Shown piece after piece: positions 1 through 64,000 of a stretch of 64,000 bases of DNA. Under the pieces are notes generated by a model. That model was not told the DNA's origin and made no database searches. It saw only the letters and a program-made list of their open reading frames with translations. Origin of the DNA: an uncultured Eubacteriales bacterium (GTDB lineage Bacteria; Bacillota; Clostridia; Christensenellales; Aristaeellaceae). The stretch is from NCBI GenBank assembly GCA_902781945.1, contig CACZLE010000008.1, positions 1 to 64,000 on the forward strand. Direction: 5' to 3'. The position numbers were made by a program, and so were the translations under genes. Positions within the stretch are counted from its first letter, which is position 1. Each line of letters starts with the position of its first letter.

Positions 1-73
1 GCAAGTTGGGTTATCTGCGCTGCATCCCGAGCGCAAAGCGTGAGGGCCAGAGCGAAATTAAGGAGAACTCAAC

Positions 74-243
74 CGCTCCCGGCACACGGCAGTGTGCGTG
101 CGCGCAGCGCACATAGGCCGATAGGCCCGGGAGCGCGCACAGGACAACCTTCGCAAACGCTGACGCTCAACAACCATGGAACAAACCAACAAACGCTATA
201 AACACAGCCCTTTTCGGTTCCTTTTCGGGCGTCGAAAAGGAAC
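74..243. repeat. Multi-hairpin intergenic repeat, copy 1
   Basis: No gene is supported in positions 1-307. The stretch holds an outer inverted repeat (74-82 with 127-135, CGCTCCCGG/CCGGGAGCG) enclosing three small hairpins: 82-97 (GCACAC/GTGTGC), 98-112 (GTGCGC/GCGCAC, loop GCA) and 116-127 (GGCC/GGCC). A separate hairpin follows at 217-243 (GTTCCTTTTCG/CGAAAAGGAAC, 5-nt loop). The same arrangement, a branched hairpin block and then a CTTTT...AAAAG hairpin with a GACGC-like loop, recurs at 8037-8253. The pairings are read directly; that the two copies form a repeat family is inference. Confidence 0.55.
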
Positions 244-307
244 GCCCCGTCGTTTCCCTCCTCGTCAAATTTCTGTTTATCGATGCTTCATTCTCAGACA
301 TAGCTTG

Positions 308-1993
308 TCATTCATCCACCCAGTCCAGCTGGCACACCATCCCCGCCGTGATCACGTCCTCTTTTTTGAGCCAGCCGTAGGTCCCTTCGGGGTCCATGAA
401 GCAGCCCATCTCACCCCGGGGCACGCACACGTAGTACCAGTCGCCACTCTCCAGCACCAGGTGCATTTTCGCTCCCTCGGGCAGGTCCGTCACCGTGCCG
501 TCCAGCAGGCCCGTGCCTTTTTTGAGGGAAACGTCCTTTTTTGCTTTGGCCACGGCCTGGGGCTGGAGAAAATAATCGTTGCCGGTTCTCACATAGTTGG
601 AGGACACATAGCCCTTGAGGCTTCCCACTTCCGTGCGGTACCAGGGGTTGGGATCGCCGGGCAGCTCCTCCAGAATGGGGATCAGGGCTCCGGGCAGGAA
701 GGTGCCCAGATCCTTGGATCGGCTGGAGGTCTTGGCCCGCAGGTGTACGCCCACGGTCATGCCGTAGCCCGCCGGGATAAGCTCGGGCTGATCCGCTTCA
801 AATGCCGCCATGGTGGCGGGAAATTCCCGGATGTCCATGGCTCCAAGGTAGGGAATGACCTGCTGCGGCTTGATACAGGTGGTGATCAGCTTTCCGCCCC
901 GGTACAGCTTGGCCGTCCAGGGGTCCCAAAGCTCCTGTTTAATGCGCAGGGCGTCGCCGCCCTTTTCCACGCGCTCATACTGCATGATCTGGCAATAAGC
1001 GCGTCCACCGCCGTCCTTGTTGGTGATGATCACCTGGAATCGGGCGGTTTCGGTGTCCGACAGGGTGTAATCGATGCTGAAGCCGTCGTATGTATTGTGG
1101 ATCGCCAGGTCGCAGTCCGTGTACAGGGCGTTATCGCCCACGGGAATCATGGTCCATTGATCCCTGTCGTTGTCCAGGATCACCAGCAGCCGTTTCCCGT
1201 CCTTTTCAAAGGCCGCCAGCCCCAGACCGTAGGGCGTGCGGGCATGATCATTGAATTGCCCGTCATTCTGCCACAGCGCCCCGCACAGGCAGGTCCAGCC
1301 CGCCAGCCTGGGCTGGGAGAAGGCCTCCTTCAATTGCTCCGGCACTTCCTGATAGAAGTTTGTCCGGGTGACGGTGGCGCCTGTCATTTCCTGGACCTGC
1401 CACGCCTTGATACCGGCATCGGGTTTCTTTTCTTCTGTCAGGGTCAGACTGTTCTGCTCCAGTATTTCGTCCCGCAGGGAAACGAGCGCGGGGGTCCATT
1501 GATATTCCGGTCCGTAGCACCGGGTCAGGAAGGCCTGCAGGGCGTCCGCCCCGGTGGCGTAGGGATTTTGGATGGCGTCCAGCATGTTTTCGTTGTTGCT
1601 GAGGCCCAGATCGATGTTTGTTTGCTTGTAGGCGGCCCGGGCGTCGTCGTTCCAATCCGCCCACCAGTTGCCCTCCCGCGCCCGGCGCAGCATCTCGTTG
1701 ACGGCGCTTTCCCCGGGATAGGGGAGGTACTTTTCCTTGTAAAAGGGCGTGTCCCCACCGGTGGAGCCGTAGGAATCATAGAACAGCGTGTACACCCAGT
1801 CCGGGTGATCCTTGGGCCAGAAGCGCACGGTGTCGATGCCGTTGTCCTCAAATTCAAAGTTCTCCGCTTCCTCCACCGTGTAGCCGAACACTTCCGTCAG
1901 GTCGTTTTTCGCTCCCTGGATGGGATCGTATTCCGCCAGGGCTGTCGAAGCCGCCAGCAGCAGAAGAACCAATAAGAAGATTGTCTTTTTCAT
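308..1993 (-). CDS. Secreted protein with C-terminal SH3-like segment, BlaI-operon member
   Basis: A 561-residue exported protein. An N-terminal signal peptide (about residues 1-20, hydrophobic core then ALA before E) precedes a large region I cannot assign. The C-terminal 170 residues contain SH3-like segments (around 'GVHLRAKTSSRSKDLGTFLPG' style motifs, a WYRTEVGSLKGYVSSNYV-like stretch and a final GWLKKEDV), typical of bacterial SH3 repeats that bind cell-wall or protein ligands. The start is fixed by GAGG about 8 nt upstream. It lies 15 nt downstream of the BlaR1-type gene in the same direction, so it is probably the third gene of the blaI-blaR1 transcript and a target of that regulation. 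The function of the main domain is unknown. Confidence 0.8.
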   Translation of the reverse strand: MKKTIFLLVLLLLAASTALAEYDPIQGAKNDLTEVFGYTVEEAENFEFEDNGIDTVRFWPKDHPDWVYTLFYDSYGSTGGDTPFYKEKYLPYPGESAVNEMLRRAREGNWWADWNDDARAAYKQTNIDLGLSNNENMLDAIQNPYATGADALQAFLTRCYGPEYQWTPALVSLRDEILEQNSLTLTEEKKPDAGIKAWQVQEMTGATVTRTNFYQEVPEQLKEAFSQPRLAGWTCLCGALWQNDGQFNDHARTPYGLGLAAFEKDGKRLLVILDNDRDQWTMIPVGDNALYTDCDLAIHNTYDGFSIDYTLSDTETARFQVIITNKDGGGRAYCQIMQYERVEKGGDALRIKQELWDPWTAKLYRGGKLITTCIKPQQVIPYLGAMDIREFPATMAAFEADQPELIPAGYGMTVGVHLRAKTSSRSKDLGTFLPGALIPILEELPGDPNPWYRTEVGSLKGYVSSNYVRTGNDYFLQPQAVAKAKKDVSLKKGTGLLDGTVTDLPEGAKMHLVLESGDWYYVCVPRGEMGCFMDPEGTYGWLKKEDVITAGMVCQLDWVDE

Positions 1994-2008
1994 TGGTATG
2001 CCTCCTCG

Positions 2009-3610
2009 TCAGCCGTTGCCGTTCAGGCCGCCGTAATTCATGTTGTAATATACGATGCGGGTCTCCGGAGCGATCTGCACGATAAAGTAGGCTGACATGT
2101 CGTAGTTGGCGTCATAGGCCCGTTCGCTGTTCCAGCAGCCCACATCGATATAGCGGATGTTGCCCTTGAAATATTCCTGCACGGGCACAAAATAGTTTGC
2201 CTGCTTGGCCCGCTCGGGATTTACGTCCGCCAGCCAGGTTTTGAGATCGTCATAGAGAGCGCTCAGCGCCTCCTCACTGGGCGAGATGGACGAGGCAACG
2301 AAGTCCTGCTCCTGATCCTGGCTCCACAGGCCGATCACATTGCCGTTTATGTCAAAGTGAGCGTACAGCAGGTTTTCCTGGGCAGGCGTGCTGCCGAACA
2401 GAAAATATTGATCGTCCGTGCGCATATCCACAGCCCAGGTCAACCCTTCGTCCTTCTCCCGGTTCAGGGCCTCCATGCCCCACAGACTGTCCGCATAGGC
2501 GAAGGCATCCTCGTCATTCTTGATGACTGCGTCGCTCATGGACGTAACGCTGCGCAGCAGCCGTGGCGCGTAATGCACCTCCGCCGTGGCGAAGGCCCCC
2601 ACCAGGCACATGGAAGCCAGCGCCATAAAGCATACGCTCAGCCATTTCAGGGGTTTGCGGCCAGTCAGCACGGTCATCACCCGCTTTTTGAGCCGCTTGC
2701 CCGTCATGGTCATGCCCGTGGCCAGCACCGCCATGCCGGGGGCGTTGCGTTTGGCGGCGGCCAGCACCAGCACGCTGGCGTAGGCCTTGCGCCCCGCGCT
2801 GTCCATGGGCCTGGTCACCCGGTCGTCACAGCGCAGTTCGCCGTCCGTGCGGCTCATGGACGCAGCCAGCCACACCAGGGGATTGAACCAGTGCAGGGCC
2901 ACGCACAGCAGCCGCAGCACGTTCCACCAGTTATCGCAATTTTTGATGTGGCACACCTCGTGGGTCAGCACGTGGATGGCGTCCTGGGGCGAGGCGGTCA
3001 GCGGCAGGGCGATATAGGGCCGGAATACGCCCACCAGGCAGGCGCTGGGCAGAGGGTCTACGAAGTACACCGGCACGGGCTTGATATGCCGCTCCGCGCA
3101 CAGGGCCTCATACTGCTCCCGCAGATGGCCATAGATGGGATCGATGCGGTCCGCCCGCAGCCGCAGGCGGAAGCGCACGTTGCAATAGAGGGTCCACACC
3201 AGGATCGCAGCCACGCCAACAGCGTAGATCTTGGCCAGGGAGATACTCAGGGAAGCGTTCTCCACCTCCCAGGTAAGCTGATACGCCAGGTTGGCAGGCT
3301 TGACGAGCTTGGCCCGGTAGAGCAGGCTGCCCGCCTGCCCCAGGGCGTCGGTGAGGCGCACCTTCACCTGGCCCGCGATGGGCCGGATGGCGGTGTCCGC
3401 CGCAAAGGGCGAGCGGATGCCGTTGATCAGGGGATTGGGCAGCGTGATGGGCAGCAGCAGGCGGATGGCCACCAGCAGCCAGCCGAAGCACAGGGCCCCG
3501 TTGCCCAGGGGACGGCGAAAGAACCGCCGCAGAAGGATCATCAGCAGGATGGCGATGGAGGCCATGATGTTGGCCTCGATCAGAAAATTGTACAGCAAGG
3601 CGGTACGCAT
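2009..3610 (-). CDS. BlaR1/MecR1-family membrane metalloprotease sensor
   Basis: A 533-residue M56-family antirepressor/sensor. Several N-terminal membrane segments (about 10-30, 38-58, 127-147) precede the zinc protease motif HEVCH at 217-221, followed by the usual membrane helix (HWFNPLVWLAA) and an ELRCD motif. A further membrane helix lies near 320-345. Known members sense an envelope signal and, directly or not, cause cleavage of the BlaI repressor. Here the extracytoplasmic C-terminal part does not show the penicillin-binding SxxK domain of true BlaR1, so the signal is probably not a beta-lactam. RBS AGGAGG 8 nt before the ATG; 13 nt after blaI, hence co-transcribed. Confidence 0.88.
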   Translation of the reverse strand: MRTALLYNFLIEANIMASIAILLMILLRRFFRRPLGNGALCFGWLLVAIRLLLPITLPNPLINGIRSPFAADTAIRPIAGQVKVRLTDALGQAGSLLYRAKLVKPANLAYQLTWEVENASLSISLAKIYAVGVAAILVWTLYCNVRFRLRLRADRIDPIYGHLREQYEALCAERHIKPVPVYFVDPLPSACLVGVFRPYIALPLTASPQDAIHVLTHEVCHIKNCDNWWNVLRLLCVALHWFNPLVWLAASMSRTDGELRCDDRVTRPMDSAGRKAYASVLVLAAAKRNAPGMAVLATGMTMTGKRLKKRVMTVLTGRKPLKWLSVCFMALASMCLVGAFATAEVHYAPRLLRSVTSMSDAVIKNDEDAFAYADSLWGMEALNREKDEGLTWAVDMRTDDQYFLFGSTPAQENLLYAHFDINGNVIGLWSQDQEQDFVASSISPSEEALSALYDDLKTWLADVNPERAKQANYFVPVQEYFKGNIRYIDVGCWNSERAYDANYDMSAYFIVQIAPETRIVYYNMNYGGLNGNG

Positions 3611-3623
3611 AAAGCAGCCTCCT

Positions 3624-3980
3624 TTATTTGACGCTTTTCAGTATTTCCTGTATGTCCTCCGCCGTCAGCTGGCCGGACTGCACCAGATTATTGATCAGCA
3701 GCGAGGCGTCGCCCTTGAACACGTGGCGAAGGAATTTGCGGGTCTGGTCGGTGCTGGCCTCCTCCCGGGATACGGCGGGGGTATAGGTCTTGGCCGGGCC
3801 GCTGTCGTCCACCCGCACGGTGCCCTTTTCCTCCATGCGCTTGAGCAGGGTGATCACGGTGTGTCGGGTCCAGCCGGTGGCGGGCTCCAACTCATGGGTA
3901 ATTTCGCTCATGGTGCGGGGCGCTTTGTCCCATAATACTTCCAGAATTTTCCATTCGGCGTCGGTGCATTGTATCGGCAT
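3624..3980 (-). CDS. BlaI/MecI/CopY-family transcriptional repressor
   Basis: A 118-residue winged-helix repressor. The N-terminal stretch (ECIL-type opening CTDAEWKILEVLWD, then TMSEI, a HTVITLLKRMEEKG recognition region and a C-terminal dimer/cleavage part rich in charged residues) is typical of BlaI. The ATG at 3980 is chosen because GGAGG sits 8 nt upstream; an upstream TTG in frame has no such site. The protein is expected to bind the 16-bp operators at 4003-4018, 4026-4041 and 4854-4869, repressing its own operon and the 4076-4828 gene until the adjacent membrane protease is triggered. Confidence 0.92.
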   Translation of the reverse strand: MPIQCTDAEWKILEVLWDKAPRTMSEITHELEPATGWTRHTVITLLKRMEEKGTVRVDDSGPAKTYTPAVSREEASTDQTRKFLRHVFKGDASLLINNLVQSGQLTAEDIQEILKSVK

Positions 3981-4002
3981 CAATTTATCCTCCTTCAAAA
4001 GA

Positions 4003-4018
4003 GTGGACAGCTGTCTAC
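4003..4018. promoter_or_regulatory. BlaI-type operator 1
   Basis: GTGGACAGCTGTCTAC, an inverted repeat of the form GTAGAC-N4-GTCTAC with one mismatch, between the blaI promoter and its ribosome site. Its centre is 23 nt from that of operator 2. Confidence 0.8.
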
Positions 4019-4024
4019 GTTGAG

Positions 4025-4054
4025 AGTATACAACTGTCTACCATATTCTGTCAA
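4025..4054 (-). promoter_or_regulatory. blaI operon promoter
   Basis: On the minus strand TTGACA (4049-4054), an 18-nt spacer and TATACT (4025-4030). Operator 2 overlaps the -10 and operator 1 lies just downstream, the usual layout of an autoregulated bla-type promoter. Confidence 0.8.
4026..4041. promoter_or_regulatory. BlaI-type operator 2
   Basis: GTATACAACTGTCTAC, same GTAGAC-N4-GTCTAC pattern with one mismatch. It covers most of the blaI -10 element and part of the spacer, so occupancy should block RNA polymerase. Confidence 0.82.
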
Positions 4055-4075
4055 TAGGGCCAATTGTAAATTCTC

Positions 4076-4828
4076 TCAGCCGTTGCCGCTGAGGTCGGAC
4101 AGATGGAGGATTTCCAGGATTTCGCCGTTTTCCACGTCCACAAACACCCAGAAAACGGGGACATGGGTCTCCCTGACCGCCAAATGGACGGGAATCACCC
4201 GGCAGACCCGGCCATACACCCGCCTGTATTCCACCTCGTCCCATGCGCTGGTTTTCAGCGCCATGGCTTCTTTGATGCTCAGGTCAAAGCCGTCGATCAC
4301 CGCCCGGCGGGCCAGCAGCTCCATTTCCTTTTCATCCAGGCGGATTTCCGCGGGCGCGGGGCAGCTTTCCGGCGTATTCTGGGGGATGGGGTCGGCCTGG
4401 GGGTGCTTTTTCTCCCGGGCCTCCGCGATGGCCTGGAAGGGCTGCATCGTGGAGGTCTCCTCCACTATGCGCATCATCTCGCGCAGCTGATCCTTGCCCC
4501 ATACCTCGGCCTCGAAGCCCCCGTAAGTGCTCATGCCCTCATGGCTCCAGCGCGCCTGGGTCTTGTCCTCCGTCACCCGCACGGTATAGGTCCCCAGCAC
4601 CCAGGTAAAATCCTCCATGCCGGTAAAGGTCACGGTGAAGCCGGCCTCCGCCTCCTGTACAGCCCGGTCAAAATAGTCCAGCATGTCCCGGTCAATGCCG
4701 TATTTTTGATATATCGTCTTCTCCGCCGCCAGCGCGGCCCGCAGCTGGGGCGAAAAATCCCCTTTATCCGCCAGGGCGCAGGATGTCAGGGCGCACAGAA
4801 ACAAAAGCAGACAAATGAATCTTTTCAT
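4076..4828 (-). CDS. Secreted protein under BlaI-type control
   Basis: A 250-residue exported protein of unknown function. The start at 4828 is chosen over an upstream in-frame codon because GGGAGG lies just before it and the peptide then begins with a classic signal sequence (MKRF, hydrophobic core, cleavage after ALA). The mature part has an internal TFTGMEDFTWVLGTYTV-like segment and a C-terminal half resembling PepSY-like or YpeB-like repeats (VYGRVCRVIPVHLAV, then VFVDVENGEILEI), a pattern often found in small secreted inhibitors; this resemblance is weak. It has its own promoter and operator, separate from the blaI transcript. Confidence 0.8.
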   Translation of the reverse strand: MKRFICLLLFLCALTSCALADKGDFSPQLRAALAAEKTIYQKYGIDRDMLDYFDRAVQEAEAGFTVTFTGMEDFTWVLGTYTVRVTEDKTQARWSHEGMSTYGGFEAEVWGKDQLREMMRIVEETSTMQPFQAIAEAREKKHPQADPIPQNTPESCPAPAEIRLDEKEMELLARRAVIDGFDLSIKEAMALKTSAWDEVEYRRVYGRVCRVIPVHLAVRETHVPVFWVFVDVENGEILEILHLSDLSGNG

Positions 4829-4853
4829 CGGTATGTTCCTCCCGGTTTTTCTT

Positions 4854-4869
4854 GTAGACAACCGTCTAC
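4854..4869. promoter_or_regulatory. BlaI-type operator 3
   Basis: GTAGACAACCGTCTAC, a perfect GTAGAC-N4-GTCTAC inverted repeat immediately downstream of the promoter of the 4076-4828 gene. It matches operators 1 and 2 and links this gene to the BlaI-type repressor. Confidence 0.82.
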
Positions 4870-4872
4870 TGA

Positions 4873-4901
4873 ATCGTATCACCGGGGAACGGCCCTGTCA
4901 A
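4873..4901 (-). promoter_or_regulatory. Promoter of the 4076-4828 gene
   Basis: Minus strand TTGACA (4896-4901), 17-nt spacer, TACGAT (4873-4878). Operator 3 begins 4 nt downstream, near the expected transcription start. Confidence 0.75.
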
Positions 4902-4936
4902 TATCTGCCAGCCACTTGTTACATTTGTAAAAAGTA

Positions 4937-4965
4937 TTGACGTTCCTTATCCCCTGTGATATCCT
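4937..4965 (+). promoter_or_regulatory. Promoter of the 4998-5636 gene
   Basis: TTGACG (4937-4942), 17-nt spacer, TATCCT (4960-4965), 33 nt before the start codon. Confidence 0.6.
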
Positions 4966-4997
4966 GATGTTGACCGATTATTTATGAGGTGGTGCGC

Positions 4998-5636
4998 ATG
5001 AAATACGGAGAGAGCTTCTTCGATATCCTGTACCTGGTCTTTGCCATCCTGCTGGGCGTCCGCATGCTGCGGCAGCGCAAAAGCGCCGTTGGCCGCCTGA
5101 TGGGCTGGGCCGTGCTGATCCTGGGCTGCGGCGACGCCTTCCATCTGGTGCCCCGGGTGCTCAATTATTTTGTCAGCGCCGATTTCAGCGCCTGGCTGGG
5201 CATCGGCAAGCTGGTGACCTCCATCACCATGACGGTGTTCTATGTGCTCCTCTATCGCCTGTGGCTCAAGGTGTATAAGGAAAAGGAAAACCGGGCCGTT
5301 TCCATCGCCGTGTACGTCCTCACCGCCCTGCGGGTGGTGCTGTGCCTCATGCCCCAGAACCGCTGGATCGCCAACGAGAGCGACGTCACCTGGGGCATCA
5401 TCCGCAACGTGCCCTTCGTGCTGCTGGGCTGCCTCATCGTGTGGCTGTATTTCCGCAACCGCAATCAGGACAGCCGCCTGCGGCTGATCTGGCTCCTGGT
5501 CACCCTGTCCTTCCTCTTCTATATCCCCGTGGCCGTGGCCGCCGGTATCGTGCCCATGCTGGGCATGCTGATGCTGCCCAAGACCGTGTGCTACATGGTC
5601 ATGATCTGGATTTTCTGGAAGTATCCGGCAAAATAA
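4998..5636 (+). CDS. Hypothetical multi-pass membrane protein
   Basis: A 212-residue protein with about seven hydrophobic segments (near 8-22, 33-52, 68-88, 100-115, 128-145, 158-178, 190-208) and short charged loops (RQRKS, KVYKEKENR, RNRNQDSRLR). No catalytic motif is visible and I do not recognise the family. The ATG at 4998 is preferred to two GTG codons just upstream because GAGG lies 8 nt before it. It stands alone between its own promoter and a strong terminator, divergent from the BlaI-regulated gene. Confidence 0.75.
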   Translation: MKYGESFFDILYLVFAILLGVRMLRQRKSAVGRLMGWAVLILGCGDAFHLVPRVLNYFVSADFSAWLGIGKLVTSITMTVFYVLLYRLWLKVYKEKENRAVSIAVYVLTALRVVLCLMPQNRWIANESDVTWGIIRNVPFVLLGCLIVWLYFRNRNQDSRLRLIWLLVTLSFLFYIPVAVAAGIVPMLGMLMLPKTVCYMVMIWIFWKYPAK

Positions 5637-5647
5637 AGGCGGAAAAC

Positions 5648-5677
5648 AAAAAAGCTCCTGATTTCAGGGGCTTTTTT
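5648..5677. terminator. Bidirectional terminator
   Basis: A-tract, hairpin GCTCCTGA/TTCAGGGGC and T-tract. It ends the 4998-5636 gene on the plus strand and the tRNA-Leu transcript on the minus strand. Confidence 0.88.
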
Positions 5678-5762
5678 GGTGTCGGTAGCCGGGCTCGAAC
5701 CGGCACGCTCAAAGAGCATCAGATTTTAAGTCTGAGGCGTCTGCCAATTCCGCCATACCGAC
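5677..5762 (-). tRNA. tRNA-Leu (anticodon TAA)
   Basis: On the minus strand the acceptor stem GTCGGTA/TACCGAC, D-arm (TGGCGGAATTGGCAGACGC), anticodon arm TCAGA-CTTAAAA-TCTGA, a long variable arm (class II, as in tRNA-Leu) and a T-arm with GGTTCGAGCC are all present. Anticodon TAA reads UUA. The CCA end is encoded, and its last base coincides with the T-tract of the neighbouring terminator. Confidence 0.95.
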
Positions 5763-5773
5763 GCAGCAAAATG

Positions 5774-5802
5774 ATTATAGCATATTTTCCCGGGCGTTTC
5801 AA
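5774..5802 (-). promoter_or_regulatory. tRNA-Leu promoter
   Basis: Minus strand TTGAAA (5797-5802), 17-nt spacer, TATAAT (5774-5779), directly upstream of the tRNA. Confidence 0.8.
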
Positions 5803-5890
5803 TCACTCCCAATGGATTTTCTCTGTGCCGGTATAAATGCCTGTATCCGCCGCATATTGTGACCATCCGAAAAAACGGGAGGGATGAACG

Positions 5891-6883
5891 ATGGCTGGAT
5901 ACAGTCTTTTTATCGGGGCCAACACGGCCCGTGGATATGAGCACTTTTTACGGGAAATCGCCCCGGAGCGTGGCCGGGTCTGCGTGGTGCGGGGGCCCGC
6001 GGGCACGGAGCGCCATCGGCTCATTGCCCGCCTGGCGGACCAATGGGAGGCGGCGGGCTGGGAGGTGACGCGGTATCTGGACCCCGAGGACGCCCATCGC
6101 CTGGCGGCGGCGGTCAGCGGGGACTGGGCCATCCTGGATGGGGCAGCGCCCCATCAGATAGAGCCTGTGCCGGGGGCCATGCTCATTGATCTGAGCGCGG
6201 CCCTGGACCGCAACACCATGGAGGCCTGCCGCAAAGAGCTCGCCGAATTGCATCAGCGCATCCGAAATCTGCGCCTGCGGGCGGGCCGCTGCCTGCGGGC
6301 GGCGGAGGCGGCGTCGGAGGACGCGGCGGCGATTTATGCGGAAGCGGTGGACGCGGGCTCTGTGTATAATCTGCGGCTGGAGCTGTCCCGCTGGCTGACG
6401 GGCGCGCCGGGGCCGCGCCATCGGGCCTTTGCCCAGGCCGTGACGGCAGAGGGCGTCGTCCGCCTGCACGACAGTCTGGACAGGGAAAACCGGCGCGCGC
6501 TGCGCCTGCCCTGGGGCTATGACCCCAACGGCCTGCTGGCGCCCCTCGCCGCAGCCCTGCGGGCGAATGATACCGGCTTTGTGGCGGCCATGCAGCTGCT
6601 GGACGGCGGCAGGCTGGCCCATCTGTGCACCGCCACCCATAGCCTGACCACGGAGGTCACGGAGGAAAACTGGGATCTCAAATTCGATCAGACGGTATTG
6701 CAAGGGGAGCGGCAAGCCCTGCGCTTCGATCAGGCCGCCTGGGAGCTGGGGCTCCATCAGGCGGCGGAAGCCCTGAAGGAAGCCCGCCAGGCCCGGGACA
6801 GCCTGGAACGCCTCACCGCCGACGCCCTGGACAGGGACAAACAGGCGGAAATGATGGATCGGGCGACGGGCTATTTTCGCTGA
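5891..6883 (+). CDS. P-loop-like protein related to PRK06851-type ATPases, degenerate Walker A
   Basis: A 330-residue cytoplasmic protein. The opening (FIGANTARGYEHF) and the order of segments (RGPAGTERHR at 34-43, then a Cys/Tyr strand, then WAILDGAAPHQIEP) match the start of the PRK06851-type hypothetical ATPases that I recall from Firmicutes. In those the P-loop reads GxxGTGKS; here the lysine and following serine are replaced by E-R-H, so nucleotide hydrolysis is doubtful. The rest is helical and Ala/Arg-rich with a probable coiled coil near 105-150. RBS GGAGGG before ATG. Family assignment is by memory of motifs, not by a search. Confidence 0.6.
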   Translation: MAGYSLFIGANTARGYEHFLREIAPERGRVCVVRGPAGTERHRLIARLADQWEAAGWEVTRYLDPEDAHRLAAAVSGDWAILDGAAPHQIEPVPGAMLIDLSAALDRNTMEACRKELAELHQRIRNLRLRAGRCLRAAEAASEDAAAIYAEAVDAGSVYNLRLELSRWLTGAPGPRHRAFAQAVTAEGVVRLHDSLDRENRRALRLPWGYDPNGLLAPLAAALRANDTGFVAAMQLLDGGRLAHLCTATHSLTTEVTEENWDLKFDQTVLQGERQALRFDQAAWELGLHQAAEALKEARQARDSLERLTADALDRDKQAEMMDRATGYFR

Positions 6884-6985
6884 AAGAAGAAAGAAATGCT
6901 AATACGGCTTGCAGGAATTTTGCAAACCCGGGAGAATGTAACATAGGACAGTTGGCAACAGATCGGTTTTGTGGAAGGAAAGAAA

Positions 6986-7408
6986 ATGGACGATTATAAA
7001 TATGTTCGCATCCAGGGCCTGGAGCTGGCTGAAAACACCATGTACGCCAAGGGGATTTTCAGCATGTGCATGCAGCTGATCCAGAACGACGTGATGGACG
7101 AGGAGGACGCCGCCCTGTATCGGGAGATCGACAGCTGGTTTGCCGATATCCTGCCCTTTCCGCCCCAATGCCGGAATCAGGAAAAGGTGGTCTGCTTCTT
7201 CAAGACCGAAAACGCCCGGGAAATGATGAAGATGATCCGGCCCGCGATGTGGCTGCTGGAAAAATATCATCATCCCTATTATCTGGTGTATACCAACACC
7301 CCCGGCGAGATCGTCTACGAGGATCAATACCAGGTGGCCGTGCGGGTGCCCGGCGTGTTGCAAATCGAAAAATTGCAGGAGAGCTGGAGCCCAAAAGAAA
7401 AAGAGTGA
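6986..7408 (+). CDS. Hypothetical protein
   Basis: A 140-residue soluble protein, acidic in the first half (DVMDEEDAALYREID) and with three cysteines. I do not recognise it. ATG at 6986 follows GGAAGGAA; the upstream GTG in frame overlaps that site. It sits 16 nt before a secreted SH3 protein and could be co-transcribed with it. Confidence 0.65.
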   Translation: MDDYKYVRIQGLELAENTMYAKGIFSMCMQLIQNDVMDEEDAALYREIDSWFADILPFPPQCRNQEKVVCFFKTENAREMMKMIRPAMWLLEKYHHPYYLVYTNTPGEIVYEDQYQVAVRVPGVLQIEKLQESWSPKEKE

Positions 7409-7424
7409 TACGGAGGAAACGAAC

Positions 7425-7907
7425 ATGAAAAAGATTGGTTGGCTTTCGATGCTGGCGCTGCTCCTGCTGGCTGGCAGTCTGGCCTGCGCCCAGGCGGATA
7501 TCCTGCCGCCCCATGGGGAGGGACAGATCGGTCTGCAGGCCGTGGTGCCGTGCGAGGAGCTGACCCTGCGCCAGGAGCCCAGCGCCGCCTCCAAGGCGGT
7601 GGAGACGCTGCGTTACGGAGACCTGCCCATCGTGATCCGACAGGAGGACGGCTGGGCCTACTGCGCGCTGGGGGATTCCGAGGACGCGCCCATCGGCTGG
7701 GTGAACGCGGATTATATCGCCATCGATCCCGCCTGGTATCGGACGGACGCCAAAACCCCGGTCTACGCCTGGAATGATACGGCGGCGCTGAAGGTGGCCC
7801 TGCTGGACAAGGACACTACCCTGCCCATCCTGCGGGAGGAGGGCAATTGGCTCATCGTCAGCCTGCGGGGCGCGACTGGCTGGATCCAGAAAAGTGATCG
7901 GGATTGA
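7425..7907 (+). CDS. Secreted protein with two SH3-like domains
   Basis: A 160-residue exported protein: signal peptide (1-24, cleavage near ACAQA), then two SH3-like units, about 40-95 (LTLRQEPSAASKAVETLRYGD ... GWVNADYI type motifs) and 105-158 (KTPVYAWNDTAALKVALL ... GATGWIQKSD). Such units commonly hold secreted proteins at the cell wall. RBS GGAGG. It resembles the C-terminal part of the 308-1993 protein in domain type. Confidence 0.82.
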   Translation: MKKIGWLSMLALLLLAGSLACAQADILPPHGEGQIGLQAVVPCEELTLRQEPSAASKAVETLRYGDLPIVIRQEDGWAYCALGDSEDAPIGWVNADYIAIDPAWYRTDAKTPVYAWNDTAALKVALLDKDTTLPILREEGNWLIVSLRGATGWIQKSDRD

Positions 7908-8036
7908 TATAAGTGCCTAATCAGAGAAAAATCCGCGCTTTCTTCTGAGAAGAAAGCTGCAAAGAAGCACCGGGCGAACCGGCTTGAAAACAACAACAAA
8001 CAATTTGCGCCTGTAACTTGAATGTCGCAGCGAGAG

Positions 8037-8253
8037 CTTCCGGGCATAAGAAAACCGGCGGCAGTCCGAAAAAATGAGTAAACTCATTTTTCTCGGCCTG
8101 ACGCCGGTTTTTGCTGTGCGCTTTGCGCACAGCACGCCAGCGAAGCTGGCAGCCCGGAAGTGGTGGGTTGCGGCTTTGTTTCTTGTTGCGTCAAGCTGCT
8201 ATTATGACGACAAAGGCAGGTTTTCTGCTTCTCTTTTGACGCAAAAGAGAAGC
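8037..8253. repeat. Multi-hairpin intergenic repeat, copy 2
   Basis: No gene is supported in 7908-8288. An outer inverted repeat (CTTCCGGGC 8037-8045 with GCCCGGAAG 8152-8160) encloses a long nested hairpin 8051-8111 (AAAACCGGCG/CGCCGGTTTT with an inner AAAAATGAGT/ACTCATTTTT), a perfect hairpin 8112-8134 (TGCTGTGCGC/GCGCACAGCA, loop TTT) and 8136-8150 (GCCAGC/GCTGGC). A further hairpin follows at 8227-8253 (GCTTCTCTTTT/AAAAGAGAAGC, loop GACGC). The nested hairpin with its T-run could also stop transcription from the gene ending at 7907. Layout parallels copy 1 at 74-243. Confidence 0.6.
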
Positions 8254-8288
8254 GTATTCCTTTCCGGTCATATTTCAGTTTGCAGCTT

Positions 8289-9119
8289 TTATGGCCAGGT
8301 CTCCCCGGCTGCCTGCCGCCAGGCCGCCAGAAAATCCGCAAAGGTGGCATAGCGCTTTTCCCGGTCCTCCTCGCAGGCCCGGCAGGCCACCCGGTAAAGG
8401 GGCTCTCCCGCCGTCCAGGTCACGCGCTCGCGCAGGACGCGGTCCCCGAAAAAGAAGAAGGCCAGCGCGCCCATGGCATATTGGGTCGCCCGCCCGTCCA
8501 GGGGCTCGCCCAGACGGTATTCCTCGGGGGACAGGAAAAAGCTGGAGCCGGGCATGCGCCCCAGATCGTTGACGGCGGGCGCGGTCCGATACAGATCGAT
8601 GTCGCAAACGGTAATATTGCCCGCGGTCCAGTCCGCCGTCAGGCCGCCTTCATCAAAGCCCAGGGGCTGATAGCCCTTTTGCAGCGCGAACAGATGAAAA
8701 TCAAACACCCGGTCGATCATGCCCAGCTGCGTCAGCAGCGGCTGCCACCTCAGCTGAACGCGTGCGTCGTTTTCCCGCAGGTTCAGGCCCTCCGGCCATT
8801 GGAAGATGGCCATGTATCCGCCAGCTGCCGAGCCGTGCCCTTGCAGCTTGATCAGCGCCGGATGGGGATAGAGAGCCTCGTAGACCGGCATGGCGCGGCG
8901 CAGGAAGCCCACGGCCTCCTCTGCCGGGATGCCCCCGGTCAAGGGCGCGCCCGCGTAGCGGATCAGCAGCCGCCCGTAGCGCGGCCCCTCCACGCCGAAG
9001 CACAGCAGCCCTTTTTCCGGCTGTGCCCATACGGCGAAGGGCTCCCCGTAATTGAGGATGAAATCAAAATCCCGGGGCGTATCGAGCGCCACCGGCACGC
9101 CGAAGATATCCCACGTCAT
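8289..9119 (-). CDS. Protein-kinase-fold protein, catalytic residues uncertain
   Basis: A 276-residue protein. The C-terminal half follows the order seen in kinase-like proteins: GNITVCDIDLYR (a CDID in place of DFG), NDLGRMPGSSFFLSPEEYRLGEPLD (activation loop and APE-like segment) and the late helix YRVACRACEEDREKRYAT. Where the catalytic Asp would be, the sequence reads QPLGFDEGG, so activity is uncertain. The ATG at 9119 overlaps the MATE stop codon by 4 nt and is preferred to an upstream codon. Last gene of the minus-strand group 14232 to 8289. Function unknown; small-molecule or protein phosphotransferase are both possible. Confidence 0.65.
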   Translation of the reverse strand: MTWDIFGVPVALDTPRDFDFILNYGEPFAVWAQPEKGLLCFGVEGPRYGRLLIRYAGAPLTGGIPAEEAVGFLRRAMPVYEALYPHPALIKLQGHGSAAGGYMAIFQWPEGLNLRENDARVQLRWQPLLTQLGMIDRVFDFHLFALQKGYQPLGFDEGGLTADWTAGNITVCDIDLYRTAPAVNDLGRMPGSSFFLSPEEYRLGEPLDGRATQYAMGALAFFFFGDRVLRERVTWTAGEPLYRVACRACEEDREKRYATFADFLAAWRQAAGETWP

Positions 9120-10486
9120 GGCGCGGCCTCCCCGTCGCTGCGGGTCACGTTCTTGATCCATTTATCGCCCCGCAGCCGGAAAAACGCGATGATCCATTTG
9201 AAGCATTGGTCGATGCGGGTGCAGAAGTAAATGGCCGCCAGCGGCCAATGAAACACGAAGGCCGCCAGGGCGGAGAGGGGCAGCACCACCAGCCAGCCGC
9301 AGATCAGGTCCACCAGCATCACGAACCGGCTGTCGCCCGCCCCGCGGTTGATGCCCACAAAGCAGGAGGCGTGGTAGGTGGTGCCAAGCAGCGTGAAGGA
9401 GCAAATGCCGATCATCTTGACCGCCAGGGCGTAGGTGTCCGGCTCCAGATGGTACAGCGACACAAAGGGCCGCCGCAGCAGAAATACCACCGCGCACATC
9501 GCCACGCCGATGCCCGCAAACATCACCTGGATGGTGCCGGAGTATTCCCGCACCCGCCGGTAATCGCCCGCGCCCACGGCCTTGCCCACCACCACGCAGG
9601 CGCCGCCCGCCAGGGCGAAGGTAAACAGCGTGCCCAGGTTCATCATCATGTCGGTGACGGCGGTGGCGTCGATCATGGCCTTGCCCATCTGGCCCAGGAT
9701 CACGGCCTTGAGCAGCCCCACCAGCGCCCATTGGGCGTCGGTCAGCCCCACGGGCAGGCCGTAGTGGGCATAGTCCGTCCAGGCCCATTTTTCGCCCTTT
9801 GTCAAATCGGCGGGGCGGATGCGCAGCGCCTTTTGCACCCGGAACAGATACAGCCATACCACCGCGGCCTCCGCCGTCCGGGCGATCACCGTGGCCAGGG
9901 CCGCGCCCCGCACGCCCAGGGCCGGCAGGCCCAGATGGCCGAAGATCAGCACATAGTTGAGCCCGATGTTGGTGAACAGCGACAGCACCGTGGTGTACAG
10001 CGTCACCCGCACCACCTCGACGCCCTTCAGCATACCCACCATGGCGCTGGTGAGGGCCAGAGGGATGTAGCTCAGGCACACGATGGGCAGATACTCAAGG
10101 GCCAGATCGATGACGGCGGTTTCGCCTTTGTTGATCACCAGGGACAAAAGCGCCCGGGGAAACAGCAGCACCGCCGCCACGGCCATCAGCGCGAACAGCA
10201 GGCATGCCGCCGCCGACACCGCGCACACCGTGCGGATGCGCTTTTCATCCCGCTTGCCCCAGTATTGGCTGATCAGCACCACCGCGCCGGTGGCCAGGCC
10301 CGTCAGCCCCGCCGTGACGAAGGTGGTGATGGCGTTGCTCTGGGACACCGCCGACAGGGCGTTTGCCCCCGTGCGGGTCACCATCACGTTGTCCGCCATG
10401 ACCACCAGCAGGTTCATGGCGCTCTGAAAGGCCGCGGGCAGGGAAAGCCGCAGGATGGTTTTGTAAAACTGCTTGTCCTTAACCAT
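9116..10486 (-). CDS. MATE-family multidrug/organic cation exporter
   Basis: A 456-residue integral membrane protein with 12 predicted segments in two related halves, typical MATE length. The N-terminal SLPAAFQSAMNLLVVMADNVMV and the later QSNAITTFVTAGLTGLATGAVVLISQYWG are MATE hallmarks. These proteins export drugs, dyes or metabolites using H+ or Na+ gradients; the substrate here is unknown. It overlaps the upstream DUF1016 gene by 8 nt and the downstream kinase-like gene by 4 nt, so the three are probably translated from one message. Confidence 0.9.
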   Translation of the reverse strand: MVKDKQFYKTILRLSLPAAFQSAMNLLVVMADNVMVTRTGANALSAVSQSNAITTFVTAGLTGLATGAVVLISQYWGKRDEKRIRTVCAVSAAACLLFALMAVAAVLLFPRALLSLVINKGETAVIDLALEYLPIVCLSYIPLALTSAMVGMLKGVEVVRVTLYTTVLSLFTNIGLNYVLIFGHLGLPALGVRGAALATVIARTAEAAVVWLYLFRVQKALRIRPADLTKGEKWAWTDYAHYGLPVGLTDAQWALVGLLKAVILGQMGKAMIDATAVTDMMMNLGTLFTFALAGGACVVVGKAVGAGDYRRVREYSGTIQVMFAGIGVAMCAVVFLLRRPFVSLYHLEPDTYALAVKMIGICSFTLLGTTYHASCFVGINRGAGDSRFVMLVDLICGWLVVLPLSALAAFVFHWPLAAIYFCTRIDQCFKWIIAFFRLRGDKWIKNVTRSDGEAAP

Positions 10487-11579
10487 TTTCTTCTGAGATC
10501 CATTCCTTTAGTTTTTGCTGGAGCAGTTTTTTATCCGGCAGGTAGAGCGCGTATTGAGAGGCGAATATATTGCTGTTTTCGGGCAGGGTGATTTCGACCA
10601 GCGCGTCATTTTTTTCCTTGCACAGCAGTATGCCGATGGTTTGATTTTCCTCTGGAATTTTCACATACCGATCATAGTAATTGACGTACATCTGCATCTG
10701 CCCCAGATCCTGATGCGTCAGTTTATCGATTTTCAGGTCAATCAGCACGTAGCAGCGCAGGAGCCTGTTGTAGAAAACGAGATCAACATAATAGTTATCT
10801 TCATTAAAGGAAAACCGCTTCTGTCTTGCTTCAAAAAGATACCCCTTGCCCAACTCCAGCAGGAATTTTTGCAGTTTATCGATGATTGCCGTTTCCAGAT
10901 CGGTTTCGGAATAGCTGGAGCGCTCTTCCAGACCAAGGAACTCCAAAACCGTTGGCTGTTTGATGATATCTTCGGGCTTTGTGATCACATTCCCCTCGGA
11001 CGCAAGCAGCAGGACTTTTTCTTTATCCCGGCTGAGGGCCAGGCGTTCATACAGACTGGCGTTATATTGCCGTTGAAGCGTGCGGATGCTCCAAAGCCCT
11101 TTTGTGGCCTCGATTTCATAAAAACGCCGTTCATCGGCGTTGCCGATGCGCATGAGCTGCAAATAGTGCGACCAAGGCAAGGTGAACGGCGGCTGATCCT
11201 TCAATTGGGTAAACAGTGTTTGGCTTTTTTGAACGGCAAAAAGGGTAAACAGCGTTTGGCTGATCCGATCTTTATATTCAGAGTAGAACCGTCGGCAGTT
11301 TTTCAAGGTTTCCCGGCTGTATCCACGTCCAAATTCATTCGTCAGCGCTTCTGATAAGCGCTCGATCACATGGGCGCCGTACTGGGCGCGGTCCAGCCCA
11401 TGCTGCTGTTCTTCGACGATCCATCTTCCCAGCGCGTAGTTGGTCAGCAGTTCCACCATATTGACCTGCTGTACAGCCAGGCTTCGCGCGTATCGGATCA
11501 ATTCGATGGAATGCGAGCAGAGAGCATCAACCCCGGTGATGATAGGCGCGGCGGACGGGAGCGATTCTTTGTTTTCCAA
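10479..11579 (-). CDS. DUF1016 / YhcG-type PD-(D/E)XK nuclease family protein
   Basis: A 366-residue protein. The N-terminal half (VEMLTNY-like stretch, GRWIVEEQQ, LSEALTNEFGRGYSRETLKNCRRFYSEY) and the C-terminal nuclease core (FSFNEDNYYVDLVFYNRLLRCYVLIDLKID, then LGQMQMYVNYYD and GILLCKEKND) are diagnostic of this family. D-x(n)-D-x-K of the PD-(D/E)XK fold is visible in YVDLVF...IDLKI. Members are often found near defence or mobile genes. The start is a TTG with GAGGTG 7 nt upstream. Base composition is clearly more AT-rich than its neighbours, suggesting acquisition by transfer into this operon. Confidence 0.85.
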   Translation of the reverse strand: MENKESLPSAAPIITGVDALCSHSIELIRYARSLAVQQVNMVELLTNYALGRWIVEEQQHGLDRAQYGAHVIERLSEALTNEFGRGYSRETLKNCRRFYSEYKDRISQTLFTLFAVQKSQTLFTQLKDQPPFTLPWSHYLQLMRIGNADERRFYEIEATKGLWSIRTLQRQYNASLYERLALSRDKEKVLLLASEGNVITKPEDIIKQPTVLEFLGLEERSSYSETDLETAIIDKLQKFLLELGKGYLFEARQKRFSFNEDNYYVDLVFYNRLLRCYVLIDLKIDKLTHQDLGQMQMYVNYYDRYVKIPEENQTIGILLCKEKNDALVEITLPENSNIFASQYALYLPDKKLLQQKLKEWISEENG

Positions 11580-11609
11580 TGTTGTTCACCTCGATTTTGA
11601 AAAGCCTGC

Positions 11610-13262
11610 TCAGATTTCCATATCCTCGGCAACGCGCAGCATAAAGGAAAACTCGCTGCCCTCGCCCTGGGTGCTGCGGGCGGTGACGCGGCTGTCCAGA
11701 CGCTGCATGATCTCCTGGGCGATGGCCAGCCCCAGGCCGCTGCCCTGGGAATTGTGGCTGTGATCGGCCTGATGGAAGCGGTCAAAGGCGTGCTCCAGGG
11801 TATATTCGTCCATGCCCACGCCCGTATCCCGCACGGCAAAGCGCAGGAACCGGGCCTCCTGCTGCACGCTCAATGTCACCTGGCCGCCTGCGGGGGTGAA
11901 TTTGATGGCGTTGTCCAGCAATATGGTCAATACCTGCTGGATGCGGTCCTCGTTGGTAACGACATTCGGCAGGGCTTCCGGCACGTCCAGGATCAGCCGC
12001 ACGCCCTTTTTATCGGCCAGGGTCTTGGCACGGTCATGGACTTCATAGGCAATCTCCAGGGCGTCCGTTTCTTCCATGGCGAAGGCCGCCGCGCTGGACT
12101 GCAGGTGGCTCAGCTCCAGCAGGTCGTTGACCAGCCGGGACAGGCGCAGCACCTCGCTCAATATCATTTCATAGTAGCGGTGCCGTTCCTCTTCGCTGGT
12201 CACCAGCCCGTCCCGCAATCCCTCCGTGATGCCCCGCATGCTGGAAAGGGGCGTGCGCAGCTCGTGGGAAATATTGGCCACGTATTCCCGGCGGGTGCGC
12301 TCCAGCCGCTCGTGCTCGGTCACGTCCCGCAGCACCGCCAGGGCGCCCGCGCCGGAGGACAGGGGGCGGAACACCGCCAGCACCGTGGTTTCGCCGATTT
12401 GCAGCAGCAAATCCTCCTGGGGCTCCTCCGCAGCCTTGCGCAAAAGGGAGAGCACCCGCAGGGTATATTCGCTGTCACGGCCCCGCAGCAGCCTTACCGC
12501 CGCCTGGTTTTCCCGCAGGATATCCCCGGCGCGGTCCACCGCCAGCACGCCTTCGTCCAGGCTTTCCAGCACCCGGCTCAGGGTGTCGCGCTCGTAGGTC
12601 AACTCGCCCATGGACTGGGTGAGCCGGTGGGACATGTGGTTGAAGGCCCGCCCCAGGGAACGCAGCTCCACCGGCAGCTTTTCGGTGATCTCCACCTGCT
12701 CGCCGTCGCTCAGCCGCTGGGCGGCGGAGGAGAGCATGTCCACGGGCTGCATGATGCGCAGGGCCAATAGGATATAGATGAGCAGCGTCAGCGCCAGGGC
12801 GATGATGCCGTATTGCAGCAGCAGGGTGCGGAAGCCCACGTTGGCCTGCTCGCTGCTTTTCAGGGCCTTGCCCGCGACGACGCTGCCGATATCCAGCCGC
12901 AGCCCCATCACCAGCATGCCGGGCAGATCGTCCACTTCCGTGATCTCCCGGTCCAGCTTTGCCGGGTCCACTTGGGGCGCGCCGGGGGTGGCGGCCAGCA
13001 GCGTTCCGTTTTCATCATAGAGGATCAAAAACACCTCTCCGGGGTTCAGCCGGGGATCCACCGCCCTGTCCAGATCGGGTCCTTTTTCCGCCAGCAGCAT
13101 TTCGCCGGTGCGGACGGCCTGGGTGACCTCCTGGGCGATGAGCCTGCGGGTGGTATCCCGGGCCAGGGCGCTGGACACGAAATACAGGGCGGTGATCAGC
13201 ACCACGCTGTACAGCGTCAGGATGACCAGAATGGTGCGCGAAAAGCGCCTAAACCGCAGCAT
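11610..13262 (-). CDS. Membrane sensor histidine kinase (PhoR/WalK type)
   Basis: A 550-residue kinase. Membrane segments near 10-32 and 149-168 flank an extracytoplasmic sensor of about 115 residues; HAMP (about 170-222), a PAS-like domain (225-320), HisKA with the phospho-acceptor His at 333 in ANISHELRTPLSS, then HATPase_c with the N-box (NAIKFTPAG), DTGVGM and GSGLGLAI. It overlaps the response regulator gene by 14 nt. Likely senses an envelope or phosphate-type signal and phosphorylates that regulator. Start supported by GGAGG 9 nt upstream. Confidence 0.93.
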   Translation of the reverse strand: MLRFRRFSRTILVILTLYSVVLITALYFVSSALARDTTRRLIAQEVTQAVRTGEMLLAEKGPDLDRAVDPRLNPGEVFLILYDENGTLLAATPGAPQVDPAKLDREITEVDDLPGMLVMGLRLDIGSVVAGKALKSSEQANVGFRTLLLQYGIIALALTLLIYILLALRIMQPVDMLSSAAQRLSDGEQVEITEKLPVELRSLGRAFNHMSHRLTQSMGELTYERDTLSRVLESLDEGVLAVDRAGDILRENQAAVRLLRGRDSEYTLRVLSLLRKAAEEPQEDLLLQIGETTVLAVFRPLSSGAGALAVLRDVTEHERLERTRREYVANISHELRTPLSSMRGITEGLRDGLVTSEEERHRYYEMILSEVLRLSRLVNDLLELSHLQSSAAAFAMEETDALEIAYEVHDRAKTLADKKGVRLILDVPEALPNVVTNEDRIQQVLTILLDNAIKFTPAGGQVTLSVQQEARFLRFAVRDTGVGMDEYTLEHAFDRFHQADHSHNSQGSGLGLAIAQEIMQRLDSRVTARSTQGEGSEFSFMLRVAEDMEI

Positions 13263-13953
13263 CGGCTTTTTCCTCCAGCTTATAGCCCACGCCGTATACA
13301 GATTTTAATTGCAGGCTGCTGTTTTCCGGCAGCTTTTTGCGGATGCGCTTGACGGAGGTATCCACCACCCGGCTGTCCCCGTCAAAATCGAAGCCCCAGA
13401 TGGAGTCCAGCAATTGCTCCCGGGTGAACACCTGGCCCAGATGGGCGGCCATCAGGTGCAGGATTTCCACCTCTTTGGGGGACATGAGCACCTTTTCGCC
13501 CTCCACCTTCACCTCGTAGCAGGCCAGGTTGATTTCTGTGTTCCCCGTGCGCAGCAGGCTCTGTTCCGGGGCGGTCTCCAGCATGTTCATGCGGCGGAAG
13601 ATCACCTGGATACGGCTCACCACCTCCCGGGGGCTGAAGGGCTTGACGATGTAGTCGTCCGCCCCCAGGGCGAAGCCCAGCAGGCGGTCCACCTCCTCGC
13701 CCTTGGCGGTCAGCATGATGATGGGCGTCATGCTGACGGCGCGGATGTCCGCGCACACCTGGGTGCCGCTGCGCCCGGGCATCATGATGTCCAGGATCAC
13801 CAGGTCGGGCCGGATGCGGGTGAAGGCCTCCATCACGTCGCTGCCCCGAAAGACGGAATAGGTGTCATAGCCGTCCCTTGTCAGATACATGCGCAACGAT
13901 TCGTGGATGCCCACCTCGTCGTCGGCGATGAGGATCAGTTTGTTATGGGCCAT
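13249..13953 (-). CDS. OmpR/PhoB-family response regulator
   Basis: A 234-residue regulator: receiver domain with acidic pocket (IADDE at 9-13), phospho-acceptor Asp55 in VILDIMMPG, T/K switch residues (MLTAKGEE) and KPFSPRE, then a C-terminal winged helix (EINLACYEVKV ... SPKEVEILHLMA ... DSRVVDTSVKRIRKKL). It should bind direct repeats at target promoters after phosphorylation by the adjacent kinase. ATG at 13953 follows AAAGGAGG; a longer reading frame upstream has no such site. Confidence 0.94.
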   Translation of the reverse strand: MAHNKLILIADDEVGIHESLRMYLTRDGYDTYSVFRGSDVMEAFTRIRPDLVILDIMMPGRSGTQVCADIRAVSMTPIIMLTAKGEEVDRLLGFALGADDYIVKPFSPREVVSRIQVIFRRMNMLETAPEQSLLRTGNTEINLACYEVKVEGEKVLMSPKEVEILHLMAAHLGQVFTREQLLDSIWGFDFDGDSRVVDTSVKRIRKKLPENSSLQLKSVYGVGYKLEEKADAAV

Positions 13954-13974
13954 ACGCGGCCTCCTTTGCAATGC

Positions 13975-14232
13975 TTAAAAGTTCATCCAGATAAAGTTCT
14001 TGAGCCCGACTGCCGCCTCGTCCTCGTCCGGGCCCTCCACCGTGACGGTGATCAGGTCGCCCTGCCTGATGCCCAGGCCCATGAGCTTCAGGATCCGCTT
14101 GGCGTCGGCGGCCCTGTCCTCCTTGCGGACGGTGACGGCGGAAGTATATTTTTCCGCCTCCCGCACCAGCAGCCCCGCGTGCCGGGCGTGCAGGCCCACC
14201 GGGGCCTTGATGGTGTACATAAAGGAACGCAT
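13975..14232 (-). CDS. HPr-like phosphocarrier protein
   Basis: An 85-residue HPr-fold protein. The active-site His is at residue 15 (VGLHARHAG), so phosphorylation by enzyme I is plausible. The regulatory Ser46 of Firmicutes HPr is replaced by Arg (DAKRILKLMGLG), so HPr-kinase control and CcpA co-repression should not apply. This is the reverse of Crh, which keeps Ser46 and loses His15. It lies 21 nt before the response-regulator gene and may be its operon leader gene. Likely a specialised PTS branch or signalling protein rather than the main HPr. Confidence 0.85.
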   Translation of the reverse strand: MRSFMYTIKAPVGLHARHAGLLVREAEKYTSAVTVRKEDRAADAKRILKLMGLGIRQGDLITVTVEGPDEDEAAVGLKNFIWMNF

Positions 14233-14259
14233 GGGGGATCGCCTCCCTTGCTGATAAAA

Positions 14260-14268
14260 TCCCAGCTT
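14260..14268 (-). promoter_or_regulatory. Extended -10 promoter of the HPr-regulator-kinase group
   Basis: Minus strand TGATATAAT, an extended -10, about 28 nt before the HPr-like start codon. No good -35 is seen. Confidence 0.55.
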
Positions 14269-14310
14269 CATTATATCAGAACATGAGCCCCCGGGAAAGA
14301 GCTTTTTTTG

Positions 14311-14339
14311 TTGCGGCCCGGGCGGCTTCGTGCTACAAT
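14311..14339 (+). promoter_or_regulatory. Promoter of the VTC-domain gene
   Basis: TTGCGG (14311-14316), 17-nt spacer, TACAAT (14334-14339), 34 nt before the start codon at 14373. Confidence 0.55.
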
Positions 14340-14372
14340 AGACAGGAAATATACACGTGGAAAGGAGCGCCT

Positions 14373-15041
14373 ATGCGGCACGAGATCAAAAGCCGCCTGT
14401 CCCCGGCGGAGGTCCCTGGCCTGCGGGCCCGGCTGCAGGCGGTGATGACCCGGGATCCCCATGCCCGGGCGGACGGCACCTATGATATTCATAGTGTCTA
14501 TCTGGATACGCCCAGCCGCCGGGCGCTGACTGAAAAGCAGGTGGGCATGCCGGTGCGCCACAAATACCGCGTGCGCTATTATAACGACAATCGGGATTTC
14601 TTCCGCCTGGAGCGCAAAAGCAAGGTGGGCTCCCTGTGCGACAAGGTGGGCTGCTCCCTGACCCGGGAGGAGGCGGAGCGGCTCATGGCGGGGGATATGG
14701 ACTGGATGGCCCGGGACGACAGGCCCCTGCTGCGGGAAGTCTTTCTGCGCAATCGCGCCGAACTGCTGGCCCCCAGCGTGCAGGTGCACTACACCCGGGA
14801 GGCCTATATCTACGGCCCCGGCAACGTGCGGGTCACCCTGGATTCGTGCATCCGCACGGGCCTGTGGGATCCGGATTTCCTGGATATTTCCCAGCCCCGC
14901 ATCCGCACCCAGGGGGATGATTTTGTGCTGCTGGAGGTCAAGTTTGACGCCTACCTGCCCGAAATCATCCGGGATATCACCTGCTGTCATTGCCGTCCCA
15001 TGGGCTTTTCCAAGTTCGAGTCCTGCCATTCATTTGATTAA
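14373..15041 (+). CDS. VTC-domain (polyphosphate polymerase-like) protein
   Basis: A 222-residue protein of the VTC/CYTH-like tunnel fold. It shows HEIKSRL at the start, YDIHSVYLDTP, RHKYRVRYYN, FRLERKSKVG, VHYTREAY, VRVTLDS and a late LLEVKFDAYLP: the alternating basic and acidic residues that line the triphosphate tunnel. Yeast Vtc4 makes polyphosphate from ATP; bacterial members are presumed similar but few have been tested. ATG follows AAAGGAG. The DUF4956 membrane protein gene starts 12 nt downstream, the usual partner in bacteria, suggesting a membrane-associated polymer or transport unit. Confidence 0.87.
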   Translation: MRHEIKSRLSPAEVPGLRARLQAVMTRDPHARADGTYDIHSVYLDTPSRRALTEKQVGMPVRHKYRVRYYNDNRDFFRLERKSKVGSLCDKVGCSLTREEAERLMAGDMDWMARDDRPLLREVFLRNRAELLAPSVQVHYTREAYIYGPGNVRVTLDSCIRTGLWDPDFLDISQPRIRTQGDDFVLLEVKFDAYLPEIIRDITCCHCRPMGFSKFESCHSFD

Positions 15042-15053
15042 GGAGTACAAGGT

Positions 15054-15731
15054 ATGAACGCTGTGCTGAACCAGCTTTTCTCCGTCAGCTTTTTTGAAAA
15101 GGCCGTGGCGTTTTCCCTGCCGGACACCCTGCTGATCCTGCTGGTGTCCGCGCTGCTGGGACTTTTTATCGCCGCGCTGTACAAGGCTACCTACCAGGGC
15201 GTCATGTACACCATGACCTATGGCGTGTCCCTGGCCGCCATCACCATGATCAGCGCCCTGATATTGTGCGTGGTCACCAGCAATGTGGTGCTGACCCTGG
15301 GCATGGTGGGCGCGCTGTCCATCATCCGCTTCCGCACCTCCATCAAGGAGCCCATGGACATCATGTTCATGTTCTGGGCCGTGGCGGCGGGCATCGCCAC
15401 GGGCGCGGGCATGGCGGGGGTGGCCGTGCTGGGCTCCTTGTGCATCGGCCTGCTCATCGTGCTGCTCACCCGGGGCCGCCAGAACGGCGTGCCCTATATC
15501 CTGGTATTGCAGGTGGAGGATCAGGCCGCGGAAAAGCGGGCCCTGGAGGTGGTGGCGGCCAATGTCAAACGAAGCCGCGTCAAGTCCAAGCGCGTCACAA
15601 AGGAAGAGACGGAAATCACCGTGGATCTCCGCCTCAAAAATGAAAATACCGATTTTATGCATGCCGTCAACGCTCTGCCCGGCGTCCGCAGCGCCATGCT
15701 GGTTACGTATAACGGGGAGTATATGACTTGA
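15054..15731 (+). CDS. DUF4956 membrane protein
   Basis: A 225-residue protein with three or four membrane segments (about 23-47, 55-80, 85-105, 110-135) and a soluble C-terminal ACT-like region. The conserved core MVGALSIIRFRTSIKEPMDIMFMFWAV matches DUF4956. These proteins are commonly encoded beside VTC-domain proteins, here 12 nt upstream, so the pair probably acts together at the membrane. Function is not established. Its last codons are followed within 17 nt by a consensus promoter for the antisense RNA of the toxin locus. Confidence 0.88.
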   Translation: MNAVLNQLFSVSFFEKAVAFSLPDTLLILLVSALLGLFIAALYKATYQGVMYTMTYGVSLAAITMISALILCVVTSNVVLTLGMVGALSIIRFRTSIKEPMDIMFMFWAVAAGIATGAGMAGVAVLGSLCIGLLIVLLTRGRQNGVPYILVLQVEDQAAEKRALEVVAANVKRSRVKSKRVTKEETEITVDLRLKNENTDFMHAVNALPGVRSAMLVTYNGEYMT

Positions 15732-15747
15732 AAACGCGCCGCTGTTC

Positions 15748-15776
15748 TTGACATGGCGAAGCGAACTGATTATAAT
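15748..15776 (+). promoter_or_regulatory. Consensus promoter of the putative antisense RNA
   Basis: TTGACA (15748-15753), exactly 17 nt, TATAAT (15771-15776): a perfect sigma-A promoter with no convincing gene downstream, pointing head-on at the 29-residue toxin gene. Confidence 0.85.
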
Positions 15777-15782
15777 ATAAGG

Positions 15783-15875
15783 GCAGGAAGATAGGGGCCT
15801 TGCAGAGCAAACGCCTACCGGCGTATGCATCGAACAAAAGCCACCGCGTACTCGCGATACGCGGTGGCTTTACTA
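15783..15875 (+). ncRNA. Putative type I antitoxin (antisense) RNA
   Basis: Predicted from the perfect promoter at 15748-15776 (start near 15783) to the hairpin at 15837-15871. It has no ribosome site or credible frame. Its 3' part is complementary to the 3' end of the converging toxin message, the arrangement of TxpA/RatA- and BsrG/SR4-type systems. Extent and existence are inferred. Confidence 0.55.
15837..15871. terminator. Shared convergent terminator of toxin and antitoxin RNAs
   Basis: Fourteen-bp stem AAAGCCACCGCGTA/TACGCGGTGGCTTT with a 7-nt loop. Short T-tracts follow on both strands (TTTTGTTC on the minus strand). Confidence 0.7.
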
Positions 15876-15879
15876 TTGC

Positions 15880-15969
15880 TTATTTATGGTCTTTGCTTAC
15901 AGCTTTGACCAAAGCAAGGATCAAGCCCATGGAGCTGATACAAATCATGATGATTTCATATGCAGTCAT
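15880..15969 (-). CDS. Holin-like type I toxin peptide (Hol_Tox-like)
   Basis: A 29-residue peptide starting MTAYEIIMICIS and ending VKAVSKDHK, with one hydrophobic helix of about 18 residues and a basic tail. The opening M-T-x-Y-E plus a single membrane helix is the signature I associate with the putative holin-like toxin family of Firmicutes. AGGTG lies about 9 nt before the ATG. It has its own promoter at 16057-16085, a hairpin at the very 5' end of its message, and a converging consensus promoter downstream. Over-expression is expected to depolarise the membrane. Confidence 0.75.
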   Translation of the reverse strand: MTAYEIIMICISSMGLILALVKAVSKDHK

Positions 15970-16034
15970 CCGGCATCACCTGCCTTCCTTGGTAGTCCGA
16001 CAGGCGCTGTCCCGCGTATTATCTTCTCTGCCCT

Positions 16035-16050
16035 GCCGTCTGAAGACGGC
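16035..16050 (-). promoter_or_regulatory. 5'-end hairpin of toxin mRNA
   Basis: GCCGTC/GACGGC with a 4-nt loop, beginning at the predicted transcription start (about 16050). Such 5' hairpins protect type I toxin messages from decay or hide the ribosome site. Confidence 0.55.
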
Positions 16051-16056
16051 ATCGCC

Positions 16057-16085
16057 ATTATACACGGAAAACAATATCGAGTCAA
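16057..16085 (-). promoter_or_regulatory. Toxin gene promoter
   Basis: Minus strand TTGACT (16080-16085), 17-nt spacer, TATAAT (16057-16062). Confidence 0.8.
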
Positions 16086-16098
16086 CGAAATAACGCGT

Positions 16099-17451
16099 TT
16101 ATCTGACCACTGCGTTCTTTTCCCACGCCCCGCGCTTGTATACGATATACATCAGCGTGCTGCTCAGCAGCCATCCCGCCGGATAGCTGAGGCCCACGTA
16201 CAGCGGCCCCTCGATGAATTTGGTGCCGATGAACAGGTATGCCTGCCGGAAGATCACAAAGGAGAAGATGGTGATCAGCATGGGCGGCAGGGAATTGCCC
16301 GCGCCCCGCAGCGCCCCGGCATAGATTTGGGAGGCGCAGAAGGGGATATAGAAGGGCGAGAGATACAGGATGAACAATCGGCCATAATGGATCACGTCCG
16401 GGTCGCTGTTAAAGAGCTTCAGCGCGTCGCTGGCAAAGAGCATCAGCGCCGCCACGATCACCGCCGTGCCCGCGTATGCCAGCAGCACGGCGGTTTTTGT
16501 GCCTTTTTTGGCCCGGTCGATCTTGCCTGCGCCCAGGTTTTGGCCCACAAAGGTGGTGTTGGCCATGCCGATGCACATCATGGGCAGCCAGGCGAAGGCG
16601 TCCAGCCGGTTATAGCTGGCCCAGCCCGCCATGCAGGAGGACTGAAAGGCATTGATATAGGCCTGCACGAATACATTGGAAAAGGACACCACGCTGTTTT
16701 GCAGCCCCGAGGGCAGGCCCACCACCAGCACCCGGCGCAGGATGTGCCCGTGGATGCGCAGATCCCTGGGCACGAAACGATAGCATTCCTCGCTGCGGCT
16801 CAGCACCCACAGGGTCAGCAGCGCCGATAAAAACTGGCTCAGGATGGTGGCGTAGGCCACCCCCGCCACGCCCAGGCGGAAGGCCACCACGAAAAGCAGA
16901 TCCAGCACCACGTTCATGCTGGCGGAAAAGATCAAAAAGTACAGGGGCCTGCGGCTGTCGCCCACCGCCCGCAGGATGCCGCTGCCGATGTTGTAGAACA
17001 TCAGCCCCGCCACCCCGGCAAAATAGATGCGCAGATAGGTGATCGCCTCGCCCAGCACGTCCTCAGGCGTCTCCATCCAGCGCAGCAGCGTGGGCGTCAC
17101 GGATACGCCCAGGATGGTAACAAAGATGGAGGCCAGCAGCGTCAGCAGCAGCGCCGTGTGCACCGCGTCGTGCACGCCCTTTTCATCCTTCGCCCCAAAG
17201 CTCTGGCTGATCACCACGCCCGCGCCCATGGCCAGGCCGGTAAAAAAGCCGATCAGCGAATTGATCACGCTGCCCGTGGAGCCCACGGCGGCCAGGGCTT
17301 CCTTGCCCACGAACCGCCCCACCACCACGCTGTCCACGGCGCTGTACAATTGCTGAAAGATCTGCCCGATCAGCATGGGCACCGCGAAGGAGAGCAGCAG
17401 CTTCCAGATGGTTCCCTGCGTCATGTCGACGCTCTTTTGTCCCTTGGCCAT
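16099..17451 (-). CDS. MATE-family exporter
   Basis: A 450-residue membrane protein with 12 predicted segments. Diagnostic stretches include LLLSFAVPMLIGQIFQQLYSAVDSVVVGRFVG near the start, FFTGLAMGAGVVISQSFGAKDEKG, and in the second half FVQAYINAFQSSCMAGWASYNRLD and VGQNLGAGKIDRAKKG. It belongs to the MepA/NorM-like group and is only distantly similar to the exporter at 9116-10486. Likely a Na+- or H+-driven drug exporter. An extended -10 (TGCTATACT) lies about 35 nt upstream; it seems to be a single-gene unit. Confidence 0.9.
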   Translation of the reverse strand: MAKGQKSVDMTQGTIWKLLLSFAVPMLIGQIFQQLYSAVDSVVVGRFVGKEALAAVGSTGSVINSLIGFFTGLAMGAGVVISQSFGAKDEKGVHDAVHTALLLTLLASIFVTILGVSVTPTLLRWMETPEDVLGEAITYLRIYFAGVAGLMFYNIGSGILRAVGDSRRPLYFLIFSASMNVVLDLLFVVAFRLGVAGVAYATILSQFLSALLTLWVLSRSEECYRFVPRDLRIHGHILRRVLVVGLPSGLQNSVVSFSNVFVQAYINAFQSSCMAGWASYNRLDAFAWLPMMCIGMANTTFVGQNLGAGKIDRAKKGTKTAVLLAYAGTAVIVAALMLFASDALKLFNSDPDVIHYGRLFILYLSPFYIPFCASQIYAGALRGAGNSLPPMLITIFSFVIFRQAYLFIGTKFIEGPLYVGLSYPAGWLLSSTLMYIVYKRGAWEKNAVVR

Positions 17452-17538
17452 AGTTCATCCTTCAAAATGTTTGATGGGAAACAGTATAGCATACAACATC
17501 CCCGAATGGCGCAAAAAACAGCAAAAAACCAAAATATT

Positions 17539-17567
17539 TTGACATCCGGCCAAAACCGCCGTATAAT
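17539..17567 (+). promoter_or_regulatory. Promoter of the FakA-C-like gene
   Basis: TTGACA (17539-17544), 17 nt, TATAAT (17562-17567): fully consensus. Confidence 0.85.
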
Positions 17568-17591
17568 ACCCCTGAAAGGAGGGAGAAAGCT

Positions 17592-17849
17592 GTGGACGAC
17601 ATCGAATTCCGCTATGATACCCAGCTGTTGATCGAGGGCCACGATCTGGACGAGGACAAGATCAACGATTATATTACAAAAAACTTTGTGGGCGACTGCC
17701 TGCTGGCGGTGGGGGATGACGAATTGATCAAGCTCCATTACCACACCAACGAGCCCTGGAAGGTGCTGGAATACTGCCGCACCCTGGGCGAGATCTACGA
17801 CATCGTCATCGAGGACATGGATCGCCAGGCCCGGGGCCTGCAGGGCTGA
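17592..17849 (+). CDS. Stand-alone FakA (YloV) C-terminal-domain-like protein
   Basis: An 85-residue protein. Its order of motifs (IEFRYDTQLLIEGHDLDEDKI, then LLAVGDDELIKLHYHTNEPWKVLEY, then LGEIYDIVIEDMDRQ) matches the C-terminal domain of FakA/YloV, the fatty-acid kinase subunit that binds the DegV-like FakB. The ATP-binding DhaL domain is entirely absent and no FakB is nearby. GTG start with AAAGGAGG 9 nt upstream. It has a perfect promoter and a strong terminator, so it is a true monocistronic gene and not a fragment. A regulatory or binding role is possible. Confidence 0.75.
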   Translation: MDDIEFRYDTQLLIEGHDLDEDKINDYITKNFVGDCLLAVGDDELIKLHYHTNEPWKVLEYCRTLGEIYDIVIEDMDRQARGLQG

Positions 17850-17875
17850 TTCTCCGATCTTCGCAATTTTGCGCA

Positions 17876-17901
17876 GGCGGTCTTTTCAGACCGCCTTTTT
17901 T
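17876..17901 (+). terminator. Rho-independent terminator
   Basis: GGCGGTCT/AGACCGCC stem, 4-nt loop, six T. The -35 of the next operon lies inside this hairpin. Confidence 0.92.
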
Positions 17902-17911
17902 ATGCTATAAT
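17883..17911 (+). promoter_or_regulatory. Promoter of the yicC-rsmA operon
   Basis: TATAAT (17906-17911) with TTTTCA 17 nt upstream, inside the preceding terminator. The -35 is weak. Confidence 0.6.
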
Positions 17912-17937
17912 ATATTATCTATGGGGAGGGGGATGCT

Positions 17938-18807
17938 ATGCGAAGCATGACCGGCTATGGCCGCAGGAGCTTGGCCCGGGACGGGCGCGAAATGACGGTG
18001 GAGGTCAAGACCGTCAACCACCGCTTTTTGGACGTGGCCCTGCGCATGCCACGGCATCTGGGCTTTGCGGAGGATCAGGTGCGGCGGCAGCTTTCGGAGA
18101 CGCTTTCCCGCGGCCACGCGGACGTATCCGTCCAGTACCGCAACACCCGGCCCGACGCCCGCAGGGTGATCTGCGATCCCGCCCTGGCCGCGGCCTATCG
18201 GGACGCCATGGCGGCCCTCAGCGAAGCCACCGGCGAGGAGAATACCGTGCCCCTGTCCCAGTACGCCCTGCTGCCGGACGTCCTCACCGTGACGGAAAAC
18301 GAGGAGGATCAGGAGGCGGTCAGCGCTTTGCTGGCGGATACCCTTGCCCTGGCCCTCCAGGACGTGCAGGTGCTCCGCGCCCGGGAGGGCGAGGCCCTGA
18401 AGGCCGATCTCACGGCGCACCTGGAGCTATTGGAGAAGCTGCGCCTGCAAATCGCGGAACGCGCTCCCAGCGTGGTGGAGGATTACCGCCAGCGCCTGCT
18501 CCAGCGCATTCAGGAATTGGGCGTGGTATCGCCCGATGAAAGCCGCGTGGTACAGGAGGTGGCTATCTTCGCGGACCGCGCCGCCATCGACGAGGAGCTC
18601 AGCCGCCTGGATTCCCATATCCGCCAGGCCTACCGCCTCATGGAGGAAAGCCCCTGCGGCAGCAAGCTCAATTTCCTGGTGCAGGAGATGAACCGGGAGG
18701 TGAACACCATCGGCAGCAAGGCCCTGGACAGCCGGATCGCCAAGCTGGTGGTGAACGCCAAATCCGAGATCGAAAAGCTGCGCGAGCAGATCCAGAACGT
18801 GGAGTAA
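17938..18807 (+). CDS. YicC/YloC-family endoribonuclease
   Basis: A 289-residue member of the YicC family, usual length. Signatures: MRSMTGYGR at the start, VEVKTVNHRFLDVALRMPR, a central coiled region, and the C-terminal KLNFLVQEMNREVNTIGSKALD plus VVNAKSEIEKLREQIQNVE. Family members are RNA endonucleases involved in small-RNA turnover and stress. RBS GGGGAGGGGG before the ATG. It heads an operon of at least 15 same-strand genes with gaps of only a few bases, the classic Firmicutes order yicC-remA-gmk-rpoZ. Confidence 0.94.
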   Translation: MRSMTGYGRRSLARDGREMTVEVKTVNHRFLDVALRMPRHLGFAEDQVRRQLSETLSRGHADVSVQYRNTRPDARRVICDPALAAAYRDAMAALSEATGEENTVPLSQYALLPDVLTVTENEEDQEAVSALLADTLALALQDVQVLRAREGEALKADLTAHLELLEKLRLQIAERAPSVVEDYRQRLLQRIQELGVVSPDESRVVQEVAIFADRAAIDEELSRLDSHIRQAYRLMEESPCGSKLNFLVQEMNREVNTIGSKALDSRIAKLVVNAKSEIEKLREQIQNVE

Positions 18808-18813
18808 CGAAAG

Positions 18814-19071
18814 ATGCGACTGCTGAACATCGGCTATGGCAACAGCGTGGCCGCCGCCCGGGTGATCGCCGTGGTCACCGCGGACAGCGCCCCGGCAAGG
18901 CGATCCGTGCAGGACGCCCGGGAGGAAAAGCGGCTCATCGACGGCACGGCGGGGCACAGGGGAGCCTGCGTCCTGGTGCTGGACAACGGCATGATCGCCC
19001 TTTCCGCCCTGCAGGCCGAAACCGTGGCCGCCCGGCTGCAGAACGAACACGAAGGAGAAAAGCAGGAATGA
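18814..19071 (+). CDS. remA: RemA-family (DUF370) regulatory protein
   Basis: An 85-residue small DNA-binding regulator. MRLLNIGYGNSVAAARVIAVV and the SAPARRSVQDAREEKRLID segment are hallmarks of RemA, which in Bacillus activates matrix and osmoprotection genes by forming ring-like DNA-binding assemblies. Located between yicC and gmk as in other Firmicutes; overlaps gmk by 4 nt. Confidence 0.92.
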   Translation: MRLLNIGYGNSVAAARVIAVVTADSAPARRSVQDAREEKRLIDGTAGHRGACVLVLDNGMIALSALQAETVAARLQNEHEGEKQE

Positions 19072-19673
19072 GAGAGGCTCGTAAAGGCATGCTGCTGGTG
19101 ATTTCCGGACCCTCCGGCGCCGGCAAAGGAACTCTGTACAATCGGGTGCTCGCCGCCGATCCCACCATCACCTTCTCCGTCAGCTACACCACCCGCGGGC
19201 CCCGTCCCGGCGAGGTGGACGGCAAGGACTACTGCTTCGTGACGGAGGAGCAGTTCCGGCAGATGCTGGATCGGGACGGCTTCCTGGAGCATGCCGACGT
19301 GCACGGCCATCTGTACGGCACCCCGCGCCAGCCCGTGCTGGACGCCCTGGAGGCGGGCCGCAGCGTCATGCTGGATATCGACCCCCAGGGGGCCCTGCAG
19401 GTGATGGAAAAGATGCCGGACTGCGTGTCGGTATTCATTCTGCCGCCGTCCTTCGCGGAGCTGCGCCGCCGGCTCACGGGCCGGGGCACCGAAAAGCCCG
19501 AGGAGATCGAGCGCCGGCTCCGGAACGCCCGGGGCGAGGTGCAGCTCATGGGCAAATATCAGTATCTTGTGGTCAACGATGATCTGGAGGTGGCCTATCG
19601 CACGCTGCAAGGCATCGTGGATGCCGAAAAGCAGCGTTCCAGCCGCTATTTCCCCGTCGTCGAAGAAGAATAA
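19068..19673 (+). CDS. gmk: Guanylate kinase
   Basis: A 201-residue enzyme converting GMP + ATP to GDP + ADP. The P-loop ISGPSGAGKGTL (about 13-24), FSVSYTTRGPRPGEVDGKDYCFV (GMP binding), VHGHLYGTP and DIDPQGALQV are all present, and length is normal. Cytosolic, essential for GTP/dGTP supply and for limiting (p)ppGpp precursors. ATG overlaps the remA stop codon. Confidence 0.97.
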   Translation: MREARKGMLLVISGPSGAGKGTLYNRVLAADPTITFSVSYTTRGPRPGEVDGKDYCFVTEEQFRQMLDRDGFLEHADVHGHLYGTPRQPVLDALEAGRSVMLDIDPQGALQVMEKMPDCVSVFILPPSFAELRRRLTGRGTEKPEEIERRLRNARGEVQLMGKYQYLVVNDDLEVAYRTLQGIVDAEKQRSSRYFPVVEEE

Positions 19674-19694
19674 ATATTTTGGAGGAAGTCAGAT

Positions 19695-19910
19695 ATGTCT
19701 GTCAATAAGCCCGGCATCGTGGAACTGTCCAAGAAGGTGGACTGCCGTTATACCCTGGTCATCGAGGCGGCCAAGCGCGCCCGTCAGCTGGTGGCCGGCG
19801 CTCAGCCCCTGGTTGAGCCCAAGGACATGAAGCCCGTCACCCTGGCCATCGAGGAGATCAACCGCGGCCTGCTCACCTATCGCCGCAATCTGGAAGACGA
19901 GGAGATTTAA
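19695..19910 (+). CDS. rpoZ: RNA polymerase omega subunit
   Basis: A 71-residue omega subunit that helps assemble beta' into RNA polymerase. SRYTLVIEAAKRARQL-like sequence (here CRYTLVIEAAKRARQLVAG) and KPVTLAIEEINRGLL are the conserved parts. GGAGG lies upstream; follows gmk by 21 nt as in most Firmicutes. Confidence 0.95.
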   Translation: MSVNKPGIVELSKKVDCRYTLVIEAAKRARQLVAGAQPLVEPKDMKPVTLAIEEINRGLLTYRRNLEDEEI

Positions 19911-19916
19911 GGGAAA

Positions 19917-21122
19917 ATGGGCGCACTGGATGGAAAAACCGTGGTCGTGGGCGTCACGGGAGGCATCGCGGCCTACAAGAGCTGCGAGGTGGTTTCCCGT
20001 CTGCGCAAAGCGGGCGCGCGGGTGCATGTCATCATGACCGCGAGCGCCTGCCAGTTCGTTGCGCCCCTCACCTTTGAGACCCTCAGTAACAATCCCTGCG
20101 TCACGGACACCTTTGACCGTCCCGAGCGCTGGGAGGTGGAGCACGTGGCCCTGGCCAAGCAGGCCGATCTGTTTTTGATTGCCCCGGCCACCGCCAATAT
20201 CATGGCCAAAATGGCCCATGGCATCGCGGACGATATGCTGTCCACCACCGTGCTGGCCACCCGCGCGCCCGTGCTCATCGCCCCGGCCATGAACACCGGC
20301 ATGTGGGACAATATCGCCACCCGGGAAAACCTCCGGATTCTGCTGTCCCGCGGCGTCCTGACCATCGGCCCCGAAGGGGGCCTGCTGGCCTGCGGCGACG
20401 TGGGCGCGGGCCGCATGAGCGAGCCTGCGCAGATCGTGGAAAAGTGCATCGAGATCCTCACCGCGGCCCAGGATATGGCGGGTCTGCGGGTGCTGGTCAC
20501 CGCCGGGCCCACCCGGGAGGCCGTGGACCCCGTGCGTTTCCTCACCAACCGCTCCAGCGGCAAGATGGGCTACGCCATCGCGGAGGCCGCCGCCCGCCGG
20601 GGCGCCCAGGTGACCCTGGTGTCCGGCCCGGTACAGTTGACCGCCCCCCAGGGCGTGCAGGTGGTGCCCGTCCAGACCACGGAAGACCTGCTGGACAATA
20701 TGCTGGCCCTGTGCGATGGCCAGGACGTGATCATCCAGGCTGCCGCGCCCGCCGATTATAAGCCCCAGCAGGCCGCGCCCCAGAAGCTCAAAAAGCAGGG
20801 CGATGGCACGCTGGATCTGCATTTGGTGCCCACGCCCGACGTGGCGAAGGTTGTGGGCCAGCGGAAAAGGCCCGGCCAGATCCTGGTGGGCTTCGCCGCC
20901 GAAACCGAAAAGCTCACCGATCACGCCAGGGAAAAGCTCAGCAGCAAAAACCTGGATATGATCGTGGCCAACGACGTCACCCGCCCGGGCGCGGGCTTCG
21001 ACGTGGATACCAACATCGCGGCCTTCATCACCCGGGAGGGCATGGAGGAATTGCCGTTGATGACCAAGCGCGCCCTGGCGGACGAGATTTGCAGCCGCAT
21101 TTTGAAGCTGCGCCTGGCATGA
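19917..21122 (+). CDS. coaBC: Bifunctional phosphopantothenoylcysteine decarboxylase / synthetase
   Basis: A 401-residue CoA-biosynthesis enzyme joining 4'-phosphopantothenate to cysteine and then decarboxylating it. The N-terminal CoaC flavoprotein part (about 1-180) has VGVTGGIAAYK, the catalytic-type His in WEVEHVALAKQADL and PAMNTGMW. The C-terminal CoaB part has TAGPTREAVDPVRFLTNRSSGKMG and a CTP-binding KLKKQGD. In the CoaB loop the usual AAVADY reads AAAPADYKP, a small insertion. Six nt after rpoZ. Confidence 0.95.
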   Translation: MGALDGKTVVVGVTGGIAAYKSCEVVSRLRKAGARVHVIMTASACQFVAPLTFETLSNNPCVTDTFDRPERWEVEHVALAKQADLFLIAPATANIMAKMAHGIADDMLSTTVLATRAPVLIAPAMNTGMWDNIATRENLRILLSRGVLTIGPEGGLLACGDVGAGRMSEPAQIVEKCIEILTAAQDMAGLRVLVTAGPTREAVDPVRFLTNRSSGKMGYAIAEAAARRGAQVTLVSGPVQLTAPQGVQVVPVQTTEDLLDNMLALCDGQDVIIQAAAPADYKPQQAAPQKLKKQGDGTLDLHLVPTPDVAKVVGQRKRPGQILVGFAAETEKLTDHAREKLSSKNLDMIVANDVTRPGAGFDVDTNIAAFITREGMEELPLMTKRALADEICSRILKLRLA

Positions 21123-23347
21123 TGTACGCTCAGGTCATTGTGGATATCGCCAGCTCCGCTGTGGATCGGGTGTTCACCTACCGCGTGCCGGAGGGCCTGC
21201 AATTGAAACGCGGCATGCGGGTGCGCGTGCCCTTCGGTCCCCAGAAAAAAGAGGGCTGCGTGCTGGGCTTTTCCGATGCCTGCGAGCTGGACGAGGGCAA
21301 GATCAGGGCGGTTGAAGGCAGGCTGGAGGATTATCCGGTCCTGCTGCCGCCGCTCATCGACCTGGCCCAGGAGATTGCCCGGGACACCCATTGCCCCTTG
21401 GCGGAAGCCCTGCGCCTCATGCTGCCCGCCGAGATGCGGGGAGGGCGGATCAAGGTGAAAACCGAGACCGTGGCCCGGCTGACCATCGCGGGGGAGGATC
21501 TTAAGGAAGCCATCGCCGCCTGCAAAAACGCCCGCAAGCGGAAGCTCCTGCTGGAGCTGCTCTCCGACGGGGCGGAGCATCCCGTCTCCGAGGTGGCGGG
21601 GCTGGTCAAGGACGCCCGGGGCGGCCTCAACGACCTGGTGAGCCGCGGCTATGCGGAATATGTGGAGCGCGAGGTGCTGCGTTCGCCCTATCCCGACTCG
21701 GTGGCGCTTTCGCCCGATCCCGAGCTGACTGACGAGCAACAGCAGGCGCTGGCCGATTTGCTGCCCGCCGTCCGGCGGGGAGCGGGCGCTTTTTTGCTGC
21801 ATGGGGTCACGGGCAGCGGCAAGAGCGAGGTCTTTATTCGCGCGGTGCGGGAGTGCCTGCGCCTGGGCAAAACGGCCCTGGTGCTGGTGCCGGAAATCGT
21901 GCTCACTCCCCAGATGGTCACCTGGTTCCGGGGCCGCTTTGGGGATGTGGCCGCCGTGCTCCATTCCCGCCTGTCCGCGGGAGAGCGCTTTGACGAGTGG
22001 CGGCGCATCCGCCGGGGCCATGCCCGGGTGGTCATCGGAGCCCGGTCCGCGGTGTTCGCGCCCCTGGAGCGCCTGGGGCTCATCGTGGTGGACGAGGAGC
22101 ACGAGCAAAGCTATCAAAGCGAGCATTTTCCCCAGTACGATGCCCGCAAAATCGCCGAGAGCCGCTGCCAGCGGGAAGGGGCCGTGCTGGTGCTGGCCAG
22201 CGCCACGCCCTCCATCCTGTCCTTTGCCCGCATGGAGCGGGGGGATCTGATGCTCCTCGAAATGCGCCATCGGGTGCATGACCGCCCGCTGCCCGCCGTT
22301 ACGGTGGTGGATATGCGGGAGGAACTGCGATTGGGCAATAAGGGCGTGTTCTCCGGGGCCCTCAGCCAGAAGCTGGACGCCTGCATCCGTTCGGGGCGCC
22401 AGGCCATGCTGTTCATCAACCGCCGGGGTTATGCCCAGTTTGTCAACTGCCGGGCCTGCGGCGAACCCATCCGCTGTGAAAACTGCGACGTCAGCATGAC
22501 CTATCACGACACCGATCACAGCCTCCATTGCCATTGGTGCGGGCGGGTCATCCCCATGCCGGAGTCCTGCCCTACCTGCGGCAGCGCTTATATCCGCACC
22601 TGCGGCGTGGGCACCCAGCGGGTGGAGCAGGAGGTCAAACGGCGCTATCCCGGGGTGGGCGTCATCCGCATGGATGTGGACACCACCGGCGACAAGAACG
22701 CCTACATGCGGCTGCTGTCCGCCTTCCGGGCCCGGGAGGGTCAGGTGCTGGTGGGCACCCAGATGATCGCCAAGGGCCTGGATTTTCCCGAGGTCACATT
22801 GGTGGGAGCCATATTGGCTGACAGCACCCTGAACATGCCCGATTACCGCGCGCCGGAGCGCACCTTCCAGCTGCTCACCCAGGTGGCGGGCCGGGCGGGC
22901 CGCGCCCAGCATCCGGGCGAAGTGGTCATCCAGACCTACATGCCGGAGCACTACGCCATCCAGGCCGCCGCCGCCCAGGATTACCGCAGCTTCTACCATA
23001 TGGAGTTTGACCGCCGCAAAAAGGACCTGTATCCGCCCTTTACCATGATGGCGCGGCTGCTGTGCACGGCGGCCCATCTGGAGACGGCTCAGGCCGTGAG
23101 CCAAACGCTGCTGGAGCGCTTGCAGGATTTCGTCCGGGAGCATCCCCGGCTTCGCCGCCGGGTGCTGTTCATGCGGCAGGACGACGCGCCGCTCACCCAT
23201 CTGCGGGGCATGTACCGGGCCCAGGTGCTCATCAAGCTCCTGGAGCATCCCGAAAGCCGGGAAGCCATCGAGTTTATGCAGGCCCTGGCTTCCGAGGAAT
23301 GGCCCTGCGACGTATTATTGGAAATCAATCCCGCCTCGCTGGCGTAA
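21119..23347 (+). CDS. priA: Primosomal replication-restart helicase
   Basis: A 742-residue 3'-to-5' helicase that reloads the replisome at stalled forks. N-terminal DNA-binding region (VIVDIASSAVDRVFTYRVP), Walker A GVTGSGKSEVF, DEEH box (VVDEEHEQSY), and four CxxC pairs forming the zinc-binding module (NCRACGEPIRCENC and CHWCGR...CPTCG), followed by GTQMIAKGLDFP and QVAGRAGRA. Start is one of two adjacent ATG codons overlapping the coaBC stop; translation is probably coupled because no strong RBS is seen. Confidence 0.96.
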   Translation: MMYAQVIVDIASSAVDRVFTYRVPEGLQLKRGMRVRVPFGPQKKEGCVLGFSDACELDEGKIRAVEGRLEDYPVLLPPLIDLAQEIARDTHCPLAEALRLMLPAEMRGGRIKVKTETVARLTIAGEDLKEAIAACKNARKRKLLLELLSDGAEHPVSEVAGLVKDARGGLNDLVSRGYAEYVEREVLRSPYPDSVALSPDPELTDEQQQALADLLPAVRRGAGAFLLHGVTGSGKSEVFIRAVRECLRLGKTALVLVPEIVLTPQMVTWFRGRFGDVAAVLHSRLSAGERFDEWRRIRRGHARVVIGARSAVFAPLERLGLIVVDEEHEQSYQSEHFPQYDARKIAESRCQREGAVLVLASATPSILSFARMERGDLMLLEMRHRVHDRPLPAVTVVDMREELRLGNKGVFSGALSQKLDACIRSGRQAMLFINRRGYAQFVNCRACGEPIRCENCDVSMTYHDTDHSLHCHWCGRVIPMPESCPTCGSAYIRTCGVGTQRVEQEVKRRYPGVGVIRMDVDTTGDKNAYMRLLSAFRAREGQVLVGTQMIAKGLDFPEVTLVGAILADSTLNMPDYRAPERTFQLLTQVAGRAGRAQHPGEVVIQTYMPEHYAIQAAAAQDYRSFYHMEFDRRKKDLYPPFTMMARLLCTAAHLETAQAVSQTLLERLQDFVREHPRLRRRVLFMRQDDAPLTHLRGMYRAQVLIKLLEHPESREAIEFMQALASEEWPCDVLLEINPASLA

Positions 23348-23358
23348 AGGAGATCAAA

Positions 23359-23838
23359 ATGGCTGTAAGAGAGATATTGAAATTCGGCAACGAAACCCTG
23401 CGCAAAACCTGCCATCCGGTGCAGAAATTCGACCTGCGCCTGCGGCTGCTGCTGCGGGACATGGCCGACACCATGTACGAGGCCGAGGGCGTGGGCCTGG
23501 CGGCTCCCCAGGTGGGCATATTGCGCCGGGCCGTGGTCATCGACGTGCAGGACGATCACGGGCTCATCGAGCTTGTCAACCCCGTGATCATCAGCGCCGA
23601 AGGCGAGCAGGCGGGCCCCGAAGGGTGCCTCAGCAAGCCCGGACGCCAGGGCTATGTGGTGCGGCCCAACAAGGTCACCGTCCGCGCCCAGGACCGCCAC
23701 GGCAAGTTCTTTGAGATCACCGGCGAGGGCCTTCTGGCCCGGGCCTTCTGTCATGAGATCGACCATCTGGACGGTAAGCTCTACATCGACGTGGAGGATC
23801 ACGAGATCGTAGAGGATGAGGAGGAGAAGGAACAATGA
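23359..23838 (+). CDS. def: Peptide deformylase
   Basis: A 159-residue metalloenzyme removing the N-formyl group from new proteins. All three motifs are intact: GVGLAAPQVG (motif 1), EGCLS (motif 2, metal-binding Cys) and HEIDHLDG (motif 3, two His ligands and catalytic Glu). RBS AAAGGAG. Overlaps fmt by 4 nt, matching their opposite roles in the N-formylmethionine cycle. Confidence 0.97.
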   Translation: MAVREILKFGNETLRKTCHPVQKFDLRLRLLLRDMADTMYEAEGVGLAAPQVGILRRAVVIDVQDDHGLIELVNPVIISAEGEQAGPEGCLSKPGRQGYVVRPNKVTVRAQDRHGKFFEITGEGLLARAFCHEIDHLDGKLYIDVEDHEIVEDEEEKEQ

Positions 23839-24779
23839 GCCTGCGCGTGGTATTCATGGGCACCCCGGATTACGGCGTGCCCTCCCTGGAGGCGCTGATC
23901 AACGCCGGATATGACGTGGTTGGCGTTTTCTGCCAGCCGGACAAGCCCAGCGGACGGGGCAAAAAGATCACCTTCTGCCCGGTCAAGCAGTGCGCCATCG
24001 CCCACAATATCCCCGTGTTCCAGCCGGTCAAGACCCGGGTGGACGGGGTGGAGCCCCTGCGGCAATTGGCCCCGGATCTGTGCGTCACGGCGGCCTTCGG
24101 CCATATCCTCAGCCAGGAGGTGCTGGATATCCCGCGCATCGGCACGGTGAACGTTCACGCCTCCCTGCTGCCCAAGTATCGCGGCAGCGCGCCGGTCAAC
24201 TGGGCGCTGATTGAGGGCGAGACCGTCACCGGCGTCACCACCATGATGACCGATAAGGGCATGGACACCGGCGATATCCTGCTGCAAAGAGAAGTGGAGG
24301 TATTGCCCGGTGAAAATGCCGGCCAGTTGGTGGACCGTCTGGCCCAGGTGGGCGCGGAACTGCTCATCGAAACTTTGAGGGCCATCGAGCGCGGCGATTG
24401 CCCCCGCCGCAGGCAGGAGGAAAGCGAGGCCACCTATTATCCTCTGCTCAAAAAGGAAATGGGCAAAATGGATTTTGCCAAATCCGCCAAGTGTCTCAGC
24501 GATTTCGTCCGCGGCATGACCCCCTGGCCCGGCGCGTATGCCGGTCCCTATAAGGTGCTGGAGGCCGTGCCCGAAGCCTATGACGGCCCCGAAGCCCCCG
24601 GCGTCATCCTGCGGGCCGATCCCAAGGGCGGCCTTGCGGTGCGCTGCGGAGAAGGCGCTCTGAATCTCGTGCGCATCCAGGCGGCGGGCGGCAAGCCCAT
24701 GAACGCCTGCGATTACCTGCGCGGACATATGATGGAGGCGGGCGCGCTGATCGCGCCCGAAGAACCGGATGCAGAATAA
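23835..24779 (+). CDS. fmt: Methionyl-tRNA formyltransferase
   Basis: A 314-residue enzyme that formylates initiator Met-tRNA with 10-formyl-THF. FMGTPDYGVPSLEAL at the start, VNVHASLLPKYRGSAPVNWALIEGE (catalytic Asn/His loop), TGVTTMMTDKGMDTGDIL and a C-terminal beta-barrel domain for tRNA binding (about 205-310). Overlaps def by 4 nt and rsmB by 11 nt. Confidence 0.97.
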   Translation: MSLRVVFMGTPDYGVPSLEALINAGYDVVGVFCQPDKPSGRGKKITFCPVKQCAIAHNIPVFQPVKTRVDGVEPLRQLAPDLCVTAAFGHILSQEVLDIPRIGTVNVHASLLPKYRGSAPVNWALIEGETVTGVTTMMTDKGMDTGDILLQREVEVLPGENAGQLVDRLAQVGAELLIETLRAIERGDCPRRRQEESEATYYPLLKKEMGKMDFAKSAKCLSDFVRGMTPWPGAYAGPYKVLEAVPEAYDGPEAPGVILRADPKGGLAVRCGEGALNLVRIQAAGGKPMNACDYLRGHMMEAGALIAPEEPDAE

Positions 24780-26202
24780 ACCCCGCAATCCCCGTCCCGG
24801 CACGGGCCGCCCGGGCAATACCAGTTTCAACCGCCCCAGTCCCGCAGGCAAGGCCGAGGTCCGGCCCCGCGGCAACGCCAATCCCCGCCGCGTGGCGGTG
24901 GAGGTGGTGGACGAGGTGCTCAAAAAGGACGCCTACGCCGCCCTGTCTCTGGACGATAAGCTGAACGCGGCCAACATGATCTCCCTGGATCGCCGCCTGT
25001 GCGCCAGCATCGTCTATCGCACGCTGGAAAACCTCTATACCATCGATTTCGCCCTGTCCGGCTTCCTGCGGGACGCGGAGGCTCTGGAGCCTACGGTGCG
25101 CACCATCCTGCGCACGGCGGCCTGCCAGATCCTGTTCCATGACCGCGTGCCCGGCAGCGCCGCCGTCAACGAGGCCGTCAAGCTCACCCATGAGCTGCGC
25201 CTGGACGGCTTTTCCGGCATGGTCAACGCCGTGCTGCGCCGCCTGGTGGAGCATAAGGCTGAAATAAAATGGCCCGAGGAGAGCGAGGGCGCGCGCTTCC
25301 TGTCCGTCACCTATTCCATGCCGGAATGGCTGGCCCAGCGCCTGATCGACGATTACGGCCCGGAGGAAGCAAAACAGATCGCGTCTTACCGCACCGAAAA
25401 GCACGCCGTCACCGTCCGTCCCACCTTTGGGCGGGAAAAGGAATTCCAGGCGGCTCTTGCCAAAAAGGTCTGGGAGACCGAGCCTGCCGTGCTGCCCGGG
25501 GCCACCCGCGTCTACGGCGCCATGGCCATCGCCCGGGACAGCGATTACCTGGGCGGCCTGTTCTCCATCCAGGGCGAGGGCAGCATGATCGCGGCGGAGG
25601 CCGTGGGCGCGGGCCGGGGCATGAATATCCTGGATTGCTGCGCGGCCCCCGGCGGCAAGACCGCCTACATGGCCGAGCGCATGGAGGGCACGGGCCGGGT
25701 GTATGCCTGGGATCTGCACAGCCATCGCGTGGAGCTGATCCGCGCCATGACCCGCCGCCTGCGGCTGGAAAACGTGCGCATGGCCGCCCGGGATGCGGAA
25801 GCCCTGCGGGAAGAGATGACGGGCTCCATGGACGCCGTGCTGCTGGACGCCCCGTGCAGCGGCCTGGGCGTCATGGACGATAAGCCGGACGTCAAGTATC
25901 GCCCCACGCCGGAGAGCGTGGCCGCGCTGTGCGAAACGCAGAAAAAGCTACTGGACACCTGCTGCCGCTATGTGAAGCCCGGCGGAGTGCTGGTCTATTC
26001 CACCTGCAGCATGCTCAAGGACGAAAACGAGCGCCAGATCGCGTATTTCCTGGCTTCGCATCCGGAATTTTCCATTGATCCCCTGCCCGCGTCCATTCCC
26101 GAGAGCATCCGGGTCCAGGCGGGTCCCAACGGCCTGCAATTGCTGCCCCATCGGGATCACGTGGAGGGCTTCTTCGTGGCCCGCATGAAGCGCCGGGGGT
26201 AA
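24769..26202 (+). CDS. rsmB: 16S rRNA m5C967 methyltransferase
   Basis: A 477-residue RsmB/Sun-type enzyme. After a 35-residue Pro/Arg/Gly-rich extension comes the NusB-like RNA-binding domain (about 40-165), then the SAM domain with LDCCAAPGGKTAYMAERM, the first cysteine motif LLDAPCSGLGVM and the catalytic STCSM. The basic leader is longer than in E. coli and could add RNA affinity. Its ATG lies inside the fmt end, so translation is probably coupled. Confidence 0.95.
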   Translation: MQNKPRNPRPGTGRPGNTSFNRPSPAGKAEVRPRGNANPRRVAVEVVDEVLKKDAYAALSLDDKLNAANMISLDRRLCASIVYRTLENLYTIDFALSGFLRDAEALEPTVRTILRTAACQILFHDRVPGSAAVNEAVKLTHELRLDGFSGMVNAVLRRLVEHKAEIKWPEESEGARFLSVTYSMPEWLAQRLIDDYGPEEAKQIASYRTEKHAVTVRPTFGREKEFQAALAKKVWETEPAVLPGATRVYGAMAIARDSDYLGGLFSIQGEGSMIAAEAVGAGRGMNILDCCAAPGGKTAYMAERMEGTGRVYAWDLHSHRVELIRAMTRRLRLENVRMAARDAEALREEMTGSMDAVLLDAPCSGLGVMDDKPDVKYRPTPESVAALCETQKKLLDTCCRYVKPGGVLVYSTCSMLKDENERQIAYFLASHPEFSIDPLPASIPESIRVQAGPNGLQLLPHRDHVEGFFVARMKRRG

Positions 26203-26205
26203 GCC

Positions 26206-27237
26206 ATGGACAAAAAGGAACTGCTGGGCCTTTTCCCGGAGGAGCTGGGGGCGGAGCTGGCGGAATACAAGCTGCCCGCTTTCCACGTAAAGCAGCTTTT
26301 CACCTGGCTCCATCGGGGCGCGGCCTTTGATCAGATGACCAATCTGCCCAAGGCCCTGCGGGAGCAGCTGGCGGAGCGCTATATCGACCAGCCGGTGACC
26401 ATCCTGGAAAAGCGGGTTTCCCAGCTGGACGGCACCGTCAAGATGCTCTACGCCCTGCCCGACGGCAACTGCATCGAGGGTGTGTTGATGCGCTATCATC
26501 ACGGCTACACCCTGTGCGTGTCCACCCAGGTGGGCTGCCGCATGGGCTGCGTGTTTTGCGCCAGCACGCTGAACGGCTGCGTGCGCAATCTGACCCCGGC
26601 GGAGCTGCTGGGCCAGGTGCATTGCGCCAATACCCTGATCGAGGACGGCCACGTGGGCAATATCGTGCTGATGGGCAGCGGCGAGCCTTTGGATAATTAC
26701 GACAGCGTGTGCCGCTTCCTGCGGCTGGTCAGCCATCAGGAGGGCCTGGGTATCGGCATCCGCCATATCAGCCTGTCCACTTGCGGCCTGGTGCCCCAGA
26801 TGAAGCGGTTTGCCGAAGAGGGGCTGCCCGTCACGCTGTCCCTGTCCCTGCACGCGCCAAACGACGCCATCCGCCGGCAATTGATGCCCGTGGCCAACGC
26901 CTATAAAATGGAGGACGTGCTGGAGGCCTGCCGCTATTATATCGAAAAAACGGGCCGCCGGGTGATTTTTGAATACGCGCTCAACGAGATCAACAGCAAG
27001 CCCGAGCATGCCGCCGAGCTGGCTTCGCGCCTGCGGGGCATGCAATGCCACGTCAACGTGATCCCCCTGAACGCCGTGGAGGAAAAGACCCTGCGCGGCG
27101 CGGACGAGGCCGCCATCACCCGCTTTATGCAGGAACTGGAAAAGCGGCATATCTCCGTTACCCGCCGCCGGGAGATGGGCGACGATATCGAAGGGGCCTG
27201 CGGGCAGCTTCGCAGGCATTATTTGGAGGAGCAATGA
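26206..27237 (+). CDS. rlmN: 23S rRNA A2503 / tRNA A37 C2-methyltransferase (radical SAM)
   Basis: A 343-residue radical SAM enzyme. CRMGCVFCAST holds the CxxxCxxC cluster ligands, MGSGEPLDNYD is the SAM-binding GEPL motif, and the catalytic resolving cysteine is in EGACGQLRR near the C-terminus. Modifies the peptidyl-transferase centre and some tRNAs. The cfr-type changes are not apparent, so this is the housekeeping enzyme. Confidence 0.95.
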   Translation: MDKKELLGLFPEELGAELAEYKLPAFHVKQLFTWLHRGAAFDQMTNLPKALREQLAERYIDQPVTILEKRVSQLDGTVKMLYALPDGNCIEGVLMRYHHGYTLCVSTQVGCRMGCVFCASTLNGCVRNLTPAELLGQVHCANTLIEDGHVGNIVLMGSGEPLDNYDSVCRFLRLVSHQEGLGIGIRHISLSTCGLVPQMKRFAEEGLPVTLSLSLHAPNDAIRRQLMPVANAYKMEDVLEACRYYIEKTGRRVIFEYALNEINSKPEHAAELASRLRGMQCHVNVIPLNAVEEKTLRGADEAAITRFMQELEKRHISVTRRREMGDDIEGACGQLRRHYLEEQ

Positions 27238-27938
27238 AAGCATACTTCCGATCCCATGTGGGCCTCGTGCGCGAGCAGAACGAGGATACCGTGCTGACCG
27301 ACGAGCAAAACGGCCTGTATATCCTGGCGGACGGCATGGGCGGTCATCAGGCGGGCGAGGTGGCCAGTCTCATGGCCGCCACCATCCTGCGGGACGCCCT
27401 GGCCGGCCAGGAACCCAGCGTGGACAAGCTCACCCGCGGGTTTCGCCGGGCCAATGACGCCGTGTATGAAAAAAGCCTTGCGGACAGCCAGTATTCCGGC
27501 ATGGGCACCACCATGACCGCCCTGTGGGACGACGGGGATTATCTGCTGCTGGGCCACGTGGGGGACAGCCGCGCCTATGTGTTTGAGGACGGCAAGCTGC
27601 GCCAGGTCAGCGTGGATCACTCCGTGGTGGGGGATATGGTGCGCTCCGGGGCCATCACCGCGGCCCAGGCGCGGGTCCATCCCTACCGCAACGTCATCAC
27701 CCGGGCCGTGGGCACCGAGGACACCATCCGCACCGACGTGATGGAGCTGCCCAAAATGGCGGGGGCACGCTGGCTGCTGTGCTCCGACGGCCTCACCGAT
27801 ATGGTGGAGGATGACGAGATCGCCGACACCCTGCGGTCCTGTGATGGGGAGGCGGCGGTGGATCGCCTCATCGAGCTGGCCCTGCTGCACGGCGGCAAGG
27901 ACAACGTCAGCGTATTGCTGCTGGAGGTGGATGCATGA
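27234..27938 (+). CDS. prpC: PP2C-type Ser/Thr phosphatase
   Basis: A 234-residue phosphatase that reverses PrkC phosphorylation. The metal-binding motifs are intact: RSHVGLVREQNEDTV, YILADGMGGHQAGEVAS, GHVGDSRAYVFEDGKLRQ and LCSDGLTDMVEDDEI, then GGKDNVSVLLLEV. ATG overlaps the rlmN stop and its own stop overlaps prkC by 4 nt, so both partners are made together. Confidence 0.95.
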   Translation: MKAYFRSHVGLVREQNEDTVLTDEQNGLYILADGMGGHQAGEVASLMAATILRDALAGQEPSVDKLTRGFRRANDAVYEKSLADSQYSGMGTTMTALWDDGDYLLLGHVGDSRAYVFEDGKLRQVSVDHSVVGDMVRSGAITAAQARVHPYRNVITRAVGTEDTIRTDVMELPKMAGARWLLCSDGLTDMVEDDEIADTLRSCDGEAAVDRLIELALLHGGKDNVSVLLLEVDA

Positions 27939-29611
27939 TCGGACGTGTATTTGCCCAGCGGTACAGGCTGGAGGAATTTGTGGGCAAGGGCGGCATGGCC
28001 CTGGTTTTCCGCGCCAACGACCTGCGCACCGGCCACGACGTGGCGGTGAAGGTGCTGCGTCCGGAATTCAACAGCGACGCAGAATTCCTGGAGCGCTTCC
28101 AGCGGGAGGCCCTGGCCGCCAGCAAAATGAGCCACCACAATATCGTCAACCTGCTGGACGTGGGCGAGGAGGACGGCTACCGCTACCTGGTCATGGAATA
28201 CATGCGGGGGAGGACGCTGAAGGATATCATCACGGAAAAGGGCAGCCTGCCCGAGCCTGTGGCGGGGCAGATCGCCATCCGCATCCTTTCCGCCCTGCAG
28301 CACGCCCACGATAACGGCATCATTCACCGGGATATCAAGCCCCAGAACATCCTGATCAACGCCGAGGGCATGGTCAAGGTGGCGGACTTCGGCATCGCCC
28401 GGGTGGCGGGCAGCAATACCCTCACCAAAGGCGACAGCGTCATGGGCTCGGTGCATTACTTTTCGCCGGAGCAGGCCCGGGGCGAGGACGTGACCGCCGC
28501 CAGCGACATATACAGCGTGGGCGTGGTCATGTACGAGATGCTCACGGGCCGGGTGCCCTTTGACGGCGATACCCCGGTCAGCATCGCTTTGCAGCATATT
28601 TCCGCGCCGCCCAAGGCCCCGTCGCTGCTGGTGGGTACCATCTCCCCGGCCATGGAGCAGGTGGTGCTCACCGCCATGAGCAAGGAGATGCGCAACCGCT
28701 ACCGGGATGCGGCGGACATGGCCCGGGCCATCCGGGGGGCGCTGCAAAACCCCCAGGCCACCGATACCTCCACCACGGCCCCGGTGACGGCCTTGCAGGA
28801 GCCGGTGCGCCCGGTGGGCGACAGCACCGAGCGCATCCAGCGCCAGCGCCGCAAAAAGCGCCGCCAGGAAACGCTGCTGGTGATCCTGCTGACCCTGGTG
28901 GTGCTCGCCGGGCTCACCATTGGCGGCATCACCATCGCCAACAATATCATGAGCCGCACGGAAGCGCCCTTCCTGGTGGGAGAAACCGAGGAGAACGCCC
29001 TGCGCATCGGCAAGGAAAAAGGACTCAAAGTGGAGATCGTTCGCCAGAGCGACAGCAATACGCCTGCCGGAGTGGTGATGCTCCAGTCAAGAGAGTACCA
29101 ATATCCCATGAAACGTGGGGATGTGCTGGTGATCACCGTCAGCACGGGCCCGGAGCAGCAGGGGGTGCCCAAGGTGACGGGCATGTCCCTCACCGCCGCC
29201 CAGGCGGAGGCCGAAAAATACGGTTTCCGCATCCTGGCCTACCAGAAAGAAGAATCGGATCAGCCCTATGGCACCGTGCTGGCCCAGCAGCCCAGCGTGG
29301 GCAACATGCTGGCCTACGGCAATATCATCCAGGTGACCACCAGCGGCAGCCTCAACGTGCCCCGGTTCATCGATCTGACACGTTCTCAGGCCATGATCCT
29401 GGCTCAGGAGACCGGCTTCTATACCGATTCTGACCATTTGAAGATCGTGGAGCACACTACCTTGGACGAGAGCAAATTTGACCGTGTGGCGGATCAGGTG
29501 CCCAAGGAAGGCGAGCGGGTGCTGGATTCCACGGTGATCACGCTGGCCGTTTACGTGCAGTCTTCGGATATGCCCGGGGAGGACACGTCGGCGGAAAACG
29601 ATCAGGAATAA
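27935..29611 (+). CDS. prkC: PASTA-domain Ser/Thr kinase
   Basis: A 558-residue membrane kinase. The kinase domain (about 8-270) has GKGGMALVF, catalytic Lys39, HRDIKPQN (131-138) and VADFGIAR. A basic juxtamembrane stretch (RQRRKKRRQE) precedes one membrane helix near 310-332, and three extracellular PASTA domains follow, which bind muropeptides or lipid II. It couples cell-wall state to growth, division and dormancy exit. Three PASTA units is within the usual range of three to five. Confidence 0.95.
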   Translation: MIGRVFAQRYRLEEFVGKGGMALVFRANDLRTGHDVAVKVLRPEFNSDAEFLERFQREALAASKMSHHNIVNLLDVGEEDGYRYLVMEYMRGRTLKDIITEKGSLPEPVAGQIAIRILSALQHAHDNGIIHRDIKPQNILINAEGMVKVADFGIARVAGSNTLTKGDSVMGSVHYFSPEQARGEDVTAASDIYSVGVVMYEMLTGRVPFDGDTPVSIALQHISAPPKAPSLLVGTISPAMEQVVLTAMSKEMRNRYRDAADMARAIRGALQNPQATDTSTTAPVTALQEPVRPVGDSTERIQRQRRKKRRQETLLVILLTLVVLAGLTIGGITIANNIMSRTEAPFLVGETEENALRIGKEKGLKVEIVRQSDSNTPAGVVMLQSREYQYPMKRGDVLVITVSTGPEQQGVPKVTGMSLTAAQAEAEKYGFRILAYQKEESDQPYGTVLAQQPSVGNMLAYGNIIQVTTSGSLNVPRFIDLTRSQAMILAQETGFYTDSDHLKIVEHTTLDESKFDRVADQVPKEGERVLDSTVITLAVYVQSSDMPGEDTSAENDQE

Positions 29612-29617
29612 GGTTGT

Positions 29618-30490
29618 ATGACAGAAGGACAAATCATTGAGGGCCGCGGCGGGCTGTATACCGTGTCCGATGGCCGGGATACCTATGTGCTCAGGGCCAA
29701 AAAGAAATTCCGCCGTCAGCGCATGACCCCCCTGGTGGGGGACCGGGTGCTGTTCACCCCGGGCACGGGGGAGGAGCACGGCTGGCTGGAGGAGATCCTG
29801 CCCCGCCAAAGCGAGTGCCTGCGCCCGCCGGTGGCCAATATTACCCTGCTTGCCCTGGTGGTGGCGGAAGCCCCGGCCCCGGACTGGCTGCTGATCGACA
29901 AGCTGCTTTTAGGCGCTCGGATGCAGGGCATGCAGGCCTTGCTGATCGTCAACAAGTGCGATCTGGGACAGACCTCCGCGGAGACCGCCCAGAGGGAATA
30001 CGCCGGGGCCGATTTGCCGGTATATCCTGTCAGCGCCGCCCAGGGCGAGGGCCTGGAGGCCCTGCGGGAGCGCCTGCGGGGGGAGACCGTGTGCTTCGCC
30101 GGTCAATCCGGCGTGGGCAAAAGCACCCTGCTCAACCATCTGCTGGGCCTGGAATTGCAGACCGGGGAGATCAGCCGCATCGAGCGCGGCAAGCACACCA
30201 CCCGTCACGCCAGCCTGATCACCTGCGGCGATATCCGGGTGATGGATACGCCGGGGTTCAGCCTGCTGGAATTTGAGCAGGTGATGGACCCGGTGGAATT
30301 GATGGAGTATTATCCAGAATTTGCGCCCTATGCCGGGCAATGCCGGTTCCAGCCCTGCTATCATGGCAGCGAGCCGGGCTGCGCCGTCACCCAGGCGGTG
30401 GCGGCGGGGGAGATCAGCCCCGCCCGGGTGGAGCGCTATCGGGAGCTGCTGGAAAAGACCCGGCAGCTATGGAGGGAACGCTATGATTAA
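29618..30490 (+). CDS. rsgA: Ribosome small-subunit-dependent GTPase A
   Basis: A 290-residue late 30S-assembly factor with the circularly permuted GTPase order: OB-fold first, then NKCD (G4), SAAQGEG (G5), GQSGVGKSTL (G1) and DTPGFS (G3), ending with the zinc knuckle CRFQPCYHGSEPGC. Length and order are typical. It starts 6 nt after prkC and overlaps rpe by 8 nt. Confidence 0.96.
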   Translation: MTEGQIIEGRGGLYTVSDGRDTYVLRAKKKFRRQRMTPLVGDRVLFTPGTGEEHGWLEEILPRQSECLRPPVANITLLALVVAEAPAPDWLLIDKLLLGARMQGMQALLIVNKCDLGQTSAETAQREYAGADLPVYPVSAAQGEGLEALRERLRGETVCFAGQSGVGKSTLLNHLLGLELQTGEISRIERGKHTTRHASLITCGDIRVMDTPGFSLLEFEQVMDPVELMEYYPEFAPYAGQCRFQPCYHGSEPGCAVTQAVAAGEISPARVERYRELLEKTRQLWRERYD

Positions 30491-31133
30491 GATATTGCCG
30501 TCCATCCTGGCGGCGGACAGCCTGCGCATGGGAGAGGAGATCGCCCGCGTGATGGAAGCGGGGGCGGACGGCCTGCACGTGGACATCATGGACGCCCACT
30601 TTGTGCCCAATCTGTCCTTTTCTCCGGCCCTGGTGAAGGCCATCCGCAAGGGCTTCCCGGCGGTTTATCAGGACGTGCACCTGATGATGGACAACCCTGC
30701 GGCCTATATCTCCGCCTTTGCGGAGGCGGGGGCGGACGCCATCACCATCCATGCGGAGATCTCTGAAAATATCGAAGAGATCCTGCGGGATATCCGCGCC
30801 CACGGCTGCAAGGCGGGCCTGTCCGTCAAGCCCAAAACCGACGTGCGCGCTGTGGAAAAATATCTGCCGCTGTGCGATCAGGTGCTGGTGATGACGGTGG
30901 AGCCGGGGTTCGGCGGACAGAAGTTCATGGCCGATATGATGCCCAAGCTGCGCTGGCTGCGGGAAAATGGCTTTGCCGGCGGCGTCCAGGTGGACGGCGG
31001 CGTCAATGTGGAGACCGCCCGGGCCTGCGTCAGCGCCGGGGCGGACGAACTGGTCATGGGCACCGCCCTGGTACGGGCGGAGGACCCCGTGGCCGTCATC
31101 CGGGCCTGCCGCTTCCTGGAGGAAAAAGCGTGA
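30483..31133 (+). CDS. rpe: Ribulose-phosphate 3-epimerase
   Basis: A 216-residue TIM-barrel enzyme interconverting ribulose-5-P and xylulose-5-P. KILPSILAADSLRMGEEI, GLHVDIMDAHFVPN (metal/His), DVHLMMDNP, VEPGFGGQKFM and QVDGGVNVETA are conserved. The ATG is within the rsgA tail. In many Firmicutes thiN follows; here rsmA does. Confidence 0.96.
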   Translation: MIKILPSILAADSLRMGEEIARVMEAGADGLHVDIMDAHFVPNLSFSPALVKAIRKGFPAVYQDVHLMMDNPAAYISAFAEAGADAITIHAEISENIEEILRDIRAHGCKAGLSVKPKTDVRAVEKYLPLCDQVLVMTVEPGFGGQKFMADMMPKLRWLRENGFAGGVQVDGGVNVETARACVSAGADELVMGTALVRAEDPVAVIRACRFLEEKA

Positions 31134-31957
31134 AGCAGCAATTTCATCATAAAAAGCCCGCGTCCGGCTTTCAGCACAAGCACAGCCTGGGCCAGAATTT
31201 TCTGACCGATACGGCCCTGCTGGAAAGCCTCATCGACGAGACCGGCGTGGGTCCCCAGGATCACATCCTGGAGGTGGGCCCCGGCGGCGGCGACATGACC
31301 CGCCTGCTTTCCGCCCGCTGCCGGTCCGTCACGGCGGTGGAGATCGACCGGGACCTGATCCCCATCCTGCGGGTGATCATGGAAAACGCGGCCAATTTTA
31401 CCCTGGTGGAGGGGGATATCCTGCGGGTCAATATTCCCGAGCTCATGGCGGACAAAGCGCCCTTCCACGTGGTGGCCAACATTCCCTACTACCTGACCAC
31501 CGATCTTTTGACCCTGCTGCTCCAGGGCAATCTGCCCATCCGCAGCATCAACGTCATGGTGCAAAAGGAGGCCGCCCAGCGGGTGCTGGCCGCGCCCTCC
31601 ACGCCGGAATACGGCCCCCTGGCCATCCGCGCCCAGTATTACACTCAGCCGCGCCTGGCCCGCATCGTGGAGGCCGCCTGCTTTACGCCGCCGCCCAAGG
31701 TGGATTCCGCCTTCATCTGCCTGCCCTGGCGGGAGACGCCCGCCGTGGCGGTGAAGGACGAAAAGCGCTTCTTCAAGATCGTGGGCGCGGCCTTCGCCCT
31801 GCGGCGCAAGACCCTGTGCAACAATCTGATTTCCTCCTTCCATATGGAACGGGAGGATGCGCTGGCTTGGCTGAATCGGGCCGGCCTGCCGGAAAACATC
31901 CGGGGCGAAGCCCTGACCATGCAGCAGTTTGCCGATCTGTGCAACGCGGAGGCATGA
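31130..31957 (+). CDS. rsmA: 16S rRNA A1518/A1519 dimethyltransferase
   Basis: A 275-residue KsgA-type enzyme. HSLGQNFLTD, LEVGPGGGDMTRLL (SAM), VEIDRDL, and NIPYYLTTDLL (catalytic N-x-P-Y) are intact, with the usual C-terminal helical domain. GTG start overlaps the rpe stop as GTGA; a start further upstream would run through rpe. It closes the operon, followed by a strong terminator. Confidence 0.95.
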   Translation: MKQQFHHKKPASGFQHKHSLGQNFLTDTALLESLIDETGVGPQDHILEVGPGGGDMTRLLSARCRSVTAVEIDRDLIPILRVIMENAANFTLVEGDILRVNIPELMADKAPFHVVANIPYYLTTDLLTLLLQGNLPIRSINVMVQKEAAQRVLAAPSTPEYGPLAIRAQYYTQPRLARIVEAACFTPPPKVDSAFICLPWRETPAVAVKDEKRFFKIVGAAFALRRKTLCNNLISSFHMEREDALAWLNRAGLPENIRGEALTMQQFADLCNAEA

Positions 31958-31967
31958 ATTCATCGCA

Positions 31968-32006
31968 CAAAAAAACTGCCGGGATTCGATTCCCGGCAGC
32001 TTTTTT
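31968..32006. terminator. Bidirectional terminator after rsmA
   Basis: A7 tract, CTGCCGGGA/TCCCGGCAG stem, T6 tract. Also serves the converging coiled-coil gene. Confidence 0.92.
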
Positions 32007-32017
32007 GGTGGTTTTGC

Positions 32018-32968
32018 TTACTCGCCTTCGATGCCCAGCAGATCCTTGAGGGAGTTCATGATCTCGCCCAGGGTGGAGGGCAGGAAGTTCTTGACAGTGG
32101 GGGCCAGGCTGTCCAGCGCGCCGGTGAACTGCTCATACAGTCCGGTCAGCGTGGTCTGGGTCTCGGCCAGCTTCTTTTCCGCTTCGTCCTTCAAAGCCTG
32201 CACGTCCACCAGCTCCTTGGCCTTCGCGGCGGCCTCGTCGGTCAGCTTCTTGATCTCGGCCTGCGCGGTTTCGGCGGCCTTGGCGGCGTCGGCCTTCACC
32301 TTCTCCAATTCGTCCGTCAGGGACGCGCTGTTGGCCTTGGCAGCCTCTTCCGCTTCCTTCTTGGCGGCATCCAGCTGGGCGGCGGCGTCGGCCTTCGCGG
32401 CGGCCAGCTCATCCTGGGCGGCCTGCAGCTGAGCGGCAGCTTCCGCCTTGGCGGCTTCCAGCTCCCGGGCGGCGGTCATGGCGGCGGAGTTGGCGCGGGC
32501 CTTGGTGGTCTCCAGCTCGGCCTTGGCGGCCTCGGCGGCCAGGGTGGCCTTGGTCTGGGCCTGCTTCAGGGCCTTTTCGGATTCAGCCTTCACGTTTGCC
32601 AGCTCGGCGGCGGCGGCTTCCGCAGCCTGGGCGGCCTCGACCTTCACGCTCTCCAGCTCGGCGGCGGCAGCTTCGGCGGCTTTGGCGGCTTCCGCCTTGA
32701 CGGATTCCAGCTCGGCGGCAGCGGCGGTCTGCGCTTCTTCCAGCTGGGCGGCAGCCTCGGCCTTGGCGGCATCCAATTCCGCGGCGGCAGCTTCGGCGGC
32801 GGCAGCGGCCTGGTCCGTCAGGCTTTTGACGCTGCCTTCGCTGGCGGTCAGGGCAGATTGGGCATCGGCCAGCTGGGTTTTGAGGCTTCCGTTTTTGCTG
32901 GCGACGACGCCCAGCGCCACGCCCGCGGCAACCACGAGAACGATCAGGCAAGCAACGACTTTTTTCAT
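32018..32968 (-). CDS. Membrane-anchored Ala-rich coiled-coil protein
   Basis: A 316-residue protein. A single N-terminal hydrophobic helix (about 4-23) acts as signal or anchor. Residues 30-265 are almost entirely Ala/Glu/Lys/Leu with coiled-coil character, and include three near-identical 18-residue units (about 82-99, 100-117, 118-135; consensus AAAAELESVKAEAAKAAE). The tail ends in a hydrophobic segment (LPSTLGEIMNSLKDLLGI). ATG at 32968 follows GGAGGAACG. Possibly an envelope spacer or scaffold; the function is unknown. Confidence 0.8.
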   Translation of the reverse strand: MKKVVACLIVLVVAAGVALGVVASKNGSLKTQLADAQSALTASEGSVKSLTDQAAAAAEAAAAELDAAKAEAAAQLEEAQTAAAAELESVKAEAAKAAEAAAAELESVKVEAAQAAEAAAAELANVKAESEKALKQAQTKATLAAEAAKAELETTKARANSAAMTAARELEAAKAEAAAQLQAAQDELAAAKADAAAQLDAAKKEAEEAAKANSASLTDELEKVKADAAKAAETAQAEIKKLTDEAAAKAKELVDVQALKDEAEKKLAETQTTLTGLYEQFTGALDSLAPTVKNFLPSTLGEIMNSLKDLLGIEGE

Positions 32969-33025
32969 TTTGCGTTCCTCCATTTTTTATGCGATCAGCC
33001 CTTTGCCAGGGCTGTTCGGCTCCCT

Positions 33026-33379
33026 CTATTTTTGCATTTCGGCCAGCTTTTGCCAGGCGGCCATATCCTCGCCGATGACCACCCGCTGCCCGTCCCGCAC
33101 GATGGGCGTGCGCAGGAATTCCGGCTTTTCCATCAGATAATCCAGGATCACGGCCTCGTTGTCCGTGTGGGCCACGGGATGGGACATGGCGTTGATGTTA
33201 TCCCGGTCCACCAGGTTTCTTGCGCCGCCCGCGGCCCGGGCGAACAATTGCAGCTCCCGCAGGCCCAGCCTGTGCTTTTTCAGATCCACAAGCTGCGCCT
33301 GCACCCGGCGCTCCTTAAAGAAGCGCTCGGCCTTCTGTACGGCAAAATTCTTTTTCAGCGAATAGATTTGCAGGCTCAT
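33026..33379 (-). CDS. ArsC/Spx-family protein lacking the catalytic cysteine
   Basis: A 117-residue thioredoxin-fold protein of the ArsC/Spx/YffB group. Secondary features match (QIYSLKKN..., VDLKKHRLGLRELQLFARAAGG, then FLRTPIVRDGQRVVIGEDMAAWQ). Where ArsC has the reactive Cys after the first strand (CxxC or CSTC) this protein has KKNFAVQKAE and no cysteine at all. Hence thiol reductase activity is unlikely; a regulatory or binding role is more plausible. It overlaps rsfS by 4 nt. Confidence 0.8.
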   Translation of the reverse strand: MSLQIYSLKKNFAVQKAERFFKERRVQAQLVDLKKHRLGLRELQLFARAAGGARNLVDRDNINAMSHPVAHTDNEAVILDYLMEKPEFLRTPIVRDGQRVVIGEDMAAWQKLAEMQK

Positions 33380-33753
33380 GACAGGAAGGGCTTCTCCTCC
33401 TCGATGAAGGGCAGATCCAGGCGGTTGGTGCCCTCGTCCCACAGGCGCTCCAGGCGATAATACTGCCTTTCCTCGGGATGGAAAATATGCACCAGCAGAT
33501 GGCCGTAATCCAGGATGGCCCAGCGGCCTTCGTTCTGGCCTTCCTTTTTGCGCACCAGCACGCCTTCCTCGGCCAGGGCGTCCTCCACGTCGTCACACAG
33601 GGAATGCACCTGCTGGGCGTTGCGGGCGGTGCAGATGACCATGTATTCGGTGATCACGGTCATATGGCGCACGTCCAGGGCCATGATGTCCAGGGCCTTT
33701 TTGTCATAGAGAATCTCTGCCGCGCGCAGGGCCAGGTTCTTTTCTTCGCTCAT
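33376..33753 (-). CDS. rsfS: Ribosome silencing factor RsfS
   Basis: A 125-residue RsfS/YbeB family protein that binds uL14 and blocks subunit joining in starvation. KKALDIMALDVRHMTVITEYMVICTARNAQQV and GRWAILDYGHLLVHIFHPEERQYYRLERLW are conserved. ATG at 33753 overlaps the upstream gene; order nadD-yqeK-rsfS is standard in Firmicutes. Confidence 0.95.
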   Translation of the reverse strand: MSEEKNLALRAAEILYDKKALDIMALDVRHMTVITEYMVICTARNAQQVHSLCDDVEDALAEEGVLVRKKEGQNEGRWAILDYGHLLVHIFHPEERQYYRLERLWDEGTNRLDLPFIEEEKPFLS

Positions 33754-34886
33754 GCTTTTTCCTCCTCTTGTTCTATGATGTCCTGCATGGCCTGCTCCGT
33801 TACGCTGCAAAAATGCAGCCCTCGGGCCAGCACATATTCCTTCGTTCGCCGCATGCTGAGCAGCACGGCGGCGGTCAGATCCGTTTTTGCCAGCCGGCGC
33901 ATGTCGGCAAGGCCGGGATAATCCATGCGGTTCGGCTCGATGGCGTCGGCGATGAAGAGCACCTTGTCCAGGTCTGTCATGCCCTTTTTTCCGGTGGTAT
34001 GGCAGGCGATGGCGGAGAGCACGGCTTCGTTCCGGATACCCAGTTCTCGTTCGGCGATGGCGGCGGCCAGGGGACCGTGCAGCAGGTTGCCGTCCGCGGT
34101 GATCTCCTCCGGCAGATCCAGGCCGTATTCCCGGGTCAGGGCCTGCATGCGCTCCAGGGGCAGGGGCTTGGCCAGGTCGTGCAGCATGGCGGCCAGCGCG
34201 GCGGCCTGCATGCTGACGCCGTGGAGCGCCGCCAATTCCACCGCCGTGTCCCGCACCCCCAGGGTGTGCCGCAGCCGCTTGTCGCCCATGCCGTATTGCC
34301 GCAGTACGGGCACAAAATCCGGCTGATAGAGGCCGCGCAGGGCGATATAGCGGGCCACCTCCCGGGGAAGCAGCTCAGGCGCGTCATCCAAAGCGTGTAG
34401 CCTTTCGACCACATCTCCGCTGGACGCCTCCAAGGGCGGGCTGTCCAGCACCCGCAGCCGCAGCCCCGGCGCCTCCAGGGCGCTCTCGTATCCGGGCCGG
34501 GGACACACGTAAAAATCGCACAGGGAAAACAGCGTTTCCGCCTGGTACCAACGGGGCAGGCTTTGCAGCTTGTCCGCGCCCAGGATCCAGGTGATCCGGG
34601 CGTCGGGATAGCGTTCCATCAGCAGCCGTACCGTATCCACCGCGTAGCAGGTGGTATCCCGCAGCTCGATATCGCTGGCCTCCAGTCTCGGGTCGGCCTG
34701 AGCAGCCAGACGGCACATTTCCATCCGATCCTCCGGAGAAGCCACGGGCTGAGGCCGATGGGCGGGGGTCAGGCAAGGGGCCAGCAGCACCCGGTCCAGC
34801 CCCGCGTTCAGGGCGGCCAGGGCCGCGCGTATATGCCCCCAATGAATGGGGTCCATCATCCCGCCCAGCACGCCGATCTTCCGCAT
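33750..34886 (-). CDS. nadD: Fused nicotinate-nucleotide adenylyltransferase and YqeK-type HD hydrolase
   Basis: A 378-residue fusion. Residues 1-185 are NadD, the NaMN adenylyltransferase of NAD synthesis: LGGMMDPIHWGHIR (7-20; the usual Phe is Met), WILGADKLQSLPRWY and LEASSGDVVERL. Residues 190-378 are YqeK, an HD-domain Ap4A hydrolase: His207 (LRHTLGV), HD at 236-237 (MLHDLAK), HGPLAAAIA and HTTGKKGMTDLDKVLFIADAIEPN. In most Firmicutes these are two adjacent genes. The frame is continuous with no in-frame start between domains of note. Confidence 0.93.
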   Translation of the reverse strand: MRKIGVLGGMMDPIHWGHIRAALAALNAGLDRVLLAPCLTPAHRPQPVASPEDRMEMCRLAAQADPRLEASDIELRDTTCYAVDTVRLLMERYPDARITWILGADKLQSLPRWYQAETLFSLCDFYVCPRPGYESALEAPGLRLRVLDSPPLEASSGDVVERLHALDDAPELLPREVARYIALRGLYQPDFVPVLRQYGMGDKRLRHTLGVRDTAVELAALHGVSMQAAALAAMLHDLAKPLPLERMQALTREYGLDLPEEITADGNLLHGPLAAAIAERELGIRNEAVLSAIACHTTGKKGMTDLDKVLFIADAIEPNRMDYPGLADMRRLAKTDLTAAVLLSMRRTKEYVLARGLHFCSVTEQAMQDIIEQEEEKA

Positions 34887-34915
34887 CCTCTGCCTCCATA
34901 TATCCTGTCACTCAT

Positions 34916-34944
34916 AGTATAACGCATTTTGGAGAAAAATACAA
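34916..34944 (-). promoter_or_regulatory. Promoter of the nadD-rsfS group
   Basis: Minus strand TTGTAT (34939-34944), 17 nt, TATACT (34916-34921). Confidence 0.6.
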
Positions 34945-34963
34945 ATGGAAAGGGGACGTTTTG

Positions 34964-35806
34964 ATGCAGGAATACCTCCAAAAAACACAATTCGGCGCGC
35001 TGATGGACGAGGCAGGGGTCTATCTGCTGCTGCTGACGGCCAGCCTGGGGGGCTTCACGCTGCTGTGGGGGCTGCGGCCCATGGCGCTGCTGGCGGGGCT
35101 GGCGGCCTTTACGCTGATGGTGCTCTTGCGCGCCCGCACCCGGGAAAAGCGCCTGCTGCGCCGGGAGGAGCGCCTGCGGGGCCGAATCGGCGGGGAAATT
35201 TGCCTGGAGGAATGGACGGTGTGTCCGTCAGTCCGCGCCCACTATGAGGTGGCCCTGCTGCTGCGGGGCGTGCTGCCCATCTCCCTGGTGCGGGTCCATG
35301 CGGAAGGGGCGCTGTGCCGCCGTTCGGACACCGGCCAGCGGGTGCTGATCGTCTGCGCCCAACTGCACCGGGAGGAAAAGGTCAGCGCAAAGGAGGTGGC
35401 GGCGCTGCAGCGCTTTTGCGTGGGCGTGGGAGCGGAATGCGCCTATCTCTGCGGGGCCGGTGGAGTGACGGATGCCGCCCGGGAGCAGGCCCATCTGATG
35501 CCCCGGGTGCAGTATGTGTCCCGCGCGCGCATGATCGCCCTGGCCGGGGGCGCCCATCCCGCCACGGACCGGCAGCTGGTGGCCCTGGGTCGCCGCTACC
35601 GCAGCATCCACAGCCCCCGGGGCCTGCGTTCCCGGGCCTTCGATCCCCGGCGGGCGGAAAAGTATCTGCTCTACGGCCTGCTGCTTCTGGGCCTGTATAT
35701 CCTCACGGGCCTGGCCTATTATTCCATACCCGGCCTCGTATGTCTGGCCCTCATGACCCTGTGCCGCATCAGCGCCGCGCATCGGCAAAATTCGCCTTTG
35801 GAATAG
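34964..35806 (+). CDS. Membrane protein with possible Mrr-like restriction-endonuclease-fold domain
   Basis: A 280-residue protein. Two membrane segments near 18-55 precede a soluble domain with the order VLIVCAQLHREEKVSAKEVAALQRF, then ECAYLCGAGGVTDAAREQA. This resembles the core of Mrr/RE-like domains (strand-Q/C-K, helix, then a GAxxGIxVTxxGFTxxA strand), but the key Asp and Lys are not obvious, so the domain may be inactive. A third and fourth membrane segment lie near 230-268. ATG at 34964 with AGGGGA upstream. Family not certain. Confidence 0.6.
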   Translation: MQEYLQKTQFGALMDEAGVYLLLLTASLGGFTLLWGLRPMALLAGLAAFTLMVLLRARTREKRLLRREERLRGRIGGEICLEEWTVCPSVRAHYEVALLLRGVLPISLVRVHAEGALCRRSDTGQRVLIVCAQLHREEKVSAKEVAALQRFCVGVGAECAYLCGAGGVTDAAREQAHLMPRVQYVSRARMIALAGGAHPATDRQLVALGRRYRSIHSPRGLRSRAFDPRRAEKYLLYGLLLLGLYILTGLAYYSIPGLVCLALMTLCRISAAHRQNSPLE

Positions 35807-35808
35807 CA

Positions 35809-35837
35809 TTGCCAAAAAGCCCGTTCTGGGGTAAAAT
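35809..35837 (+). promoter_or_regulatory. Promoter of the DHH-phosphoesterase group
   Basis: TTGCCA (35809-35814), 17-nt spacer, TAAAAT (35832-35837), immediately after the previous gene. Confidence 0.55.
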
Positions 35838-35869
35838 AAAGCGATACTGTCGTGAAATGAGGAATTGCC

Positions 35870-36814
35870 ATGTTTGAGCGGATTTTGCAGGCCATTCGGG
35901 AGCATCAGACCATCATTCTGCATCGCCACCGCAGCCCGGACGGCGACGCCCTGGGCAGCCAGATCGGCATGAAGCACATCATCCTGGAAAACTGGCCGGA
36001 CAAGCGCGTCTATATGGTGGGCGATCCCGCGGGGCGCTACGCCTTCATGCGGGATTCCGTCATGGATGAGGTGCCGGACAGCGCCTACGCGGACGCCCTG
36101 GCCATCGTGCTGGATACCTCCGCCAAGGCCCTGATCAGCGATGACCGCTATCCCATGGCCCATGAAACCGCCCGCATTGATCACCATATTTTTGTGGAGC
36201 GGATCGCGGAGCACGAGGTGACCGATACCGGCTATGAAAGCTGCTGCGGGCTGGTGACCCAGTTCGCGGTGGAAAGCGGCCTGCGGGTGTCCCAACTGGC
36301 AGCGGAGAGCCTGTTTACCGGCATGGTGACGGACAGCGGGCGCTTCCGCTATGACGCCACCACGGCCCAGACCTTCCGTCTGGCGGCCTTTTTGATGCAG
36401 CAGCCCATCGACACCAACGCCCTCTATCGCAATCTTTACGCCAGCGACCTGAGCCAGGTGAAACTCAAGGCCCATTTTGTGGACAAGATCCAGTTGACCC
36501 CCCACGGCGCGGCCTATATCTATACCACCCTGGAGGAAATGAAAGCGCTGAATGCCGATACCTTCACCATTTCCCGGGGCATGGTGGGGGTGATGGCGGA
36601 TATCAAGGGCGTGGATATCTGGGTCAATTTCACCGAGACCCCCGAGGGCGTGGCCTGCGAATTGCGCTCGGGCGAGCAGAATATCAACCCCATCGCCGTC
36701 AAATACGGCGGCGGCGGCCATGCCAAGGCCAGCGGGGCCACGGTGCCCGATCGGGAAACCGCCCTGCGCATGCTGGCGGATCTGGATGAAATGGCGGGTG
36801 CGGCCCATGCGTGA
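35870..36814 (+). CDS. DHH-family phosphoesterase (NrnA-like), copy 1
   Basis: A 314-residue DHH/DHHA1 enzyme. HRSPDGDALGSQ (motif I), VLDTSAK (motif II), RIDHHIF (DHH, motif III), TDSGRFRY (motif IV) and the DHHA1 end GGGGHAKASG are intact. Relatives degrade nanoRNA, pAp or c-di-AMP products. It overlaps by 8 nt with a second DHH gene, its paralogue. Confidence 0.92.
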   Translation: MFERILQAIREHQTIILHRHRSPDGDALGSQIGMKHIILENWPDKRVYMVGDPAGRYAFMRDSVMDEVPDSAYADALAIVLDTSAKALISDDRYPMAHETARIDHHIFVERIAEHEVTDTGYESCCGLVTQFAVESGLRVSQLAAESLFTGMVTDSGRFRYDATTAQTFRLAAFLMQQPIDTNALYRNLYASDLSQVKLKAHFVDKIQLTPHGAAYIYTTLEEMKALNADTFTISRGMVGVMADIKGVDIWVNFTETPEGVACELRSGEQNINPIAVKYGGGGHAKASGATVPDRETALRMLADLDEMAGAAHA

Positions 36815-37793
36815 GGACATCAAGCGGCAGATCTTGGACAAGATCAGGGCTTACGATACGGTGATGCTCTTTCGTCACAAGCGCATGGACGGCGACTGCG
36901 TGGGGGCCACCAAGGGCATGAAGGGCATATTGAAATGCACCTGGCCGGAAAAGCGGGTGCTGCTCATCGACGGACAAAAGAGCGATTTTCTGGCCTTCGC
37001 CGGGCCGGACGATGAAGACGTGCCCGATGAGATCTATGCCGACGCACTGGCCATCGTCATCGATACCGGGGACCAGGAGCGTATTTCCAATCAAAAATAT
37101 AAGCGCTGCAAAGAGATCGTCAAGATCGATCACCATATCCCGGTGGATCAGTACGGCAGCATCAACTGGGTGGAGGAGGAGCGCTCCTCCGCCTGCGAGA
37201 TGATCGCGGACTTCTACCGCACCTTCCGGGATGAGCTGCGCATCGATCAGGCGGCGGCCACCCACCTCTATATGGGCATGGTGACGGACAGCGGACGCTT
37301 CCGCTTTGAGGGCGTCAACGGCGATACCCTGCGCCTGGCAGGGCTGATGCTGGATCAGGGCGTGGACCTGGAACCGCTTTACGCCAATCTGTACCTCGAG
37401 GATTACGAAGCCCTGGCCTTCAAGGCCTATGTGTACGAGCACGTGCAGCGCACGGAGCACGGCGTAGCCTATCTGTATGTGGATCGGGAGATGCAGCGGA
37501 AATTCGGCCTCACCTTTGAGGCTGCGGGCAACACCATTTCCTACCTGGAGACCATCAAGGGATGCCTGTGCTGGCTGGCTTTCATCGAGCCGGAGGAGGG
37601 CAACCCCGATATCCGCGTCCGCCTGCGCAGCCGCTTCCTGCCCACGGTGAGCCTGGCCAAAGCCCATCACGGCGGCGGCCACGCCATGGCCAGCGGGGCC
37701 ACGGTGTACAGCCGGGAGGAGGCGGAGCAATTGATCGCCGAGGCCGATGCCCTGGTGAAGGAATACAAAGAAACCCATACGGGCTGGATGTAA
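36807..37793 (+). CDS. DHH-family phosphoesterase (NrnA-like), copy 2
   Basis: A 328-residue paralogue of the preceding gene: RHKRMDGDCVGATKG, VIDTGDQ, KIDHHIP, TDSGRFRF and HGGGHAMASG. Motif I here has R-M-D-G-D-C-V-G, so it keeps the metal Asp residues. Start is the ATG within the previous gene's tail. The pair may split substrates (for example nanoRNA versus cyclic-dinucleotide breakdown). Confidence 0.9.
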   Translation: MREDIKRQILDKIRAYDTVMLFRHKRMDGDCVGATKGMKGILKCTWPEKRVLLIDGQKSDFLAFAGPDDEDVPDEIYADALAIVIDTGDQERISNQKYKRCKEIVKIDHHIPVDQYGSINWVEEERSSACEMIADFYRTFRDELRIDQAAATHLYMGMVTDSGRFRFEGVNGDTLRLAGLMLDQGVDLEPLYANLYLEDYEALAFKAYVYEHVQRTEHGVAYLYVDREMQRKFGLTFEAAGNTISYLETIKGCLCWLAFIEPEEGNPDIRVRLRSRFLPTVSLAKAHHGGGHAMASGATVYSREEAEQLIAEADALVKEYKETHTGWM

Positions 37794-37809
37794 CGAAAGG
37801 AGAAAGCCG

Positions 37810-38472
37810 ATGGAAAAGCAAATGATGGAAGTGTTCATGGAGCGGATGCAGCAGGAAAAAATGCGGAAGCTCAACAATTACCGGCAGCAGAACGCCTATA
37901 TCCAGAAGGGAAAGACGCTGTTCACCGGCTCTTCTCTGATGGAGAATTTTCCCATCACCGAATATTGTCTGAACGAGGGCCTGCCCGTGGCCTACAACCG
38001 GGGCATCGGCGGCTATACCACCGATGAATTCCTGGAATCCATCGACGCGATGCTGCTGGACCCGCAGCCTGCCAAGCTCTTTATCAATATCGGCACCAAC
38101 GATCTGCGCGCCCTGCCAAACGGCGAGGATTGGTTCTGCCATCTGTCTGCCAACTACCGCAGAATCTGCGAGATCATCCGGGAAAAGCTGCCGGACACCA
38201 TGATTTATATGATGGCCTATTATCCGGTCAATACGGCGGCTCTGGCCGCTCAGGGCTATCCCGGGCCCATGGTGCGCACCAATGAGAACATCGCCCGGGC
38301 CAACCGCATGGTGGAGGGCCTGGCGGCGGAATACGGCTTCCATTATATCGATGTCAACGACGGCCTGAAGGACGAAAAGGGTGAGCTGAAAGCCGAGCAC
38401 ACCCAGGATGGCATCCATTTTGACGCAGCGGGCTATCGCACGGTGTTTGATCGGCTGCGGCAGTATCTGTAA
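37810..38472 (+). CDS. SGNH/GDSL-type esterase
   Basis: A 220-residue cytoplasmic hydrolase (no signal peptide). FTGSSLMENF is the nucleophile block (Ser after GS), GIGGYTTDEF block II, NIGTNDL block III and DGIHFDAAGY with the catalytic Asp/His in block V. Substrate unknown; could be an acyl ester or sugar acetyl. RBS AAAGGAG. Confidence 0.85.
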   Translation: MEKQMMEVFMERMQQEKMRKLNNYRQQNAYIQKGKTLFTGSSLMENFPITEYCLNEGLPVAYNRGIGGYTTDEFLESIDAMLLDPQPAKLFINIGTNDLRALPNGEDWFCHLSANYRRICEIIREKLPDTMIYMMAYYPVNTAALAAQGYPGPMVRTNENIARANRMVEGLAAEYGFHYIDVNDGLKDEKGELKAEHTQDGIHFDAAGYRTVFDRLRQYL

Positions 38473-38485
38473 GCGAGGGTCGGCC

Positions 38486-39406
38486 ATGGAACTGGTAATG
38501 ATCCTTGTCCGCCAAATCCTCCAGATGTTTCTGCTCTCCGGCCTGGGCTATGCCCTGTTCAAGGGCAAAAAGATCACCGGGGAGGGCAGCCGGGCCCTGG
38601 GCAATATCCTCATCTATCTGGCGCTGCCCGCCGTGATCATCAGCGGCTTTCAGGTGGAGCGCACCCGGGAGCATATCTTGGGTATGCTTTACAGCGGCGC
38701 GGCAGCCGCGGCGCTGCTGCTCCTGTCCATCCTCATCGCCCGGCTGTTCTTCAAAAAGGACGCTGCCGCGGCCTTTGCGGGGGCTTTTTCCAATCCCGGC
38801 TTTTTCGGCATCCCGCTGATCGTGGCCTCCGTGGGCCAGGGGGCGGTGTTCTATGTGGCCTGCTTCATCGCCTTCCTCAACATCGGCCAATGGACCTACG
38901 GCGTGTCCATCCTCACGGGCCAGCCCATCCGGCAAGGCCTGAGCCTCAAAAAGCTGATCAAAGCGCCCTTTGTCATCGCCATCCTCGTTGGTCTTTTCCT
39001 GTTTTTCACGCAGATCAAATTGCCCCGGGTGGTCAGCGGTTGCCTGAGCTCCGTGGCTGCCCTCAATACCCCGCTGGCCATGTTCACCGTGGGCATCTAT
39101 CTGGCCCAGACGGATATCCCGGGCATGCTGCGGCGCAAATCCCTCTATCAGATTTCCGCCATTCGCCTGGTGCTGATCCCTGCGGTGTCCCTGGTGCTGC
39201 TCGCGCTGCTGCCCGGAGCGGCGCGGGAGATGAAAATGGCCCTGCTGCTGGCCGCCGCCTGCCCCGTGGGCTCCAATGTGGCGGTCTATGCCCAGCTCCA
39301 CGGCAAGGATTATCCCTATGCCGTGGAAACGGTGGTGATCTCCACCCTGTTTTCCCTCCTGACCATGCCGCTGCTGGTGTGGGTCTTTACGCTGATTGGG
39401 GGATAA
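38486..39406 (+). CDS. AEC-family (auxin efflux carrier type) permease
   Basis: A 306-residue permease with about ten membrane segments. LSGLGYALFKGKKITGEGSRALGNILIYLALPAVIISGF and GAFSNPGFFGIPLI are hallmarks, and the C-terminal half repeats the fold (APFVIAILVGL ... LNTPLAMFTVGIYLA). Bacterial members export malate, malonate or other organic acids. Start ATG 38486; weak GAGG upstream. Follows the SGNH gene by 13 nt. Confidence 0.85.
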   Translation: MELVMILVRQILQMFLLSGLGYALFKGKKITGEGSRALGNILIYLALPAVIISGFQVERTREHILGMLYSGAAAAALLLLSILIARLFFKKDAAAAFAGAFSNPGFFGIPLIVASVGQGAVFYVACFIAFLNIGQWTYGVSILTGQPIRQGLSLKKLIKAPFVIAILVGLFLFFTQIKLPRVVSGCLSSVAALNTPLAMFTVGIYLAQTDIPGMLRRKSLYQISAIRLVLIPAVSLVLLALLPGAAREMKMALLLAAACPVGSNVAVYAQLHGKDYPYAVETVVISTLFSLLTMPLLVWVFTLIGG

Positions 39407-39415
39407 AGGACAAAC

Positions 39416-39445
39416 AAAAAAGATCCTGCTGACAGGATCTTTTTT
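39416..39445. terminator. Bidirectional terminator
   Basis: A6, AGATCCTG/CAGGATCT stem, T6: ends both the AEC gene and the liv operon. Confidence 0.92.
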
Positions 39446-39453
39446 CATGCTTT

Positions 39454-40182
39454 TTACGACCCCAGGTACGCTCTCTGCACGGCCTCGTTATGCAGCAGCT
39501 CCTCCGCGGGGCCCTGCAAGGTGATATTGCCGGTTTCCATCACGTAGGCTCGGTCCGCCACCTGCAGGGCCATCTGAGCGTTCTGCTCCACCAGCAATAT
39601 GGTGGTGCCCGCCTGGTGCAATTCCTTGATGATGCTGAAAATCTGCTCCACCAGGATGGGGGCCAGGCCCATGCTGGGCTCGTCCAGCATCATCAGCTTG
39701 GGCTTGCTCATCAGGGCGCGGGCCATGGCCAGCATCTGCTGCTCGCCGCCGCTGAGGGTGCCCGCGATCTGCTTTTCGCGCTCCTTCAAACGGGGGAAGC
39801 GCTTGAAAACGTCCTCCAGGGAACCGGCGATCTCCGTGGCCGGGCGGGTGTAGCTGCCCATTTCCAGGTTTTCCCGCACGGTCATCTGCTGAAAGATGCG
39901 GCGGCCCTCGGGGCACAGACTCAGGCCCTTGGGCACCACTTTGGACGCGCCCAGACCGCTGATGATTTCGCCGTTCAGGGCCACGGTGCCCTGGCGGGGC
40001 TTCAAGAGTCCCGCGATGGTGTTCAGCGTGGTGCTCTTGCCCGCGCCGTTGGCGCCGATCAGGGTGACGATCTCGTTTTCGTATACCTCCAGGGTAATGC
40101 CCTTGATGGCGTGGATCGCTCCGTAATATACGTGCAGGTCATGTGCTTTCAGCAGGGGCAGGGCTTTCTTCTGTGTTTCCAT
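39454..40182 (-). CDS. livF: Branched-chain amino acid ABC transporter ATPase LivF
   Basis: A 242-residue ATPase. Walker A GANGAGKSTT, signature LSGGEQQM and MLDEPSMGLAP mark the LivF type. A GTG one codon upstream is an alternative start that would overlap livG by 4 nt; the RBS GGAGG fits either. Last gene of the liv operon. Confidence 0.93.
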   Translation of the reverse strand: METQKKALPLLKAHDLHVYYGAIHAIKGITLEVYENEIVTLIGANGAGKSTTLNTIAGLLKPRQGTVALNGEIISGLGASKVVPKGLSLCPEGRRIFQQMTVRENLEMGSYTRPATEIAGSLEDVFKRFPRLKEREKQIAGTLSGGEQQMLAMARALMSKPKLMMLDEPSMGLAPILVEQIFSIIKELHQAGTTILLVEQNAQMALQVADRAYVMETGNITLQGPAEELLHNEAVQRAYLGS

Positions 40183-41042
40183 CACGCCTGCGCCTCCTTC
40201 TTTTTACCCAGATAGGCCTCGATGACTACGGGGTTGGCCTGGATTTCGTCCGCCGTGCCCTTGGCGATGACCTTGCCGAAGTTCAGTACGCAGATGCCCT
40301 CGCACACGCCCATGACCAGGCTCATATCGTGCTCGATCAGCAGGATGGCGATCTGGAACTGGTCGCGGATCTTGGCGATGTTTTCCATCAATTCTTCGGT
40401 TTCATGGGGATTCATGCCCGCGGCGGGCTCGTCCAGCAGCAAAAGGCTGGGATTGGTGGCCAGGGCGCGCACGATCTCCAGCCGCCGCTGCACACCGTAG
40501 GGCAGGGAACCGGCGGTTTCGTCGGCCAGCTTTTCCATATCGAAAATGTGCAGCAGATCCAGCGCCTTTTCGTGCTGGCGCTTTTCCTGCTTCCAGTAGC
40601 GGGGCAGGCGCAGGATGCCGGTGACCATATCGTATTTGATCTGGTTATGCAGGCCGATGCGCACATTTTCCTCCACCGTCATCTGGTCAAACAGGCGGAT
40701 GTTCTGGAAGGTGCGGGCGATGCCCAGCTTGCTGGCCTGCACGATGCTCAGTCCCTTGGTGTCGTGGCCGTTGATCAGCACCGCGCCCATGGTGGGCTCG
40801 TACACCTTGGTGATCAGGTTGAATACCGTGGTCTTGCCCGCGCCGTTGGGGCCGATGAGCCCGGCGATCTCGGTGCGGCCGATGGTCAGGTTAAAATCAT
40901 CCACGGCTTTCAGACCGCCAAACTCGATGCCCAGATGCCGGGCTTCCAGCACGGGGGCTTTGTTGATATCGCGCTCCGGCACGATGGCGTCGGATTGCAG
41001 GGGCACCATCTTCACGTTGGCGCGGCGTTTCACCTGGCTCAT
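40182..41042 (-). CDS. livG: Branched-chain amino acid ABC transporter ATPase LivG
   Basis: A 286-residue ATPase. It has a 30-residue N-terminal extension before LEARHLGIEFGG, then Walker A GPNGAGKTTVF, LPYGVQRRLEI signature, LLLDEPAAGMNPHET. The C-terminal GICVLNFGKVIAKGTADEIQ is typical LivG. Overlaps livM by 4 nt. Confidence 0.93.
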   Translation of the reverse strand: MSQVKRRANVKMVPLQSDAIVPERDINKAPVLEARHLGIEFGGLKAVDDFNLTIGRTEIAGLIGPNGAGKTTVFNLITKVYEPTMGAVLINGHDTKGLSIVQASKLGIARTFQNIRLFDQMTVEENVRIGLHNQIKYDMVTGILRLPRYWKQEKRQHEKALDLLHIFDMEKLADETAGSLPYGVQRRLEIVRALATNPSLLLLDEPAAGMNPHETEELMENIAKIRDQFQIAILLIEHDMSLVMGVCEGICVLNFGKVIAKGTADEIQANPVVIEAYLGKKKEAQA

Positions 41043-42109
41043 GCGATGTCACCTCCCTGTTTCTTTCCGCGCAGCGTGCGCTTGAGGGGCGCGATGGCGC
41101 TGTTCATCACCGAGCGGATCAGCGGGTTGTTGGTAAAGATCATCACCAGGATCAGCACCACCGCGTACACCAGCATGCGGTAATCGCTGAAAGCGCGCAG
41201 CATCTCGGGCAGCACGGTCAAAAGCGTCGCGCTGATCACGGAGCCCAGCACGTTGCCCAGGCCGCCCAGCACCACGAACACCAGGACGTTGATGGACTGG
41301 TTGAAGGTGAACTGGGTGGGGACCACGGTGCTGCTGTTCAGGCCGTACAGCGCCCCCGCCATGCCTGCCAGGGCCGCGGCGGTGACAAAGGCCATCATCT
41401 TGTATTTGGTCACGGGCACGCCCATGGATTCAGCGGCGATGCGGTTATCGCGGGTGGCCTTGATGGCCCGGCCCGCCCGGCTGTTCACCAGGTTCAATAC
41501 CACCAGCAGGGTGATCATGATCAGCACAAACCCCGCCGTAAAGGTGGAAACAGGCTTGATCTTCACCGCGCCCTTGGCGCCGTCCACCAGCATGGTCACG
41601 CCCTCCGGCATTTTTTTATTCAGGAAGGAGAACGCCAGCCTGCCGTCGGCCACGCCCACATAGAGCACGTTGACCAGGTTGCGGATGATCTCGCCGAAGG
41701 CCAGCGTCACGATGGCCAGATAGTCGCCCCGCAGCCGCAGCACGGGAATGCCGATCAGCGCGCCCATGACGCCCGCCATGATGCCGCCGGCTACGATGGC
41801 CAGCACCAGTCGCAATGTGGTGTTTTCAATGGCGCAGGCGTTCAGCAGCCAGCCGCTGACCACGGCCCCGGTATACGCGCCGACGCTCATGAAGCCCGCG
41901 TGGCCCAGACTCAGTTCGCCGCTGATGCCGATGACCAGGTTGAGGGACACGGCCATCACCACCCAGCAGCAGATGGGCACCAGCTGGCCCTTGAGGGAGC
42001 GGGTGATGGACTTGTTGGCAATCATGGATTGCAGCAGGATAAAGGCCCCGATCACCAGGACGAAGGTGACGATGTTGTAGATCAGGCGGTTGCGCTTTGC
42101 TCTTGTCAT
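41039..42109 (-). CDS. livM: Branched-chain amino acid permease LivM
   Basis: A 356-residue membrane permease with about nine segments. SLNLVIGISGELSLGHAGFMSVGAYTGA is the LivM hallmark, and RAIKATRDNRIAAESMGVPVTKYK the cytoplasmic coupling loop. ATG at 42109 is preferred because GAGGTG lies 6 nt upstream; a GTG upstream in frame is covered by that site. Confidence 0.92.
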   Translation of the reverse strand: MTRAKRNRLIYNIVTFVLVIGAFILLQSMIANKSITRSLKGQLVPICCWVVMAVSLNLVIGISGELSLGHAGFMSVGAYTGAVVSGWLLNACAIENTTLRLVLAIVAGGIMAGVMGALIGIPVLRLRGDYLAIVTLAFGEIIRNLVNVLYVGVADGRLAFSFLNKKMPEGVTMLVDGAKGAVKIKPVSTFTAGFVLIMITLLVVLNLVNSRAGRAIKATRDNRIAAESMGVPVTKYKMMAFVTAAALAGMAGALYGLNSSTVVPTQFTFNQSINVLVFVVLGGLGNVLGSVISATLLTVLPEMLRAFSDYRMLVYAVVLILVMIFTNNPLIRSVMNSAIAPLKRTLRGKKQGGDIA

Positions 42110-42119
42110 GCCCGTCACC

Positions 42120-42998
42120 TCACACTTTCTCCCGCACGGGCTTGCCTAAAAGGCCCGTGGGCTTCACCAGCAGCACCACGATCAATACGGCGAACACGAT
42201 GGCGTCGCCCAGTTCGGTGCTGATATAGGCCTTGCCGAAGATCTCGATGACCCCCAGCAGCACGCCGCCGATCATGGCCCCGGGAATGGAGCCGATGCCG
42301 CCGAAAACAGCCGCCGTGAAGGCCTTGATGCCCGGCATGGAGCCGGTGGTGGGCTGCAAAATGGGGTAGGAGGAGCACAGCAGCACGCCCGCGATGGCCG
42401 CCAGGGCGGAGCCGATGGCGAAGGTCATGGAGATGGTGCGGTTCACGTTGATGCCCATCAGTTCCGCCGCGCCGCGGTCCTCGCTGACGCAGCGCATGGC
42501 CTTGCCCATCTTGGTCTTGGCGGTGAACAGGGTCAGCGCCACCATGATGACGATGTTGGCCAGGATGGTCCAGATGGTGGCGGAGGAGATGTTCAATTGG
42601 CCGATGCGGATGGACGCGCCGTTGATGAACGTGCGGGGGAAGGACTTGGGATTCGCGCCCCAGATCATCAGCGCGATGTTCTGCAGCAGGTAGCTCATGC
42701 CGATGGCGGTGATCAGCACGGCCAGGCTGGTGGCCTGGCGCAGGGGACGGTAGGCCAGCCCTTCGATGGTGACGCCCAGCAGCGTGCACACTGCCATGGC
42801 GGCCAATATGGCGATCACCGGCGGCAGCCCCCAGTATTGCAGGCCGCAGAAGGCGATGTACGCGCCGATCATGATCACGTCGCCATGGGCGAAGTTCAGC
42901 ATCTTGGCGATGCCGTACACCATGGTGTAGCCCAGGGCGATAATGGCGTAAATGCTGCCCAGGCTCAGCCCGTTGATCAGGTTATCGAGAAAAATCAT
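42120..42998 (-). CDS. livH: Branched-chain amino acid permease LivH
   Basis: A 292-residue permease: NLINGLSLGSIYAIIALGYTMVYGIAKMLNFAHGD is diagnostic, with the EDRGAAELMGINVNRTIS coupling loop. Eight or nine membrane segments. RBS CAGGAGAG. Separated from livJ by a hairpin with a T-tract (43031-43063). Confidence 0.94.
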   Translation of the reverse strand: MIFLDNLINGLSLGSIYAIIALGYTMVYGIAKMLNFAHGDVIMIGAYIAFCGLQYWGLPPVIAILAAMAVCTLLGVTIEGLAYRPLRQATSLAVLITAIGMSYLLQNIALMIWGANPKSFPRTFINGASIRIGQLNISSATIWTILANIVIMVALTLFTAKTKMGKAMRCVSEDRGAAELMGINVNRTISMTFAIGSALAAIAGVLLCSSYPILQPTTGSMPGIKAFTAAVFGGIGSIPGAMIGGVLLGVIEIFGKAYISTELGDAIVFAVLIVVLLVKPTGLLGKPVREKV

Positions 42999-43031
42999 GT
43001 CGCTCTCTCCTGTGCTTTAATAAACGAAAAG

Positions 43032-43063
43032 GCGGGACTGGCCCCAAAGACAGGCCAGCCCGC
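43032..43063 (-). terminator. Intercistronic hairpin between livJ and livH
   Basis: Stem GCGGG-CTGGCC/GGCCAG-CCCGC with a bulged A, then CTTTT on the minus strand. It probably stops part of the transcription so that LivJ is made in excess. Confidence 0.75.
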
Positions 43064-43081
43064 GTTTTTTATGGACGCAGC

Positions 43082-44209
43082 TTATTCAAAAACGTATTCG
43101 CCGTTCACGATGGTGGCGGCCATGGGGGTCTTGGTGACCGCGCCGCTCTCGTCCCAGGTCATGCTGCCGGTCAGGCCGTCCACGCTGATTTCCTGCATGG
43201 CGGCGATCATCAGGTCGCACACTTCCTCGGGCTCCATGTCGCTGGTGATACCGGCCTTTTCGGCGGCGGCCACCAGGATGTAGATGCCGTCATAGGCGTC
43301 GGCGGCGAACTGGATGGGGATCTCGCCGTAGGCTTCCTGATACTTGGCCACGAAGTTCACGGTCTTTTCATCGCTGGCGGTGGCCACGAAGGGGGTCAGC
43401 AGCATGACGCCCTCGGCCAGGCTGGTGTCAAAGCCTTCCACGCCCAGGATGCCGTCCATACCGTCCACGCCGAAGAAGATGGGGTGATAGTCCTTATCGG
43501 CAGCCACCTTCAGGATCAGGGAAGCGGGGGTGTAGTACATGGGCAGGAACACGATCTCCGCGCCGTTGTTCTGGGCGTCGGCCACCTGCACGCTGAAATC
43601 GGTGGTCTCGTCGGTGAAGGTGGTCTCGCTCACGATCTCCAGGCCCTTATCAGCCGCTTCGGCCACAAAGGTATCGCGGATGCCGGTGGAGTACACGTCG
43701 GCGTTGTTGTAGATCACGGCGATCTTGGTGCCCAGGCCGTGCTCAGCGATGTACTGGGCGGAAGCGGAGCCCTGGTTGGGGTCGGTGAAGCAGATCTGGA
43801 ACACGTTGTCCTTGTCCTCGATGACGGCGGTGGAGGAGGCAGAGGGGGTCAGGAAGAACACGCGATCCACATAGCCCTGAGCGCCGGCGGCTTCGCAGGG
43901 CTTGGAGGTGGTGGTGCCCAGGATCATCTGCGCGCCCGCGTCCAAAGCGGCGTTGTAGGCGTTGATGACCTTTTCCACGTTGTGCTCGTCGTCCTCGTTG
44001 ATCAATTCGATCTTAAAAGCGCCGTTGGCGTCGTTGATTTCCTGGGCGGCGATCTCCGCGCCGTGCAGGGTAGCCAGGCCGTACAGGGCCGCCGCGCCAG
44101 TGGTGGGGCCGATATGGGCGATTTTCAGGGTGACCGCTTCATCCGCCAGGGCAGAAACGCCACAGAGCAGCATGCAAGCAGCCATCAGCAGGGCAAAAAC
44201 CTTTTTCAT
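43082..44209 (-). CDS. livJ: Branched-chain amino acid-binding protein
   Basis: A 375-residue periplasmic-type binding protein of the Leu/Ile/Val family (cell-surface here). Signal peptide 1-23 ending SALADE, then the KIAHIGPTTGAAALYG fold start, ALDAGAQMILGTTTSKP, and a later YDGIYILVAAAE. ATG at 44209 with GGGAGGAAAG. First gene of the transcript livJ-livH-livM-livG-livF. Confidence 0.93.
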   Translation of the reverse strand: MKKVFALLMAACMLLCGVSALADEAVTLKIAHIGPTTGAAALYGLATLHGAEIAAQEINDANGAFKIELINEDDEHNVEKVINAYNAALDAGAQMILGTTTSKPCEAAGAQGYVDRVFFLTPSASSTAVIEDKDNVFQICFTDPNQGSASAQYIAEHGLGTKIAVIYNNADVYSTGIRDTFVAEAADKGLEIVSETTFTDETTDFSVQVADAQNNGAEIVFLPMYYTPASLILKVAADKDYHPIFFGVDGMDGILGVEGFDTSLAEGVMLLTPFVATASDEKTVNFVAKYQEAYGEIPIQFAADAYDGIYILVAAAEKAGITSDMEPEEVCDLMIAAMQEISVDGLTGSMTWDESGAVTKTPMAATIVNGEYVFE

Positions 44210-44224
44210 GATTTCTTTCCTCCC

Positions 44225-44265
44225 AATAACACATTTTGCGGCAAAATTGCCAAGCAAGTGTTATT
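44225..44265. promoter_or_regulatory. Inverted repeats in the livJ leader and -10 region
   Basis: AATAACAC (44225-44232) pairs with GTGTTATT (44258-44265), around an inner GGCAA/TTGCC palindrome (44240-44251). The outer arm overlaps the -10. It may be an operator or a leader structure. Confidence 0.5.
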
Positions 44266-44291
44266 ATACGCAGATTTGTGTTTGGATACAA
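44263..44291 (-). promoter_or_regulatory. livJ promoter
   Basis: Minus strand TTGTAT (44286-44291), 17 nt, TATAAT (44263-44268). Confidence 0.8.
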
Positions 44292-44318
44292 GCAATTCCC
44301 TGTGTTTTTGCTGTTTTT

Positions 44319-45461
44319 TCAGCATCCAAACAGCGACGCGGCCTTCTCCATCCGCTGGGCTATGGGCACCCCGAAGGGGCAGCGGCTTTCGCAGCTCTGA
44401 CAGCCGATGCACTGGGCGGCGGTGACCTTCAGCGCCTTGTAATGCTGCCGCACGCTCTCGGGCACCTGGGGCTGCTGGGTGGCCAGATCGTAGAATTTAT
44501 TCACCATGGCGATGTCGATGTCCATGGGGCAGGGCTTGCAGTGGCCGCAGTAAGTGCACTGGCCCATATAGGCGTGCAGGGGCGCGGAGGCGATGACGCT
44601 GGCGTAGTCCCGCTGATCCGCAGTGGCGGTTTCATAAGCCACCGCAGCGTCCACCTGATCCTTGGTGTCGTAGCCGCACAGGATGGAGGCCACCGCCGGA
44701 CGGGTCAGGCTGTAATGGATCAGCTGATTGGGCGTAAAGGCCACGCCGAAGGGGGAGGAGGCCGCGTCAAACAGCCGTCCGCCAAAGAAGCCTTTCATCA
44801 CCGTCAGGCCCACATCCTTTTCCTCGCACAGCTGATACAGGGCGGCTCGTTCCGGATCAATGCCGCTCAGGCCCTGATCGTAGCTGCCAAACATGTCGTC
44901 CAGGTTTTCGGTGGCGGGATGCATGTCAAAGGCCGGGTTGATGCTGAAAAGGATCATTTCGATGAAGCCCGTCTCCGCCGCCATTTTGGCGATGCGCGGG
45001 TTGTGGGTGCTGAGACCGATATGGCGGATAATGCTCTTTTCGTGCAGCTCGTGTACGTACTGGATGTACTCCGTGTTGAAGCTGGCCTCCCAGTCCTCCA
45101 TGGAGTCGATGTAGTGGATCATGCCCAGGTCGATGTATCCGCCGCCGATGCGATGGAGCAGGTCCTCAAAGGCGGGCTTCACATATTTCATATCCCGGCT
45201 GCGCACGTATTGTCCGTTTTGCCAGGTGGAACCGATGTGGCCCTGCACAAACCATTTGTCCCGGCTGTCGGCAATCGCCTTGCCGATGATATCCCGGGAT
45301 TTGGGATCGGGCATCCAGCAGTCGATGATGTTGATTCCCTGGCTTTCCGCGTAGCGGATCAGCTCGCTGCTCTCCTCCTCCGGATGCCGCTCCAGCCATT
45401 CTCCGCCAAAGCCGATCTCGCTGACCATCAGATTGGTTTTTCCCAGACGCCGTTTGTTCAT
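44319..45461 (-). CDS. Aldo-keto reductase with C-terminal 2x[4Fe-4S] ferredoxin domain
   Basis: A 380-residue protein. Residues 1-270 form an aldo-keto reductase barrel (GKTNLMVSEIGFGGEWL, then DCWMPDP..., IRHIGLSTHNP). The tail carries two cluster motifs, CTYCGHCKPCP and CIGCQSCESRCP. The ferredoxin tail suggests electron delivery by an iron-sulfur chain, as in related oxidoreductases of anaerobes. The catalytic Tyr/Lys of AKR are replaced or unclear, as often in this subfamily. RBS AGGAGG; TATAAT upstream; stand-alone gene. Confidence 0.88.
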   Translation of the reverse strand: MNKRRLGKTNLMVSEIGFGGEWLERHPEEESSELIRYAESQGINIIDCWMPDPKSRDIIGKAIADSRDKWFVQGHIGSTWQNGQYVRSRDMKYVKPAFEDLLHRIGGGYIDLGMIHYIDSMEDWEASFNTEYIQYVHELHEKSIIRHIGLSTHNPRIAKMAAETGFIEMILFSINPAFDMHPATENLDDMFGSYDQGLSGIDPERAALYQLCEEKDVGLTVMKGFFGGRLFDAASSPFGVAFTPNQLIHYSLTRPAVASILCGYDTKDQVDAAVAYETATADQRDYASVIASAPLHAYMGQCTYCGHCKPCPMDIDIAMVNKFYDLATQQPQVPESVRQHYKALKVTAAQCIGCQSCESRCPFGVPIAQRMEKAASLFGC

Positions 45462-45514
45462 GCGCGCATCCTCCTATGCAATGGAATAACTGATTATATC
45501 ATATTTCCGGCCAC

Positions 45515-45545
45515 AATAAAAGGGCCGCGCCCGAAGACGCGGCCC
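45515..45545 (-). terminator. Terminator of the sugar ABC operon
   Basis: GGGCCGCG/CGCGGCCC stem, then TTTTATTGTGG on the minus strand. Confidence 0.8.
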
Positions 45546-45561
45546 CGTGGGTCATTGCGAA

Positions 45562-46908
45562 TTAGTTGGCGTACTCGCACTCGTCGATGGCATCCTGGAA
45601 GGCGGCGTCGATCTCGGCGTCCACGTTCTCAGTCAGACCCAGGCACTTGGTCATCAGAGCGGTCACCTGATTGCGGGCCACAGAGCTGCCCTCGAACACG
45701 GGGGAGGTGTAGTAGGCGTCGGTCTGATCCATACCGACCTTCATGCTCAGCATGGCGATGTTGTCGCCGCCGTCAGCCTTGGCCAGATAGGCCTGGAAGT
45801 CGGCGTTGTTCAGCACGCTCTTGATGGCGGGCATATAGCCGGACTGCATGCCGAAGTTGGCCTGGAAATCGGTGTTGGTGGTCAGATACTTGACGAAGAG
45901 CCAGCTGGCCAGCACTTCCTGGGGATTGCTCTTTTTGAAGATGCACACGCTGGGACCCTGGCTGATGACCTTGCGGTTGGCGGGATCAACCTGGGGGATG
46001 GTGGCGATGCCCACCTCGAAGGGATAGTTGCCGTCATCGCCCTTCTTGGGACGCTGATAGGTGGCGCCGGCGGAGGAGCCGATGCACATATAGCAGCGGG
46101 TCTCGTCGGTGCTGGTGAACAGGCCGCTGGTGTACGCGCCGTACAGACCGGCGGTGGTCACGTAGCCCTTCTGATACCATTCGTTGAACTTCTTCACGAA
46201 GGCCTTGTTGGTGTCGTTGTCAAACAGGTAGTGGGGCTCGGTGGCGCTGGTGTAGTCGCTGCCGTACTGCTCGGTCATGGTGATGAACCAGTTGCCCTCG
46301 CTGTCATAGCCCAGAGGGATGCTCTTGGGATCGATCTCCTTGATCTTGGCGCAGACTTCCTCGACTTCGTCCCAGGTGGTGGGAACGGTCAGGCCGTTGG
46401 CGGCGAAGAAGGTGGCGTCATAGTAGAGGACCTCGGTGCTCTTGTAGAAGGGCAGGGTGTACATCAGGCCGTCGCCGAAGCTCATGCCTTCGTTGTAGTA
46501 GCCTTCCACAAAGTCGGCCTTCTGCTCGTCGCTCAGGCCCACCACGGGGTTGTTGATCAGCTCGTCCAGGGTCTGCACGGCGCCGGCCTTGTTGTATTCG
46601 GCCACGTGGTCAGCGTAGCAGAAGGTGATGTTGGGCTGGTTGCCGCCGTTGATTTCCTCGCTGATGCGCTTGAGGATATCGTTGTAGCTGCCGGCGTTCT
46701 CGGCGTTGACGGTGATGTTGGGATATTCCTTGTTGAACTCGGCGATGGCGTTGTTCAGCACTTCCAGCTGATTGTCCTTGTTGATGATGTGATAGAAGGT
46801 GATGGTCACGGCGCTGCCGTCATAGCCATCGGTGGTCAGGTCGGCCAGCGCGGAGGCGCAGGACAGCACCATCATGAGGACCAGGAGCATAGAGATGAGT
46901 TTCTTCAT
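45562..46908 (-). CDS. Sugar ABC transporter substrate-binding protein (CUT1)
   Basis: A 448-residue binding protein. Signal peptide 1-23 (ending SALAD), then VTITFYHIINKDNQLEVLNNAIAEFNKEYPNITV, the usual opening of ExtraCellular Solute-Binding family 1 proteins, and a later FKKSNPQEVLASWLFVKYLTTN. Probably binds an oligosaccharide or glycerol-phosphate-type ligand. It is the last gene of the transport group, whereas it is first in most CUT1 operons. Confidence 0.9.
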   Translation of the reverse strand: MKKLISMLLVLMMVLSCASALADLTTDGYDGSAVTITFYHIINKDNQLEVLNNAIAEFNKEYPNITVNAENAGSYNDILKRISEEINGGNQPNITFCYADHVAEYNKAGAVQTLDELINNPVVGLSDEQKADFVEGYYNEGMSFGDGLMYTLPFYKSTEVLYYDATFFAANGLTVPTTWDEVEEVCAKIKEIDPKSIPLGYDSEGNWFITMTEQYGSDYTSATEPHYLFDNDTNKAFVKKFNEWYQKGYVTTAGLYGAYTSGLFTSTDETRCYMCIGSSAGATYQRPKKGDDGNYPFEVGIATIPQVDPANRKVISQGPSVCIFKKSNPQEVLASWLFVKYLTTNTDFQANFGMQSGYMPAIKSVLNNADFQAYLAKADGGDNIAMLSMKVGMDQTDAYYTSPVFEGSSVARNQVTALMTKCLGLTENVDAEIDAAFQDAIDECEYAN

Positions 46909-46956
46909 GGGTTTCTTTCCTTCCTTGTATTATTTTGTTAATGGCTTTTCAGCCGA

Positions 46957-47850
46957 TCAACCCTTGATACCGCTGCGGCTCACGCCTGCCATGATATACT
47001 TGCGCAGGAACACGAACACCAGGAACAGCGGGGCGGATACCAGCGCCACGGCGGCCATCTGCACGGGATAGTTGACGTCGCCGGAGGTATCGGTAAAGGC
47101 GTTGCGCAGACCGTTGGTCACCAGGCGGTGGGCCTCGTCGTTGGCCACCAGGCGGGGCCAGATGTAGCTGTTCCAGCTGCCCATCATCTTAAGGATGGTG
47201 ATGGAGATCAGCGTGGGCAGGGCCAGGGGCACCATGACCTTCCACAGGTATTTCCAGTCGCTGGTGCCGTCCACCTTGGCGGCCAGGTACAGCTCGCTGG
47301 GGATCTGCATAAAGTTCTGCCGCAGCAGATAGATGTAGAACACGCTCACCAGGAAGGGCACGATCAATACCGTGTAGGTGTTGATCCAGCCAAAGTCGCT
47401 CACCGTGATGTAGTTGGTGATGGTGAACAGTTCGCCCGGGATCATCATGGTGGCCAGCAGCGCGCCAAAGAGCAGGTTTTTGCCCTTGAACTCAAGCCGC
47501 GCGAAGGCGAAGGTCGTGATGATGGTGATAAACAGGCTCAGCAGCGTGGACACCAGGCCCACGTACAGGGTGTTGAGGAACAGCCGTCCCAGATTGGCGG
47601 CGGTGAAGGCCTCCACATAGTTGCCCAGCATGATGATGCGGGGCCACAGGGTGGGCACCTGGGCGCGGTATTCCGTCAGGGATTTGACGGAGGAAATCAG
47701 CATCCAGTAGAAGGGGAACAGCACGATCAGCGCCATGATGAACAGGAAGAGATAGACGCCGCCCAGCCCCAGCACCTTGAAGATGTTCTGCTTCAGGGTG
47801 GTTTTGCGCAGGTCGCGGGCATGCATGATATCGATTGATTTCTGACTCAT
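46957..47850 (-). CDS. Sugar ABC transporter permease, MalG type
   Basis: A 297-residue permease with six membrane segments. The coupling loop is QIPSELYLAAKVDGTSDWKYLWKVMVPLALP (EAA-like), and the C-terminal half ends MAGVSRSGIKG, typical of MalG/UgpE. Partner of the MalF-type protein encoded 10 nt upstream. Confidence 0.92.
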   Translation of the reverse strand: MSQKSIDIMHARDLRKTTLKQNIFKVLGLGGVYLFLFIMALIVLFPFYWMLISSVKSLTEYRAQVPTLWPRIIMLGNYVEAFTAANLGRLFLNTLYVGLVSTLLSLFITIITTFAFARLEFKGKNLLFGALLATMMIPGELFTITNYITVSDFGWINTYTVLIVPFLVSVFYIYLLRQNFMQIPSELYLAAKVDGTSDWKYLWKVMVPLALPTLISITILKMMGSWNSYIWPRLVANDEAHRLVTNGLRNAFTDTSGDVNYPVQMAAVALVSAPLFLVFVFLRKYIMAGVSRSGIKG

Positions 47851-47860
47851 ATCGCACCTC

Positions 47861-48805
47861 TCAATAATGCACGCGCTTTTTGCTGACCTGCAGGTTGATC
47901 AGCGTCACGATCAGGATGATGCCAAACAGGATCAGAGCGGCGGCGCTGGCGCGGCCCTGATTGTTGTTGGAAAGGCTGTCGTAGATGAAGCCCACCATGG
48001 TGTTCATGCGGCCGCTGTCGCTGGCGGGGCCCATGCGCTCGCCGAAGATACCCACGATGCTGGTGTATTCCTTGAAGCCGCCGATGAAGCCGGTGATGAT
48101 CACGTAGGCCAGCATGGGGGAGAGCAGGGGCACGGTGATGCGCCACAGCACGCGGGCGCGGGGGGTGGAGTCCACCTTCGCGGCCTCGTAATACTGCTTG
48201 TTGATGCCGGTCAGGCCGCCCAGCAGGATCAGGATCTTGAAGGGCAGGGCGTTCCACACGATGTAGACGATCATGACGAACATGTTGGCCGTGTAGGTGG
48301 AGCCGTAGTTGATCCAGTTCACGGCCTTGCCGCCAAAGAACTCAATGACGTTGTTGATGATGCCGGCGGTGACGATCAGCTCGTTTTCCGTGCCGAAGAA
48401 ACTGCCCACGATGTTGAACATGGCGGCGAACACCATGCCGATGGCGATGCTGTTGGTCACGTAGGGCAGGAAGAAGATGGTCTGCAGGGCCTTCTGCAGG
48501 GGCTTGATGGAATGCAGGGCCACGGCGATGAGCAGGGCCAGCAGGGTGGAGATGGGCACCGTGAATACGCACAGCAGCACGGTGTTCTTCATGCACTGCA
48601 CGAAGCGGCGGTAGGTGATGACCTTTTCAAAGTTGCCGATGCCGAAATTGAAGGTGGCGCCGCCGGCGGCCTTGAGGCCGCTGTAATTCTCCAGCAGGGC
48701 CATGCGCACGGTATTGATGATCGGCCATACGGTGAAGATCAGCAGCAGCACGATGGCCGGCGCCAGGTAGATCCAGGCTTTCCACTGTTGTTTGCTTTCA
48801 ACCAT
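47861..48805 (-). CDS. Sugar ABC transporter permease, MalF type
   Basis: A 314-residue permease with six membrane segments, EAA loop YYEAAKVDSTPRARVLWRITVPLLSP. Starts 1 nt after the ATPase stop and uses GAGGTGAT as RBS. Together with the MalG-type protein forms the pore. Confidence 0.92.
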   Translation of the reverse strand: MVESKQQWKAWIYLAPAIVLLLIFTVWPIINTVRMALLENYSGLKAAGGATFNFGIGNFEKVITYRRFVQCMKNTVLLCVFTVPISTLLALLIAVALHSIKPLQKALQTIFFLPYVTNSIAIGMVFAAMFNIVGSFFGTENELIVTAGIINNVIEFFGGKAVNWINYGSTYTANMFVMIVYIVWNALPFKILILLGGLTGINKQYYEAAKVDSTPRARVLWRITVPLLSPMLAYVIITGFIGGFKEYTSIVGIFGERMGPASDSGRMNTMVGFIYDSLSNNNQGRASAAALILFGIILIVTLINLQVSKKRVHY

Positions 48806-48806
48806 A

Positions 48807-49910
<1,104 letters not shown>

Positions 49911-49931
49911 GTGGAACCCCTTTCTACCAAA

Positions 49932-50693
49932 TTAATATTCCTGTTTGGCTGCCATTTCTGCGTGTATCTTCTCTTTATAGCGGATCAAATCCTCGCGGGT
50001 GTCAAAGATCATCTGGCTGGCGTAGTCCACCACCACCGTGGCGGCCAGCAGGTCGTGGATCATGGCGTTGGTCTTGGTGCCCACCATCACCGCGGCCTCC
50101 ACCGCCAGGATGGCAAAGAGCACGATGGGTCCCATGACGCCGATGGTGCCCCAGAAGACCATCATCAGGATGATCACGGGGATCATGGTTTCCACGGCGT
50201 ACTTGCCCAGCACCGTGCGGATAAAGAGGCCCACCGCCCGCAGCCGCACGCCGTCGTTTTGCATCACCGCCAGGCCGAACACCTTTTTGCCCAGCGTCCT
50301 GCCGTCGCCCAGCTTCAGGGGGACGGCGAATTCCATCATCAGGTATCCCAGCAATATGGCGATGCTGGAGATCAGGATGGTCAGCTGGATCAGCATGCTG
50401 TAGGTGCGATTGGCCTCGGCGTCGGCGGAGAGCGCGTCATAGGCCGCGTTCAGCGTGGCTTTGCCCGCGTCGTCCAGGGCATTGTATTCCGCCAGGGGCA
50501 TGCGCAGGTCGATGCCGTATTCCTCCCCCACCCGGGTATAGGCTTCGTCCAGCCGCTGCTGATAGCCGTCGTAGCCCAACACCTGGGACAGCACCCAGGC
50601 GAACAGGACGCTGACGATGCTCAGCAGGATCAAATCAAAAAGGAAGGCCGAGATGCGTTTCCACATGCTCGCTTTCTGCAAATCATAGATCAC
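49932..50693 (-). CDS. RDD-family membrane protein
   Basis: A 253-residue protein with an RDD domain (KRISAFLFDLILLSIVSVLFAW at the start, LGDGRTLGKKVFGLAVMQNDG in the middle, MIHDLLAATVVV near the end). Three or four membrane segments and a 60-residue outside loop. GTG start with AAGGATG upstream. It is the first gene of the sugar transport group, 22 nt before the ATPase; RDD proteins near transporters have no settled role. Confidence 0.82.
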   Translation of the reverse strand: MIYDLQKASMWKRISAFLFDLILLSIVSVLFAWVLSQVLGYDGYQQRLDEAYTRVGEEYGIDLRMPLAEYNALDDAGKATLNAAYDALSADAEANRTYSMLIQLTILISSIAILLGYLMMEFAVPLKLGDGRTLGKKVFGLAVMQNDGVRLRAVGLFIRTVLGKYAVETMIPVIILMMVFWGTIGVMGPIVLFAILAVEAAVMVGTKTNAMIHDLLAATVVVDYASQMIFDTREDLIRYKEKIHAEMAAKQEY

Positions 50694-50860
50694 GCATCCA
50701 CATCCTTCCGGCTTGTCAATATTGGTCTGCTTTCATTATACAAAAAAAGTACACCAAAAGCTATAATGTAACAAGATTTTTAGAAAGTTAATAATTTGAA
50801 AACACTTTTTCCCCTTCTCAGGGCTTGTTTGTCATTTTTGATCACAGACATCTTTAATAA

Positions 50861-50880
50861 ATGTATAATCTGGTATACAT
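50861..50880. promoter_or_regulatory. Palindrome upstream of the iron ABC promoter
   Basis: ATGTATA-N6-TATACAT, a perfect 7-bp inverted repeat 26 nt before the -35. The region 50694-50980 holds no gene, is AT-rich, and carries this palindrome, a TATAAT for the RDD gene (minus) and the consensus promoter below. Confidence 0.55.
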
Positions 50881-50905
50881 TTTAACAAATGATAAAAAAT
50901 AATGG

Positions 50906-50934
50906 TTGACGCGGGGGACAAAAATGGTTATAAT
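50906..50934 (+). promoter_or_regulatory. Promoter of the iron/AfuA-type ABC operon
   Basis: TTGACG (50906-50911), 17 nt, TATAAT (50929-50934). Confidence 0.8.
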
Positions 50935-50980
50935 ACACATTAGCTGAAAGGCACCGAAAAATCATAAGGAGGCATATTTT

Positions 50981-52066
50981 ATGAAAAAGTTCCTTTCTCT
51001 CGTGCTTGTTGCGATCATGCTCATGAGCTGCGCAAGCGTTGCCTTCGCCGAAGCCGACGCCGATCTGGTCGCCGCCGCCAAGGCCGAGGGCGAGCTGGTG
51101 GTCTACGGTTCCTGCGAGGAGCCCTATCTGGCCGCCGCCTGCCAGCAGTTTGAAAAGCTGTACGGCATCAAGACCCAGTTCCAGCGCCTGAGCACCGGCG
51201 AGGTGCCCACCAAGATCGAAGAAGAAAACGGCAACCCCTCTGCCGACGTGTGGTTCGGCGGCACCAACAATCCCTATGACGCGCTGGCTGCCAAGGGCTT
51301 CCTGGACAACAGCTACGTGCCCGCCAACGCCTCCCACCTGCTGAGCGATCTGTATAAGGATCCCAACGGCTACTGGTACGGCATCTACACCGGCATCCTG
51401 GGCTTCATGGTCAACACCGACGAGCTCGCCCGTCTGGGCCTGGAAGCGCCCCAGACCTGGGATGACCTGCTCAAGCCCGAGTACAAGAACCTGATCTGGT
51501 TCTCCAACTACAACACCGCCGGCACCCCCAAGCTGGCCGCCAACCTCATGCTCCAGATGAAGGGCCATGACGACGGCATCAAGTATCTGGTGGAACTGGA
51601 CAAGAACGTTCAGCAGTACACCAAGTCCGGCTCCGGCCCCTCCAAGAACGTGGGCACCGGCCAGTGCGTCATCGGCATCGGCTTCCTGCATGATGGCATC
51701 ACCCAGATCCTGGACAACGGCTATGACAACGTGGGCCTGGTGATCCCCGCCGACGGCACCGCCTGCGAAATCGGCCCCGTGGCCATCTTCAAGGGCGCCA
51801 AGCACCTGAACGCCGCCCGCCTGTTCATGGAGTTCGCCCTGTCTCCCGATTGCGTGGAGCTGGCTGACGACACCGGTTCCTATCAGTTCCTGGTCATCGA
51901 CAACGCCCAGCAGCCCGAGGCTGCCGCCCAGTTCGGCCTGACCCTGGACGCTGTGTGGGACGGCTATGACTTTGCCAAGGCCGTGGAAGATACCACCAAG
52001 AACGTGGAAGACGTGATCAACGCCCTGGGCGACGCCGCCACCGACGGCCGCTTCAAGACCGAGTAA
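50981..52066 (+). CDS. AfuA/FutA-type ABC substrate-binding protein
   Basis: A 361-residue binding protein. Signal peptide 1-23 (ending AFAEA). ELVVYGSCEEPYLAAACQQFEKLYGIKTQF is the AfuA/FbpA opening; PSADVWFGGTNNPYDALAAKG and YWYGIYTGILGFMVNTDEL follow. Ligand could be Fe3+, a 2-aminoethylphosphonate-like compound or a hexose-phosphate; family members vary. A hairpin 30 nt after the stop separates it from the permease gene. Confidence 0.88.
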   Translation: MKKFLSLVLVAIMLMSCASVAFAEADADLVAAAKAEGELVVYGSCEEPYLAAACQQFEKLYGIKTQFQRLSTGEVPTKIEEENGNPSADVWFGGTNNPYDALAAKGFLDNSYVPANASHLLSDLYKDPNGYWYGIYTGILGFMVNTDELARLGLEAPQTWDDLLKPEYKNLIWFSNYNTAGTPKLAANLMLQMKGHDDGIKYLVELDKNVQQYTKSGSGPSKNVGTGQCVIGIGFLHDGITQILDNGYDNVGLVIPADGTACEIGPVAIFKGAKHLNAARLFMEFALSPDCVELADDTGSYQFLVIDNAQQPEAAAQFGLTLDAVWDGYDFAKAVEDTTKNVEDVINALGDAATDGRFKTE

Positions 52067-52096
52067 TTTCTTCCCGGGAAAACGCATCCATATTTT

Positions 52097-52127
52097 CCCC
52101 GCCCCGCCCGGGGCGGGGGTATTTTTT
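52097..52127 (+). terminator. Attenuator-like terminator after the binding-protein gene
   Basis: CCCCGCCCC/GGGGCGGGG stem, 4-nt loop, then T6. It should limit read-through into the permease. Confidence 0.88.
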
Positions 52128-52163
52128 AAAAAAATTCAAATGTGAAGAAAGGAGCGGTGACTG

Positions 52164-53876
52164 ATGGCAAAAGGTCAAGGCGCGGCGCTGGATCGCAAAA
52201 AGCTGATGGGCGATCCCATTATGATGACCACCATCGTGGTCCTCATCGCCTTCCTGACGCTGTTCATCCTCTATCCGCTGGCCATCCTGCTGGTGGACAG
52301 CCTGTATGGCACAAACGGCTTCTCCATCGATACCTTCAAGCGCATTTTCGGCATGTGGACCTTCCGCCGGGCCATCGGCAATACCCTCAAGGTGGGCTTC
52401 GTGGTGGGCATCCTGTCCACCCTCATCGGCCTGCTTTTCGCCTATGTGGAGGTCTATGTCCGCATGCGCAAGGTTGTGGGCGGACTGTTCAAGGTGGTTT
52501 CCATGCTGCCCGTGGTCTCTCCGCCCTTCGTGCTCTCCCTGTCCATGATCATGCTCTTTGGCCGCTCGGGCCTCATCACCCGGTTCCTGCTGGGCATCTA
52601 CGATAACGACATCTACGGCTATTGGGGCATCGTCATCGTGCAGACGCTGACCTTCTTCCCCGTGTGCTACATGATGCTCAAGGGCCTGCTCAAGAACATC
52701 GACCCCTCCATGGAGGAGGCCGCTCGGGATATGGGCGCTTCCCGCTGGAAGGTGTTCACCACCGTCACCTTCCCCCTGCTGCTGCCGGGCCTGGGCAACG
52801 CCTTCCTGGTCACCTTCATCGAGTCCATCGCCGACTTTGCCAACCCCATGATCATCGGCGGCAGCTACGATACCCTGGCCACCACCATCTATCTGCAGAT
52901 CACCGGCGCCATGGATAAGGAAGGCGCCGCCGCCATGGCCGTGGTGCTGCTGTGCATCACGCTGGCCATGTTCGCCGTGCAGAAGTATTACCTGGAGCGC
53001 AAAACGGCGGCTACGCTTACGGGCAAGGCCAGCCGCGGGCGCATGCTGATCGAGGATAAATCCGTCACCATCCCGCTCACCATCCTGTGCTCCCTGGGCG
53101 CCATCTTCGTCATCATGATGTATATCTGCGTGCCCATCGGCGCGCTGTTCCCCACCTGGGGCTATCGCTTCACGCCTTTGACCTTCAAGTGGTTCAGCCA
53201 GGTCTTTACCCGCTACCGCGGCCTGCAGGCCTTCCGGGATTCCTTCGTGCTGTCCCTCATCGCCTCGCCCATCACGGCCCTGCTTTCCATGATCATCTCC
53301 TACCTGGTGGTCAAGCGCAAGTTCAAGGCCAAGGGCTTCATCGAGGCCGTCTCCATCCTGGCCATGGCCGTGCCCGGCACGGTGCTGGGCGTGGGCTATA
53401 TCCGCGGCTTTGCCAACGGTATCTTCCATACCGGCATCCTCAGCTCCCTCTACGGCACGGGCCTCATCCTGATCATCGTGTTTGTGGTGCGCTCCCTGCC
53501 CACGGGCACGCGCTCGGGCATCTCCGCCCTGCGGCAGATCGATAAGTCCATCGAGGAGAGCGCCTACGATATGGGCGCGGACAGCCTCAAGGTGTTCACC
53601 TCCGTCACCCTGCCCCTGATCAAGGATTCCTTCCTCTCCGGTCTGGTCACCGCCTTCGTGCGTTCCATCACCGCCATTTCCGCCATCATCCTGCTGGTGA
53701 CGCCCAGCTACCTGCTCATCACCGTGCAGATCAACGAGTTCGCGGAGAAGGGCGCCTTCAGCATCGCCTGCGCCTTCGCCACCATCCTGATCATCATCAC
53801 CTATGGCGCTGTGCTGCTGATGAACCTGTTCATCAAATTCTTTGGCACCAGTAGAAAGCAGAAGGAGGTCGATTGA
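52164..53876 (+). CDS. Fused two-domain ABC permease, FbpB type
   Basis: A 570-residue permease made of two six-helix halves, each with its EAA loop: EEAARDMGASRWKVFTTVTF (about residue 185) and EESAYDMGADSLKVFTSVTL (about 462). Such doubled permeases serve Fe3+ (FbpB) and related AfuA systems. RBS AAAGGAG. Downstream ATPase follows directly. Confidence 0.92.
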   Translation: MAKGQGAALDRKKLMGDPIMMTTIVVLIAFLTLFILYPLAILLVDSLYGTNGFSIDTFKRIFGMWTFRRAIGNTLKVGFVVGILSTLIGLLFAYVEVYVRMRKVVGGLFKVVSMLPVVSPPFVLSLSMIMLFGRSGLITRFLLGIYDNDIYGYWGIVIVQTLTFFPVCYMMLKGLLKNIDPSMEEAARDMGASRWKVFTTVTFPLLLPGLGNAFLVTFIESIADFANPMIIGGSYDTLATTIYLQITGAMDKEGAAAMAVVLLCITLAMFAVQKYYLERKTAATLTGKASRGRMLIEDKSVTIPLTILCSLGAIFVIMMYICVPIGALFPTWGYRFTPLTFKWFSQVFTRYRGLQAFRDSFVLSLIASPITALLSMIISYLVVKRKFKAKGFIEAVSILAMAVPGTVLGVGYIRGFANGIFHTGILSSLYGTGLILIIVFVVRSLPTGTRSGISALRQIDKSIEESAYDMGADSLKVFTSVTLPLIKDSFLSGLVTAFVRSITAISAIILLVTPSYLLITVQINEFAEKGAFSIACAFATILIIITYGAVLLMNLFIKFFGTSRKQKEVD

Positions 53877-53878
53877 CC

Positions 53879-54967
53879 ATGGCAGACAAGCGAGTAAAAG
53901 AGCCCAAGGGCGTCAAATTGGATCATATTTCCAAAATCTATAAGGACCCCAAGACCGGCAAGGAATTCTATGCCGTGCACGACGTGGCGCTGGAGATGAA
54001 GCCCGGCTCCTTCATCACCCTGCTGGGCCCCTCCGGCTGCGGCAAAACCACCACGCTGCGCATGATCGCGGGCTTTGAAAGCCCGGACGAGGGCGAAATC
54101 TATCTGGGCGGCGAGCCCATAAACGCCCTGACGCCCAACAAGCGCGACACCGCCATGGTGTTCCAGTCCTACGCCCTGTTCCCGCACTACAACGTGTTTG
54201 ACAACGTGGCCTACGGCCTGCGGCTGCGCAAGGTGCCCAAGGACGAGATCAAGCGCCGGGTCACCGATATCCTGGCGCTGGTGGAGCTCAGCGGCATGGA
54301 ATCCCGCATGACCAACCAGCTCTCCGGCGGCCAGCAGCAGCGCGTGGCCCTGGCCCGCGCCCTGGTGGTGGAGCCCGGCGTGCTGCTCTTTGACGAGCCC
54401 CTGTCCAACCTGGACGCCAAGCTGCGCGTGCAGATGCGCACCGAGATCCGCCGCATCCAGCAGAAGCTGGGCATCACCGCCATCTACGTCACCCATGACC
54501 AGAGCGAGGCCATGTCCATCTCCGACCAGATCATCCTGATGAAGGGCGGCGTCATCGCCCAGATGGGCACCCCCATGGAGATCTACTATCATCCCAACAG
54601 CGAGTTCGTGGCCGATTTCATCGGCGAGTGCAACTTCTTAAAGGGCAAGATCAGCGGCAAGGACGGTAAGATCACCACGATCGACCTGCCCGCCGGCAAG
54701 GTGGGCGTCACCACCGATAAGGCCACAAAGCCCGGCGACGACGCCGAAATCGTGGTCCGCCCCGAAGCCATCGTCATCGCCGATCAGGGCCAGCTGCCCT
54801 GCAAGGTGGAGCTGAGCTGCTTCATGGGCTCCTACCAGAACTACCACGTCCGCGTGGGGGATACCCTGGTCAAGATCACCGACAACTGCCCCGTCAACAA
54901 GAAGATCTACAACGTGGGCGACAGCGCCTATATCTCCTTCGACGCCTCCTGCGCCCATCTGCTGTAA
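53879..54967 (+). CDS. ABC transporter ATPase, FbpC/PotA type
   Basis: A 362-residue ATPase. Walker A LGPSGCGKTTTLRM, QSYALFPHYNVFDNVAYGLRLRKVP, LSGGQQQRVALARAL, DEPLSNLDAKLRVQ, and a TOBE-like C-terminus. ATG at 53879 preferred to a TTG two codons earlier. Powers the fused permease encoded next to it. Confidence 0.92.
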   Translation: MADKRVKEPKGVKLDHISKIYKDPKTGKEFYAVHDVALEMKPGSFITLLGPSGCGKTTTLRMIAGFESPDEGEIYLGGEPINALTPNKRDTAMVFQSYALFPHYNVFDNVAYGLRLRKVPKDEIKRRVTDILALVELSGMESRMTNQLSGGQQQRVALARALVVEPGVLLFDEPLSNLDAKLRVQMRTEIRRIQQKLGITAIYVTHDQSEAMSISDQIILMKGGVIAQMGTPMEIYYHPNSEFVADFIGECNFLKGKISGKDGKITTIDLPAGKVGVTTDKATKPGDDAEIVVRPEAIVIADQGQLPCKVELSCFMGSYQNYHVRVGDTLVKITDNCPVNKKIYNVGDSAYISFDASCAHLL

Positions 54968-55003
54968 GGGGAGAAAAGCGCCATCGCCAACCTCAAACAA
55001 AGG

Positions 55004-55035
55004 CCGCCTGGATCATACGCGATCCAGGCGGTTTT
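55004..55035 (+). terminator. Terminator of the iron ABC operon
   Basis: CCGCCTGGATC/GATCCAGGCGG stem, 6-nt loop, TTTT. The remaining 55036-55235 gap is AT-rich with a TTGACA and a TATAAT too close together to be one promoter. Confidence 0.8.
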
Positions 55036-55235
55036 CGCTGCCTTGTCCTGCCATGGCATTTCGTTTTGTACGCCAGTTATCGAATACGAAACAATACGAA
55101 AATATATGTCGCATAAATTTTATAATTACAGGCTCATTTTGACAGATGTTTTGTGATATAATAAAACATGTATCAATTTATAGCGATTCACAGGCTGCTG
55201 CCGCAGCAACAAAAAAGAGAAAGGAAATATCTGTT

Positions 55236-56081
55236 ATGAGTACCCTGACCCGGGAATCCAACCCCAAGACCCGCACCCTGCTTCGTTCCAACCCCGTTTT
55301 GAGCCGCCTGAGCAAAATCAAGGAGCGCTCGGAGGCCAACGCGGCCACTTATCAGGGCATCGCCGTTAAAACCACCTATTTTCTGCTGATCACCCTGGCG
55401 GGCATGATCGCCCAGCTGCTGGTGAAGGCCGCCATGGCTGGGGAGCCCGTGTGGCAAACCATCCAGGTGTATAAAAAGTTCACCCTCACCCTGTCCATGA
55501 AGGAAGCCGTCATCGTCGGCGCGGTGCTGGTGGTGGGCTTTATCTCCGAGCTGCTGGGCATCTTTGTGCGCAAAACCGTGCCCGTCACCGGCACGCTGTA
55601 CGCCGCCAGCCAGGGCTATGTGATCTCCTTCCTGGTGTTCAAGGTGCTCACCGGCTACGAATATCTGGGCCTGGAGGCGCTGCTGCTCACCGTGGCCGTG
55701 GTGGCGGTCATGAGCTATCTCTATTCCTCCGGCATCGTCAAGGCGGATAAGAAATTCCGCACGGTGCTTCTGTCCCTGTTCCTGGGCAGCATCGGCCTGG
55801 GCCTGCTCAGCTTCCTGGGCTCCCTGATCCCGGCCACCCGGCCCTATGTGCAGGCCATGCTGCAAAATTCCGCCTTTACCATCGCCATGGACGTGCTCGG
55901 CCTGCTTATTGCCGCCCTGTTCCTGATCAGCGATTTCGCCATGATCGACGACTGCGTCAAGCAACATTATCCCAAGGAGTTTGAATGGTCCGCCGCCTTC
56001 GGCCTGGTGTTCACCGTGATCTGGATTTATCTCAAGATCCTGGACCTGCTGATGCGGCTTTCCAATAACAAGAATAATTAA
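55236..56081 (+). CDS. Bax inhibitor-1 / YccA family membrane protein
   Basis: A 281-residue protein with seven membrane segments after a basic, soluble 45-residue N-terminus. LISDFAMIDDCVKQHYPKEFEWSAAFGLVFTVIWIYLKIL carries the BI-1 hallmark (conserved Asp pair and EW-xAFGL). Members leak Ca2+ or protons and modulate membrane stress. ATG at 55236 with AAAGGAAA. Confidence 0.88.
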   Translation: MSTLTRESNPKTRTLLRSNPVLSRLSKIKERSEANAATYQGIAVKTTYFLLITLAGMIAQLLVKAAMAGEPVWQTIQVYKKFTLTLSMKEAVIVGAVLVVGFISELLGIFVRKTVPVTGTLYAASQGYVISFLVFKVLTGYEYLGLEALLLTVAVVAVMSYLYSSGIVKADKKFRTVLLSLFLGSIGLGLLSFLGSLIPATRPYVQAMLQNSAFTIAMDVLGLLIAALFLISDFAMIDDCVKQHYPKEFEWSAAFGLVFTVIWIYLKILDLLMRLSNNKNN

Positions 56082-56206
56082 GCTGATCCTGTTCTCCTTC
56101 GCCCTGCTGTCCGCCGTCGCGCTGGAATTCATTGACAAGGATAAGTGGGAATCATTTGAAAGTGGAAGCACGAATGCTTCCATGATCTGCTGCGATCTGA
56201 TTGCTT

Positions 56207-57430
56207 CTACCGCATGATGAGCCTGCAATCCGGGCTCTTGGGGACTTTATGCAGATATTTGCCCCCAACCGCGTGAAGTCCGACGAAGAAGACGCCGGAG
56301 AGCAACTGCATGCCGCACAGCAGCGCAAAGAAGGAACGCGTTCCGCAGGCTTCCAGCAGAAAGCCTCCTGCCGCCGCTGCAAAGAAATTCACGATGGCGC
56401 TGATGGAATTCACCAGCGCCTGCGTGCTGGCCTCCATACCCTCCGGTGCCAGCCGGTGCAGATATTGATATCTGCTGGCGACATAGAGCGCATAGGAAAA
56501 GCCGCGGAGCAGCTGCGCCGCGAAAAGAACGAAAATGGAATGCCCCATGGCATACAGGCTGTATTCCACCGTCAGGATCAGCACGCTGGCCAGCAGGAGC
56601 CATGCCCAGCCCGTGCGGTGGGAAAACTTTTTGATGAGCAGCAGCATCGGCACTTCGCATATGCCCGCCGCGAACATCAGGGCGCCGTACACGCTGCTGT
56701 CCAGACCGAATTCCTTCACGGCGTAAATCATATATGTGACGCGCCAGCTGAAAGGGATCTGATACAGTATTTCAAAAATGATGTGGCCGACGATCCAGTA
56801 ATTTAGAATGGAGCGAAAGGGCATATCCCGCAGGCGCTGACGCGCCTGCCTTTTCTTTGTTCCCTCGCTCTCCGCCGGAACGCGGGAGGAAAGCAGGATG
56901 GATAACGCCGCGAATCCGGCGAAAAAGTAATAGATATTCCGCACGGACATCGCCCGGAGAATGGGAACAAAAGCCAGGCTGAACAGCGCGTACCCAATGG
57001 ACGCCCAACTGCGGACGCTGCCGTAGGGGATTTTCAGCCCCGGATGGTCGTTGACCCGGACAAGCCATAATTCCATCATCATGTTGGATGGATGGAAAAA
57101 GAAATACATCACCATCAGCATCCCGATCATGACCAGCCGCCACAGGCCGCTTCCCTGGGACAGGGCGGGCAGGGTCAGCGAACAGACCGCGACCCCGGCC
57201 ATGCACAGCATGAAGCATTTTTTTACCGATTGGATGCGGTCTGACACGATTCCCCAGGTGGGCTGGGAAACGATGCTGATGCCGTTTACAAAGGCTGTGA
57301 TCAATCCCATCTGACCGGCGGTGATGCCAATGGATTCGAGAAAAACGGACAAGAAGTTCGCCGCCGCGAAACAGCCGTTGTAAATCAATTCCGTAATGGA
57401 TAACTGCGCCTGTATTTTTTTCCTGTTCAT
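56207..57430 (-). CDS. MFS permease
   Basis: A 407-residue transporter with 12 predicted segments, of the LacY/sugar-nucleoside symporter-like type. PTWGIVSDRIQSVKKCF carries the MFS D-R motif between helices 2 and 3; RVTYMIYAVKEFGLDSSVYGALMFAAGICEVPMLLLIKK is the second-half counterpart. Substrate unknown, probably a sugar or nucleoside. Weak RBS; 44 nt after the histidine phosphatase gene in the same direction, so likely co-transcribed. Confidence 0.85.
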   Translation of the reverse strand: MNRKKIQAQLSITELIYNGCFAAANFLSVFLESIGITAGQMGLITAFVNGISIVSQPTWGIVSDRIQSVKKCFMLCMAGVAVCSLTLPALSQGSGLWRLVMIGMLMVMYFFFHPSNMMMELWLVRVNDHPGLKIPYGSVRSWASIGYALFSLAFVPILRAMSVRNIYYFFAGFAALSILLSSRVPAESEGTKKRQARQRLRDMPFRSILNYWIVGHIIFEILYQIPFSWRVTYMIYAVKEFGLDSSVYGALMFAAGICEVPMLLLIKKFSHRTGWAWLLLASVLILTVEYSLYAMGHSIFVLFAAQLLRGFSYALYVASRYQYLHRLAPEGMEASTQALVNSISAIVNFFAAAAGGFLLEACGTRSFFALLCGMQLLSGVFFVGLHAVGGKYLHKVPKSPDCRLIMR

Positions 57431-57474
57431 CTTAGATCATCTTCTAAGGCAGCTTTTTTCTGATGCCGCAAGGG

Positions 57475-58164
57475 TCAATCCGCCTTTTGCTGGAGCACCA
57501 GCCCGCTGGAGATATCCAGGATATGGGCGGCGTCGTTGAACAGTTCGATCCGGGGATGGACATATTCGTCCTTCCGCACGGGGAATTCCAGGATGATCAC
57601 CGAGGTGAATTCATAGGGCATCACGGTGCAGACATAGGGGAAGGGCAGCGCCAGCAGATGCGACAGCACGCAGGCGCCCGACCCGCCATGGCTGAAAAGG
57701 GCGATGGTCTTCTGCCGGTCCGTTTCGCAATAATACCGGGCGCCTTCATGGCGATAGCCCTGTTCCCGCAGGAACGCGTCAAATTTGACGCTGATTTCAT
57801 CCAGATACCGGACCGCCGCGTTGCCCTTGAAATACGGATGCTGCCGCCAATCCTCCCGGTAAAAATCAAAATCCTCCCGGGAGATCATCCAGTCGCTCAG
57901 CGTCCAGGGATGTCCCTCCTGGGGAATGCCCGGGCCGCCCCAGGAGATCTCATGCATGTAATCCAGCGTCCGCACCGGCAGACCCAGCCGCTCCGCGGTA
58001 TAGGCAGCCGTCTGGGATGCGCGTCCTTGGGGAGAGGCGTAAATCTCTTCGATCCCTTCCCGCTCCAGCCGTATGGCGGCTGCCGCCGCCTGCTTTTTTC
58101 CGGTCTCCGTCAGGCAGTCCTTTTCATAGTTGGGCTCCCCGTGCCGAACAAAAATGATCCGCAT
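57475..58164 (-). CDS. Histidine phosphatase superfamily protein
   Basis: A 229-residue phosphoglycerate-mutase-like phosphatase. FVRHGEPNYEKD has the catalytic RHG, IYASPQGRASQTAAY the second Arg, and LFSHGGSGACVLSHLL the second catalytic His. Start at 58164 follows GAAGGAGG; a longer frame upstream lacks a site. Substrate unknown: alpha-ribazole-P or small sugar phosphates are possible. Confidence 0.88.
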   Translation of the reverse strand: MRIIFVRHGEPNYEKDCLTETGKKQAAAAAIRLEREGIEEIYASPQGRASQTAAYTAERLGLPVRTLDYMHEISWGGPGIPQEGHPWTLSDWMISREDFDFYREDWRQHPYFKGNAAVRYLDEISVKFDAFLREQGYRHEGARYYCETDRQKTIALFSHGGSGACVLSHLLALPFPYVCTVMPYEFTSVIILEFPVRKDEYVHPRIELFNDAAHILDISSGLVLQQKAD

Positions 58165-58194
58165 CGTATCCTCCTTCATGCTTTTCTGTCCACT

Positions 58195-58224
58195 ATTATA
58201 CAAAAGTCTCGCCCTGCTTTTCAA
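58195..58224 (-). promoter_or_regulatory. Promoter of the histidine phosphatase-MFS unit
   Basis: Minus strand TTGAAA (58219-58224), 18 nt, TATAAT (58195-58200). Confidence 0.75.
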
Positions 58225-58349
58225 GACAAATATACGCCATTCTTTTACATGATGAGTAGGGAACGAACAGGGGCCTTCTCCTTCAGGCTCTGAAAGAGAA
58301 GGCCCCGTCCATTCTCTCCTTGCCACTTTTTGTCTACAAAAAAGCATCA

Positions 58350-58376
58350 GGAGGACGCGCACGCTGCGCGTCCTCC
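58350..58376 (-). terminator. Terminator of the small basic peptide gene
   Basis: GGAGGACGCGC/GCGCGTCCTCC stem, 5-nt loop; a T6 run follows 6 nt later on the minus strand. The distance weakens it as a terminator. Confidence 0.6.
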
Positions 58377-58381
58377 CTTTT

Positions 58382-58513
58382 CTATGGGTTTCGCATCCTG
58401 GCGGGAATGCTTGGTTTACTGGGCGGGATCCAGTATTTCCGGATGCCCTTGCGCAGGCCCAGCCGCTTGTATTGGATGGTCTGCGGCTTTTGTAACGTTC
58501 CCGTTTTTTGCAT
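58382..58513 (-). CDS. Small basic protein of unknown function
   Basis: A 43-residue peptide starting MQKTGTLQKPQTIQYKRLG and ending PARMRNP, with eleven Lys/Arg and no Asp or Glu. I do not recognise it. It is supported by a full promoter (58569-58597), AGGTGAGG 4 nt before the ATG, and a hairpin right after the stop. It has no hydrophobic segment, so a nucleic-acid or membrane-surface binding role is more likely than a membrane peptide. Confidence 0.6.
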   Translation of the reverse strand: MQKTGTLQKPQTIQYKRLGLRKGIRKYWIPPSKPSIPARMRNP

Positions 58514-58568
58514 GCTTCCTCACCTCTTATGGGGATTGGTATGGAGCAGTCACGCTTTTGTCGGCCTC

Positions 58569-58597
58569 ATTATAGAAAAATATAAAATTGCTGTAAA
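58569..58597 (-). promoter_or_regulatory. Promoter of the small basic peptide gene
   Basis: Minus strand TTTACA (58592-58597), 17 nt, TATAAT (58569-58574), in an AT-rich stretch. Confidence 0.75.
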
Positions 58598-58713
58598 TAT
58601 TTAAAATTGCAATTTTTATTGTAAAAATTGCACAGATAATAAAGAGCGTATTTGCATCTATATAGGTATAAATCCACCACATCCGCCAACGTGCCAAAAA
58701 CAGACAAAAAGAA

Positions 58714-58733
58714 AGGCCTCCGTTCGGAGACCT
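58714..58733 (-). terminator. Terminator of the AraC-type gene
   Basis: AGGTCTCCG/CGGAGGCCT stem; then TTCTTTTTGTCTGTTTTT on the minus strand. Confidence 0.85.
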
Positions 58734-58789
58734 CGGATCTGGAAGCGGCAAAGGCGATTTAAGAATCAATAATGAACTATTATTAATTC

Positions 58790-59659
58790 TTAATTTCGGC
58801 TTGTCCCTGCGCTCTGCCGGTATTGCTCCGGAGAAACGCCGGTGCGGGCCTTGAAGGCACGGTAGAAGCTGGAGTAATCGGAAAAGCCGCATTGGGCGCT
58901 GGCGTCCTTGGGCTTTACGCCCTGACGGATCAGCTCCTGGGCGATCAGGATGCGGCGGATGATGAGATACTGGTGGATGGAAATGCCGGTGTATTTTTTG
59001 AATTCCCGCAGGATGTAATATTTGCTGGAATAAAAGGCGGCCGCCAGGTCATCCAGGGAAAGGGGCTCCATGGCGTGCTGGTTGATGTATTGGATCAGCT
59101 GGCTCATGCCTCGGCTGTATTCGCTTTGGGGCAGGGCGCCGCGGCTGGTCATCATGGACAGGGCGCGGATCAGCAGGATGCTCATGCGGCTGCGGTTGAT
59201 CAGCTTGGCGGCGGGCCGCCGGTCCTCCGACGCCTCGATCACCTCGTCGGTCATGGCGATCAGCTGCTTCAGGTCCTCCTCCTCCACGTGAAAATAATAC
59301 TGGTCGTTCCGGGTCATCTGCTCAATGGTGCCGGGAATATCGTAATCCGCCGCGCTGATGGACTGCAAAAACTCCCGGCGGGCGAAGAAATAAAACCGCT
59401 CGTAGGGGAGGGTGGTGTCCAGGTGAACGTTGCGGTGCATGATGCCGGGCGGATAGATCAGCACGTCTCCCCGGACGGGCTGAAAATCCAGGCCTTCCAC
59501 CACGATGCGGCTGTGGCCCTGGAGATAAAAGAATATTTCATAATGGGGATGATTGTGGTAAAATACTGGCTGGGCCGCCGTATCCACAAAATGATAGGCC
59601 TCAAATTCCCGTCCCGGGGGCATCTGATTGCTTCGATCCCATACTCTGCGCTGTTCCAT
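58790..59659 (-). CDS. AraC-family transcriptional regulator with cupin sensor domain
   Basis: A 289-residue regulator. The N-terminal part (about 25-110; HNHPHYEIFFYLQGHSRIVVEG, VRGDVLIYPPGIMHRNVH) is a cupin-like ligand domain; the last 100 residues are two helix-turn-helix units (LDDLAAAFYSSKYYILREFKKYTGISIHQYL and KDASAQCGFSDYSSFYRAFKARTGVSPEQYR). It is divergent from the oxidoreductase operon and probably activates it in response to a sugar. RBS GGGGAGGTG. Confidence 0.92.
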   Translation of the reverse strand: MEQRRVWDRSNQMPPGREFEAYHFVDTAAQPVFYHNHPHYEIFFYLQGHSRIVVEGLDFQPVRGDVLIYPPGIMHRNVHLDTTLPYERFYFFARREFLQSISAADYDIPGTIEQMTRNDQYYFHVEEEDLKQLIAMTDEVIEASEDRRPAAKLINRSRMSILLIRALSMMTSRGALPQSEYSRGMSQLIQYINQHAMEPLSLDDLAAAFYSSKYYILREFKKYTGISIHQYLIIRRILIAQELIRQGVKPKDASAQCGFSDYSSFYRAFKARTGVSPEQYRQSAGTSRN

Positions 59660-59719
59660 GCGGGCTCACCTCCCCTTTATTATAATCAACTTTTGCAATA
59701 AAACAAGCAAAATAAACTA

Positions 59720-59748
59720 TTTACTGGACTTTTTATCCATGCTATGAT
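59720..59748 (+). promoter_or_regulatory. Promoter of the Gfo/Idh/MocA operon
   Basis: TTTACT (59720-59725), 17 nt, TATGAT (59743-59748). It lies in the AraC-oxidoreductase divergent gap; the weak -35 fits activator dependence. Confidence 0.6.
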
Positions 59749-59781
59749 GCAAAAAAGATGAAACATAAAGGAGGCATGCCC

Positions 59782-60951
59782 ATGCTACGGGTCGCAATCG
59801 TCGGTACAGGCGGGATCGCCCATGAACACATGAAATCCTATCTGACCCTGAAAGACCGCTGCCAGGTGGTGGCATTGGCGGATATCATTCCCGGCAAGGC
59901 CCGCCGCTTCATGGAGGAATTCGGCCTTTCCTGCGATACCTATGAGGATCACCTGGACATCCTGCCCCGGCAGGACATCGACCTGGTGGATGTGTGCACC
60001 CCGCCCTTTGTGCACGCGCAAATCAGCATCAACGCCCTGAAAAGCGGCAAAAATGTGGTGTGTGAAAAGCCCATGGCGGCCTCCCTGGAGGAATGCGACG
60101 CCATGCTGCGCGCCCGGGACGAGAGCGGCAAGCTGCTGTCCATCATCGCCCAGAACCGCTTCCGCAAGCCCATCCGGGATCTGAAAGCATTGCTGGACAG
60201 CGGCATCGCGGGCAAGGTGCGCCACGCCGAGATCGACAGCTTCTGGTGGAGGGATCATTGCTATTACGATCTGTGGTGGCGGGGCACCTGGGAAAAGGAG
60301 GGCGGCGGCTGCACGCTGAACCACGCCGTCCATCACATCGACATGCTGGGCTGGATGATGGGCTTGCCCCAGCGGATCACAAGCGTCCTGGCCAATACCA
60401 ACCACGACAACGCCGAGGTGGAGGACCTTTCCGTCTCCGTGATGGAATATCCCGGCGCGCTGGCCACGGTGACGGCCTCGGTGGTGCATCACGGCGAGGA
60501 TCAAAAGCTGGTATTCCAATGTGAAAAGGCCCGCATCGCCGCGCCCTACGACGTGTTCGCCTCCATTCCCCAGCCCAACGGCTTCCCGCTGAAGGTGGCG
60601 GATATGGCCTTTGAAAAGCAGGCGACGGACTATCTGGCCTCCCTGCCGCCCCTGCGCTATGAATATCATACCGGCCAATTGGACAACGTGCTCACCGCCA
60701 TCGAAAAGGGCGATAAACCTGCCATCACCGGTGAGGATGGCCGCCGCACCATCGAGCTGATCACCGCCATTTACAAGGCCGGTTCCAGCCGTCTGCCGGT
60801 GGAATTCCCGCTGCAGCCGGACGATCCCTTCTACACCGTGGAGGGCATCCGGGCCAACGTGCCGCATTTCTATGAAAAGACCGTCTCCGTCATGGAGCAG
60901 GCGGGAGAGATGACCTTCGGCAGCGATCTGGGAGAAAAGGAGAAGAAATAA
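59782..60951 (+). CDS. Gfo/Idh/MocA-family oxidoreductase 1
   Basis: A 389-residue NAD(P)-dependent sugar oxidoreductase. GTGGIAHEHMKSYL nucleotide fold, VCEKPMAASLEE (EKP with catalytic Lys), and GGGCTLNHAVHHIDML with the active-site H-x-x-x-D. The ATG at 59782 follows AAAGGAGG by 7 nt; two earlier ATG codons in frame lack spacing. First gene of a three-gene operon. Confidence 0.9.
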   Translation: MLRVAIVGTGGIAHEHMKSYLTLKDRCQVVALADIIPGKARRFMEEFGLSCDTYEDHLDILPRQDIDLVDVCTPPFVHAQISINALKSGKNVVCEKPMAASLEECDAMLRARDESGKLLSIIAQNRFRKPIRDLKALLDSGIAGKVRHAEIDSFWWRDHCYYDLWWRGTWEKEGGGCTLNHAVHHIDMLGWMMGLPQRITSVLANTNHDNAEVEDLSVSVMEYPGALATVTASVVHHGEDQKLVFQCEKARIAAPYDVFASIPQPNGFPLKVADMAFEKQATDYLASLPPLRYEYHTGQLDNVLTAIEKGDKPAITGEDGRRTIELITAIYKAGSSRLPVEFPLQPDDPFYTVEGIRANVPHFYEKTVSVMEQAGEMTFGSDLGEKEKK

Positions 60952-60952
60952 T

Positions 60953-62035
60953 ATGAACGTGGCAGACGGCATGAATTATGCGCCCCAGGGCAAGCCCCAG
61001 CCCGTGGTGAAGCCCGGCGAATTTATCTTCTCCGCGGCTCACATCGACCACGGCCACATCTACGGCATGTGCAATGGCCTGACGGAAGCGGGCGGCACCC
61101 TCAAATATGTGTACGATCCCGACCCCCAAAAGGTGGAGAATTTTATCAAAGCCTACCCTGCGGCCATCCCAGCGCAAAGCCTGGAACAGGTGTTGGAGGA
61201 CAAGGAAACCCGGCTGGTGGCTTCCTCCAATGTCACCAGCCGGCGCGGCCCTCTGGGCGTAAAGGTCATGCAGGCAGGCAAGGATTACTTTTCGGACAAA
61301 GCGCCCTTCACCACCCTGGAGCAGCTGAACGCAGCCAAGGGCACCGTGGCGAAAACCGGCCAAAAGTACATGGTGTATTATTCCGAGCGGCTCCACGTGG
61401 AGGGGGCCATCCTGGCGGGCTATATGATCGACCAGGGCGAGATCGGCAAAGTGATCAGCGTCACGGGCTTTGGCCCCCACCGCCTGGGCGCGGCGGGACG
61501 GCCCCGGTGGTTCTTTGAGCGCGAAAAATACGGCGGCATTCTGTGCGATATCGGCAGCCACCAGATCGAGCAGTACCTGCACTTCGCGGGGGAGGAGGAC
61601 GCCACGGTGCAGCTTGCCCGCATCGGCAATTACGCCCATCCCGAATACCCCGAGCTGGAGGACTTCGGCGATTGCTCCATCCTGGGCAAGAACGGCAGCA
61701 CCAACTATTTCCGGGTGGACTGGTTCAACCCCGACGGCCTGCGCACCTGGGGCGACGGGCGCACCTTCATCCTGGGCACCGAGGGCTTCATTGAGATCCG
61801 CAAATATATCAACCTGGCCGCCGACACCGTAGACGGCAACCACGTGTTCCTGGTGAACGGCAAGGGCGAAAAATACGTCAACGCCACCGGCGTGACGGGC
61901 TACCCCTTCTTTGGCCAGCTGATCCTGGACTGCCTGAACCGCACCGAGAACGCCATGACCCAGGCCCACGCCTTCAAGGCGGCGGAGCTGTGCCTGATCG
62001 CCCAGCAAAAAGCCCTGTGGACACAAAAGCCCTGA
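60953..62035 (+). CDS. Gfo/Idh/MocA-family oxidoreductase 2 (atypical)
   Basis: A 360-residue relative. The opening FIFSAAHIDHGHIYGMCNGL replaces the usual GxGxxG, and the EKP motif reads DKAPFTTLEQL. An active-site-like GGILCDIGSHQIEQYLHF remains. This subfamily is known from gut and soil bacteria but not well characterised; it may bind cofactor differently or act as an isomerase/dehydratase partner. Follows gene 1 by 1 nt. Confidence 0.85.
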   Translation: MNVADGMNYAPQGKPQPVVKPGEFIFSAAHIDHGHIYGMCNGLTEAGGTLKYVYDPDPQKVENFIKAYPAAIPAQSLEQVLEDKETRLVASSNVTSRRGPLGVKVMQAGKDYFSDKAPFTTLEQLNAAKGTVAKTGQKYMVYYSERLHVEGAILAGYMIDQGEIGKVISVTGFGPHRLGAAGRPRWFFEREKYGGILCDIGSHQIEQYLHFAGEEDATVQLARIGNYAHPEYPELEDFGDCSILGKNGSTNYFRVDWFNPDGLRTWGDGRTFILGTEGFIEIRKYINLAADTVDGNHVFLVNGKGEKYVNATGVTGYPFFGQLILDCLNRTENAMTQAHAFKAAELCLIAQQKALWTQKP

Positions 62036-62048
62036 ACGGGAGGAAAGC

Positions 62049-63017
<969 letters not shown>

Positions 63018-63032
63018 TCAAGCCGTTTCTTT

Positions 63033-63059
63033 AGCGCGGGATGACTTCCGCGCTTTTTT
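63033..63059 (+). terminator. Terminator of the oxidoreductase operon
   Basis: AGCGCGG/CCGCGCT stem, 8-nt loop, T6. Confidence 0.88.
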
Positions 63060-63093
63060 CAATAATACGCCCTTTCTAAAAACAAAAGGAGCT

Positions 63094-63174
63094 GTGCTCA
63101 AATATGCGCATGTGACAGACAAAATGATGCAGGACAGCGCAGACAAGATGCAGCACTTCATCAACTCGTTGTAA
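63094..63174 (+). pseudogene. C-terminal remnant of a tyrosine recombinase (integrase)
   Basis: Twenty-six codons reading KYAHVTDKMMQDSADKMQHF and so on to a stop. The Y-x-H-V-T-D...M-x-x-x-S-A-x-x-M motif is the C-terminal end of phage/Tn916-type integrases, including the catalytic Tyr. No upstream catalytic domain is present, so it is a remnant left by a lost element. Confidence 0.65.
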
Positions 63175-63206
63175 TGCGGCTTGGGTACTAAGTGCCCCAA
63201 AACATG

Positions 63207-63234
63207 AAAAAAGCCCGAAAAATCGGACTTTTTC
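63207..63234 (-). terminator. Terminator of the LysR-type pseudogene
   Basis: Minus strand hairpin AAAAAGTCCGA/TCGGGCTTTTTT with one mismatch, followed by T6. Confidence 0.7.
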
Positions 63235-63310
63235 TTGCAAATATGATCTATTGTCCTGTTTTCAACTGACCGACTGCGGTATCGCGTATCAATTGAGCGG
63301 CTCTGGATAG

Positions 63311-63840
63311 CTATTTTTGTGGATCCACGATCATGACGACATGGCGGGGAGGTATTTTTTCGCAGAGTCTGACCTGATACAATTCTCCAGCCCTGATGGG
63401 ATCAGCCGTGATCTTTTCCGGCACCAAAGCCAAACCCCAATCATGGATCGCCATGGGGATGATCAGTCAGAGCTGTCAGCTTCCATGGCGGGCTGGAAAT
63501 CGATATGGTTCCGGGCAAAAAAATGATCACAGAACTGCCGATATTGCATTCCCTGGGCAAGTGAAATAAAGGGGTAGCTTGGCAGTTCACTCAGGGACAC
63601 TTCATTCTCCGCCAGAAAAGCAAAGCTTTTTCCGCCTACGATGATATCGTTTAGCCATTGGATATAAGTAGCGTTGAGGGTATGAACGCTTGCGACCGGT
63701 GTTGTGGCAAACACAAGATCGGTCTCACCGCTGCGAAGCCGGGTAATGCTGTCGTTGGAAGAGTCTGTATGGATTTTGAAATTGATCTTTGGATATGTGC
63801 GGTGAAATTCTGACAGAAAATCAAATAAATAGCACTGCAG
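63311..63840 (-). pseudogene. LysR-family regulator, N-terminus missing and frameshifted
   Basis: The sequence encodes the effector domain of a LysR regulator: CYLFDFLSEFHRTYPKINF, SGETDLVFATTPV, then PAMEADSSD, where the frame ends at 63463. In the -1 frame it continues as LIIPMAIHDWGLALVPEKI and ends IPPRHVVMIVDPQK at 63311. Restoring one C in the run before CTGATCATC makes an uninterrupted protein, so a single-base deletion near 63466 broke it. The DNA-binding half is replaced by foreign sequence at about 63836. Confidence 0.8.
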
Positions 63841-63841
63841 A

Positions 63842-64000
63842 GCGGCTGGCGCGTTCATTGCGGGTACCGGTTCCTCTGAATATCCCAACCAGATCAACAA
63901 TGTGCTGGTGTTCTCCGGCTTGTTCCGTGGAGCGCTGGATGTGCGCTCCAGCGCCATCAACACGGAAATGATGATGGCCGCTTCCTATGGGATCGCTGCC
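63842..64000 (+). pseudogene. Malic enzyme fragment, continuing past the window
   Basis: In the plus frame the sequence reads GAFIAGTGSSEYPNQINNVL and then FSGLFRGALDVRSSAINTEM, the conserved C-terminal core of NAD-dependent malic enzyme (malate to pyruvate + CO2). The N-terminal half is absent; homology begins at about 63842, immediately after the reversed LysR fragment. Whether this is a real rearrangement or a joining error in the assembly cannot be told here. Confidence 0.75.

Follow-up and report, generated by a model that had tools for sequence, protein, structure and literature searches.

A probable BlaI/M56 signalling operon with a predicted tandem PepSY-like sensor ectodomain in a family of gut Clostridia

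Sensors of the BlaR1 type are regarded as sensors of beta-lactams, and genome annotation often lists M56/BlaI pairs among the resistance genes. In the BlaI-BlaR1 and MecI-MecR1 systems of S. aureus and B. licheniformis, a repressor and an M56 zinc protease sensor (HExxH...E) share an operon, and the operators are 16 bp long with an ACA-NN-TGT core. CopY/CopR belongs to the same repressor superfamily but is metal-responsive; two operators before the operon are common, and the 16-bp CopY consensus RNYKACANNYGTMRNY already allows a GACA half-site (PMC7253601). In C. thermocellum, BlaI_0696 binds GTCTAT inverted repeats which are likewise paired before its own operon; the operon comprises BlaR1-like sensors and hypothetical proteins and the regulon is very small (PMC8457756).

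Here, we describe a related locus in a 64-kb stretch of DNA (64,000 bp, hereafter the window) from an uncultured Eubacteriales bacterium. We consider it likely that the locus encodes an autoregulated BlaI/M56 transmembrane signalling operon with a tandem PepSY-like sensor, driving secreted SH3 and PepSY-like proteins, and that what the system senses is probably the cell envelope or secreted proteins, not antibiotics. All genes of the locus lie on the minus strand. The operon begins with a blaI-type repressor gene (3624..3980, start ATG at 3980; P0001, 118 aa), followed by the gene of an M56 membrane metalloprotease sensor (2009..3610; P0002, 533 aa) and, in third place, the gene of a secreted SH3_3 protein (308..1993; P0004, 561 aa; PF08239, E=9e-11), which stands behind the sensor gene in most relatives as well. 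A separate adjacent gene (4076..4828; P0003, 250 aa) encodes a secreted or lipoprotein-like protein that is predicted to be tandem PepSY-like. Its most likely start is the ATG at 4828, with a signal peptide.

P0001 is a Penicillinase_R protein (PF03965, aa 6-117, E=1.8e-28, 99.6 bits against a cut-off of 22.6), a match to a winged-helix and a dimerisation domain, and it is the only such protein detected in the genome by profile search. Its sequence relatives include MecI (1sd6) and BlaI (1sd4), and it scores below the NCBIfam cut-offs for both BlaI and CopY. A CopY function was not supported by the equivalog test (74.6 bits vs 121.95): unlike CopY, the repressor has no C-terminal CxC, and its neighbours encode the M56 protein and secreted proteins, with no copper genes, copper export included, nearby. 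The recognition-helix region GWTRHTVITLLKRM is almost invariant among the BlaI proteins of blaI-M56 operons. In contrast to the bla/mec systems, the repressor cleavage site is not kept, as the MecI cleavage pair N-F aligns with N-L in P0001 and varies among relatives.

Two sites of the form GTAGAC-N4-GTCTAC, each with one mismatch and both on the minus strand, occupy the blaI promoter (4025..4054, minus strand; TTGACA-18-TATACT), which is kept in relatives. The right half of operator 1 (4026..4041; GTAGACAGTTGTATAC) is also the -10 box TATACT, and operator 2 (4003..4018; GTAGACAGCTGTCCAC) lies over the transcription start region, 23 bp away centre to centre. Operator 3 (4854..4869, minus strand; GTAGACGGTTGTCTAC) has no mismatch, is the sole perfect palindrome of this form in the genome, and immediately follows the -10 box in the promoter of the 4076 gene (4873..4901, minus strand; TTGACA-17-TACGAT). 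As that gene most likely starts at 4828, the operator falls in the 5' leader region and not within coding sequence, as it would with the longer GTG ORF. All three sites thus sit on promoter-like sequences of the sigma-A type, two promoters in total. With up to two mismatches allowed, the window holds three sites vs a mean of 0.39 in shuffled sequences, and three sites were reached in none of 100 shuffles. In the 2.91 Mb of the host assembly (~90% complete), operators 1-3 are the only sites with at most one mismatch; under a first-order Markov model, the expected number is 0.67 for 2.91 Mb and 0.0002 for a given 900 bp. The initial annotation, which listed a blaI-blaR1-SH3 operon and three such operators over two promoters, is therefore confirmed in its gene calls by the Pfam matches (PF03965, PF05569 and PF08239) and in its operators by the genome scan. 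Two further features occur on this side of the locus: a palindrome, TTACATTTGTAA, at ~4910-4930, between the 4076 gene promoter and the promoter-like sequence of a divergent membrane protein at 4989, and a tRNA-Leu (anticodon TAA) at 5677-5762 on the minus strand.

The operator consensus had been described as departing from the classic TACA/TGTA bla box, which is not supported as such on closer comparison. Extended by one base per half, it reads GTAGACA-NN-TGTCTAC and keeps both the 16-bp length and the ACA-NN-TGT core shared by bla, mec and cop boxes. Given this core, the GACA half-site of CopY and the GTCTAT repeats of BlaI_0696, the window operator belongs to an already described class and does not constitute a new one. 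Differences from the described boxes remain: the outer half-sites are GTAG/CTAC, unlike those of bla/mec boxes, the outer bases at positions 3 and 14 differ from those of CopY/CopR, and the C. thermocellum motif is read with five bases between half-sites in the part of the report available (PMC8457756). That part also describes no SH3, PepSY-like or sigma partners and contains no analysis of sensor ectodomains (PMC8457756).

The arrangement is conserved in the family. The order TTGACA, a spacer of 5-7 bp, site 1 and site 2 recurs in the blaI promoter at 23 of 26 orthologous loci, with 21, 23 or 24 bp (about two helical turns) between the site centres. One locus (L040) has one site only, another (L037) has two sites without a clear -35 box, and in a third (L043, genome G054), where blaI follows the sensor gene, the site pair precedes the sensor gene instead. 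Site 1 reads GTAGACANNTGTATAC in the relatives, with an invariant left half and a right half that deviates to TATACT or TACACT; the dual use of this right half as -10 box accounts for the imperfect site 1 of the window, next to a perfect operator 3. When 30 genomes were scanned with GTAGACRNNYGTNNAC, nearly all matches were the pair at the blaI-M56 operon; apart from it, the scan gave a single match in G100, three in G139 and operator 3 in the genome of the window. The usual regulon would thus be the operon itself, to which the window's species has added one target. Conservation of the palindromes at the repressor's own promoter agrees with the earlier proposal of a BlaI-type repressor with matching operators; the motif assigned to BlaI, GTAGACANNTGTCTAC, was assigned by position and similarity. 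About one third of the blaI promoters contain, in addition, a TTGTAA(A)CAA-like element phase-locked ~18-29 bp upstream of the -35 box (window ~4062-4073; L018, L023, L027, L030, L038, L039, L041 and L045), possibly the site of a second regulator or an UP element.

The protease half of the sensor resembles that of BlaR1 and MecR1, with which the window system shares the HExxH...E zinc site, the membrane topology and the repressor-sensor operon. P0002 contains an M56 domain (PF05569, aa 9-313, E=8.3e-40, 137 bits) with HEVCH and E258, and H217, E218, H221 and E258 are invariant in the sensor family. It is the sole M56 protein above the family cut-off in the genome. In a Foldseek comparison, the protease half of its predicted structure matched cryo-EM structures of BlaR1 from S. 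aureus (8exs, E=6.9e-6). A transmembrane segment (~aa 322-340) is followed by an ectodomain (~aa 345-533) ending in GNG. This ectodomain differs from its counterpart in BlaR1 and MecR1: the NCBIfam model blaR1_generic scores 93 bits against a cut-off of 400 and covers only aa 11-341, no Pfam or NCBIfam domain was found in the ectodomain, and SxxK and KTG, which together with SxN mark a penicillin-binding (class D-like) sensor domain, are absent from it on sequence inspection. Among 20 family sensor ectodomains, none has KTG and none has SxxK together with KTG.

AlphaFold2 predicts the P0002 ectodomain as two repeats of one helix and four strands (tandem alpha-beta4; pLDDT ~45-86). The best PDB match was the tandem PepSY of YpeB (5boi; Foldseek, probability 0.97, but E 0.11 and TM-score 0.17-0.32). 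Pfam PepSY gave no match in the window proteins and weak or passing matches in relatives of the 4076 protein's neighbourhood. With moderate certainty, we regard the ectodomain as tandem PepSY-like rather than penicillin-binding; here it is joined to an M56 protease, unlike the module in YpeB and PepSY-domain proteins. The earlier view of a sensor lacking a penicillin-binding domain is thus upheld both by the absence of the motifs from the sequence and by the structure prediction of the C-terminus that had been suggested as its check, which resembles YpeB. By the tests made here, P0002 is not a beta-lactam sensor, and the system is a variant of BlaI/M56 signalling.

The 4076 protein, P0003, is likewise predicted as tandem alpha-beta4 with the topology of the sensor ectodomain (AlphaFold2), and Foldseek matches it to C. 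difficile CD1622 (4exr) and to YpeB (5boi). Direct sequence homology between the two was sought and rejected, with no meaningful BLAST match and an hhalign probability of only 20%; predicted fold and C-terminus suggest the link. Most relatives of P0003 form the ectodomain of a protein whose gene immediately follows an ECF sigma gene, with an example in the same genome (contig C51), and such anti-sigma-like proteins also occur downstream of the blaI-sensor operon at L110 and L116. P0003 differs from ECF anti-sigma factors in that it lacks a cytoplasmic part and has a signal peptide. In same-genus relatives, its homologue lies elsewhere in the genome and is absent from the blaI loci examined, so that its position beside blaI, under a separate operator, seems to have been acquired recently.

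The same distribution allows a narrower interpretation, in which operator 3 and the 4076 gene are outside the regulon, the palindrome is a chance occurrence or a relic, and autoregulation is confined to blaI-M56-SH3, as in most relatives. Apart from the pair before blaI, most relatives have no such site, the 4076 gene is missing from that locus in the same-genus relatives examined, and one operator alone was considered too little for regulation in C. thermocellum (PMC8457756). However, operator 3 is a perfect match that directly follows a good -10 box. The protein behind it shares the predicted topology and the C-terminus of the sensor ectodomain, and we consider this interpretation unlikely.

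In the mechanism we favor, BlaI dimers would bind operator 1 at the -10 box and operator 2 at the start region of their own promoter, as well as operator 3 at the start of the adjacent 4076 gene. An extracytoplasmic event at the ectodomain, probably a secreted or cell-wall-bound partner binding to it or being lost, would then activate the cytoplasmic zinc protease. By analogy with BlaR1, the protease would cleave BlaI and so derepress the three operon genes and the gene of the PepSY-like protein. The SH3 and PepSY-like proteins would have their function at the cell surface, possibly with feedback to the sensor. Gene context and a natural fusion suggest the operon's own SH3 protein as the best candidate partner. 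In Candidatus Limiplasma pullicola (L129), an M56 sensor carries, fused to its end, the N-terminal domain of the SH3 protein family (hmmsearch i-Evalue 6.9e-27), which suggests contact between ectodomain and SH3 protein. The fusion lies at L129:8001-10241, and no blaI relative or operator was found near the fused sensor.

An envelope response unrelated to beta-lactams, as the initial annotation had proposed, is the most likely reading, although as an inferred and not a demonstrated one. The lack of a penicillin-binding domain may also be compatible with indirect induction through wall damage by beta-lactams. The locus could accordingly be a diverged bla system whose ectodomain reads such damage from peptidoglycan fragments, the activity of hydrolases or contact with a beta-lactamase, the response being made by unlinked resistance genes. 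Its BlaI/M56 logic is that of bla systems, and the window's genome encodes four PF13354-like proteins. A peptidoglycan fragment also takes part in induction in B. licheniformis (PMC3305447), and the C. thermocellum authors too read BlaI regulons as beta-lactam responses (PMC8457756). Against this, the ectodomain has no penicillin-binding motif, and the operon contains no beta-lactamase and, unlike bla/mec, no beta-lactamase or PBP2a target. An operator-bearing beta-lactamase was looked for in the genome scan and none was found; in the assembly, ~90% complete, no beta-lactamase-like gene is near any operator with at most one mismatch. As no such operator occurs beyond the window locus, the beta-lactamase-like genes fall outside the predicted regulon, and we consider a diverged bla system unlikely. 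That the operators belong to another winged-helix repressor while BlaI acts elsewhere would fit an assignment made by position and similarity and the second conserved element, TTGTAA(A)CAA, upstream of several blaI promoters, but it is very improbable, since the site pair tracks the blaI-M56 operon over many genera, the recognition-helix region hardly varies and the genome has no second PF03965 protein.

For the envelope-sensing operon that we prefer, the C-terminus of the sensor is a further feature. GNG ends 22 of 26 non-redundant family sensors, and the last three columns carry 3.4-3.6 bits, against <2 bits in each column from -4 to -25. The GNG codons are at 2012-2020 (sensor) and 4079-4087 (4076 protein) in the window, and the sensors at L017-L046 and L115-L135 end in GNG almost invariably. 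GNG is also found on PepSY-like secreted proteins and on ECF anti-sigma ectodomains; distant M56 proteins outside the family lack it, bar one unrelated exception. Descent of divergent ectodomains alone cannot explain conservation of the last three residues only, and selection on an exposed C-terminus is therefore the simplest reading. In the genome of the window, only four plausible proteins end in GNG: the sensor, the 4076 protein, the paralogue of the latter on C51 and, on C32, an SH3-like protein. A proteome-wide tag was considered and rejected: GGNAAYGGNTRA is no commoner than its reversed control in the own genome, only 4 of the 23 matches there end a plausible gene, and in the sampled loci of genus g26, most of the enrichment lies elsewhere than at the ends of genes.

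Several genera of the family have an ECF sigma gene inserted in the blaI-M56-SH3 operon. It follows the sensor gene at L098, L102, L105, L107, L108, L112, L113 and L116 (Pfam-confirmed for L112 and L116), usually between the sensor and SH3 genes, and the switch can thus feed a sigma cascade. Our literature search returned no matching report of M56 with PepSY or of M56 with ECF sigma factors. As a tentative proposal, M56/BlaI sensors and ECF anti-sigma factors, unrelated to each other as transmembrane signalling proteins, might present PepSY-like ectodomains with a GNG tag to one extracytoplasmic factor, e.g., a PDZ-type or C-terminal processing protease, with secreted GNG proteins competing for it, so that the BlaI and sigma branches would form one envelope-surveillance network.

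Gut Clostridia of this family combine the same repressor-protease switch with a different kind of ectodomain, itself variable, and with secreted proteins of the wall type, to which several genera add an ECF sigma factor. This is a warning against annotating M56/BlaI pairs as resistance genes. The sensors form a natural set of swapped domains with which to study activation of the M56 protease by an ectodomain, and the strongly conserved C-terminal GNG signature is a testable feature. In one relative (L248, contig G112:C31), positions 1148-16232 contain a blaI-M56 operon together with several GNG-ending secreted proteins and at least three pairs of ECF sigma and membrane-protein genes.
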